This document shows positions 1 to 36,507 of a DNA stretch of 36,507 nt, piece after piece (positions within the stretch are counted from its first letter, which is position 1; each line of letters starts with the position of its first letter). Made by a program: the position numbers and the translations under genes. Location: the NCBI GenBank assembly GCA_029975765.1, contig JARKOK010000089.1:1-36507 (forward strand), written 5' to 3'. Source of the DNA: Aggregatilineales bacterium. Its GTDB lineage: Bacteria > Chloroflexota > Anaerolineae > Aggregatilineales > Phototrophicaceae. Below the pieces are notes generated by a model. That model was not told where the DNA came from and did no database searches. It saw only the letters and a list, made by a program, of their open reading frames with translations.

Positions 1-10
1 GGCTGCTGCT

Positions 11-56
11 CGGATTTTGCTCCGGGCTTGTGCCGCTGCGCTCACCGCAAAATCCG
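11..56. repeat. 10-bp perfect inverted repeat
   Basis: CGGATTTTGC at 11-20 is the exact reverse complement of GCAAAATCCG at 47-56, with 26 bp between the arms. A second pair, GGCTTGT at 25-31 and ACAAGCC at 63-69, interleaves with it, so two alternative hairpins are possible. There is no T-tract after it, so it is not a simple intrinsic terminator. Its function is unknown. Confidence 0.55.
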
Positions 57-292
57 GCAGGGACAAGCCGACGTGCGCTGTGGCCGCGCCGTGCTGTTGG
101 GGTGGCGTTCCGCACCTTAACAAATCATCGACCGAGCCTGATGCTGCTACGGGTGGATTGCAAAGCTCTGTGGCGCTGCGGATTATACGCAGCAGAAGCC
201 CTAGCGAGCGGCAGCAGGCTCCAAGATGCAACCTCCTCCGAAGTCATCCAGCATCCCCGCTGGGTGATGGGAATGTTCGATGGTCGTGGACT

Positions 293-316
293 GTGAGTCA
301 TCGATAGATGACCCAC
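293..316. repeat. Dyad-symmetric hairpin, possible operator
   Basis: The arms GTGAGTCATC (293-302) and GATGACCCAC (307-316) pair at 9 of 10 positions around the loop GATA. It lies about 140 bp upstream of the first plus-strand gene. A regulator binding site is plausible, but nothing in the sequence names the regulator. Confidence 0.5.
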
Positions 317-453
317 GTCGGAAAGACCTCTGCATGTGGATCAAGTCCTCTGGTGTACTGGCAATGCACCATCGATCTGCCACGTCCGGGCCGCAACCGA
401 GCATTATAGAGGAGTTTTCTTCGTTTCATTTCATTTAGACGAAGGAGGCATCG

Positions 454-852
454 ATGCACCAACACACCTGCCGTGTGGGAACCGCACGGATCGACTATCG
501 CGGTGAAAAACATCAAACTGTTCTCAATACAACCGTCAAGAGCGGTTCAGGCTTGGGCAAAGTTTTCGCGCCGACCTGGGACATGGTGATGGCATTCAAG
601 CGCGGCGACATCGACCGGCAAACCTACACTGAACGTTACCAGGCGATGATGCGTGAGCGTTATCGCCAGAATGAGGCGGCATTTCTCGAAGCGTTGAGCT
701 GTGAAGAACTGATCGTGTGCTGCTACTGCAAAGATATGCACGCGACCACACGCCACTGCCATCGCTATCTGTTGGTCGATATGCTCGAAAAGGTCGCACA
801 CCATCACGGCATCAGGTTCGAGCGTATCGGTGAAGTCCGTAACAGCCGCTGA
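454..852 (+). CDS. DUF488-like protein
   Basis: A 132-residue soluble protein. Its layout matches the DUF488 (YeaO-like) family: an FAPTW segment at about residues 38-42, a 'YxxxYxxMMRxxY' helix in the middle, then a cysteine-rich CCYC segment followed by HCHR near residues 88-103. In DUF488 proteins the Cys...CHR region is the conserved core, and the biochemical role is still poorly known. The start is well supported by a GAAGGAGG ribosome binding site 5 bases upstream. An intrinsic terminator begins inside the last codons, so the gene may be a single transcription unit. It lies at the head of the plus-strand DNA-processing genes. Family assignment is by motif recognition only. Confidence 0.72.
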   Translation: MHQHTCRVGTARIDYRGEKHQTVLNTTVKSGSGLGKVFAPTWDMVMAFKRGDIDRQTYTERYQAMMRERYRQNEAAFLEALSCEELIVCCYCKDMHATTRHCHRYLLVDMLEKVAHHHGIRFERIGEVRNSR

Positions 853-872
853 GGGAACGGCTGTTTTTATTT
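841..872 (+). terminator. Intrinsic terminator
   Basis: The stem AACAGCCG (841-848) pairs with CGGCTGTT (858-865) around a 9-base loop and is followed by TTTATTTT. The stop codon of the DUF488-like gene (850-852) lies in the loop. The same ACAGCCG/CGGCTGT stem occurs again at 3720-3753. Confidence 0.8.
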
Positions 873-909
873 TCAACCTGACCTTACAAAGTTTATTGCG
901 GAGGCGATC

Positions 910-1818
910 ATGAATCCGATCATCATCCATACTGACGGAAGCTGTGAGACGCAGACGCGGCTCGGCGGCTGGGCGGCGATTCTGCAATGCGGCGAACATC
1001 GCCGTGAACTGAGCGGCAGCGCTGTCGATACCACGGTCAATATCATGGAACTCACCGCCGTGATTGAGGCGCTGTCCGCCCTCAGGCACAATGACGCGGC
1101 AGTGCAGATCATCACCGACTCCAATTACGTCGTGAAAGGGGTCAACGAGTGGCTGCCGGACTGGATCGCGCGCGGCTGGAAGACCGCAGGCAAGAAGCCC
1201 GTCGCCAACCGTGAGTCGTGGGAGCAGCTTCACGGATTGCTCGCTCAGCACAACGTGACCTTCACCTGGGTGCCGCGTGAGCAGAACGCTGATGCAGACA
1301 AACTCGCGCAGACAGCGCGTATCGCTCAGGCCGCCGCTTCACAACCCTCTCATCGCCCCGAACCCGTTCACACAACGACACAGATCATGATCGCTGGCAG
1401 CCGCTACGCAACGCGGGAGATGCTCGACTACGCCCGGAAGGTGGTTCGTCGCGCCCATGCGAAGGGCTTCACCATCGTTGTTGGCGACAATCCGCAGGGC
1501 GTGGATATGGCTGTGGTGCAGGAATGTCGTCGGCTGAAGGCGAAGGTGCTGGTGGTGGGCGTGACTAATCGTCCGCGCAACGGCGGTTGCGCTCACGGCG
1601 GCTATGTGAAGGTTGAGCGCGACACCTATCGTGCGATGGGCGGCGATCTGCTCGACAAGTACACCGTGCGAGATCGCTGGATGGTGGATAACGCCACCGT
1701 CGGCATCTTCGTCTGGAACGGCGACAGTCGCGGGACGAAGCAAGGGCATGACTACATGGTCAGCCGGGGCAAAGAAGCGCACCTGATGACCTTCGAGAAA
1801 GGAGCGCGTCGTGGATAA
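910..1818 (+). CDS. RNase HI fused to SLOG (DUF2493) domain
   Basis: A 302-residue two-domain protein. Residues 1-135 are an RNase HI with the four acidic catalytic residues visible: D9 (TDGS), E47 (MEL), D70 (TDS) and D130 (NADADKLA). This domain cuts RNA in RNA-DNA hybrids. Residues about 158-298 match the DUF2493 branch of the SLOG/Rossmann nucleotide-binding superfamily: IAGSR (161-165), GDNPQGVD (192-199), and a 'WNGDSRGT' segment near 269-276. SLOG domains bind or hydrolyse nucleotide-derived ligands and recur in mobile elements and defence systems. The start has a GGAGG site 6-7 bases upstream. The 3' end overlaps the next gene by 8 bases. Both domains look intact; the fusion is uncommon. 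Confidence 0.88.
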   Translation: MNPIIIHTDGSCETQTRLGGWAAILQCGEHRRELSGSAVDTTVNIMELTAVIEALSALRHNDAAVQIITDSNYVVKGVNEWLPDWIARGWKTAGKKPVANRESWEQLHGLLAQHNVTFTWVPREQNADADKLAQTARIAQAAASQPSHRPEPVHTTTQIMIAGSRYATREMLDYARKVVRRAHAKGFTIVVGDNPQGVDMAVVQECRRLKAKVLVVGVTNRPRNGGCAHGGYVKVERDTYRAMGGDLLDKYTVRDRWMVDNATVGIFVWNGDSRGTKQGHDYMVSRGKEAHLMTFEKGARRG

Positions 1819-3697
1819 CATCCTTGCCATTGCCTCTTATGGGGCGCAGCGCGTCAAGCATCCCCAGACGCAAAAGATGATCTCGGCGCACAAAATGGGC
1901 TACAGCAGCGCTGCCAGCGCCGTGCTGCTGGCGCTTTACGGCGATAAAGCGCGCGATGTATCGTCGAAACAGGCTTCGTATCACTACATCCAGGTCGATG
2001 GTGATGTGGTCGTCCGGCATGGTTACATCCTGCTCAAGGTGAGCAGCGATCTCCTCAGACAGGCAGAGACGATCACCCGCCGCTCTCATCGCGCCGCTGT
2101 CTTCCTGTGGCGGGATGGCAAATGGCGCGAACTGCCCACCAGCCGTCAACCGGAATATACAGAGCCACTTTCACGCTCCGGGCCGGATTTCAATCCGAGC
2201 AACCTGCGCCTGGTGGATGCCGCCAGCGGCGAGAAAGATGCGGCAGTAGAAGGCATTATCGTCGAAAAGAGTCAGCGCGACCCCCATGAAAAAGCGTGGT
2301 TCTGGATCATGGGCGATACCTATCCACACCGCGAACTGCTCAAACGCTGGGGCTGCCGCTGGAGCAAGAAGCGGCGCTGCTGGTACTATATCGGGTGGGC
2401 GCTGCCATCTGCCGTTGAACAACTCGTCCAGGAACATCGTATCGCTGACATTGCCGAATCGCCTGACAGCGAAGCAAGCGCCGACGATGATCCCTGCACG
2501 GTAGAAGAAGCGGCGAGCATCCTCGGTGTGACCGTAAGACCGGAAGCGGCAATCAGCGCTGAACCACCGCGATTGTATGCCCTCAACACTGTCGTCTACG
2601 CCCGCCACGACCTCGAAAGCCCGGACGGTAAACCTGTCCCCACCGGCACACGCGGCATCATTACGCGCCTGTACAACCGCAACGCCAGACACGGCTGGAG
2701 TTACGATGTCCAGTTTGACGGCTTTGGGGAAGGTTGGTACTTCGAGCGGGAACTGACCGACCTCGAACCCATTCCTGGCATCCGCATCATACCCGGCACA
2801 GTTGTGCCGCCGGGCGCAGAACAGCCACCCACCGATGCGGACATCAAGCGCTCCCTGATCGAAACGGGGCAGCAGCCCGAAGCACTTCCGACAGCGGCAG
2901 AAGCGACTCATTCAAACGACACTGAACCGTCTCCTGCAAATGCAGGCGAAACCGCCAATGTCGCAGCCAGTATCCGTGTGCTGAAACCGCATTCGCAACC
3001 ATCCAACGGAGCTGAACCCGACGCGGTGCAAACGGCGATTCAGCAGGTCAAAGCCGCCCCGATGACGCGCACAGCGCCCGTTCAACTATCCAACGGCAAA
3101 AAATCGCTGATCCCCATCCTACATCAACCCGTCGGCGAACTGACGGGCAGCATCAGCGGGAATGTCTGGTGCTACGGGTATGCGGTTCATGAGGGCATCA
3201 CCATCTACATCAATCTCGGCGGTCCTCGGATGGCCGTTGAGGCGATCCGCGCCCGGCTTGCCAAAGGCGAGATTGTGAACTGCGTCCCTTGGGATGCCCC
3301 CGCCGTTGAACTCACCGCCGGTGAAGGCAACACGGGAATGTACACGGCGTTTCTCCAGAACATCCCCGAAGCCAAGTTCACCAGCCTGATCCTGCTGCAT
3401 GAACAGGTGATCCAGCCCAACTATGGCGGCAAATCGACTACGTTCATCCTGCGCGTGTCAGATGAACAGGCGACCCTACAGCTCAAGCAGCACGTCACCG
3501 AACTGGTCAAAGTGCCGGTGTTCGACGAATGGGCGGATTACCTCTACCATGCTGGACAAACGGCGATGCTGGTGCGGAAGACGCGCTGTGCAGGTGGATT
3601 AGATGTCCTCGCGGTTGACCTTGACGTGGATGCGTGGACACGGCTGCTGACTGGTGGGCTGGAACAAAGCATCATCGCCCTTCCCGTAAACTCCTGA
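1811..3697 (+). CDS. Large unknown protein, DNA-processing context
   Basis: A 628-residue protein I do not recognise as a whole. The GTG start at 1811 has an AAAGGAG site 7 bases upstream and overlaps the RNase H-SLOG stop, which implies translational coupling. Around residues 160-195 a basic, aromatic segment (TYPHRELLKRWGCRW then KKRRCWYY) resembles small domains found beside helicases and primases, where a folded 'x-W-x-x-x-x-x-W-Y' unit may bind nucleic acid. Residues about 330-420 are a low-complexity, Pro/Ala/Glu-rich linker. Residues about 440-628 form a second globular domain with no motif I can name. It is followed by an intrinsic terminator. There are no membrane segments. A DNA-associated role is inferred from context only. 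Confidence 0.8.
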   Translation: MDNILAIASYGAQRVKHPQTQKMISAHKMGYSSAASAVLLALYGDKARDVSSKQASYHYIQVDGDVVVRHGYILLKVSSDLLRQAETITRRSHRAAVFLWRDGKWRELPTSRQPEYTEPLSRSGPDFNPSNLRLVDAASGEKDAAVEGIIVEKSQRDPHEKAWFWIMGDTYPHRELLKRWGCRWSKKRRCWYYIGWALPSAVEQLVQEHRIADIAESPDSEASADDDPCTVEEAASILGVTVRPEAAISAEPPRLYALNTVVYARHDLESPDGKPVPTGTRGIITRLYNRNARHGWSYDVQFDGFGEGWYFERELTDLEPIPGIRIIPGTVVPPGAEQPPTDADIKRSLIETGQQPEALPTAAEATHSNDTEPSPANAGETANVAASIRVLKPHSQPSNGAEPDAVQTAIQQVKAAPMTRTAPVQLSNGKKSLIPILHQPVGELTGSISGNVWCYGYAVHEGITIYINLGGPRMAVEAIRARLAKGEIVNCVPWDAPAVELTAGEGNTGMYTAFLQNIPEAKFTSLILLHEQVIQPNYGGKSTTFILRVSDEQATLQLKQHVTELVKVPVFDEWADYLYHAGQTAMLVRKTRCAGGLDVLAVDLDVDAWTRLLTGGLEQSIIALPVNS

Positions 3698-3719
3698 AAA
3701 CTGTTTGATCGCCCTGAGG

Positions 3720-3757
3720 ACAGCCGTCTGCCTCGTATGAGGTGGGCGGCTGTTTTC
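3720..3757 (+). terminator. Intrinsic terminator
   Basis: ACAGCCG (3720-3726) pairs with CGGCTGT (3747-3753), extended by G-T-rich pairing inside the stem, and is followed by TTTTCG. It sits between the 628-aa gene and the nuclease-like gene. The stem core is the same as in the terminator at 841-872. Confidence 0.7.
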
Positions 3758-3778
3758 GATTCCTGAAAGGACGACCTC

Positions 3779-4297
3779 ATGAGTCAGCGTAAACGCATTC
3801 CACACGTCTGTCCCGCCTGTGGACGGATTCGTTATCTGCAACCTTCAGATGCCGCTAAAACCAAACACTGCCAGCGCTGCCACTGCCAGCAGATCGCCAG
3901 TCTCGGCTTTCAGGCCACCGCAGCGAAGAAAGGGCGCGACTTTGCCATCCGCGCTGCCGCCAGGAAGCGCAAGCAGCACCCCACCACCCTTGAGGCGCAG
4001 GTCGAAGCGGCATTGTGCGAGATTTGCGATATCGCTTGGGAACGAGAATATGCTATTGAGCGCGCGGGACACAACCCGTACTACGTCGATTTCGCAATCC
4101 AGACCGGGCGGCACTTCATCGCGCTCGAAGTTAACGGCAGCTTTGCCCATCGTCAGAACAGCAACGCAGACAACCTTCGCATCGACACGCTGTTCCTCCA
4201 CTTCGATGATGTCATTGTGCTGACCGAGGATGAGCTTACGGCTTCTACCTCGTTACCAGACCTCATCCGGCAGTGCTTATTTCAAACCGGTTCATAA
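3779..4297 (+). CDS. Zinc-ribbon PD-(D/E)XK nuclease-like protein
   Basis: A 172-residue protein. Residues 10-37 hold CPAC and CQRCHC pairs, which suggests a zinc ribbon. Residues about 65-160 resemble the Vsr/DUF559 branch of the PD-(D/E)XK nuclease fold: a conserved helix (TTLEAQVEAAL), then YYVDFAI and, 12 residues on, IALEVNG. These would be the metal-binding Asp and the Glu-x-Asn of the E-x-K position. The Lys of E-x-K is replaced by Asn, so activity is uncertain. The start has AAAGGA 8 bases upstream, and the gene is 14 bases before the methylase-helicase gene, most likely in one transcript. A DNA end- or mismatch-processing role is possible. It could also be an inactive DNA-binding relative. 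Confidence 0.68.
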   Translation: MSQRKRIPHVCPACGRIRYLQPSDAAKTKHCQRCHCQQIASLGFQATAAKKGRDFAIRAAARKRKQHPTTLEAQVEAALCEICDIAWEREYAIERAGHNPYYVDFAIQTGRHFIALEVNGSFAHRQNSNADNLRIDTLFLHFDDVIVLTEDELTASTSLPDLIRQCLFQTGS

Positions 4298-4311
4298 GGA
4301 GAAAATCTGCC

Positions 4312-7300
4312 ATGTCCAGGATGGAAAACCGCGAGGTCATGGGCTTCTACCCCATCGAGACTCGCCATCACCCCGCAATCCTGTCACTGGTCACGCCCGC
4401 CACCCCCGCCACGAAAATCCTCGATCCTTTCGCTGGCGAGGGCGAATTTCTGGCAGCGGCTGCCGAGGCGTGGAATGTCACGCCCTACGCCAACGAACTG
4501 GATGGCGAACGGGCGGCGAAGTGTATCGAGCGCTTCGGCCCCAAACAGGCGGTGCGCTGCGATGCGGAACGGCTGATCGCCAGCAACAACGCCTTTGGAC
4601 TGCTGTGGTGCAATCCACCCTATGACCATGACGGTGCGGGTACACCCGGCAACAAGCGAATCGAGCTGCGCTACCTGCGCCACAGTTGGAAGTGGGCGGC
4701 TGAGGACGGTTTAGTCCTGTGGGTGGTGTATCAGCAGCATCTTACCGAGTCCGCCGCTGAATTCCTCGCCCGTAACGCCAACCATGTGGATGTATGGGCG
4801 CTGCAAGGAAAGCACCTCAATGAATATGAGCAAATTATCGTTGTTGCCGTCAAGGGAGTGTCGCCAAATCCTGAGGCGCTCTACGAACAGATCATGGCGC
4901 AGAAAGCACAACCGCTTCTTCTGGAGGTGCAGCCCGAACCCGTCTACAAACTGCTCCCGCCGCGTCCCATCAGCCGTTTTGTCTTCGCGCCGGATATGAT
5001 TGACGAGCAGCAGGGTTTGCGCCTGATCGAAGAACAGGGGGCGTGGAAAACGCAGGGCTTTCAGGCGCTGCTGCACATTCCCCAGCCACCGCCGCAGATC
5101 GAGCCTGTCGTCGCGCCACGTCCCGGCCACATGGCGCTGGTGCTGGCGGCAGGTGTTGCTAACGGTGCAGTCATCCAGACCGACAATTACGGGCAGGTCG
5201 CCATTCGAGGCAAGACCCAGCATGTTGAGCAGATTGCCCGTGTCGAAATCGAAGCTGACCCCAATGACCCGGAACGGCAGGTGAAGAAGACCACCGTTCG
5301 CCTGAAGCCGACGACCACGCTGACGCTGCTGGCGAGGGATGGCAGCGTGGTCGAGATGGATGGGGACGAAGCACTATTAGGGTTTATCACCGCCAACAAA
5401 AAAGCCATCGCGGATTACCTCAACCACAAGTTCAAGCCGATGTACACCTTCGACATGAACGGCATCGGCAGCTGGCTGGATCGCATCCGGCTGAAGGGCA
5501 AATACCCGATGTATGCCGCCCAAAAACACGTCGTCGCGGCGGTGACACGCGGCTTTCAGGATCGAGACAGTATTCTGCTCGTAGGTTCCATGGGTACAGG
5601 CAAGACGTTGATGGGCGGCTCGACGGCAATTGCGATTGCCTCCGGCGTGGTCAAGGCGCTTCAAGGGCAGATGCGCCCGGATCAGATCTGTCTGATTGTC
5701 GCGCCGCCGCACCTGATTGAGAAATGGAAGCGGGAACTCTACAGCATCAACCCCAATATCATCGCTGAGCGTTTGGACCGCCATGAAGACGTGAAAGCCT
5801 TTTTGCAGCGGGCGGAAATCATCGGCGGGAACATCCCCAAAATCGGGCTGATCAAGCGCGACATGACCAAGCTGGGCTGCGCCTGGGAACCTGCTGTCGT
5901 CTGGCGCAATGAACCGCTGGCGCTCTGGCGGCACGGTCAGCCAACCCCAGAAGGTTACGAGCCGCATCAGCGCATCGTCAAGCAGCGCGTACCGAAGTGT
6001 CCACACTGCGGCTGCACAGTCATGCAGGAAAAGAAGGGGACGACTGCGCCTGCCTCGGAAAGCTGGCTCAGAAGCGGCAAACGGCAATGTGCGGTGTGCC
6101 TGAGTCCGTTGTGGCGAGAAGCGCGGGATCGCGGGTCGCAGCCCAAGCCGGGTGAGAAATACCCGACGAAAAATGCCCGCTACCGCCTGGATGAATACTT
6201 CAAGCGGGTCTACCCTGACCGGCTATTTCTGCTGATCTGGGATGAGGCGCATGAGGCGGCGCACGGCGACACGGGTAACGGTGAGTCGTTTGGGCGCTTC
6301 GCCGGGCTGGCGCACAAGGTGCTGGCGATGACAGGCACACCGTTCAACGGCAAAGCATCGTCGTTGTTCAACCTGCAATACCACCTCAATCCCCGCGTGC
6401 GCCAGCGTTACAACTGGGGCGGTGCACCACGTCTGAGCCGCAAAGTGCATGGCGAACGAGGTTATCAGACTGTCATCGACGATACAGGCAAGCAGCGCGG
6501 GCGCGCCGAGTCGCAGTGGGTGAGCGCGATGGGCGTGCGCGAGCAGGTCATCGAGGAACGCCCCAGCTACAACAGCGAAACCGGGGCATTCACCGGCACA
6601 TCCACGTATCAGCGTCCCTACGAGGAAGCGCCCGGCATCTCGCCGCTGCTGGTCGCGGAAATGCTCGATCACACCATCTATTTCTCGCTCGGCGATTTGG
6701 GAAAATGGCTGCCGCAGTACGAGGAAATTGCGCTGCCGGTGGAAATGGACGGCGACACCTACGAACAATATGACCGCACCCGCCAGCAGCTCAAGGACTA
6801 CCTGATCCAGCGTAAGTGGGAGGGCGACGTGAGTTTTCGCGGCGCATACCTGCAATGGGCGATGGGTTGGGTCAATTCGCCTTTCCGACCGTGCGAGATC
6901 ATCCACAACCTCAAACACCCGATCACGGGCGAGAAGCAGCCGCACATGGTGGCTCAACTGCCGTCTTACGGTGAAGACCGGGTGTATGCCAAAGAACAGG
7001 CGCTCATCGACCTGGTGCGTGCTGAACTGGAACAGAACCGTCCGTGTGTCCTCTACATCCGCCAGACCGACACCCGGGACATCCAGCCGCGCATCGAGAT
7101 GCTCATTCGCCAGCATGTCCCGGCAGCGAAACCGTTCATCCTCAAGAACACGGTGCAGGCGGAACGGCGTGAAGCGGTGATCGAAAAGGAAATCGCGGCA
7201 GGGACAAACGTCCTCATTACTAATCCCATCCTGGTGCAGACCGGACTCGACCTGATCCACTTCCCGACGCTGGTATTCTACGAAATCACCTTCAACCTCT

Positions 7301-8247
7301 CGACCATGATGCAGGCGGCGGCGCGCTCCTATCGCTTAAATCAGACGCACGAACACTGCAAGGTCGTGTACCTGTTTTACGAGGCAACGATGGAACACAC
7401 CGCCGTGCAGCTCATGAGCCGCAAGCAGCGCGCCGCCAAGCTGCTGACGGGAGATGTAGGTTTAACCGGGCTGGACGCACTCACCGAAGGCGAGTCGGGC
7501 TTTGAGGAGGCGCTACTGAATGCCCTGGCACGCGAGGAGCAGCTTCTCAATCCAGCAGAACTCTTCAAAACAGATCGTGCAGCGGGCGAACTGGACACCG
7601 AAGATGCGGGTTACTGGAATGTTGAAGTGGCAGCCGAGCGTATTCCCGAAGAAGCCGGGATGTTCGAGCCGGATGCGCTCATTGAAACCGCCCTGGCGCT
7701 TGGCGGAACGATCATCACCGAAGAGCGACCGCGCACGCCCTTCATCCTGCCCAGACCGGAAAAGACCAATGGATGCGCATATGGCGTTGAACGCGGGTGG
7801 ACTGAAGCTGTCGTCGCTTATCTGGAAACGGTTCATCTGGTCGCCGACGAGGCGCGTTTCGTCAAGCTTCAGGCACAACTCTTCGAGGTGCTGACGCAGG
7901 GTGTCCATGCAGACGACGACACATCGCAAATCGTTGGAGTAAGCCACGAAGACTGGCTACCCGAGCATCAGCCGCCCTTGACCAACTGGATCAGCGCGTG
8001 GCTCAAGCGCGAACGAATGGTGTTCGCGGGCTGCGAGCAGGAGGTTGCCGCCCAGCTCGTTCAACGGGCGCTAACCGCATTGCAACCAACGGTCGACGAA
8101 CCGTTCAAACCGCTGATCGTTAAACGACCCAAACGCGATCTGCTCAGGCTGCCCGATGACGTGCGCGAGGTCGCGCCGACACCCGCCTCGTTTCGTCCCC
8201 GCCCGCCCCAAACGGAAGGCAGCGCCGTTCAACTGGCGCTCTTCTGA
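4312..8247 (+). CDS. N6-adenine methyltransferase-SNF2-type helicase fusion
   Basis: A 1311-residue fusion. Residues 1-200 are an AdoMet-dependent methyltransferase: motif I DPFAGEG (38-44) and the catalytic NPPY (101-104), in the N6-adenine class and resembling DUF6094-type enzymes. From about residue 385 there is a superfamily 2 helicase: Walker A GSMGTGKT (425-432), DEAH (644-647), TGTPFNG nearby, and a C-terminal helicase lobe ending in an arginine-finger segment ARSYR (1005-1009). A four-Cys zinc ribbon (C563/C566 and C593/C596) sits between Walker A and DEAH. I chose the ATG at 4312, with AAGGAG 11 bases upstream, over an earlier in-frame ATG at 4273. The tail (about 1090-1311) is unassigned. 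It may modify and remodel element DNA or act against foreign DNA. No nuclease domain is visible. Confidence 0.9.
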   Translation: MSRMENREVMGFYPIETRHHPAILSLVTPATPATKILDPFAGEGEFLAAAAEAWNVTPYANELDGERAAKCIERFGPKQAVRCDAERLIASNNAFGLLWCNPPYDHDGAGTPGNKRIELRYLRHSWKWAAEDGLVLWVVYQQHLTESAAEFLARNANHVDVWALQGKHLNEYEQIIVVAVKGVSPNPEALYEQIMAQKAQPLLLEVQPEPVYKLLPPRPISRFVFAPDMIDEQQGLRLIEEQGAWKTQGFQALLHIPQPPPQIEPVVAPRPGHMALVLAAGVANGAVIQTDNYGQVAIRGKTQHVEQIARVEIEADPNDPERQVKKTTVRLKPTTTLTLLARDGSVVEMDGDEALLGFITANKKAIADYLNHKFKPMYTFDMNGIGSWLDRIRLKGKYPMYAAQKHVVAAVTRGFQDRDSILLVGSMGTGKTLMGGSTAIAIASGVVKALQGQMRPDQICLIVAPPHLIEKWKRELYSINPNIIAERLDRHEDVKAFLQRAEIIGGNIPKIGLIKRDMTKLGCAWEPAVVWRNEPLALWRHGQPTPEGYEPHQRIVKQRVPKCPHCGCTVMQEKKGTTAPASESWLRSGKRQCAVCLSPLWREARDRGSQPKPGEKYPTKNARYRLDEYFKRVYPDRLFLLIWDEAHEAAHGDTGNGESFGRFAGLAHKVLAMTGTPFNGKASSLFNLQYHLNPRVRQRYNWGGAPRLSRKVHGERGYQTVIDDTGKQRGRAESQWVSAMGVREQVIEERPSYNSETGAFTGTSTYQRPYEEAPGISPLLVAEMLDHTIYFSLGDLGKWLPQYEEIALPVEMDGDTYEQYDRTRQQLKDYLIQRKWEGDVSFRGAYLQWAMGWVNSPFRPCEIIHNLKHPITGEKQPHMVAQLPSYGEDRVYAKEQALIDLVRAELEQNRPCVLYIRQTDTRDIQPRIEMLIRQHVPAAKPFILKNTVQAERREAVIEKEIAAGTNVLITNPILVQTGLDLIHFPTLVFYEITFNLSTMMQAAARSYRLNQTHEHCKVVYLFYEATMEHTAVQLMSRKQRAAKLLTGDVGLTGLDALTEGESGFEEALLNALAREEQLLNPAELFKTDRAAGELDTEDAGYWNVEVAAERIPEEAGMFEPDALIETALALGGTIITEERPRTPFILPRPEKTNGCAYGVERGWTEAVVAYLETVHLVADEARFVKLQAQLFEVLTQGVHADDDTSQIVGVSHEDWLPEHQPPLTNWISAWLKRERMVFAGCEQEVAAQLVQRALTALQPTVDEPFKPLIVKRPKRDLLRLPDDVREVAPTPASFRPRPPQTEGSAVQLALF

Positions 8248-9208
8248 AGTTTTACCAGAAACCCGCGACTTCCTTGCCGCGCTTTTCGCACGTTGTGAGG
8301 CTTACTGGACAACCGCCAGCGTGACGCTCACCGCCATTCACCCCAGTGGCAGCGAGCCGACGCCGTCAAGGCATATCCCACTCAACCAAGCTGACCAACT
8401 TCACGCAGCACTCCAGCGACTGCAGGCAGCAAATAAACTTGGCTGGGGTGCGTACTTCGCCATCGGACTGCGACGGCAGGGACTGGGACGCTGGCAGCGA
8501 GGCGGCAAGAACGACATCCTCGCGCTGCCCGCGCTGTTTGTTGACCTGGACGATCATACCCCGCAGGCGCTGGCGAAGCTGAGAGCCTTCATCCTGCCGC
8601 CGTCGTGCATCGTGGACAGCGGTGGTGGAGGCTTTCACGCCTACTGGTGGCTGCATGAGCCAACAGTTGAGCTTGACCGCGCAAGGCGTATGCTGCAAGC
8701 GTTGACGGCGTACTATTCCAGCGATGCGCTCTCCGTCGCCCAGAGCCTGCGTTTACCTCAGACCCGCAACACGAAACCTCATCGAGGAGGATTATGCCAT
8801 GTGATTGATTTCGCTGACCATCACTACACCCTTGCTGACTTTGAGGCGCTGCTGCCAATGCGTGATTGGCCGTTGCGGAAGCATAAAAAACCGTGCATCA
8901 CCACGCAAACCGTACATACCGTGCAGCCAGTTCGCCCACTCAATCCAGCACTCATGGAAGTGGTTGTAGATGGGCTGTGCCAAAACTATGGCGGCTATCG
9001 CAAGGAGAATGGTTACATCGCGGCGCTGTGTCCCTGCGGTCACGTGCAGGATGCGCCGGGTAAGCACTTCAACTTTGACCTGACGCACGGCATCGGCGTG
9101 TGCTTCGGCAGACACGGACGCATTCTGCTCAAGGCATTGTGCACCATCTTAGGTATCCAGCCTGCTGATTACGGTGGGCTTTTTGTATCTGAAAGGAAAG
9201 ACACATGA
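8156..9208 (+). CDS. RepB-type archaeo-eukaryotic primase
   Basis: Up to 350 residues. The core matches the RepB-like primase family (AEP superfamily): LFVDLDD with metal-binding D130 and D132, then SGGGGFHAYW (155-164) with the conserved His. These enzymes make primers for plasmid or element replication. The C-terminal 80 residues hold a CPCGH segment that could be part of a zinc-binding unit. The start is unclear. The ATG at 8156 lies 92 bases inside the helicase gene and has no good ribosome binding site, and residues 1 to about 31 simply translate the helicase 3' end out of frame. No later ATG precedes the conserved part, so an unusual start or translational coupling near 8245 is possible. 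The stop overlaps the next gene's ATG by 4 bases. Confidence 0.78.
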   Translation: MTCARSRRHPPRFVPARPKRKAAPFNWRSSEVLPETRDFLAALFARCEAYWTTASVTLTAIHPSGSEPTPSRHIPLNQADQLHAALQRLQAANKLGWGAYFAIGLRRQGLGRWQRGGKNDILALPALFVDLDDHTPQALAKLRAFILPPSCIVDSGGGGFHAYWWLHEPTVELDRARRMLQALTAYYSSDALSVAQSLRLPQTRNTKPHRGGLCHVIDFADHHYTLADFEALLPMRDWPLRKHKKPCITTQTVHTVQPVRPLNPALMEVVVDGLCQNYGGYRKENGYIAALCPCGHVQDAPGKHFNFDLTHGIGVCFGRHGRILLKALCTILGIQPADYGGLFVSERKDT

Positions 9209-9894
9209 CCCAACCAAAGGAAACACCCAACACCATCCTCACGCTGACGCTGCCAACCCCCGAAGGCGGTGGCATCGCGCCGGAACGGGCGACCGCGACC
9301 CTGCTCATCCAGCGCGGCGACCTCGCCCATGTACGGCAGTTTCACTATAACGGGCAGCTGGCGGATCTCATCACCGCCATCCGCGAAGGGACTCTCGAAC
9401 TCGGTCTGCTGGAAGACAATCCACCCATCATTCCCGAAACGCCGAAAACCCCACCCAAAACAAAAGCGAAACCGAAGCCCACGACTAAGAAAGCCGCACC
9501 CACGCCGGCGGTTGAAGAAGAACCGACCATCGACATTCCGCTCAGGAAAGGAACAAAGACGGTCAGGATCAGCCACCTGAAGATCGTCGGTGGTGAGACC
9601 GATGCTGCCGCCTACAAACAGGCGGTGCTGATCGCGGCGAAACTGATTGACGGCGGTCTGTGGGACGGCGCTTCACCGATCCGCATCGACGATGTGTACG
9701 CAACGATGCGGAAGATGAAGCATCTCACCGATAGCGAGATGGGTCTGTTCAGTCTCGAAGACTTTGTAAGCCTGGGGGATGCCACTCCCCAGTCAGAAAA
9801 CGGCTCAGACGAGGACGCTGAAATTGCGCTTGGACCCGCGTTAGCCAATGGCAGCCATTCCGAAACGCAATCCGACCAACCCGGTTTGATGTAA
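9205..9894 (+). CDS. Possible PRTRC system protein E-like
   Basis: A 229-residue protein beginning at an ATG that overlaps the primase stop, with AAAGGAAA upstream. Residues about 10-72 are a compact beta-rich domain (ILTLTLP start). Residues 73-106 are a Pro/Lys/Thr-rich linker, and 107-175 a second small helical domain. The tail is acidic and low in complexity. I tentatively compare it with PRTRC protein E because of its place directly before the ubiquitin-like gene and the similar beta-strand opening. Sequence similarity is weak and I would not name it without the context. It is soluble, with no catalytic motif visible. It may be an adaptor of the Ub-like cassette. Confidence 0.5.
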   Translation: MTQPKETPNTILTLTLPTPEGGGIAPERATATLLIQRGDLAHVRQFHYNGQLADLITAIREGTLELGLLEDNPPIIPETPKTPPKTKAKPKPTTKKAAPTPAVEEEPTIDIPLRKGTKTVRISHLKIVGGETDAAAYKQAVLIAAKLIDGGLWDGASPIRIDDVYATMRKMKHLTDSEMGLFSLEDFVSLGDATPQSENGSDEDAEIALGPALANGSHSETQSDQPGLM

Positions 9895-9931
9895 GTCCAG
9901 TTCGTTCACATTACGAAAGGAAAACAATCTC

Positions 9932-10147
9932 ATGTCTGACCCAATCACCTCCAAACCGCGCGTGTTCAAAACCGGCACCGTCCGCATCGTCGAAGATGCC
10001 AGTATGTCAGGGCTGTCGAACGAACAGATTCGTTCGCTGCTCAAGTCCAGCTACCCGGAAGTTGCCAACGCGACCATCCGCGAGAGCCAGCTCGAAGACG
10101 GCACGCCGCTGATCGAGTTCCTCCCACAGCCTGGGCGTAAAGGCTAA
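9932..10147 (+). CDS. Ubiquitin-like protein, PRTRC protein C family
   Basis: A 71-residue protein matching PRTRC system protein C / Prok_Ub in length and layout. It opens with a PRVFKTG strand (residues 9-15), then a 'MSxLSNEQIRSLLKxSYPEVANA' region (25-47), and ends in a strand followed by PGRKG. Known family members end in a similar Gly-Lys-Gly style tail. The final residue is an exposed glycine (G71), as needed for adenylation by a ThiF/E1 enzyme without prior trimming. AAAGGAAA lies 11 bases before the ATG. The gene is followed by a 312-bp regulatory gap. The E2-like and E1-like genes lie 1.4 and 2.5 kb downstream. Family recognition comes from pattern and context, and I consider it good. 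Confidence 0.8.
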   Translation: MSDPITSKPRVFKTGTVRIVEDASMSGLSNEQIRSLLKSSYPEVANATIRESQLEDGTPLIEFLPQPGRKG

Positions 10148-10180
10148 CCGCGATGTTCGGCGCAGGCTTCACTGTGACTT

Positions 10181-10219
10181 AAAGCATAAACGTCCGTTTG
10201 GACACGTTATGCTTTCAAA
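10181..10219. repeat. Head-to-head repeat pair forming a hairpin
   Basis: An inverted copy (10181-10195; on the minus strand GGACGTTTATGCTTT) faces a direct copy (10200-10219, GGACACGTTATGCTTTCAAA). AAAGCATAA (10181-10189) pairs with TTATGCTTT (10207-10215), and GTCC (10192-10195) with GGAC (10200-10203). There is no T-tract, so a terminator is unlikely. Confidence 0.75.
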
Positions 10220-10332
10220 TCGCAGCGCACAGCTTATGTTTTCACCTATCATCTGATAACTGCCGAGGGGAGAATGACATCTTCTGTTCGGCAGTTGTTC
10301 CCGTCGCATACCCAGTTCGTCTCTAAACGTTG

Positions 10333-10352
10333 GGACGCTTTATGCTTCAAAA
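10333..10352 (+). repeat. Direct repeat copy
   Basis: GGACGCTTTATGCTTCAAAA. It matches the consensus GGACA-N3-TATGCTTCAAAA except at the fifth base. An in-frame ATG in the repeat opens a 28-codon frame starting MLQN. Confidence 0.8.
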
Positions 10353-10363
10353 CTTACGACTTT

Positions 10364-10383
10364 GGACAGGATATGCTTCAAAA
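10364..10383 (+). repeat. Direct repeat copy
   Basis: GGACAGGATATGCTTCAAAA, identical over all 20 bases to the copy at 10428-10447. Its ATG opens a 25-codon frame, again starting MLQN and ending at 10450. Confidence 0.85.
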
Positions 10384-10427
10384 CCGATACCTAACAAACC
10401 CAAAACCGCACCAATATCACTCGATTA

Positions 10428-10447
10428 GGACAGGATATGCTTCAAAA
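10428..10447 (+). repeat. Direct repeat copy
   Basis: GGACAGGATATGCTTCAAAA, the second perfect copy. It ends 12 bases before the next gene's ATG. Confidence 0.85.
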
Positions 10448-10450
10448 TGA

Positions 10451-10470
10451 GGACATTTTATGCACCAAGT
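10451..10470 (+). repeat. Degenerate repeat copy over a start codon
   Basis: GGACATTTTATGCACCAAGT keeps GGACA, TATGC and CAA at the consensus spacing. Its ATG is the start codon of the gene at 10460. Confidence 0.6.
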
Positions 10471-10729
10471 CACATTCACATTGACGAGCCTGCGGGAGTG
10501 CCTGGCACAGGTTGAACCGGTCAAGCTCCTGGGGATGGAACTGCTCAGACAGGGGAGCATCCAGCCCCAGGGCGGCTGGTTCCCAACCGGCATTCCTCGC
10601 AGTGAGATGGTCGAGGCGGTCACGGAACTGGTGGGCTACACCCGCCGCTGCGCTTATGCCGCCTCACAAATCAGCCAGCTTGCTTCTGTGCCGCTGACAT
10701 CCCTGCAACTGATGGAGTACGGCTTATGA
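10460..10729 (+). CDS. Small unknown cassette protein
   Basis: An 89-residue protein, mostly helical, with no motif I recognise. Its ATG lies inside the last copy of the GGACA/TATGC repeat, so repeat binding could directly control its expression. Its stop overlaps the next gene's ATG by 4 bases (ATGA at 10726-10729), which supports it being a real, translationally coupled gene. It occupies the place between the ubiquitin-like gene and the putative F-like gene of the PRTRC-like cassette. It could be a cassette adaptor. No catalytic residues are evident. Confidence 0.62.
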   Translation: MHQVTFTLTSLRECLAQVEPVKLLGMELLRQGSIQPQGGWFPTGIPRSEMVEAVTELVGYTRRCAYAASQISQLASVPLTSLQLMEYGL

Positions 10730-11583
10730 CCGATTTGCTTCAGGCTCAATACCTGCTTGTCCTGGGTATGAACGCCGATCCACTCCTGTGCCTGGCGAAT
10801 GCTGTGGCGTGGTTGGATCCGTTCTGGGACGAGTTTGCCGATGAAGACGATTACGGAGAGGACGGCGACACGCTGGCCCTGCGTGTCGTGCGCGACTCCT
10901 TCCCGGATATCTACGTGCAGGTGATTGAACGGCTGCGTTCCGGCAGTTCATGGGACGAGATTGAACGTCTGGTATGCGGCGAAATCGAGAAGCTGGGTAT
11001 CCCGCTGGAGAACCTCGAGTTCATGCCCTACGGTATCCCCATGCCCGCTTACGGCGTAACCCTCGAAGACCCGGAGTTCTATCAAAGCCATGCGGATGTT
11101 GTTCCGGTTGTGCAGGCATTTGGCATTGACCCAACCGCGCATCCCTACCAGGTCGAACTGCCGGAATGCGCCCACATCGCGGGGCAGTCTATCGCCGCCA
11201 GCCTAGACGATCACCCGGATGAAGGCTATCGCAACCTATCGTGGTTGATGCAGTGGTTGTTCTCGTGTTCGGGCAACTCCACCATCGACTTTGACTATGA
11301 AACGATGTGCGAATTCCAACCACTGTCATGGGAGCGTAAGAACATCGATTTCGCCGCTGCCATCATCCACGAAGCGGATGAAATCATCGGTTTTGCCCTC
11401 AGTGGGCTGAAATTCCTGCAAACACATCCCGGCGTTCTAACCGCGCTGCGCGACAACGTGCAGCGCATCTACAAAGCAATCAGCAAATTGCCCAAGGAGA
11501 AACGTCATGACAACCCTCGCGTTCGATGTGTCTGGCCGAGCGTTGGCGCAGGCATTGACCGAACAGCCCTCGCTTGTGCTTAG
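10726..11583 (+). CDS. Possible PRTRC system protein F-like
   Basis: A 285-residue acidic protein. Residues 30-55 are very Asp/Glu-rich. Residues about 200-260 form a helical domain with a pattern like 'LSWExKNIDFAAAIIHEADEI' followed by a Leu-rich helix. I compare it with PRTRC protein F because of its size and its position between the ubiquitin-like and E2-like genes; the sequence similarity itself is not decisive. The 3' end overlaps the E2-like gene by 77 bases in another frame, unlike the 1-8 base overlaps common here. The last 25 or so residues may therefore not be ancestral: a one-base shift would end the protein at an ATGA junction at 11507-11510. Confidence 0.6.
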   Translation: MTDLLQAQYLLVLGMNADPLLCLANAVAWLDPFWDEFADEDDYGEDGDTLALRVVRDSFPDIYVQVIERLRSGSSWDEIERLVCGEIEKLGIPLENLEFMPYGIPMPAYGVTLEDPEFYQSHADVVPVVQAFGIDPTAHPYQVELPECAHIAGQSIAASLDDHPDEGYRNLSWLMQWLFSCSGNSTIDFDYETMCEFQPLSWERKNIDFAAAIIHEADEIIGFALSGLKFLQTHPGVLTALRDNVQRIYKAISKLPKEKRHDNPRVRCVWPSVGAGIDRTALACA

Positions 11584-12217
11584 GTTTTACAGCTACGGCG
11601 TGATGCTCGAAAAGTGGGACGGCGACCGGGTGGCTGAATACCCGGTAGATCCTGCTCAGATCGCGTTGGCGCTCTCAGCCAAAGTTGGATTCGACACGGG
11701 ATTGATGACCGGGAACACCTTGCTGGTACGGTACGAAGGTGTAAAGAAAACCGTCGTCGAGTATCGTCCGCCGGGTAAAACCGGATTGTATTTTGAAGGT
11801 TCAGAAGTGCCGCTGCGCGTGCCGCTGCCCGGAATGCTGATGATCCGGGTGACGGCGGATGACAAAACGCCGCAGCATCAGGTCTACGCGGTGAAGCAGC
11901 GCCCAGACAAGCTCGACATCCCGCTGTTTCACCTGCCGCTGCCGAATGTGTTCACCAGCGGCAGCATCTGCTGGGGCAGTGTGCCAACCGTGTCCGAAAC
12001 GGCACTCAAGGGCAGTTCGTTGGTCGATGACTGGGCGGTGTTCCTCGGCAGTCGCTTCGGCGATCACGGCTGTAATGGTAAGTCGAAGTCGCACCCGCAG
12101 GACATCCGGCAGAAGCTCATCCAGATCGAAGGGCGTAAAGCGCGGGTGTATCCGAAGTCCGATTTGATTCCGGTGAAGAAAACCCTTGCCCAAGTGCTGG
12201 GTGATGATCGTCAGTAA
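11507..12217 (+). CDS. E2-like protein, PRTRC protein B family
   Basis: A 236-residue protein assigned to the Prok-E2 / PRTRC protein B family. The key signature is PNVFTSGSIC at residues 146-155, which matches the eukaryotic E2 active-site layout HPN-[VI]-[YF]-x-x-G-x-[IV]-C closely. Cys155 is the expected thioester cysteine and Leu145 replaces the His of HPN. In known cassettes of this type the protein is thought to accept the activated ubiquitin-like protein from the ThiF/E1 protein. AAGGAG lies 7 bases upstream of the ATG. It ends 13 bases before the next gene. It is soluble and has no membrane segment. The target of any conjugation is unknown. Confidence 0.82.
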   Translation: MTTLAFDVSGRALAQALTEQPSLVLRFYSYGVMLEKWDGDRVAEYPVDPAQIALALSAKVGFDTGLMTGNTLLVRYEGVKKTVVEYRPPGKTGLYFEGSEVPLRVPLPGMLMIRVTADDKTPQHQVYAVKQRPDKLDIPLFHLPLPNVFTSGSICWGSVPTVSETALKGSSLVDDWAVFLGSRFGDHGCNGKSKSHPQDIRQKLIQIEGRKARVYPKSDLIPVKKTLAQVLGDDRQ

Positions 12218-12230
12218 AGGGGAAAAAACG

Positions 12231-12692
12231 ATGGGTTACGATTGTTATCTGACTGTACAGGCGCAAATCTCTGACTCAGCTACAGGGCAGGCGGTTCTCG
12301 ATGTGTTGGAAGCCGATGAGGACTGGGGCGTATTCCCGGTATCCGAGGTCGGAGACGACCATCTTTACTTTCAGTGGGAAGGGCGCAACCGGGATCAAGA
12401 GGCTGTATATGCACTGCTGGAGCCGGTAGGACTGCGCCATGCCATTACGTTTGAGGTGGCATACAGCAGCGATTACGACAGCGGGTTGCGTTTCTTCGTC
12501 GGGGTGGATGCTCAACGACTCAATACACTGCATCAGCTCGACCAGATAGTGGACGTGCTTCAAAACCTGCTGGCACCGCCGCCTCAGCAACTGATCCCGG
12601 TATTGAAGACTTGGCCGCGGCGCGCCGACCTTGAAACGCTTGTGAACGCACTTCATCAATTGCTCTCTGAGGCAGGATGCACACCATCATGA
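12231..12692 (+). CDS. Unknown protein between E2- and E1-like genes
   Basis: A 153-residue protein. I chose the ATG at 12231 with AAAGGGGAAA directly upstream rather than an earlier in-frame ATG at 12186, which lies inside the E2-like gene. The opening 'MGYDCYL' and the aromatic, acidic composition recall small 'Gly-Tyr-Asp' hypothetical proteins common in bacteria, but I cannot assign a fold or function. It lacks the His-x-His...Ser-x-x-Asp motif of JAB peptidases, so it is not the missing deubiquitinase. The last bases overlap the ThiF-like gene. Its place between the E2-like and E1-like genes suggests it works with them. Confidence 0.72.
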   Translation: MGYDCYLTVQAQISDSATGQAVLDVLEADEDWGVFPVSEVGDDHLYFQWEGRNRDQEAVYALLEPVGLRHAITFEVAYSSDYDSGLRFFVGVDAQRLNTLHQLDQIVDVLQNLLAPPPQQLIPVLKTWPRRADLETLVNALHQLLSEAGCTPS

Positions 12693-13456
12693 ATGTCTTT
12701 GACCCTTTCATGCATCTCCAGTCCGTGACTGTCGTGGGCCTGGGCGGTACAGGGTCGCAGGTGGCGCGCAGTCTGGCACGAACCCTCTACGACATGCGCC
12801 GCGCACGTCTGCATACGCCGTCAGTCGTTCTCATTGACCCAGATGTTGTCGAAGAGAAAAATGTCGGTAGACAGATGTTTGCTGCAGGCGACATCGGCCA
12901 GAACAAGAGCCGGGTGCTGGCGCGTCGCTTCAACCAAGCGCTCGGCCTCGAAATCGAAGCTATCGATCAACCAATAGATGCGAAGCGGCACATCGAGCGG
13001 CATGGCAACCTCGTGATCGGTTGCGTGGATAATCATCTCGCCCGCCGCGAATTAGCGAAAGTCGAAGGCATCTGGCTGGATGCAGGCAATCACTTCGACA
13101 GCGGGCAGGTGTGCATCGGTAATTCAACAGATCGTGAAACCCTGTTGCGCCACATCAACGGCGATCAGGGCAAGTATCGCTATCTGCCCAGCCCGGCGCT
13201 GCTGTTTCCCCAACTGCTCGAACCGGAACCCCAGCCCGTGCCACAACCAACACTTTCTTGTGCCGACCTGGTTGCGCGCGGTGAGCAGCACCTGCTCATC
13301 AACGATCTCGTCGCCTGTGTCGTGGCGGGCTATATCTACAAGCTGCTGCACCGCCAGCCCGTAACGACCTTCCTCAGCTACGTCAGCGTGGACGGATTAG
13401 CCGTCCGCAGCCTGCCGATTTCCCGCGACGACCTCCTGCCCTATCTTCACGCCTAA
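12677..13456 (+). CDS. ThiF/E1-like adenylating enzyme
   Basis: A 259-residue Rossmann-fold ThiF/MoeB/E1-superfamily protein of the PRTRC ThiF type. Visible features: GLGGTGSQ (21-28, ATP-binding loop), D54 (after VVLI), N62-V-G-R65 (EKNVGRQ), K77 (QNKS), CVDNHLARR (116-124, ATP/acyl-adenylate site), LDAGN (134-138) and a Cys195 in LSCAD, a position conserved in this family and a candidate catalytic cysteine. It should adenylate the ubiquitin-like protein's C-terminal glycine and pass it to the E2-like protein. The ATG at 12677 is used here. An ATG at 12689 forms the ATGA overlap with the preceding stop and is an alternative, losing four residues. It is the best-supported enzyme of the cassette. 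Confidence 0.9.
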   Translation: MHTIMNVFDPFMHLQSVTVVGLGGTGSQVARSLARTLYDMRRARLHTPSVVLIDPDVVEEKNVGRQMFAAGDIGQNKSRVLARRFNQALGLEIEAIDQPIDAKRHIERHGNLVIGCVDNHLARRELAKVEGIWLDAGNHFDSGQVCIGNSTDRETLLRHINGDQGKYRYLPSPALLFPQLLEPEPQPVPQPTLSCADLVARGEQHLLINDLVACVVAGYIYKLLHRQPVTTFLSYVSVDGLAVRSLPISRDDLLPYLHA

Positions 13457-13506
13457 TTTTTCTGATTTTCCTTGCACAACCGAATAAGACAGAAAGGATG
13501 CTCATC

Positions 13507-14358
13507 ATGCGTTTCTGGGAAGACATGCAGAGTAAATGGGGCTTCTCCGATGGCGATGCTGTGCCAGACGGGGTTGAAGTCTACCGCAATATTTACATCC
13601 GTGCCGTGAACCAGCTTGCGATAGAGCTTGGCAGCGATGTCCGCGTCGTCGCCTATGACCGCTTCGGCGTTCACAACTGGTGTCTCATCCTGATATACAA
13701 ACTCGCTGATTTACAGGCTCATGATGTCGAAGATTTCACAGCACACACCGACATCAATGCGGAAATTGCTCAGACAGATGAGGCATTGGAAGAAGCCATC
13801 CGTCAGGCGTATGAACTCGATCTGGACAGCTTTGCCGAAGTCACGGTCACGCTGTCCGATGATTTTGAAGGCTTTGTGACACAGCTTCGCTCAATCAAAG
13901 AGGGCGATCCGCTAATCGTCCAGGTGAACGATGAGGCGCAGCATTTCTATCCGGGTGGTCGAATTCGTCTGTTACAGGACGTGACCGCTTTTGACCGCTC
14001 CGTGCTGTCAGCGGGGCGTGAGTACGGGATTGCGTGGATCGAACATCGGGCTGGACTGCTTAGCATCACGCGGGAAGGAGGGGAGAACCCTATCGCTTTT
14101 GCGCCCGCAATCTCCGCTATCGTCCTCGAAATCCCGGCTGAGGTTCGCACCGAAAGTGAAGATTGTGCTGCCATCCCGCCTTATCACCTGCGTGATATGG
14201 ATGACGAAATTCTGGACGAGTTTGGTCGGCTTCATACACTGCCGGAGGTGCTGGAAGCGATGAAGTGCGCGGCTAATGCGTTAGGGACAGCCGTTCAGCT
14301 CATCAATGGCTATGGCAACAGCGTACTGTCCTGTGAACTGGATGAGGAAGGGCTGTAG
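13507..14358 (+). CDS. Unknown protein downstream of ThiF
   Basis: A 283-residue protein. The ATG at 13507 is preferred to the in-frame ATG at 13498 because the AGAAAGGA ribosome binding site (13491-13498) is too close to the latter. It is acidic, with no membrane segment and no motif I recognise. It is not a JAB peptidase (no His-x-His...Ser-x-x-Asp). It lies 50 bases after the ThiF-like gene and is likely part of the same transcript. A role with the ubiquitin-like cassette is possible but not shown. Confidence 0.72.
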   Translation: MRFWEDMQSKWGFSDGDAVPDGVEVYRNIYIRAVNQLAIELGSDVRVVAYDRFGVHNWCLILIYKLADLQAHDVEDFTAHTDINAEIAQTDEALEEAIRQAYELDLDSFAEVTVTLSDDFEGFVTQLRSIKEGDPLIVQVNDEAQHFYPGGRIRLLQDVTAFDRSVLSAGREYGIAWIEHRAGLLSITREGGENPIAFAPAISAIVLEIPAEVRTESEDCAAIPPYHLRDMDDEILDEFGRLHTLPEVLEAMKCAANALGTAVQLINGYGNSVLSCELDEEGL

Positions 14359-14360
14359 TT

Positions 14361-14600
14361 ATGCTTCAATGCGAGCGCCAGAACTTCCACCACTCTAAAC
14401 TGCCGCCACCGGGCGCAATCGGCCGGATCGTTGGGCTGTCCACTGTCAATTCATGCCGTAAGTGCATCGTCGTCGCCTATCCCCTGTATGACAGCGCCGA
14501 CTACCGCTACAGCATCGGCATCCATACGATGTTCGTCAGGTTCCTTGACAACGGTGAAATCGCGCGCTTCAGCGGCATCTGGTTCGAGGCGCTTCAGTAG
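14361..14600 (+). CDS. Small hypothetical protein
   Basis: A 79-residue protein starting 3 bases after the previous stop, with GAGGAAGG about 9 bases upstream. The first 12 bases (TATGCTTCAA across the start) repeat the last part of the cassette's repeat consensus, so its start may also be under repeat control. The Cys-containing segment 'NSCRKCIV' (residues about 30-37) is the only noteworthy motif. It could be a small regulator, but I see no fold. Its position suggests the end of the ThiF transcript. Confidence 0.55.
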   Translation: MLQCERQNFHHSKLPPPGAIGRIVGLSTVNSCRKCIVVAYPLYDSADYRYSIGIHTMFVRFLDNGEIARFSGIWFEALQ

Positions 14601-14757
14601 CGGATTGCCAGTCTCGATTGGTAGTTCGTCCTTTTCCTCAATACGCTACGCTGGCACATCACGCGCTCACGTGACCAAGTCCATCAAAACTCATTCACCG
14701 ATCCGTGCATACCATCAGTTTCAGTCAAATCTTTTAGCCATTTGAAGGGACAATCTC

Positions 14758-15378
14758 ATGACTCAAGACCCGAATGCCGCTGCGTCGCAGCGATATCATG
14801 ACCGCTTTGAGAATGCTCGCTACACGGCGATTGCCGAATTCGTTGCCTCCAATCTGAACGCAGACCGGGATGAGGAGCGTGTGGCCGATCTATTGGTCGC
14901 TGTCCAGAATGCCGCGTTCGAGCTGTGCGGTCACTCGCTGCACATGGGTGCGTGGCACACGCTTGCTGTCCGCTGCGGGCAGCACTTCCTCTCGTTTCAT
15001 ACCGTCGATGCCATCCGCGACTTCCTGCGCTTGTTCGCGCCGGATGGTGTACGAATCGATGACTTCGAGTCCACAGCCAAAGCGATGCTGCGGGCTTACA
15101 GCGGGCTGGACGATCTCAAGTCCGCTACGGCGCACGCGAACGGTGTGCATTCGTGGCAGGGTCGTATGGCGTATGAACTGCTCGCCGCTGTCGATTACCT
15201 GACTCACGCCGCGATCCTGCTGCTGGCGCATGAGGACGATGGGTATATTCGGGAGAAGCTGCACAAAGGCTTGAACCGGATTACGGGCGGACTGTACGAG
15301 GGTATCCGTCACAGTCCCCAACCCGAGATGTTCAACTTCAGAAGCACCTACTTCCCGACGGAAAAAGATCGCTTCTAG
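14758..15378 (+). CDS. Hypothetical protein
   Basis: A 206-residue, mostly helical soluble protein with AAGGGA 8-9 bases before the ATG. The composition is even and protein-like, but no family is recognised. It is the last plus-strand gene of the left half and ends only 3 bases from the end of the convergent DUF4058 gene. It is too far from the ThiF-like gene to be sure that it belongs to that transcript; the 157-bp gap before it holds no clear terminator or promoter. Confidence 0.7.
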   Translation: MTQDPNAAASQRYHDRFENARYTAIAEFVASNLNADRDEERVADLLVAVQNAAFELCGHSLHMGAWHTLAVRCGQHFLSFHTVDAIRDFLRLFAPDGVRIDDFESTAKAMLRAYSGLDDLKSATAHANGVHSWQGRMAYELLAAVDYLTHAAILLLAHEDDGYIREKLHKGLNRITGGLYEGIRHSPQPEMFNFRSTYFPTEKDRF

Positions 15379-15381
15379 CGC

Positions 15382-16446
15382 CTATTCCAGATCAAGATCA
15401 AGCGAGTTTGTGGGCGTAAGATCATCGGAGGTTAACACCTGCCGCACCACTTTCGAGCGACGGCGCAGGCTGTCAAGCAGGTTGGAGTCAATCGGGTACG
15501 GTCCATCAGCAAGATTGATGCCCTCACGCTGCAATTTCTGCACCGTCAGCATCCGCGCGGCAATCGCCGTCTGATCGCGCAGGTTGTAATCCCGCTCTAC
15601 TTCTTCGGGTGCAGCGGCATAGTTTACAGCAAAACCAAAAGCTGGCTGCGCCCGGAAGGTCTGGTGATAGACCGCATTGAAATCAAAGGTCAGGTACTCC
15701 CCCCGGTTGAGCGGAATGCTGAACGCGGGAATGGGTTGATCCACATCGAATGCCGCAATCGCGCCGCTCTGGGGATCATCCGGCGGTTGGCGCGGGTCAA
15801 TTAGCCAGAGGTGGTAAGGATGCGCCTCATCACGGGGCTTCTGGTCGCGTCCCGGTGGGCGGTAATCGGGGACGGTTTCTAAGGTAGTCGAGACTCCATG
15901 CAGATAATCGATTTCGACGAATACCAGCCAGTTCGCCAGCAGCGCCTCGCGTTTGGCGATGTAACTGGCATAGCCCGAACCGGCTTTGTTGGATGGGGAC
16001 AGCAGTTCAATCCAGGCGACGGGCTTTTCGCGCTGACTGCTTGCATCCTCCGGCAGTTCATAAATCTTGATCGCTGTTGGGCGTTTCACATCGACTGGCT
16101 CACGTTCCAACAGGGTTGAGGCAGGCACATTCAGCGCGGTTTGTGCCTGTGGCACGGCAAAGGCGCGAGGGGTAGCACTTGGTCGTGACAGGTCGCTAAT
16201 CAACACATCCGAGATCGGGGAGATGGATTCGTCGAAGTGGCGAATTTGCAGCGAGCGTTCCTGTCGCGCGATGTAGCCCATTTCCGGTAGGTAGGCATTC
16301 ATCGCCCGCGTCAGGTCGGTGATGTGGCTGCTGTGAAACTCCTCCCAGCCTTCGGTTTCCGAATGCAGGAAATGGCTGTGCAGATGGGCGTTGATGCCCA
16401 GATATTGGTTAACGGTTGAGATTAATCGCTGCTCTTCCCTTGCCAT
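15382..16446 (-). CDS. DUF4058 family protein
   Basis: A 354-residue protein of the DUF4058 family. The N-terminal 'NAHLHSHF' / 'WEEFHSSHI' pattern (residues about 17-40) and the following 'AYLPEMGYIARQERS' region are characteristic, and an 'AWIELLSPSNKAG' segment (about 143-156) recalls nuclease-fold proteins of the Uma2/PD-(D/E)XK type. The family is common in Chloroflexota, cyanobacteria and planctomycetes; its biochemical role is not settled. It is convergent with the preceding gene and divergent from hsdM. A TATAAT-like sequence lies upstream on the minus strand. Confidence 0.85.
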   Translation of the reverse strand: MAREEQRLISTVNQYLGINAHLHSHFLHSETEGWEEFHSSHITDLTRAMNAYLPEMGYIARQERSLQIRHFDESISPISDVLISDLSRPSATPRAFAVPQAQTALNVPASTLLEREPVDVKRPTAIKIYELPEDASSQREKPVAWIELLSPSNKAGSGYASYIAKREALLANWLVFVEIDYLHGVSTTLETVPDYRPPGRDQKPRDEAHPYHLWLIDPRQPPDDPQSGAIAAFDVDQPIPAFSIPLNRGEYLTFDFNAVYHQTFRAQPAFGFAVNYAAAPEEVERDYNLRDQTAIAARMLTVQKLQREGINLADGPYPIDSNLLDSLRRRSKVVRQVLTSDDLTPTNSLDLDLE

Positions 16447-16475
16447 AGCCTGAACTCACATCTCCTATTTCATCT

Positions 16476-16481
16476 ATTATA
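16476..16481 (-). promoter_or_regulatory. Candidate -10 box of the DUF4058 gene
   Basis: On the minus strand, TATAAT occurs about 30 bases before the DUF4058 ATG (16446). No good -35 hexamer is seen at 17 bp (TTGGCG lies at 20 bp), so this is a single-box prediction in the 175-bp divergent region before hsdM. Confidence 0.35.
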
Positions 16482-16621
16482 TGCCTTTCCGAGTGAAACA
16501 CCGCCAATCTGAGATCCGATTGTAACCAATTTTAACGGTAATCGACTGTGAAATGCGGTACTATGGTAAAATGAGGGGTTCGCCCCGCCACGCTTGCTCA
16601 CGTTCAACCGGACAGTATGAT

Positions 16622-18742
16622 ATGAATAATTTTAGCGAAAAAGTTAATTTTCTATGGTCAATCGCCGAACTCATCCGCGACGTTTTCAAGCGTGGCAAAT
16701 ATCAGGATGTAATTCTGCCGTTTACGGTGCTGCGCCGCATTGATAGTGTGCTTGCCCCTACACGCCCGCAAGTGCGCGAGGTTTACGCCAGCATTGATGA
16801 ACGGTTGAAAAACCGCGATGCGCTGCTGACAAAAGCATCTGGGTTCGCCTTTTACAACACCTCCAACTACGACTTCGACTCGCTGCTGGGTGATTCCAGG
16901 CAGCTTGCGCGCAACCTCCGCAATTACATCAACGGCTTCAGCCCCAACATGCGCGAGGTGCTGGAAAAGTTCGACCTGTACAACACGATTGCCAAACTCG
17001 ATGAAGCCGGGCTGCTGTTCAAAGTCATGGAGCAGTTCCGTAAAATTGATCTGCATCCAGATCGCGTCTCGAACCTGGAAATGGGTTACATCTTTGAGGA
17101 ACTGATTCGCCGCTTCAACGAGGCGCTGAACGAGAACCCCGGCGAACACTTCACCCCGCGTGAAGTCATCCAACTGATGGTAGAACTGCTGCTCCTGGAC
17201 GAAGCCGAACGGCTGGCAGAGCCTGCTTATGTGGCACTGGTGTATGACCCGTGCTGCGGCACCGGTGGCATGTTGACTGTCGCCAAAGATCGTATCATGG
17301 GCATCAATGCCGCTGCCAATGTCGCACTTTTCGGTCAGGAAGTGAACCCGGAAACCTTTGCCGTATGCAAATCTGATCTTTACATGAAAAGCGCCGATGG
17401 ACGCGATGCCGAGAACATTATGTTCGGCAGCACCCTGCGCCACGATCATCATTCTGCCCTCCGCTTCGACTACATGATCGCCAACCCGCCCTACGGCAAG
17501 GACTGGAAGCAGGATGAAGAAGCCGTATTAGAGGAAGCGGGGAAAGGCGCTAATGGGCGTTTCCCGGCAGGGACACCGCGCATCAGCGACGGGCAGATGC
17601 TCTTCTTACAGCACATACTCACCAAAATGCGCGATCCTCAGGAAGGCGGCAGCCGCGTCGCCATCGTCATGAACGGCTCGCCGTTGTTCACGGGCGATGC
17701 GGGCAGCGGCGAGAGCGAAATCCGGCGCTGGATACTGGAAAATGACTGGCTGGAAGCCCTCATCGCCCTGCCTGAGCAACTTTTCTATAATACAGGCATC
17801 TCGACGTATATTTGGATTCTCAGCAACCGCAAGCCACAACACCGCGCCGGGAAAGTGCAGTTGATTGATGCTTCGGGGTTCTGGTCGCCGATGCGGAAAA
17901 GCCTGGGGCAGAAACGGCGCGAAATCTCGCCGGACAATATCCGCCAGATTCAGACGCTTTACCGCCAATTTGACCAGGTGGACCCCACCGTGTCGAAGGT
18001 GTTCGAGACCATCGACTTTGGCTACCGCAAGGTGACGATTGACCGTCCGCTCAAGCTGAACTTTCACGCCACGCCGGAGCGTATCGAACGGCTGCGCGAA
18101 CAAACCACCTTCCAGAACCTCGCCAAAAGCAAAAAACGCGACCCCGAAGAACGCGAGGCTGAGGAAGCTGCCGGACGCGCTGAACAGGAACGCATCCTGT
18201 CCATGCTGGCTGATCTACCCGGCGACCTCTTCAGGAGTCGCGCTGCGTTTGAGAGAGTACTGAAACAGACGGCGGTAAAGCATGATTTGAAGCTGTCCGC
18301 CGCCCTGCACAAAGCGATTCTGGCGGCGCTGGGCGAGCGCGACGAGGGTGCCGACATCTGCCGCGATAAACAGGGCAGACCGGAAGCCGACTCCGAACTG
18401 CGCGGTTACGAATACATCCCGCTGCCTGTGGTCGAGGCGATGGAAGGCTACACCACTGCCTACATTGAAGACCCGATAGCGGTAGAGCGCGTGCCGCTGC
18501 GCGAGTCGATTTACGACTATTTCAGCCGCGAGGTGCAGCCGTATTTTGCTCAGGGCGAGGTGTGGATCAATACCGACATCCGCGATGACCGCGATGGCGA
18601 GGTGGGCAAGGTCGGCTACGAGATCAACTTCAACCGCTACTTCTACCAGTACCAGCCGACGCGCCCGCTGACCGAGATTGAAGCGGACATCAAACGGCTG
18701 GAACGCGACATCCTCGACATGCTGCGGGAGGTGACGGAATGA
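16622..18742 (+). CDS. hsdM: Type I restriction-modification DNA methyltransferase
   Basis: A 706-residue type I N6-adenine methyltransferase subunit. It has an N-terminal helical HsdM_N domain (about 1-150), AdoMet motif I DPCCGTGG (209-216), catalytic NPPY (288-291) and a long C-terminal extension with a charged helical segment at about 490-530. It methylates the target site set by HsdS and is needed for restriction. I chose the ATG at 16622 (MNNFSEK), the usual start of this family; an in-frame ATG 69 bases upstream gives a non-conserved tail. The 3' end overlaps hsdS by ATGA. It is longer than the classical enterobacterial subunit (about 530), and similar long forms are common in other bacteria. 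Confidence 0.95.
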   Translation: MNNFSEKVNFLWSIAELIRDVFKRGKYQDVILPFTVLRRIDSVLAPTRPQVREVYASIDERLKNRDALLTKASGFAFYNTSNYDFDSLLGDSRQLARNLRNYINGFSPNMREVLEKFDLYNTIAKLDEAGLLFKVMEQFRKIDLHPDRVSNLEMGYIFEELIRRFNEALNENPGEHFTPREVIQLMVELLLLDEAERLAEPAYVALVYDPCCGTGGMLTVAKDRIMGINAAANVALFGQEVNPETFAVCKSDLYMKSADGRDAENIMFGSTLRHDHHSALRFDYMIANPPYGKDWKQDEEAVLEEAGKGANGRFPAGTPRISDGQMLFLQHILTKMRDPQEGGSRVAIVMNGSPLFTGDAGSGESEIRRWILENDWLEALIALPEQLFYNTGISTYIWILSNRKPQHRAGKVQLIDASGFWSPMRKSLGQKRREISPDNIRQIQTLYRQFDQVDPTVSKVFETIDFGYRKVTIDRPLKLNFHATPERIERLREQTTFQNLAKSKKRDPEEREAEEAAGRAEQERILSMLADLPGDLFRSRAAFERVLKQTAVKHDLKLSAALHKAILAALGERDEGADICRDKQGRPEADSELRGYEYIPLPVVEAMEGYTTAYIEDPIAVERVPLRESIYDYFSREVQPYFAQGEVWINTDIRDDRDGEVGKVGYEINFNRYFYQYQPTRPLTEIEADIKRLERDILDMLREVTE

Positions 18743-20133
18743 CGCAGGTACGCCAGCGCGAAGCCCAGCAAATTCTTGAGTCGATGGTCGTTGCCCGCTA
18801 TCAGATGTATCCTGCCTACCATGACAGCGGGGTTGAGTGGTTGGGCGAGATTCCCGCACATTGGGATACTGTTCGGCTTAAACTTCTGTGTGAAATAAAT
18901 CCGAGTAAATCCGGGCTGTCAAATGCTCCAACAGACATGGAAGTGTCTTTCTTGCCGATGGAAAGCATAGGCGAGAATGGGGAATTGGATTTAAGTGAAA
19001 TCCGTGAACTTGATGCCGTAGGCAGTGGATACACCTACTTTCGTAATGATGATGTCATTATTGCCAAGATAACGCCTTGCTTTGAAAATGGGAAAGGCGC
19101 TCTGGTTAAAGGGCTTGTAAATGGGATCGGATTTGGCACAACCGAGCTTTACGTACTCAGAATCAAATCTCAAGTCATTTCTGAGTTCATTTACTACCTG
19201 ACTCGTTCTACAAGCTTTAGATCACCGGGTATTGCAATGATGCAAGGTGCTGCGGGTCAAAAGCGGGTCCGGGCTGATTTCATCGCTGATTACCCTGTCA
19301 GCCTACCACCTAAAAATGAACAATACGCCATCGCCGCCTTCCTTGACCGCCAGACGGCGAAGATTGACGCGCTGATCGCCAAAAAGCGCGAACTGATCGC
19401 CGCCCTGCACGAAAAGCGCAGCGCCATCATCAGCCACGCCGTCACGAAGGGGCTGAATCCCGACGCGCCGATGAAGGACAGCGGGATTGAGTGGGTAGAC
19501 ACTATTCCTGCTCACTGGCAGGTTCAACGTCTGAAGTTCGTCGCAGATGTTCGGAGTGGCGTTGCCAAAGGGCGCAAGTTTGAAGGCGTAAAAACGGTAG
19601 AACTGCCTTATCTGCGTGTCGCAAATGTGCAAGCAGGACACATAGACCTATCAGACGTTGCTGAAATCGAGGTCACAGTAAGCGAAATTGAGCGTTATTG
19701 CTTGAAAGTTGGCGATGTTCTGATGAACGAGGGTGGCGATTATGATAAGTTAGGGCGCGGCGCGGTCTGGCAGGGGCAGATTGAACCCTGTCTGCATCAA
19801 AACCATGTATTCGCAGTCCGTCCCTATCAACAAAGTCTCTCACTCTGGATCACCACGCTGACGCTTGCCCAATATGCACGATTTTACTTTATGATAAATT
19901 CAAAGCAGAGTACCAATCTGGCTTCGATCTCGTCACGTAACCTGAGTGAGTTCCCGGTGATTATGCCGCCCCAAAGCGAACGTGAGCAGATACTTGGTTA
20001 TATTGAAAATGAAACCAGGCATATTGACCGTTTAACTGCCAAAGCCGAAGAAACTATCGAACGCCTGCAAGAGTACCGGGCGGCGCTCATCTCGGCAGCA
20101 GTCACGGGTAAGATTGACGTGCGGGGAGCATAA
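18739..20133 (+). CDS. hsdS: Type I restriction-modification specificity subunit
   Basis: A 464-residue HsdS with two target recognition domains. The conserved landmarks are a 'DSGVEWLGEIPAHW' segment (29-42) before the first domain, the central coiled-coil region 'DRQTAKIDALIAKKRELI', then 'KDSGIEW' (about 249-255) before the second domain, and a second coiled coil ending 'RAALISAAVTGKIDV'. This duplicated layout sets a bipartite recognition site. It overlaps hsdM by 4 bases. The base composition of the recognition domains (more A+T around 18880-19300) differs from the rest of the locus, consistent with exchange of specificity by recombination. Confidence 0.95.
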   Translation: MTQVRQREAQQILESMVVARYQMYPAYHDSGVEWLGEIPAHWDTVRLKLLCEINPSKSGLSNAPTDMEVSFLPMESIGENGELDLSEIRELDAVGSGYTYFRNDDVIIAKITPCFENGKGALVKGLVNGIGFGTTELYVLRIKSQVISEFIYYLTRSTSFRSPGIAMMQGAAGQKRVRADFIADYPVSLPPKNEQYAIAAFLDRQTAKIDALIAKKRELIAALHEKRSAIISHAVTKGLNPDAPMKDSGIEWVDTIPAHWQVQRLKFVADVRSGVAKGRKFEGVKTVELPYLRVANVQAGHIDLSDVAEIEVTVSEIERYCLKVGDVLMNEGGDYDKLGRGAVWQGQIEPCLHQNHVFAVRPYQQSLSLWITTLTLAQYARFYFMINSKQSTNLASISSRNLSEFPVIMPPQSEREQILGYIENETRHIDRLTAKAEETIERLQEYRAALISAAVTGKIDVRGA

Positions 20134-20138
20134 TAGTT

Positions 20139-20741
20139 TTGGCACGAAAAGCAAAAACCAAAGTATCCGATCAACGTCAGTTACAGATGTTTGTAGAGCG
20201 CGTTCAGGAGCTTGTTGATACGCGCATGATGCGAGAGCGCCAGCTTCACAACTATAATCCGCGCATTAAATGGGGTATTGAAGCAGGTGTTTCGGTTGAA
20301 GCACAAGAACCTGATGAGGATGACTTACGATCTTTTCTCCTGACGTTCCGACACTTTGTAAGCCAGGACGAACCAGTCTATGTCTACAATGTATTCATTA
20401 CGGCAAATAAGCGCCTGAAAGCGGCGTATGGGGATAAACGCAGTTTCTTGAGCAAAGCGCGTGAAGAATGGCAGAAAGCAGAAAAGGGATTAGAGGCGTT
20501 TATCGTTGATCGTGAACATCTCAAAGCCGATTATGTACTTGATCTGTACATCAACGGGCGGTATTTTCACAACGACCCCGACCATGCCGATAAGCTCAAA
20601 GAACTGGAGAAGTATCCAATCCGTTTGGACAAGATGCGCTTCTTGCTCTCCTTGCAGGATTTCACCCATATCATCATACAAGTCGGCAATTTTGTCGGTT
20701 ATGCACTTAACCATGATTGGTTCGATTTTTCAGATTCTTAG
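20139..20741 (+). CDS. Unknown protein embedded in the RM locus
   Basis: A 200-residue protein starting at TTG (20139), six bases after the hsdS stop, with GGGGAG about 10 bases upstream. It is charged and helical in the N-terminal half, with 'NVFITANKRLK' at about 88-98, and ends in an aromatic, acidic tail. I do not recognise the family. Its position as a third gene after hsdM and hsdS, translated with them, suggests a function linked to the RM system, for example an accessory or abortive-infection-type protein; this is inference only. The base composition is more A+T-rich than hsdM. Confidence 0.7.
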   Translation: MARKAKTKVSDQRQLQMFVERVQELVDTRMMRERQLHNYNPRIKWGIEAGVSVEAQEPDEDDLRSFLLTFRHFVSQDEPVYVYNVFITANKRLKAAYGDKRSFLSKAREEWQKAEKGLEAFIVDREHLKADYVLDLYINGRYFHNDPDHADKLKELEKYPIRLDKMRFLLSLQDFTHIIIQVGNFVGYALNHDWFDFSDS

Positions 20742-20821
20742 ATGTCCATATCGGCGGTTAACAGCCATAATCTGACCGACAGAAGCGGTGTGTTGTATCG
20801 TAGAGTAAAGGAAATGACCAG

Positions 20822-21058
20822 ATGGACACTGTACGCGAACAAATCTTAGAGGAAATTGACCACCTGACACCCGACCAACAGGCGCATTTGCTGGCGCTGG
20901 CACGCCAACTGCGGCAGTCGAAACTGCCACTCGGTACACCCGGTGATGTGTTGTTGGCGGCGCGTGACCGCTTCACCTTCGCCCCCGGCGACGTGGATGA
21001 GATGATGCAGGCGATTGAGGAAGGCTGCGAGAACATTGACTGGGACAGTTGGCGCTAA
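20822..21058 (+). CDS. Antitoxin partner of PIN toxin
   Basis: A 78-residue acidic protein with a helical N-terminal half ('REQILEEIDHLTPDQQAHLLALARQL') typical of small antitoxins that pair with PIN toxins, and an acidic C-terminal tail ('DEMMQAIEEGCENIDWDSW') that would wrap the toxin. AAAGGA lies 10 bases upstream. The toxin gene overlaps its 3' end. As is usual for this arrangement it probably also represses its own operon, but no operator is obvious. Confidence 0.8.
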   Translation: MDTVREQILEEIDHLTPDQQAHLLALARQLRQSKLPLGTPGDVLLAARDRFTFAPGDVDEMMQAIEEGCENIDWDSWR

Positions 21059-21434
21059 ATATCTGCTGGATACAGTAATCGTCGCAGGCTATTTCAACAA
21101 TGATGCTGCCATTCAGGGGCGACTTACGGGCGTGACCATCTATGTTGCCAGCACGACTATTGGGGAGTTGTATTTCGGCGCGTACAAATCACAGCGCGTC
21201 GCTCAAAACGTCCAGAACATTCGAGAGTTTGTTCATGTGGCGACGGTGCTGCCTGTCACCGAACAGACCGCCGATGGGTACGGGCAGATCAAAACGGCGC
21301 TGCAAGCAAAGGGTCGCCCCATCCCTGAAAATGACATCTGGATTGCCGCAGCCGCGATGGAACACGGGTTAATCCTCGCCACCCGTGATGCCCATTTTCA
21401 GGAAGTAGATCGCCTCACTGTAGAAGTCTGGTAA
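21036..21434 (+). CDS. PIN-domain toxin (VapC-like ribonuclease)
   Basis: A 132-residue PIN domain. The acidic metal-binding residues are visible: D12 (KYLLDT), the Glu of IGEL, the Asp of ENDIWIAA and the Asp of LATRDAHF. VapC-type toxins cut RNA and block translation until neutralised. I prefer the TTG at 21036, with GAGGAAGG 11 bases upstream, to a TTG at 21015. It overlaps the antitoxin gene by 23 bases, so the two are coupled. The pair sits between hsdS and hsdR, where it may stabilise the RM locus. The hsdR gene starts 7 bases later. Confidence 0.88.
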   Translation: MTGTVGAKYLLDTVIVAGYFNNDAAIQGRLTGVTIYVASTTIGELYFGAYKSQRVAQNVQNIREFVHVATVLPVTEQTADGYGQIKTALQAKGRPIPENDIWIAAAAMEHGLILATRDAHFQEVDRLTVEVW

Positions 21435-21441
21435 GCAAAAT

Positions 21442-24381
21442 ATGGTTGATGTCTCCGAAAAGAACTTTGAAGCCGCAATAGAAGCGCATCTGCTCACCGC
21501 CAATGGCTATGAGCGCCGCACCAGCGCCGATTACGACCCGGAATTATGCCTTATCCCGGATGATGTGATCCGCTTCGTGCAGTCCACTCAGCCAACGGAA
21601 TGGGCAAAGCTCAGGCAGCAGTATGGCGAAGCTGCCCGCGACAAGTTTTTGTACCGTCTGTGCGAGCAGATCGAAAAGCGCGGCACGCTCGATGTGCTGC
21701 GGAAGGGCTTCAAGGATGTTGGGGCGCGTTTTCAACTGGTGTTCTTTCGCCCCGCCAGCGGCTTGAACGCCGAGACGCAGCGGCTCTACGCGGCAAACAT
21801 CTTCAGCGTGGTGCGTCAGCTTTATTTCAGCCAGAAAGACCGCAAAAGCCTTGACCTGGCGATCTTCATCAATGGACTGCCGGTATTTACAGCCGAGTTG
21901 AAGAACCCCTTCACCGCCCAGACGGTGCAAAACGCCATGCGACAATATAGGCGTGACCGCGACCTGCGTGAGCCGCTGTTTGCTTTCGGGCGCTGCCTGA
22001 TTCACTTCGCGGTTGACCCCGACCTGATCTACATGACCTCGCGTCTGGACGGCGAGAAGACGTTTTTCCTCCCCTTCAATCACGGGCGCAGTAACGGCGC
22101 GGGCAACCCGCCGCGCCATGATAACTTCGCCACCGCCTATCTGTGGGAGGACATCTGGACGAAAGACAGCGTGCTGAATTTGCTCGATCAGTTCGTGCAG
22201 GTGGTCGAGGTCGAAGACGACAAGGGCAAGAAAACAGGCGAAAAGCGGCTCATCATCCCGCGCTATCACCAGTTGGACGCGGTACGCCGCCTGATTGCCG
22301 ATGCGCGTGAACGCGGGGCAGGTCAGCGTTATCTGATTCAGCACAGCGCGGGCAGCGGCAAGAGCTTCTCCATCGCGTGGTTGGCGCACCAGCTTTCTAC
22401 CCTGCACAATGACGGCGACGAGCGTGTGTTTGACTCGGTCATCGTCATCACAGATCGGCGCATCCTTGACCGGCAGCTGCAGCAGACCATGCGCCAGTTC
22501 GAGCAGGTGATGGGAACGGTAGAGAACATTGACGCGACCTCGCGTCAGCTTCGCCAGGCGCTGGAAGATGGCAAACAGATCATCGTCACGACGCTGCAAA
22601 AATTTCCGATGATCGTGGCGGAAGTCGGTCAGCTTCAGGGCAAGCGCTTTGCCATCATCATCGACGAAGCGCACTCCTCGCAAAGCGGCGAGAGCGTCAA
22701 GAGCCTGAAAGCGGTGCTGCAAACGTCCGATCTGGATGAGGCAGAAGCCGAAGAAGGCGACGACGACCCGCCGGATTATGAAGATGTGATCGTCGAGGAA
22801 ATGCGGAAGCGCAAGCATCAGCCTAATACCAGCACCTTTGCGTTCACTGCGACTCCGAAACCCAAGACGCTGGAACTGTTCGGCACGAAGCGACCCGACG
22901 GCAAATACGAGGCATTCAGCCTGTATAGTATGCGTCAGGCGATTGAGGAAGGCTTCATCCTCGACGTGCTGGAAAGCTACACGACCTATAAAGCCTACTG
23001 GCGGTTGCTCAAAACCATCGAAGATGATCCGCAGTACGAGAGCGGCAAAGCCAAATCCCTGCTGCGCCGCTTCGTCGACCTCCACCGCCATACGATTGAC
23101 AAGAAGATCGAGATCATGGTGGAGCATTTCCATAACCACATCGCTCACCAGATCGGCAGCAAAGCCAAAGGGATGATCGTCACGCGGTCGCGCCTGCACG
23201 CGGTGCGCTATTTTCTGGCGTTGCGGAGCTACCTGGCGAAAAGTGGGCATCCCTATCAGGCGATGGTCGCCTTTTCCGGTGTCGTCAAAGACGGCGCAGG
23301 CAGTTACACCGAGGCTGGACTGAACGGCTTTCCCGAAACGCAAACGGCGGAGATGTTCAAGCGGGATGAGTATCGCTTCCTCGTCGTCGCCAACAAGTTC
23401 CAGACCGGCTTTGACCAACCGCTGCTGCATACGATGTACGTGGACAAGCTGTTGAGCAGCGTCCACGCCGTGCAAACGTTGTCCCGGCTCAACCGTACCC
23501 ATCCGGGCAAGAGCAGCACCTGTGTGCTGGACTTCGCCAACGACGCCGATCATATTCAGGCGGCTTTCGCGCCCTATTATGAACGCACGCTCTTAAGCGA
23601 AAGCACTGATCCCAATCTGCTTTATGATCGTGAGACCGAACTCAAGAGCTTTGAACTCTTCACGGATGTCGAAGTCGATCACTTTGCTCGGCTTTATTTC
23701 ATGCCCGGCACGACACAAGACCGCCTGCACGCGCCGCTTGATCCGGTTGTAGAACGTTTCAATGACTTGAGTGAAGAGGCTCAGGGGGATTTTCGCAGCA
23801 AGCTGATGGATTACATCCGGCAGTATGCTTTTCTGTCGCAAATCCTGCCGTTTGAAGATGCTGATCTCGAAAAACTGTATGTGTTCGCCAGATTTCTGCG
23901 TCGTAAGCTGCCTATTGAGCGCGATGAACTCCCGCTCGAAGTGCTGCACAGCATCGACATCGAGTCGTATCGCATCCGGCAAACTGGCAGCGGCAATTAT
24001 ACGCCCGATCATGGTGATCCCAACCTCGATCCGCTGTCGGGTGTAACGGGTCGATTCCGAAATGACGATCCGCGTGAGGCGTTGTCGCTCATTCTTCAGG
24101 AACTCAACGAACGTTTTGGCGTGGAACTCACCGAAGCAGACCGAGTGACGATTGAATATGTGCAAGAGCAAATTGCCCAGAGTGGCGCAGTGAGCGACAG
24201 CCTCAGAGTCAACCCCATTGACAAAGTGCGGCTGACGTTTGAGCATGTCGCAGGCGATGTCATTCAGGATGTCTACAAATCGAACTTCAATTTCTATCGT
24301 CTCGTGAGCGACAACGAGTCGTTTCGTGATGCGCTGTTTACCTGGCTTTTCGAGCGATATTTAGAAAGCAAGGCATCCTGA
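21442..24381 (+). CDS. hsdR: Type I restriction enzyme endonuclease subunit
   Basis: A 979-residue HsdR. The N-terminal nuclease domain holds D138 and E152-L-K154 (the PD-(D/E)XK motif), followed by the translocase: Walker A HSAGSGKS (301-308), DEAH (408-411) and a TATPKPK segment (motif III region). It cuts DNA after ATP-driven translocation from unmethylated sites recognised by HsdS. The motifs appear intact, so the system is probably functional. It ends 2 bases before the convergent minus-strand conjugation operon. The ATG has no strong Shine-Dalgarno sequence; translation may be coupled to the toxin gene. Confidence 0.95.
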   Translation: MVDVSEKNFEAAIEAHLLTANGYERRTSADYDPELCLIPDDVIRFVQSTQPTEWAKLRQQYGEAARDKFLYRLCEQIEKRGTLDVLRKGFKDVGARFQLVFFRPASGLNAETQRLYAANIFSVVRQLYFSQKDRKSLDLAIFINGLPVFTAELKNPFTAQTVQNAMRQYRRDRDLREPLFAFGRCLIHFAVDPDLIYMTSRLDGEKTFFLPFNHGRSNGAGNPPRHDNFATAYLWEDIWTKDSVLNLLDQFVQVVEVEDDKGKKTGEKRLIIPRYHQLDAVRRLIADARERGAGQRYLIQHSAGSGKSFSIAWLAHQLSTLHNDGDERVFDSVIVITDRRILDRQLQQTMRQFEQVMGTVENIDATSRQLRQALEDGKQIIVTTLQKFPMIVAEVGQLQGKRFAIIIDEAHSSQSGESVKSLKAVLQTSDLDEAEAEEGDDDPPDYEDVIVEEMRKRKHQPNTSTFAFTATPKPKTLELFGTKRPDGKYEAFSLYSMRQAIEEGFILDVLESYTTYKAYWRLLKTIEDDPQYESGKAKSLLRRFVDLHRHTIDKKIEIMVEHFHNHIAHQIGSKAKGMIVTRSRLHAVRYFLALRSYLAKSGHPYQAMVAFSGVVKDGAGSYTEAGLNGFPETQTAEMFKRDEYRFLVVANKFQTGFDQPLLHTMYVDKLLSSVHAVQTLSRLNRTHPGKSSTCVLDFANDADHIQAAFAPYYERTLLSESTDPNLLYDRETELKSFELFTDVEVDHFARLYFMPGTTQDRLHAPLDPVVERFNDLSEEAQGDFRSKLMDYIRQYAFLSQILPFEDADLEKLYVFARFLRRKLPIERDELPLEVLHSIDIESYRIRQTGSGNYTPDHGDPNLDPLSGVTGRFRNDDPREALSLILQELNERFGVELTEADRVTIEYVQEQIAQSGAVSDSLRVNPIDKVRLTFEHVAGDVIQDVYKSNFNFYRLVSDNESFRDALFTWLFERYLESKAS

Positions 24382-24383
24382 TC

Positions 24384-24779
24384 TTACGCTATTTCATGAT
24401 CATGGAACTTCGGCGGTTGAGCGCGCTCCGGCAACAGGTCATCTTCGCTGATTTCCCGCCAATCCTGGATATGCGCGCCATGTAAACGCCCCCAGGTTTT
24501 GGCGGCGCGTTCGGTGCGTTCCGGTCCCACCTCCGCCAGCATCCGATTGAACTTTTCGGTAGCATCCCCTATGTAGGCACGCCCATCTTCCCCCTGCATC
24601 CGCATCAGTTCGAGATGTTCAAAACGCAGGGAACCATCGGGGTTTTCGTGATAGCGCACCACATCCAGGCTGTAGGTATCAGGCGCAGTGTCAGTGATGT
24701 GGGGCGGATTCAAGACCGGGCCTGCACGAAAGCAGTAGTTTGCACTGCGTCCGCCCAGATCGGGTAAAATCGTCGTCAT
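24384..24779 (-). CDS. Single-unit paralogue of the repeat protein
   Basis: A 131-residue protein whose residues about 14-115 match the third unit of the protein at 26930-27982 (FRAGP, then YSL, KFN, a Thr-Trp pair and HGA motifs at the same spacing). So the element carries a one-unit and a three-unit version of one unrecognised domain. It overlaps topA by ATGA and is the last gene of the minus-strand operon, ending 2 bases from hsdR. The fold is unknown; the strongly conserved aromatic and glycine positions suggest a globular binding domain. Confidence 0.78.
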   Translation of the reverse strand: MTTILPDLGGRSANYCFRAGPVLNPPHITDTAPDTYSLDVVRYHENPDGSLRFEHLELMRMQGEDGRAYIGDATEKFNRMLAEVGPERTERAAKTWGRLHGAHIQDWREISEDDLLPERAQPPKFHDHEIA

Positions 24780-26671
24780 CGTGACTTCCTCCGTTTAGAA
24801 GATGAACGGTGAGTGGTGTTAGCAGTTTCCAGCGGACGGGTGTAGCGGCAGTCAGGATAGCCTGAGCAGCCGAAAAATGAGCCGTTTTTGCCTGTGCGCT
24901 GCCTCAGTGGCTGACCACATTCGGGACAGACTTCGCCCACCGTTGACGGCTGCTTTGGGGATGTTGTGGGAACTGCCGCAACCGTCTGAAGCTGCGGCTG
25001 AAGGGTCTGCCAGAAACGGCGCAGCACTGCCACCCAATCGGCGCTACCATCGGCAATGGCGTCCAATTCAGTTTCGAGCCACGCCGTGAAGTCATAGGCA
25101 AAGAGATCGGCGAATTGCGTGATCAGAAACTCACAGATGACCGCGCCGCGCACGGTCGGCAGCAGTTTGCGGTCTTTGCCCACTTCGATATAGCCGCGTG
25201 CTTTGAGGGTGGCAAGGGTACTGGCGTAGGTGGAAGGTCGCCCGATGCCCTGTGTTTCTAACGCCTGAATGAGCGACGCTTCCGTGTAGCGTCCCGGCGG
25301 ACGGGTAAAACGCTCCACCGGACTCCAGCCCGTGAGCAGCAGCCCTTCGCCCTGTCGCAGTTCGGGCAGCGGCTTGATGTCAGGGTTGTCCCCTGAGTCA
25401 GCCTTTTCCTCCTCATGGGCGTAGACACGCAAAAATCCCTCGAACAACGGTGTACGCCCTCTGGCACGGAACACGGCGGCATCATCGGCACTGACCATAA
25501 CCATCGTTTCGGCAAACTGCGCCGCTGCCATCTGACTGGCAAGGAAGCGGCTCCAGATCAGGGCATACAGCGCGTGGAGGTCGTCGGACAATGCCCCTTT
25601 CACCCCATCCGGTACGCGTGTGACCTCGGTCGGGCGAATGGCTTCATGCGCCTCCTGCGCGGACTGCTTCGCTTTATAGCTGGGCGGCTTCGGCAGCAGA
25701 TAAGCATCACCATAGGCAGCGCGGATGAAGTCGGCGGCGGCGCGCTGCGCCTCCGGCGCGACCTGAACCGCATCGGTTCGCAGGTAGGTGATGAGACCGA
25801 AATGCCGGCCACCCAGGTCAACCCCCTCGTAAAGTTCCTGCGCCAGCCGCATGGTCTTTTCGGGGGCGAAGCCCAGCAGTGTGGATGCCGCCTGCTGCAA
25901 GGTGCTGGTGGTAAAGGGTGGCAGCGGATGACGCGCTTTCTCCCGATGGGCGATGGACTGCACTGAAAAATGGGCAGCGCCCAACGTGGTCATGATCGCG
26001 CGTGTGGTCGCTTCATCCTTCAGGGCAACCTCTGCGCCGCGCCAGCGCATCAGCCGCGCCGTGAATGTCCCATCGCGCGCTTCAACATCCACATCCAGCG
26101 TCCAGTATGCTTCTGGCTGGAAAGATTGAATCGCCCGTTCACGTTCCACCACCAACCGCAGTCCAACCGTCTGTACGCGCCCGGCGGAGAGGCTCTCGCC
26201 CTCAAAGCGTCCCCACAGCAGCGGCGAAAGCTCGTACCCGACCAGCCGATCCACGATGCGGCGCGCCTGCTGTGCGTTGACCAACGCTATGTCAATGCGT
26301 CGCGGTGACTGGAGCGCCGCTTTGACCGCCGCTTCGGCAATCGTGTTGAAAGTGACGCGAAAGACCGGGCAGTGCGGCTTGAGGACTTCGACCAGATGCC
26401 AGGCAATCGCCTCACCTTCCCGATCCGGATCGGTGGCGAGATACAGCACAGCCGCCCCCTTCACCAGTCCCTTGAGCCGCCTGACGATCTCGCTTTTGCC
26501 CGGCAGCACCTCGTAGTGCGGGCGCAAGCTGCCCGGCTCAATCCCCAGTTCACGGTCGGGCAAATCGCGGACGTGACCCAACGAGGCGGCGACGATAAAG
26601 TCGTTGCCCAGGAAGCCGCGAATGGTTTTGACCTTCGCCGGGCTTTCGACGATCAGCAGTTTCTTAGCCAT
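24776..26671 (-). CDS. topA: DNA topoisomerase IA
   Basis: A 631-residue type IA topoisomerase. Toprim domain: VESPAK (8-13) and DPDREGE (81-87). The active-site tyrosine is Y296 in ITYLRTD. Two further conserved segments are GRPSTY near residue 500 and a C-terminal four-Cys zinc finger (CPECG...CSGYPDC). The start is the ATG at 26671 (MAKKLL); an in-frame start 120 bases upstream lies in the preceding gene and is not conserved. Type IA enzymes encoded in conjugative modules help process single-stranded or nicked DNA during transfer. It overlaps its neighbours at both ends. It could be a host-type topA copy, but its position inside the operon argues for an element gene. Confidence 0.94.
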   Translation of the reverse strand: MAKKLLIVESPAKVKTIRGFLGNDFIVAASLGHVRDLPDRELGIEPGSLRPHYEVLPGKSEIVRRLKGLVKGAAVLYLATDPDREGEAIAWHLVEVLKPHCPVFRVTFNTIAEAAVKAALQSPRRIDIALVNAQQARRIVDRLVGYELSPLLWGRFEGESLSAGRVQTVGLRLVVERERAIQSFQPEAYWTLDVDVEARDGTFTARLMRWRGAEVALKDEATTRAIMTTLGAAHFSVQSIAHREKARHPLPPFTTSTLQQAASTLLGFAPEKTMRLAQELYEGVDLGGRHFGLITYLRTDAVQVAPEAQRAAADFIRAAYGDAYLLPKPPSYKAKQSAQEAHEAIRPTEVTRVPDGVKGALSDDLHALYALIWSRFLASQMAAAQFAETMVMVSADDAAVFRARGRTPLFEGFLRVYAHEEEKADSGDNPDIKPLPELRQGEGLLLTGWSPVERFTRPPGRYTEASLIQALETQGIGRPSTYASTLATLKARGYIEVGKDRKLLPTVRGAVICEFLITQFADLFAYDFTAWLETELDAIADGSADWVAVLRRFWQTLQPQLQTVAAVPTTSPKQPSTVGEVCPECGQPLRQRTGKNGSFFGCSGYPDCRYTRPLETANTTHRSSSKRRKSR

Positions 26672-26933
26672 CGGGGATGCGCTCCGGCACAAACAGCCCA
26701 TACTCTTTGAGCAGGGCAATGTCTTCAGCCACCGAATCAGGCGCTGACTCCGGCGGCGCGGCGTCCTCGCGGCGTGCTGACAGGCTGGCAAAAGCCGCTG
26801 CGGGAAGATGCTGGCGCAGCTGGCGCAGGCGCAGTTTGAGGAACAGCGGCCACTCGCGATAGGCGTGATAGGCCTGCTCTTCCAGTTCCTGCCAGGGGCT
26901 GAGGGGAGATGAATTGCGGCGTGCCATCCTCAC
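26664..26933 (-). CDS. Small hypothetical protein in conjugation operon
   Basis: An 89-residue (or 87-residue from ATG 26927) soluble protein, rich in Arg, Leu and Ala with a Pro/Ala-rich linker in the middle. It is followed by and overlaps topA by 8 bases, and its GTG start overlaps the upstream stop (GTGA). This tight coupling supports it as a real gene. It has no recognised motif. It may bind topoisomerase or DNA. Confidence 0.6.
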   Translation of the reverse strand: MRMARRNSSPLSPWQELEEQAYHAYREWPLFLKLRLRQLRQHLPAAAFASLSARREDAAPPESAPDSVAEDIALLKEYGLFVPERIPDG

Positions 26934-27982
26934 AGCTCCACCTCATCGCGGGTGACAGCCGGGAGTGGCTGCATATCCATCTCCACCGTCGGTGTGGTCG
27001 GCTGATGCTGACGATCCAGCTGCGCCGCGTCCACCTCCTGCCATTCCTGCGCCGGTTGTGCGCCGTGGTCGCGCGTCCAGGTGTTGGCGGCGGACACGGC
27101 TGGTCCGACCCCGTGATCGTCCATCAGGTGGTTGAATTTGCCCGCCGCATCGTCAACGTACCCGGCATCCTGCACCTCGACGCGCAGGTATTCCACCTGC
27201 GAGAAACGATATGCTGCGCCCTCGCGCTCAACGTTGACCAGATTGAGGCTGTAGGCCTCAACCGTCTCGCCCTGATCGAGCGCCGGACCCGCGCGGAAGT
27301 AGTAGCCCATATTGGCCTCAAGTTCTTCCTGACGTTCGGTCTTGAAGGGATCGGGCGGGCCTTCGGTGAACAGGCGCGGATCGGCGCGCTCATCATCCAG
27401 CACGCCGTTCTCGACGGCGATGCGTTCGACCTCGCGCATCTCCGCCTCCAATCCCCGTTCTTTGCCCAGCGTCTGGAGCATTTCCTGTTCGGCACGGGCA
27501 TCGCTGGAGCGGTCATACTCGCCCAGCGCCAGCGATTGCAGTCCGTGTTCGCCATCGACTTCCCAGGTCTTGATGCTTTGCAGTTCCACCGTCCCCTGCG
27601 GCTGCGCGACGATATCGTAGGTGTAGTGCAAGCCCTGAAGTTCCTGCTCCCGCAGGGTGGTGAAGGGATCGGGCGGGCCTTCGGTGAACAGCCGTCCATC
27701 GGGGCGTGTCGGGTCGAGTTCGCCCGCCCCTACCGCACCGCGTTCTGCCTCGCGCATCGCAGCCTCTAACCCCTGATCGGCTTTCAGCTCAACCAGTTCC
27801 ATCTCGGCATCCAGCGCATCCTGGAACTGGTCGTAGCGCCCGACGATCAGCGTTTGCTGTCCTTCGGCCCAAGACTTGGTGAGTTCGACCAGCGGCCCCT
27901 CGCCGGGATTGATGCCGCTGGCAAAGTAGTAAATCGCACTCTGGTCGTCCAATTCGTTCTGATTCGCGGAAATGTCACTCAT
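26930..27982 (-). CDS. Three-unit repeat protein
   Basis: A 350-residue protein of three related units at about 17-113, 119-219 and 226-320. Units 1 and 2 end in the identical RLFTEGPPDPF (97-107 and 203-213). Unit 3 matches the single-unit protein at 24384-24779. No signal peptide or membrane segment is visible. I chose the ATG at 27982, with AAAGGAG 7 bases upstream; a GTG at 28006 is 24 bases earlier and overlaps the VirB4 stop. The domain family is unknown to me. It is cytoplasmic and next to VirB4 and topA, so it may act in substrate processing for transfer. Confidence 0.85.
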   Translation of the reverse strand: MSDISANQNELDDQSAIYYFASGINPGEGPLVELTKSWAEGQQTLIVGRYDQFQDALDAEMELVELKADQGLEAAMREAERGAVGAGELDPTRPDGRLFTEGPPDPFTTLREQELQGLHYTYDIVAQPQGTVELQSIKTWEVDGEHGLQSLALGEYDRSSDARAEQEMLQTLGKERGLEAEMREVERIAVENGVLDDERADPRLFTEGPPDPFKTERQEELEANMGYYFRAGPALDQGETVEAYSLNLVNVEREGAAYRFSQVEYLRVEVQDAGYVDDAAGKFNHLMDDHGVGPAVSAANTWTRDHGAQPAQEWQEVDAAQLDRQHQPTTPTVEMDMQPLPAVTRDEVEL

Positions 27983-28002
27983 GACAAAAGCTCCTTTATG
28001 CT

Positions 28003-30156
28003 TCACGTCATACGAAAACGATAGAATTCCCCTTCGGAGGGGCGGTTGTAGAGATACCAGATGCCCTCTTCCTGCACGTCGAGCAGGAAGTGAAAGCGCG
28101 GCAGATTGGCGATGATCTCGCGGTGCTGGGCATTGAAATGCTGGAAGGCGGCATCCTCGTGGAAGACGTTCAAGCCCTGCCGCTGGTTGAAGATCACGCG
28201 GATTGGGCAGTTCTCGAACACCAACCGCGCTTTCTGTTCGAGGAACACGCTCATCTGCTGATCAATCACCACCAGCTTTTTTCGGCGCGTGCGGAAGGTC
28301 TTCGCCGCTTCAATCAGGAAGTCGAGCAGCGACGGATGGCGCATCAGGCGGTAGACCTCATCGACAGCGATGATGCGCGGCTGCTCGTCGGACAGGCTGT
28401 CGCGGCGGATCGCGCTCAAGACCTGGGTGTAGGCTATCGCCAGCATGATCGGATCCTGCTCCATCTCGTGGAAAGAGAAGACCTGCGGCTGGGCCTTGAA
28501 GCGCGACGAGAGGTCAAGGTTGGTCGGTCCGTTGACGAAGGCCGCCCACGGGCCTTTGCCCGTGCACAAGCCCGCGATTTCGTCAGACAGGTCGCGGGCG
28601 ATCTGCTGGATGTGCGGCTTGTCGCCCAGCCCGCTCAGGACATCGCAGACCGTCTCGGTCAAGGGAGCGATGTCCGGCGTGACCGCCATCAAATCGGTGA
28701 AGCCGCTGTAAAGGGTTTCCAGCGCCTCGCCGAGCAGCGCGCGTTCCTGGTTCGCTTTCTGTGTACCCGAAAGCTGCCGCCCCAACAGGGTTTCGTAGAG
28801 CCGGATGGTGTGCGCTTTCTGCTCGACCAGCGTCGGGAACATCACATCCTGGGGATTGAGGCAGGTGTGCTGTGCGCTCATCACGTACCAGGGCAGCCCA
28901 AAGGCTTCGGCGACGTGCCGCCCGTGTCCCATCGGTTCGAGCAGCGTGAAGGGCACGCCTTCCTCGGCGTACTGGCGGGTCAGCAGGCAGTTGAGCGCGA
29001 ATGTCTTCCCATACCCACTCACGCCCACCCACACTTCATGCGTTGCCCGCCGATCACGCCACGAGTTGTGGAAAACGGGATAGCGCCCGCCTGCCGCCTC
29101 CCCACGCAGCGTCCCTTCCAGCCCCGCCAGCTTGCGATAGCCCAGCGGCGCGAACAGCAGCGCCAGTTCGCGCGAGACCAGCGGCCAGGTGGTATGCGGG
29201 ATGAGGAGGTCCTTGGATGCGGCTGTGGTGAAGAATTTCGCCGCTTCCGACTGCGCCTCGCCAATCTCCGCCCGCAGCAGAAACCAGGGTTTGACGAGGT
29301 GCATGACCTCGTCCACACGCTTCTTCAGTGTCTTGCGATCCGGGGCGGCGATGGCGATGATGATCTGCACGTCGTGGAGAGAATCGCCGAGATTGAGTTC
29401 TTCCAGTGCCTGACGGCAGTCGATCACCTTCTTGACCGAGCGGCTGTCCTCACCGCGTGTCGTCGCCAGATGCACCGAATAGGCCTGCACCACGCTCTCG
29501 ATCTCGTTGATGGCATCATTGCGATCCCAGGTCTTGGGGATTTCCACGCACAGCGCCAGCGGGAAATCGGTTCGCAGCAGCTGCGCCAGCGGACGACCAA
29601 AATCCCAGACCGTCGGCTGAAACTGGTAGCTGGAGAGGAAGGCGAAATAAGGCCGCCCACCGGGACGGCCTGCCGGAGCCAGATGCCAGCCGCGATAGCC
29701 GCCGCCCGGTTCACAGAGTTCGTAGTCACCCTGGAACAGCGCGGGCCACGGTGCTTCAACGGCGGTGGTGTCGAATGAGCCAGACACCGACCGCGCCAGT
29801 GTTCGCCCACTTTCGTTGGCATCCAGCCAGACCGCCAGCCCACAGATGGCACGCTGATAATCCGCCTCCTGCTGCAGCAGTTCGTAGTGGCGGCGGTATT
29901 CCATCAACAGCGCTGCCCGTCTCGGCTCGACATCTGTTTGTGCCTGCGCTTTCACCGTTTCGATGCGCGGTGAGAGATCAGCGGGCAGCTGCCAGGTGAC
30001 GAAACGGGCGGGACCCTGCAAGCCGCGCAGCCATAGGCTGAAGCGATTTTGCAGCGCCTGTAACCCTTCCGGTGTGCCATGCAGCACGATGTCGAAGGGT
30101 TCGATAAGAACCGTGCGCGGGACGCGGTGTTCACCGCGCCGCAGCCGTGCCGCCAT
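28003..30156 (-). CDS. virB4: VirB4-like conjugation ATPase
   Basis: A 717-residue VirB4/TraC-type ATPase that powers type IV secretion at the inner membrane face. Walker A is GVSGYGKT (378-385) and Walker B IIAVDE (595-600), followed by a conserved 'FRTRRKKLVVIDQQ' segment at 621-634. The N-terminal 300 residues form the usual VirB4 N-domain. The ATG at 30156 has GGGAG 6 bases upstream and overlaps the PrgI-like gene by 26 bases. The stop overlaps nothing coding. It is the clearest marker that the minus-strand operon is a conjugation module. Confidence 0.93.
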   Translation of the reverse strand: MAARLRRGEHRVPRTVLIEPFDIVLHGTPEGLQALQNRFSLWLRGLQGPARFVTWQLPADLSPRIETVKAQAQTDVEPRRAALLMEYRRHYELLQQEADYQRAICGLAVWLDANESGRTLARSVSGSFDTTAVEAPWPALFQGDYELCEPGGGYRGWHLAPAGRPGGRPYFAFLSSYQFQPTVWDFGRPLAQLLRTDFPLALCVEIPKTWDRNDAINEIESVVQAYSVHLATTRGEDSRSVKKVIDCRQALEELNLGDSLHDVQIIIAIAAPDRKTLKKRVDEVMHLVKPWFLLRAEIGEAQSEAAKFFTTAASKDLLIPHTTWPLVSRELALLFAPLGYRKLAGLEGTLRGEAAGGRYPVFHNSWRDRRATHEVWVGVSGYGKTFALNCLLTRQYAEEGVPFTLLEPMGHGRHVAEAFGLPWYVMSAQHTCLNPQDVMFPTLVEQKAHTIRLYETLLGRQLSGTQKANQERALLGEALETLYSGFTDLMAVTPDIAPLTETVCDVLSGLGDKPHIQQIARDLSDEIAGLCTGKGPWAAFVNGPTNLDLSSRFKAQPQVFSFHEMEQDPIMLAIAYTQVLSAIRRDSLSDEQPRIIAVDEVYRLMRHPSLLDFLIEAAKTFRTRRKKLVVIDQQMSVFLEQKARLVFENCPIRVIFNQRQGLNVFHEDAAFQHFNAQHREIIANLPRFHFLLDVQEEGIWYLYNRPSEGEFYRFRMT

Positions 30157-30622
30157 CGCGTCTCCCTTCCCATTCCACCAACCGCAGCCCGCCCGCGCCT
30201 TCTAACTCCTCCAGGCTGGCAAACAAGATCCATTCGCCCAGATCGCCATCGACGGACTGCATTGAAGCGGCAAACAGGCGTTCTCCGCGCAGGTAGGCCG
30301 CTGCCGGGTTCAGGCTCAACACCTGCGCCATCTGCGCACCCAGCCCGTCGCGCCGTTTGGCAGCGCGCAGGACAATCCCGCCGCGCCAGCCCAGCAGCAC
30401 CCGCTGCCACAGCGGCAGACCTCCCGGCGCGCCCGACAGGATCAGCAGCCCGGCAAAAACCGCGATCAACGCTGGAAGCGACAGTCCAGCGAGCGGAGTC
30501 AGGCGCAGCAGCATGAAGATCAGCACTGCACCCACGCCGCAGAAGATCAGGCGTTTCATCGAGATGCTGCCGAAGCCTTTCTCCTCGCGCAGCCGGACGT
30601 TGGATTTAAAGTGTGCTGCCAT
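30131..30622 (-). CDS. PrgI/VirB3-like membrane protein
   Basis: A 163-residue protein with two membrane segments (about 24-42 and 46-64) near the N-terminus, then a cytoplasmic domain. This size and layout, directly upstream of VirB4, is typical of PrgI-family proteins of conjugative elements, which take the VirB3 role. The ATG at 30622 has AAAGGAGG 12 bases upstream; a TTG 24 bases earlier is less likely. The family is assigned from position and topology, not from a clear motif. Confidence 0.72.
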   Translation of the reverse strand: MAAHFKSNVRLREEKGFGSISMKRLIFCGVGAVLIFMLLRLTPLAGLSLPALIAVFAGLLILSGAPGGLPLWQRVLLGWRGGIVLRAAKRRDGLGAQMAQVLSLNPAAAYLRGERLFAASMQSVDGDLGEWILFASLEELEGAGGLRLVEWEGRRDGGTAAAR

Positions 30623-30691
30623 CGGTATGGATAACCTCCTTTCCAAGAGGACACTGGCAATCGCAATGCCCTCTCATCGGTTGGTAGACCT

Positions 30692-30940
30692 TCATCCCCC
30701 AATCCCCAGCGTCGCCAGCCCGCCGCCGCCGACGAAGATCAGCAGCAGCAGACCAATCGTCACCTGACTGGCGGCTTTGGGATTGTCGCGCTTCCAGTCA
30801 GAGATCAGCGGCCATGACGAGCCGAGATACAGGATCGCCAACCCGATCACGCCGATCACCGCCAGGCTGCCGCTGACCAGCAGCAGCAGCGCCTCGAACT
30901 CGGTGAAAAAACCTTCAATCGTTGTCCCTAAGTCACCCAT
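30692..30940 (-). CDS. Small two-TM VirB2/Maff2-like protein
   Basis: An 82-residue protein with two hydrophobic segments (about 17-39 and 60-80), a short loop between them and no long signal sequence. Small proteins of this form, placed upstream of PrgI and VirB4, are usually VirB2-like pilins or Maff2-type membrane proteins of Gram-positive conjugative elements. The Gly-rich end (GGGGLATLGIGG) fits a tightly packed membrane helix. No motif separates the possibilities. Confidence 0.62.
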   Translation of the reverse strand: MGDLGTTIEGFFTEFEALLLLVSGSLAVIGVIGLAILYLGSSWPLISDWKRDNPKAASQVTIGLLLLIFVGGGGLATLGIGG

Positions 30941-30999
30941 CTGTCGTCTCCTTCACGTGTCTGATTTATCGGTGCCCCAGAAAAAAGTAGAAATGGGCA

Positions 31000-32676
31000 T
31001 CACCTCCCTTCGGCGATGTGCAGGGCGTACTCACGCCCCAGCAGGAACAGCCGCCCATAGGGTTCGCCGTTGTAGGCGAAGGTCAGCGCCAGATCGAAAG
31101 CCGCATTGGCACCGACGGAGTCGGGCAGTTCCCCCGCGATGGGCGGCGACTGCGGACCGAGCGGCAGCGGCGCGTAGCCCAGGACAAGCCCGTTTTCCAG
31201 CGCCTCCAGCGCGACCGGACTGGCTTGGGGATTGAACACGCGCGCCTCAACATAGACCGCCGTTGCGTCCGTGCTGACCCGCCGCACCTGCACATCCAGC
31301 CCTTCAACGGTTGGGGGTTCAGGCGGTAGGGTGAAGCCGACGGCGAACGCCGTCGTATCGCTGCCGACGCCGACCAGCAGTCGGGCATCGGTCAGGTCAT
31401 GCCGGGCGAGGAAACCGAGAGTCACGGTCAAGGCCGTGTTCGGAGGGATATTTCCCGGCAGCGTGCCAAATGCGCCCTGCGCCGAAGCCAGGGCATCGGG
31501 GTTGAAACGGTTGCCAGCAGCATCCTTCAGCGTCCAGTTCACGCCGCTGGTTTGCAGCCCTGCCGCGCCGGTGATGATCTCCAGATCGACCCGCGCATAG
31601 GCAAGATCGGGTGGCAGCCCTTCCGGGGTCGCTAACGCCGTACCGACCACTGCGATACGCACATCCTCCAGTCCCGTGATTGCGCCGCTCTCACCCGGCG
31701 CGATGACTGCCGCCAGTTCGCCTGCGCGCAGGCGCTCGACTTCCTGCTCCACTGGATAGGCAGCCGTTACGACCCAGCGCGTTTCGGTCAGCGCACCTTC
31801 CGGGTCGGTCTCGCCGATCAGCACCAGCGCCAGACCTGGTTCGACCTGGGCAAAGATCATTGCCTCCTGCCGTGCCACCTGGCGGGTGTCACGGTAGGTG
31901 AAGTCCAGGACAGCCCCGGTATTCATTTGCAGTGCAAAGCGCGCACCGGGCGCGAGCGCTGTCAGCAGATCGCGGTTCTCCGGGCTGAAGGGCAGTCCCA
32001 ACACCGGACGCACCAGCAGACCCGACACCCAGGAAGCGACATCGGGATTGGGATCGAACTGCCAATCGGCGGTCTGCACGGCGCGCGCCTGCACCACGAA
32101 CACGCGCGGCGCGCTGCCGTCTGCCGGGTGGACTTGCAGCAGCACGGGGTAGTAATTGCGACGCCGTCCACCATCCCCCGCCCGGATCACCGGGTCGGAC
32201 TCTTCCAGCGCCAGCGGAGTCGGGGTTGGGCTGATTTCCGGCGTCGGCGTGAGGGTTTCGGTTGGGGTGGTCAGGGCGGCGAGCGTGTCCGCTTCATCAC
32301 GAGTTCCTCCAATCAGTGAGAACAGACCAAAGAGCAAGAGTCCAGCCAGCGGCAGGAGCAGCAGTGCCAGCACTTTCGGCGGACCTGAAGGACGAGTGAC
32401 ATCACTGTGTGCCTCCGGCGCATCCAGCGGCTTGCCCCGCCGGGCAGCCGCGCGCACCCGCTCCGGCACACTCGCCCAGCGCGACCCGACCGGCACCAGC
32501 GCCTGTTCGCGGTAGGCATCGATCAGGCGGCGCAGCACTTCCAGTTCGGCGGCATCGTCGGTGCTGGCACCCGCCGCGCGGACTTCCCGCTGATACACGC
32601 GGCGGTAGTAGTCCTGGCGCTCGGTCGGGACCGCATCCCACTGCGCCAGCAGTTTGTCACCCTCGCTGCGCGTCAT
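31000..32676 (-). CDS. Single-pass surface protein, possible dead sortase-like domain
   Basis: A 558-residue bitopic protein. Residues 1-100 are cytoplasmic and charged; 101-123 form one membrane segment; 130-160 are a Thr-Pro-rich linker typical of Chloroflexota surface proteins. Residues about 187-308 recall the sortase beta-barrel in the order of strands ('LLTALAPGARFALQMNTG', 'VLDFTYRD', 'ALVLIGE', 'TRWVVTAAY'), but the catalytic Cys is replaced (ALVLIGE) and no His is found, so it would be inactive. The C-terminal part (about 330-558) is made of beta-rich Ig-like units. It overlaps the VirB6-like gene by ATGA. It probably spans the envelope as part of the transfer machine. Confidence 0.7.
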   Translation of the reverse strand: MTRSEGDKLLAQWDAVPTERQDYYRRVYQREVRAAGASTDDAAELEVLRRLIDAYREQALVPVGSRWASVPERVRAAARRGKPLDAPEAHSDVTRPSGPPKVLALLLLPLAGLLLFGLFSLIGGTRDEADTLAALTTPTETLTPTPEISPTPTPLALEESDPVIRAGDGGRRRNYYPVLLQVHPADGSAPRVFVVQARAVQTADWQFDPNPDVASWVSGLLVRPVLGLPFSPENRDLLTALAPGARFALQMNTGAVLDFTYRDTRQVARQEAMIFAQVEPGLALVLIGETDPEGALTETRWVVTAAYPVEQEVERLRAGELAAVIAPGESGAITGLEDVRIAVVGTALATPEGLPPDLAYARVDLEIITGAAGLQTSGVNWTLKDAAGNRFNPDALASAQGAFGTLPGNIPPNTALTVTLGFLARHDLTDARLLVGVGSDTTAFAVGFTLPPEPPTVEGLDVQVRRVSTDATAVYVEARVFNPQASPVALEALENGLVLGYAPLPLGPQSPPIAGELPDSVGANAAFDLALTFAYNGEPYGRLFLLGREYALHIAEGR

Positions 32677-35270
32677 ACCTCGCCTTCCATTTCCAGCGCG
32701 GTCATCACCGCCCCTGCCTGAATCTCAGGGCGAATGGCCGTCGGCTGAACTGCCGGAACGGATGTAGGCTGGACGCTGCCCGTGACGACTCCACGCGGTA
32801 GGGCACGCGCAGCCGCTTCCAGCGAACGCAGAGCGCCGTTAAGTTCATCGGGCGAGCCGCTCCGCTGCGCCGGGCTAGAGCGCAACGCATCCCACAGCCC
32901 GTCCGGGAGATGTCCGCCCTGGCGCACATCCACGACCACCTGCGCCGCCTGCTGTGGGGTCAGGTTGAGCGCAACGGCTTGCGAAACAAAGTGCCCGACA
33001 GCGGCGGTATGGCTGCCGAAGGGATGGTGCTGATCCGGTGGCAGTCCCGCGCTTTGCGCGACGGTGGAGGCGGCCTGCTCAAAGGACAGCGGCGCAGCGC
33101 CGTTGGTCTGGCGGTAGCCGCCGACCGCTGCGCCAATCGCCTGTGCCAGCGACGGCAGGTCGATCACCTGCTGCCCCGTATCGGCGGTCAAGCCGCGTGT
33201 CAGCGTCCGCAGCGTGTCGGTACTCAATGGGGCAGAAGTCGCGCCAACCAACTGTGTTTTGAGGGCGTGCAGGAACTCGTCTGAATTCGGACTCAGGTTG
33301 GGCTGGGTCGTCTGCAAATTGCGAATGGCGGCAGCGACTTCGGCCATGTCATCTTCGGTGTGGGCATCCAGGACGCGGGCCACCTCCGGGGCGGCAGTCG
33401 AACCAATGGCATTCTGCAATCCGGCATAAGCGGCTGCCCGATCGGGCGCAGCGTAGTAATCACGTACTGCGCGCTCAGTGACAGGTGGCTCACTGGAACT
33501 GTCACGCCCCAGACGCTCGCGCTCAGCGGGCAGCGCGCCGGCAGCGGTAATGACCAGCCGCAGATCTTCTGCTGAAAACGCGCGGGTAGTTTCATCAGGC
33601 AGGCGCTGCGCTACTGCCGACTGAAAAGCCGGGCTGCTGGCGGGCAGCGCTGGGTTGGCGGCGCGGACGGCTTTCACCGCTGAAACGATCTCCAGCAATT
33701 CATCTTCGCTGTGCGAGTCCATGATGTGCGCCATCTGCGGCGCAGCCGCGCCAAAGGCGCGTTCCATACGCACCTCACGCGCCTTTTCCGAGCGGGGATG
33801 GTAATAGTCGCTGACCGCTTCTGCCGGGTCACTGGCTGCCGCGCGCTGGGCATCGGCGCGACGGGGTGGAATAACAACGCCGCCAACGATGGGTCCCAAC
33901 GCTGAACGCGCAATCGCCCCTTCGGTGAACTCACCCGCGAACTGCCCGATGCGCGTCTCCCGCAGACCGGGCAGCATCGAGGTCATGTAGGCGGCGCGCG
34001 ACAGCGTGGGGTTGTTGCCAAGCGCGATGCCCGCCGCCTGCGTCAGGTTGCTGCCCGTCGCCAGCGCCATCGCGCCGCCGGCAGCCCCCAGCGCCGCACC
34101 AGTCGCCATCCCGGCTGCGCTTGCGGCGACACCGCCGGGGGACAGCATCGTCCCACCCGTCACCTGTCCCATCGCCCCGAACAGCCGGTTGATGCCGTTC
34201 CAGATGGCCTTGAACGCCGCCAGCAGCAGGATGAAGACCAGCACCAGCCCGACCAGCACGGTGCCGAGTGTGACCACCGCGTTGCCCGTGACCGCCCCTA
34301 CCAGCACAAAGCTGATGATGAGCGACAGGAACAGCGACATCAGCACCGACTGGACGAACAACTCGATCACCAGATTCAGCACACTCCACACCAGCACCTC
34401 GGTGTGTTTGAAGAAGGCGAACAGGATGGCGATGAAGGCGGAGGCAAACGCCAGTCCCATCGCAATCGCCAGCGCCAGGTGGATGATCTGCTCCAGCACC
34501 CCGAAGACGGAAATGAAGCCGCCCATGAACAGCCGGGCGATGCCCTGTATCGCGCGTGCCAGCGATGCTTCACGCGCTTCACGCGACAGGTCGCCGAAGA
34601 ACGCCCCGCTGGTGGCAAAATCGAAGTAGCCCGCTGGCGCAAGATACGACCAGGGCAGACGCTCAATCGGATGCGGCGGATTGGGCGGCGCAATCACGTC
34701 ATAGGCATCCGCGCCGAGGTAACTCATCGCCACATCCAGGCCATCCACGTACTGGTCGCTGGGCAGAAACGCTCCAAATTGGTTGGTCGGCGTGGGGATG
34801 TCGGCTTCCGACCCGCTGCCGACCTGATCCAGCGCCGCCAGCGCGCCGCCGCCTTCGCTGAGCAGGCTCAGCCCTTCCTCGTAGAACGCGCCAGCAATGC
34901 CGCGCCGCATTTCCTCGACACCCTGGTAGAGCTGCGGGCTACCCTGAAACAGCAGCAGCGCCACCAGGAACCAAACCACCGCGCTCTTGAACTCGACCAC
35001 GCGAATCCGCAGGAACACGCCCATCAGGTAAGTGCCCGCCAGCACCAGCAGCGCGATGGTGAACACTGGACCGAGAAAGACCTCGGTCTGTGCGCCCAGC
35101 GAACTCAGCAGCGGCGTGAAGGCCTGGTTGATCAGCCAATCGGTGATCGCCATCACGACGTAGCCGGTTAGCAGCACCGCCCGCTGCAAGCCCCACAGGA
35201 CAGCGGCTGCCTCGTACAGGAAACTGTAGAGCATCTGCATTACAGGAACCACAATCGCGCCGTCTAACAT
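32673..35270 (-). CDS. VirB6/TrbL-like channel protein
   Basis: An 865-residue protein. The first 390 or so residues hold about seven or eight membrane helices, the pattern of VirB6/TrbL inner-membrane channel proteins. The C-terminal half (about 400-865) is soluble and Ala-rich, with two diverged copies of a roughly 92-residue unit (about 486-577 and 602-693) sharing DYY, then a 'D-[SA]-H-[ST]-E-D' motif. The ATG at 35270 has GGAGG 5 bases upstream, and I chose it over a start 222 bases earlier. The lipoprotein gene ends 13 bases before. The soluble part may bind VirB4 or the pore. Confidence 0.87.
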   Translation of the reverse strand: MLDGAIVVPVMQMLYSFLYEAAAVLWGLQRAVLLTGYVVMAITDWLINQAFTPLLSSLGAQTEVFLGPVFTIALLVLAGTYLMGVFLRIRVVEFKSAVVWFLVALLLFQGSPQLYQGVEEMRRGIAGAFYEEGLSLLSEGGGALAALDQVGSGSEADIPTPTNQFGAFLPSDQYVDGLDVAMSYLGADAYDVIAPPNPPHPIERLPWSYLAPAGYFDFATSGAFFGDLSREAREASLARAIQGIARLFMGGFISVFGVLEQIIHLALAIAMGLAFASAFIAILFAFFKHTEVLVWSVLNLVIELFVQSVLMSLFLSLIISFVLVGAVTGNAVVTLGTVLVGLVLVFILLLAAFKAIWNGINRLFGAMGQVTGGTMLSPGGVAASAAGMATGAALGAAGGAMALATGSNLTQAAGIALGNNPTLSRAAYMTSMLPGLRETRIGQFAGEFTEGAIARSALGPIVGGVVIPPRRADAQRAAASDPAEAVSDYYHPRSEKAREVRMERAFGAAAPQMAHIMDSHSEDELLEIVSAVKAVRAANPALPASSPAFQSAVAQRLPDETTRAFSAEDLRLVITAAGALPAERERLGRDSSSEPPVTERAVRDYYAAPDRAAAYAGLQNAIGSTAAPEVARVLDAHTEDDMAEVAAAIRNLQTTQPNLSPNSDEFLHALKTQLVGATSAPLSTDTLRTLTRGLTADTGQQVIDLPSLAQAIGAAVGGYRQTNGAAPLSFEQAASTVAQSAGLPPDQHHPFGSHTAAVGHFVSQAVALNLTPQQAAQVVVDVRQGGHLPDGLWDALRSSPAQRSGSPDELNGALRSLEAAARALPRGVVTGSVQPTSVPAVQPTAIRPEIQAGAVMTALEMEGEV

Positions 35271-35283
35271 GCTCGCCTCCTGC

Positions 35284-36240
35284 CTATTGCCCGCACCAGG
35301 TACACCAGGGCGGATACTGCGGCGTCCGTGAAGCGGTAGGCGTAGGAGCGAGGGCACTGGGTGTTGGCACGATGACACCCGAACCGGGGTTGATGGCACA
35401 TTCGGCGCTGACATCGTTCGCCCAGTAGGCGACATTGCCGCCCACCAGGTCGCCGTCGCGCCCATCCGCCAGCGGATCCAGCACCCAGCCAAACCGAACC
35501 GGTTCGCCGATGGGCGTGAACGCGGTCAGGGTCAGGCGGTAGACCTGTCCCGGCTGCACTTCCAGCACATCCAGCGCCTCCGGCAGCAAGGCGATCCCGG
35601 CAGCGTGCGCCGCTTCCGCCGATGCCCACCACTGCCCGCTGCGCGGCGTACCATCCGCATTCACCTCGGCGACGAACACCTGCCCGCCGGGGATGGTGGC
35701 GTACACCACCTGCCCGACGTTTTCGATTTCAATTTGCCAGGCGATCACCTGACGCGCGGCATCCAGCGGATAGACCGTGACGCTTTCGATCCGCAGGCGC
35801 AGGCTGATTTCCGACTCGAAACCGCCGGTATAGACATCTGCGCCCAGGAAGAAGCGCCCGGTCAGGACGTAAGGCGTGGGTGTCGGCCACGGAGTATGGG
35901 TGGGACGTGGCGTACTGGTCGCGCCGGGGACATAGTAGCCCGGTGTGCTGTAGCTCCCGCCCGGATAGGGCGTATTCGTCGCGCAGACGGAGCCGTTCCA
36001 GGTGCAGCCCGGCACCGGGGTATAGGTGGCATAACCGGAAGGGGGTCTGTAAATGGGCGGCTGCGCCTGCGTCGGTGCTTGCGTATGGGTCGCCAGCGGC
36101 GTACTGGTGGCGCAGATGAACTGCGGCAGGTCGCGGATGCGGACATTGCCCGCCGTCGCTGCGCCACAGGCGAGTACCGCTGCCAGCACCATCAGTCCGG
36201 CGAGAACTATCGAGAAGGTGGGACGTTTCGTGTCGGTCAT
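35284..36240 (-). CDS. Secreted lipoprotein with Thr-Pro-rich linker
   Basis: A 318-residue protein with a signal peptide and a lipobox-like VLAC ending at C25. Residues about 42-120 are a Thr/Pro/Gly-rich linker with repeated TxTP motifs, followed by a beta-rich domain (about 128-275) and a short Thr-Pro tail ending in a Cys-Trp segment (WCTWCGQ). This is the surface-lipoprotein style of Chloroflexota. Its place before the VirB6-like gene suggests an outer or peripheral part of the transfer apparatus. The start overlaps the upstream stop by ATGA. Confidence 0.8.
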   Translation of the reverse strand: MTDTKRPTFSIVLAGLMVLAAVLACGAATAGNVRIRDLPQFICATSTPLATHTQAPTQAQPPIYRPPSGYATYTPVPGCTWNGSVCATNTPYPGGSYSTPGYYVPGATSTPRPTHTPWPTPTPYVLTGRFFLGADVYTGGFESEISLRLRIESVTVYPLDAARQVIAWQIEIENVGQVVYATIPGGQVFVAEVNADGTPRSGQWWASAEAAHAAGIALLPEALDVLEVQPGQVYRLTLTAFTPIGEPVRFGWVLDPLADGRDGDLVGGNVAYWANDVSAECAINPGSGVIVPTPSALAPTPTASRTPQYPPWCTWCGQ

Positions 36241-36507
36241 GGGATCAACCCCGGCTGTGTGCCCGCCTCCAGCAGAAGCGTCCAGCGCGCCGTTTGTGCC
36301 CGTCCGCGCGCGGATCGCACGTTGAAGGTCTCGCCCAGGTATGGCACGACGACGGTCACGGCATTGGTGGTCAGCGCTTGCAGCGTGACGAAGCCGCTTG
36401 CGTCCGTCAGCCCGGCAGCCAGCGGCTGATTGGTCGTCGCATCCAGCAGTCGCACCGACATCCCCTGCACGCCTTCGTTGGCATCCGCGCTGTCATTGCG
36501 ATTCAGG
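36237..36507 (-). CDS. Partial surface protein, Ig/SdrD B-like unit
   Basis: The 3' part of a gene running off the right edge; the frame stays open to the last base. The visible 89 residues contain a 'DxxxNEGVQGMSV' then 'LTDASGFVTLQAL' pattern, typical of carboxypeptidase-regulatory or SdrD B-type beta-sandwich repeats of surface proteins. The GTG at 36470 is not a start; it is inside this longer frame. The stop overlaps the lipoprotein start by ATGA. Confidence 0.75.
   Translation of the reverse strand, partial: LNRNDSADANEGVQGMSVRLLDATTNQPLAAGLTDASGFVTLQALTTNAVTVVVPYLGETFNVRSARGRAQTARWTLLLEAGTQPGLIP

Follow-up and report, generated by a model that had tools for sequence, protein, structure and literature searches.

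Complete Predicted Ubiquitin-Like Conjugation Machinery without a JAB Protease in the Backbone of a Chloroflexota Integrative/Conjugative Element

The window analyzed here, a complete contig of 36,507 bp from an assembly in 594 contigs, encodes a predicted complete ubiquitin-like (Ub) conjugation machinery (Ub, E1, and E2) of the PRTRC/type-6d kind. We propose that this is a one-way system acting on the replication proteins of the mobile element that carries it, a reading to which we give about even chances, and of which the target and the irreversibility are the parts that we infer. The preliminary description had placed a Ub/E2/ThiF-E1 cassette at positions 9205-13456, and we recovered the same gene set, order, and coordinates (Table 1); the two genes that it left unnamed are x1 and x2. 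Its view of the locus as Chloroflexota-like is consistent with a sample of 399 further genomes from the phylum of the window, 22 of which carry an E2 relative. The PRTRC-like arrangement was likewise confirmed, because the gene order, the E2 of family D, the PRTRC-like ThiF, and the all-helical F fit PRTRC or Iyer type 6d; the cassette is a divergent relative of these operons.

Table 1. Features of the cassette and of the element around it (positions in the window).
Feature	Position	Strand	Observations
Methyltransferase (DUF6094)-helicase fusion	4273..8247	+	1324 aa; PF19587, PF04851, PF00271; C-terminus ...QLALF
Primase-like, RepB primase N-terminal domain	8156..9208	+	PF16793 E 8.5e-5, just under cut-off; conserved in the taxonomic order
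E-type protein	9205..9894	+	229 aa; assigned by position and homologs
Ub-like protein (C)	9932..10147	+	71 aa; C-terminal end PGRKG, already mature
Non-autonomous transposon	10173..10474		302 bp; between Ub and x1
x1	10460..10729	+	89 aa; homologous to the C-terminal tail of Ub in JAB+ relatives, here encoded by itself
F-type all-helical protein	10726..11583	+	285 aa; corresponds to the alpha-helical protein in Iyer type 6d
E2-like protein (B), family D	11507..12217	+	PF14460; catalytic Cys155 in PNVFTSGSICWG
x2	12231..12692	+	153 aa; slot held by JAB in other lineages; accessory gene of a subclade
E1-like ThiF protein	12677..13456	+	259 aa; GxGGTG nucleotide-binding motif, Arg65, Lys77, Asp118, invariant Cys195
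Backbone conjugation block	24776..35492	-	Topoisomerase, TraG/VirB4-like, TrbL-like, and neighbours; block kept in relatives

The profile searches upheld two of the three enzyme and modifier assignments: E2 matched PF14460 with an E-value of 1.3e-17 and E1 matched PF00899 with 4.4e-16, both above cut-off, whereas Ub stayed below the cut-offs of PF14454 (E 1.4e-3) and TIGR03738 (PRTRC protein C; 21.1 against 45.95, E 2.6e-4), and was on its own a weak profile match. It could be aligned with 25 relatives, and its AlphaFold2 model showed a bb-a-bb arrangement (pLDDT 82) with ubiquitin and protein G as structural neighbours at Z 4-5. Both are beta-grasp folds, so that a predicted structure of the 71-aa protein without this fold, named in the preliminary description as a refuting outcome, did not arise. 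The idea of a reduced PRTRC variant held in part. Kinship was found, but not membership of PRTRC as NCBI defines it, since three proteins score under their equivalog cut-offs and neither JAB nor ParB is present. Thus, E2 scored 54.9 with TIGR03737 (PRTRC protein B; cut-off 131.45), and E1 reached 140.7 bits with TIGR03736 (PRTRC_ThiF), for which the cut-off is 144.75; the ThiF of the nearest relative, locus L096, exceeded it with 151.4 bits. No match of the E-type protein was found in Pfam or NCBIfam. The AlphaFold2 model of F was all-helical (pLDDT 87) and had no Foldseek match in the PDB, and F could be aligned with the F proteins of JAB+ loci. The x2 gene is common to about eight relatives, with omega values of 0.13-0.23; it has no JAMM motif, no Pfam match, and no tblastn match among plasmids. 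A search of viral contigs with E1 found no relatives.

The catalytic residues of E1 are intact, with Cys195 invariant, and the catalytic Cys of E2 is conserved in 63 of the 64 loci of the window's taxonomic order. Against relatives, E1 and E2 gave omega values of 0.04-0.25 and Ub gave 0.05-0.17, which indicates purifying selection on all three. These residues also bear on the possibility that Ub is a sulfur carrier, similar to ThiS or MoaD, on which the ThiF enzyme forms a thiocarboxylate for biosynthesis. A ThiF-type E1 by itself would fit this function, as would the single Gly after Lys at the end of Ub; however, the dedicated family-D E2 with its conserved Cys, the invariant E1 Cys, and the absence of rhodanese, thiazole, and molybdopterin genes nearby make it quite improbable.

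JAB, ParB, and ParM were reported as absent from the window, and this was borne out. For JAB, absence from one contig of 594 proves little, and therefore the whole source genome and its relatives were searched. No PRTRC_A-type JAB was found in the whole source genome, where the best match to TIGR03735 had an E-value of 0.68, and PRTRC ParB (TIGR03734) had no match in that genome at E 10. The JAB profile, which detected all four positive-control genomes, was absent genome-wide from eight genomes of the window's taxonomic order, including the single-contig genome G683. A survey of 154 genomes of this order provided 64 loci for examination, and none contained a JAB protease; it was missing from all 63 loci having both E2 and E1, some of them on long contigs. 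In these loci, E2 and E1 typically overlap by 4 bp, and elsewhere in Chloroflexota, JAB lies between the two. In the tree, the 11 sampled loci of the order formed a single clade (100/100), and the JAB state required four changes, each forced by supported branches. JAB was lost in at least two further lineages, and there Ub is unfused, ending in Gly wherever it was recovered. The loss of JAB is real and old, and is no assembly gap. The same data speak to the reading of the cassette as a decayed or incomplete PRTRC operon, either with a JAB on a contig that was not assembled or with the cassette as a pseudogene. Although the many contigs of the assembly and one degraded copy in G683 (L129) would be in line with it, this reading is largely refuted by the relatives with E2 adjoining E1, the single-contig genome, the low omega, and the conserved catalytic residues, and we regard it as highly improbable. 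Two JAMM proteins of the source genome, C571 and C343, were rejected as cognate JAB acting in trans, since they scored 5-6 bits with the PRTRC-type profile and true ones at least 177. The contig of C571 also carries a MoeB/ThiF-like gene. The JAMM regular-expression matches in the loci of the order were short spurious ORFs. A host JAMM protease outside the cassette, of which the genome has two, could act as a deconjugase.

The end of Ub differs between loci with and without JAB. All 54 Ub proteins recovered in the window's taxonomic order end exactly at Gly, and phylum-wide, this was so in 15/15 JAB- against 6/32 JAB+ loci; the raw Fisher p for this association carries no phylogenetic correction, and three phylogenetically independent pairs were available (two for, none against). 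Elsewhere in Chloroflexota, Ub usually has a C-terminal tail, which in JAB+ relatives follows GTKG, and in the window's lineage the tail is a separate gene, x1. The tail HMM by itself missed x1, but profile-profile comparison with hhalign aligned it to the Ub tail over nearly its full length (probability 94, E 1.4e-7), and the alignment of x1 and its relatives is conserved. The transposon between Ub and x1 has 18-bp TIRs (TGTGACTT...), the TSD TTCAC, and five internal repeats, and x1 takes its ATG and initial codons (MHQVT) from it. At L186 and L187, a related element with TniB/TniQ adjoins x1, and L190 shows the empty transposon site. The comparison of fused Ub-tail proteins with split genes suggests that JAB is needed for maturation, and also hints when it can be lost.

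From these features, we propose the following pathway. The reading frame of Ub stops right at its terminal Gly, which is thus free from translation onwards; the ThiF-type E1 would adenylate this Gly, probably holding Ub as a thioester on Cys195, as the invariant residues suggest; and Ub may then be handed to Cys155 of E2, which would join it to an amine of the target. In lineages that fuse the tail to Ub, JAB has to remove it; with the tail made as a separate protein, JAB would have become dispensable for maturation; the split is seen in the genes, and this causal order is our suggestion. Because the genome has no cognate JAB, the mark is probably not taken off by the system itself, and irreversible tagging is made plausible by the absence of a PRTRC-type JAB from all eight lineage genomes searched whole.

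The likely target is suggested by the genetic context. The cassette is directly continuous with the helicase and primase genes, with no gap, and the last 4 bp of the primase-like gene are shared with E, which starts there. The unit of RNaseH, g1811, helicase, primase, and cassette, together with the topoisomerase/TraG/TrbL block, is common to elements in G618, G683, G600, and G465, and the restriction-modification genes vary among these same elements; the cassette is thus part of the conserved backbone of an integrative/conjugative element. Since it shares one gene block with the DNA-replication genes of the element, it probably tags proteins of the replication machinery. This context weighs against an anti-phage defence module similar to Bil or type II CBASS, in which Ub would be put on phage or defence proteins. 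The E1 resembles the E1 part of the PADLOC E1-E2 and BilD models, and further bacterial Ub-like systems have a defence role (PMC10097602, PMC11354881). However, the component set of Bil or CBASS was not found in the locus, where only the E1 adenylation part matched, weakly; E2, Ub, F, x1, and x2 matched no PADLOC model; no CD-NTase or effector lies nearby; and the backbone position, next to variable restriction-modification genes, is against it. We consider defence unlikely. A post-segregational or partition-type maintenance function, with tagging governing how stable a segregation or toxin-like protein is and so stabilising the element, would suit the backbone position; PRTRC operons on plasmids carry ParB, and addiction was proposed by Iyer et al. 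2006 (PMC1779556). Yet the PRTRC-model ParB is absent from the genome, and the pair of opposed activities that addiction calls for is missing where there is no JAB, which leaves this function rather doubtful.

The proposal of one-way tagging within the element's own replication complex draws further on the clamp-binding C-termini of proteins in this module. The clamp-binding consensus is QLxLF, usually C-terminal (PMC4549789), and the C-terminal QLALF of the helicase fits it, with the motif present in 36/38 relatives of the order. A strict C-terminal Q[LMI]x[LM]F was found in 18/45 E proteins, compared with 0/239 for core genes and 11/2183 for the remaining ORFs (Fisher 2e-25, related loci being taken as independent). 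The E relatives of family f91 end in Q[LM]SLF; the E of the window ends in QPGLM, a degenerate version, and the clamp motif has been lost from the majority of the E proteins in its family, f1; in the window, only the helicase retains it. DnaN homologs adjoin the cassette in about 15 loci, and all three clamp domains were present in the six that were checked; none was found in the window or detected in the sampled loci of its taxonomic order. Collectively, backbone position, helicase-primase continuity, and the clamp-binding motifs and DnaN genes of relatives support the maintenance or replication role more strongly than the preliminary description had. As a tentative extension, possible though not favoured, mobile-element Ub-like systems of this kind may modify sliding-clamp-bound proteins, as an independent analogue of PCNA ubiquitylation and SUMOylation that turned one-way in this order through the loss of JAB, once the Ub-tail polyprotein had been split into two genes. 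No paper linking PRTRC or such operons to the sliding clamp was found in a search that omitted most subscription journals. The E motif, the helicase motif, and the neighbouring DnaN make the target claim testable, pointing to the sliding clamp together with its clients. If this is true, bacteria would possess a Ub-like means of controlling replication, comparable with the modification of PCNA. The large JAB-free lineage indicates that conjugation can persist stably with no cognate deconjugation.

PRTRC and type-6d operons have been known from sequence since 2006, and no experimentally established function for them was found in the papers searched. PRTRC (NCBIfam TIGR03734-TIGR03742; e.g., Aromatoleum aromaticum plasmid 1) shares with the window the order E-C-F-B-(A)-ThiF, the family-D E2, the PRTRC-like ThiF, a Ub ending in GTKG or GRKG, and a location on plasmids or conjugative elements. 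The window differs in having neither protein A (JAB) nor PRTRC ParB, in proteins below the equivalog cut-offs, in the tail as the separate gene x1, and in the joining of the cassette to helicase-primase genes. All the other type-6d features, i.e., a stand-alone beta-grasp Ub with C-terminal Gly, a family-D E2, a ThiF E1, and the alpha-helical F, are found in the window; according to the paper that described type 6d, however, a JAB invariably accompanies such operons, either as a fusion or in the directly neighbouring gene (Iyer/Burroughs/Aravind 2006, PMC1779556), and the window has it in neither form. Bil (BilABCD) and type II CBASS Cap2-Cap3 are similar as bacterial Ub-like/E1/E2 conjugation systems, but have other E1 and E2 families, a defence context, and a JAB that matures or reverses. 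Cyanobacterial plasmid operons (Anabaena pANACY.02, Sphaerospermopsis, Leptolyngbya, and Gloeothece) differ from the window in having JAB and a Ub fused to its tail after GTKG, and share with it E, Ub, F, E2, and E1. Their E proteins end in QLTLF, QITLF, or QLNLF; a primase-polymerase is encoded upstream of the Anabaena operon, and the Anabaena and Sphaerospermopsis operons are followed downstream by DnaN and polymerase genes.

The seven-gene cassette of the preliminary description (E, Ub, x1, F, E2, x2, and E1) was borne out: its genes are real, lie on the same strand, and are tightly packed (Table). Profile searches upheld both enzyme assignments, with matches above cut-off to PF14460 for E2 (E 1.3e-17) and to ThiF PF00899 for E1. 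The window E1 scored 140.7 against TIGR03736 (PRTRC_ThiF), under the cut-off of 144.75, and matches of window proteins to TIGR03737 and TIGR03738 were significant, yet far under cut-off. The 71-aa Ub gave a weak match in the single-sequence search and was alignable with 25 relatives. Its AlphaFold2 model, based on a 24-sequence alignment, had a pLDDT of 82, with strands at residues 11-14 and 17-20, a helix at 30-38, strands at 48-53 and 59-64, and a flexible C-terminal GRKG; the structural neighbours of this model were ubiquitins and protein G (Z only 4-5, 71 residues), supporting the predicted beta-grasp fold. Ub, E1, and E2 kept their catalytic residues and were under purifying selection.

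Coordinates of the cassette, its surroundings, and selected features of relative loci
Feature	Locus	Position	Strand	Remark
Seven-gene cassette	Window	9205-13456	+	
Mini-transposon, non-autonomous, 302 bp	Window	10173-10474		Between Ub and x1
x2 gene	Window	12231-12692	+	
DUF4058 protein gene	Window	15382-16446	Opposite	Between cassette and restriction-modification genes
Type I restriction-modification genes HsdM, HsdS, HsdR	Window	16553-24381		Variable element cargo
TniB-/TniQ-like genes	L186	6322-9220		Directly 5' of x1
TniB-/TniQ-like genes	L187	302-3200		Directly 5' of x1; domains called here
TniB-/TniQ-like genes	L213	6405-9303		Directly 5' of x1
JAB gene	L121	10293-10853		
Ub-tail fusion	L053	10751-11215		
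Ub-tail fusion	L054	10887-11351		
PRTRC-like, slot beside ThiF	L138	6428-7786		
Degraded third element copy	L129	G683:C1:2121000-2140500		

Flanked by the TSD TTCAC, the window mini-transposon has 18-bp TIRs (83% complementary) and carries internal repeats roughly 20 nt long, and it matches the end sequence in loci L186 and L187; L186 and L213 contain ORFs homologous to the TniB/TniQ-like genes of L187. Locus L190 represents the empty site (...GGCTTCACATTGACG...), where x1 starts MFGAGFTLTSL. In the window, x1 starts MHQVTFTLTSL, the transposon end having supplied a new start codon and the first five codons, and the gene is still in frame despite the insertion.

To trace JAB, the protease that matures or removes Ub, the 154 available genomes of the order Aggregatilineales were searched, 37 of which contained E2. 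No JAB was found in the 64 loci examined, 63 with both E2 and E1, and these two genes overlapped by 4 bp in most. Ub was recovered in 54 loci and was Gly-terminal in 54/54, almost always as G[RK]KG; in the others, the upstream part was not covered or transposon genes lay directly 5' of x1 (L186, L187, and L213). The PRTRC-type JAB profile had no match in eight genomes of the order searched whole, including the single-contig G683, and was positive in 4/4 positive-control genomes. Since the absence was order-wide and extended to these whole genomes, a contig-end artefact and local decay were both ruled out, and JAB loss is a clade trait of the order. A tree built from E1 and E2 of 58 loci grouped the 11 loci sampled from the order in one clade (support 100/100), and JAB state needed four changes, each forced by supported branches; two more JAB-lacking groups, in families f127 (L112, L116) and f25 (L041-L045, L056), were nested among JAB-containing relatives. 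The JAB gene of L121 has an apparently frameshifted JAMM region (HPRQRQ) and is possibly decaying. The product of x2, a 153-aa protein of no assigned family under purifying selection, is encoded in the JAB slot between E2 and E1 in six loci (the window, L186, L187, L189, L190, and L227) and after E1 in two (L215 and L219).

In most JAB-containing loci of Chloroflexota and Cyanobacteria, Ub does not end at GTKG but carries a further C-terminal tail, roughly 80 residues long and often ending in G-[FWLY], which JAB would thus have to cut off; in some, a separate gene encodes the tail. The window x1 represents one of these split tails, matching over nearly its entire length in hhalign with a probability of 94 (E 1.4e-7). 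All 15 JAB-lacking loci with Ub in hand had the free-Gly form, and Ub was tailed or overhanging in 26 JAB-containing loci and free in 6; the loci are related, which exaggerates the uncorrected Fisher result (p 7e-8), there being only three phylogenetically independent pairs, two for the association and none against. In f127, the split was already present in JAB-containing relatives, a pattern consistent, over few events, with the split coming first and JAB loss later. Retention of the tail as a gene after the split suggests a function of its own. Many tails, fused or split (L035, L047, L092, L098, and L103, among others), have a conserved GF, GW, GY, or GL end, i.e., Gly plus an aromatic residue or Leu. 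The L053 and L054 fusions, with JAB present, carry GTKA for GTKG at the expected cleavage point.

The order RNaseH, the gene g1811, methylase/helicase, primase, E, Ub, x1, F, E2, and E1 recurs, whole or in part, together with a topoisomerase/TraG-VirB4/TrbL block, in elements of genomes G618, G683, G600, and G465. The restriction-modification region, by contrast, varies among these elements. The recurring Ub cassette is thus backbone rather than cargo, continuous with the replication genes. G683 has three copies, one degraded, and being one contig, it holds the element in integrated form; in the degraded copy (L129), E1, E2, F, and the helicase are fragmented. Of 45 automatically picked E proteins, encoded just 5' of Ub, 18 had the C-terminus Q[LMI]x[LM]F. 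Further cases outside this count were L116 and L117, as well as three cyanobacterial plasmids that were inspected individually (QITLF, QLTLF, and QLNLF). This C-terminal motif was found in 0/239 core cassette genes and 11/2183 other ORFs, the 11 including some polymerase-domain genes or E genes that the picker missed. QLxLF is the bacterial sliding-clamp-binding consensus, mostly C-terminal (PMC4549789; PMC3716654). DnaN homologs adjoined the cassette in about fifteen loci, with all three clamp domains in 6/6 checked. The helicase retained the motif in 36/38 loci of the order (QLALF in the window); of the E proteins, those of family f91 and of one f94 locus kept it, but most f1 members no longer have it, the window E (QPGLM) among them.

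By sequence, E1 and E2 are intact and Ub is mature, with JAB absent, replication genes linked, and clamp motifs present. E1, E2, and Ub would form a thioester relay, the cassette would form isopeptide bonds, and the Ub mark would be placed without reversal, with proteins of the replication complex as putative targets. We consider it very probable that the cassette is functional and carries out Ub-like conjugation of the 6d/PRTRC kind without JAB; the replication-complex targets are a tentative proposal, and a clamp-centred mechanism is less probable still.

Plasmid-borne relatives of the cassette were found in Chloroflexota, Cyanobacteria, and Proteobacteria, with the order Ub, F, E2, JAB, and ThiF in annotated examples, and a single-protein search detected E2 in 23/400 sampled genomes of the phylum. 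Local HMM annotation placed JAB between E2 and E1 in most relative loci. In PRTRC-like loci on plasmids of Geoalkalibacter (L137) and Aliivibrio salmonicida (L138, with a DnaN gene near by), the slot beside ThiF had no recognisable JAB, and its absence may extend beyond Chloroflexota. The suggestion of a reduced PRTRC variant stood in part. The window cassette differs from PRTRC sensu NCBI in lacking JAB and ParB and in scores under the cut-offs, and from operon type 6d (Iyer et al., PMC1779556), where JAB, if unfused, is always encoded in an adjacent gene, in lacking JAB. In agreement with type 6d, the helical F corresponds to its alpha-helical protein, and by its sequences, the cassette belongs within the broad 6d/PRTRC family and is predicted to work like it.
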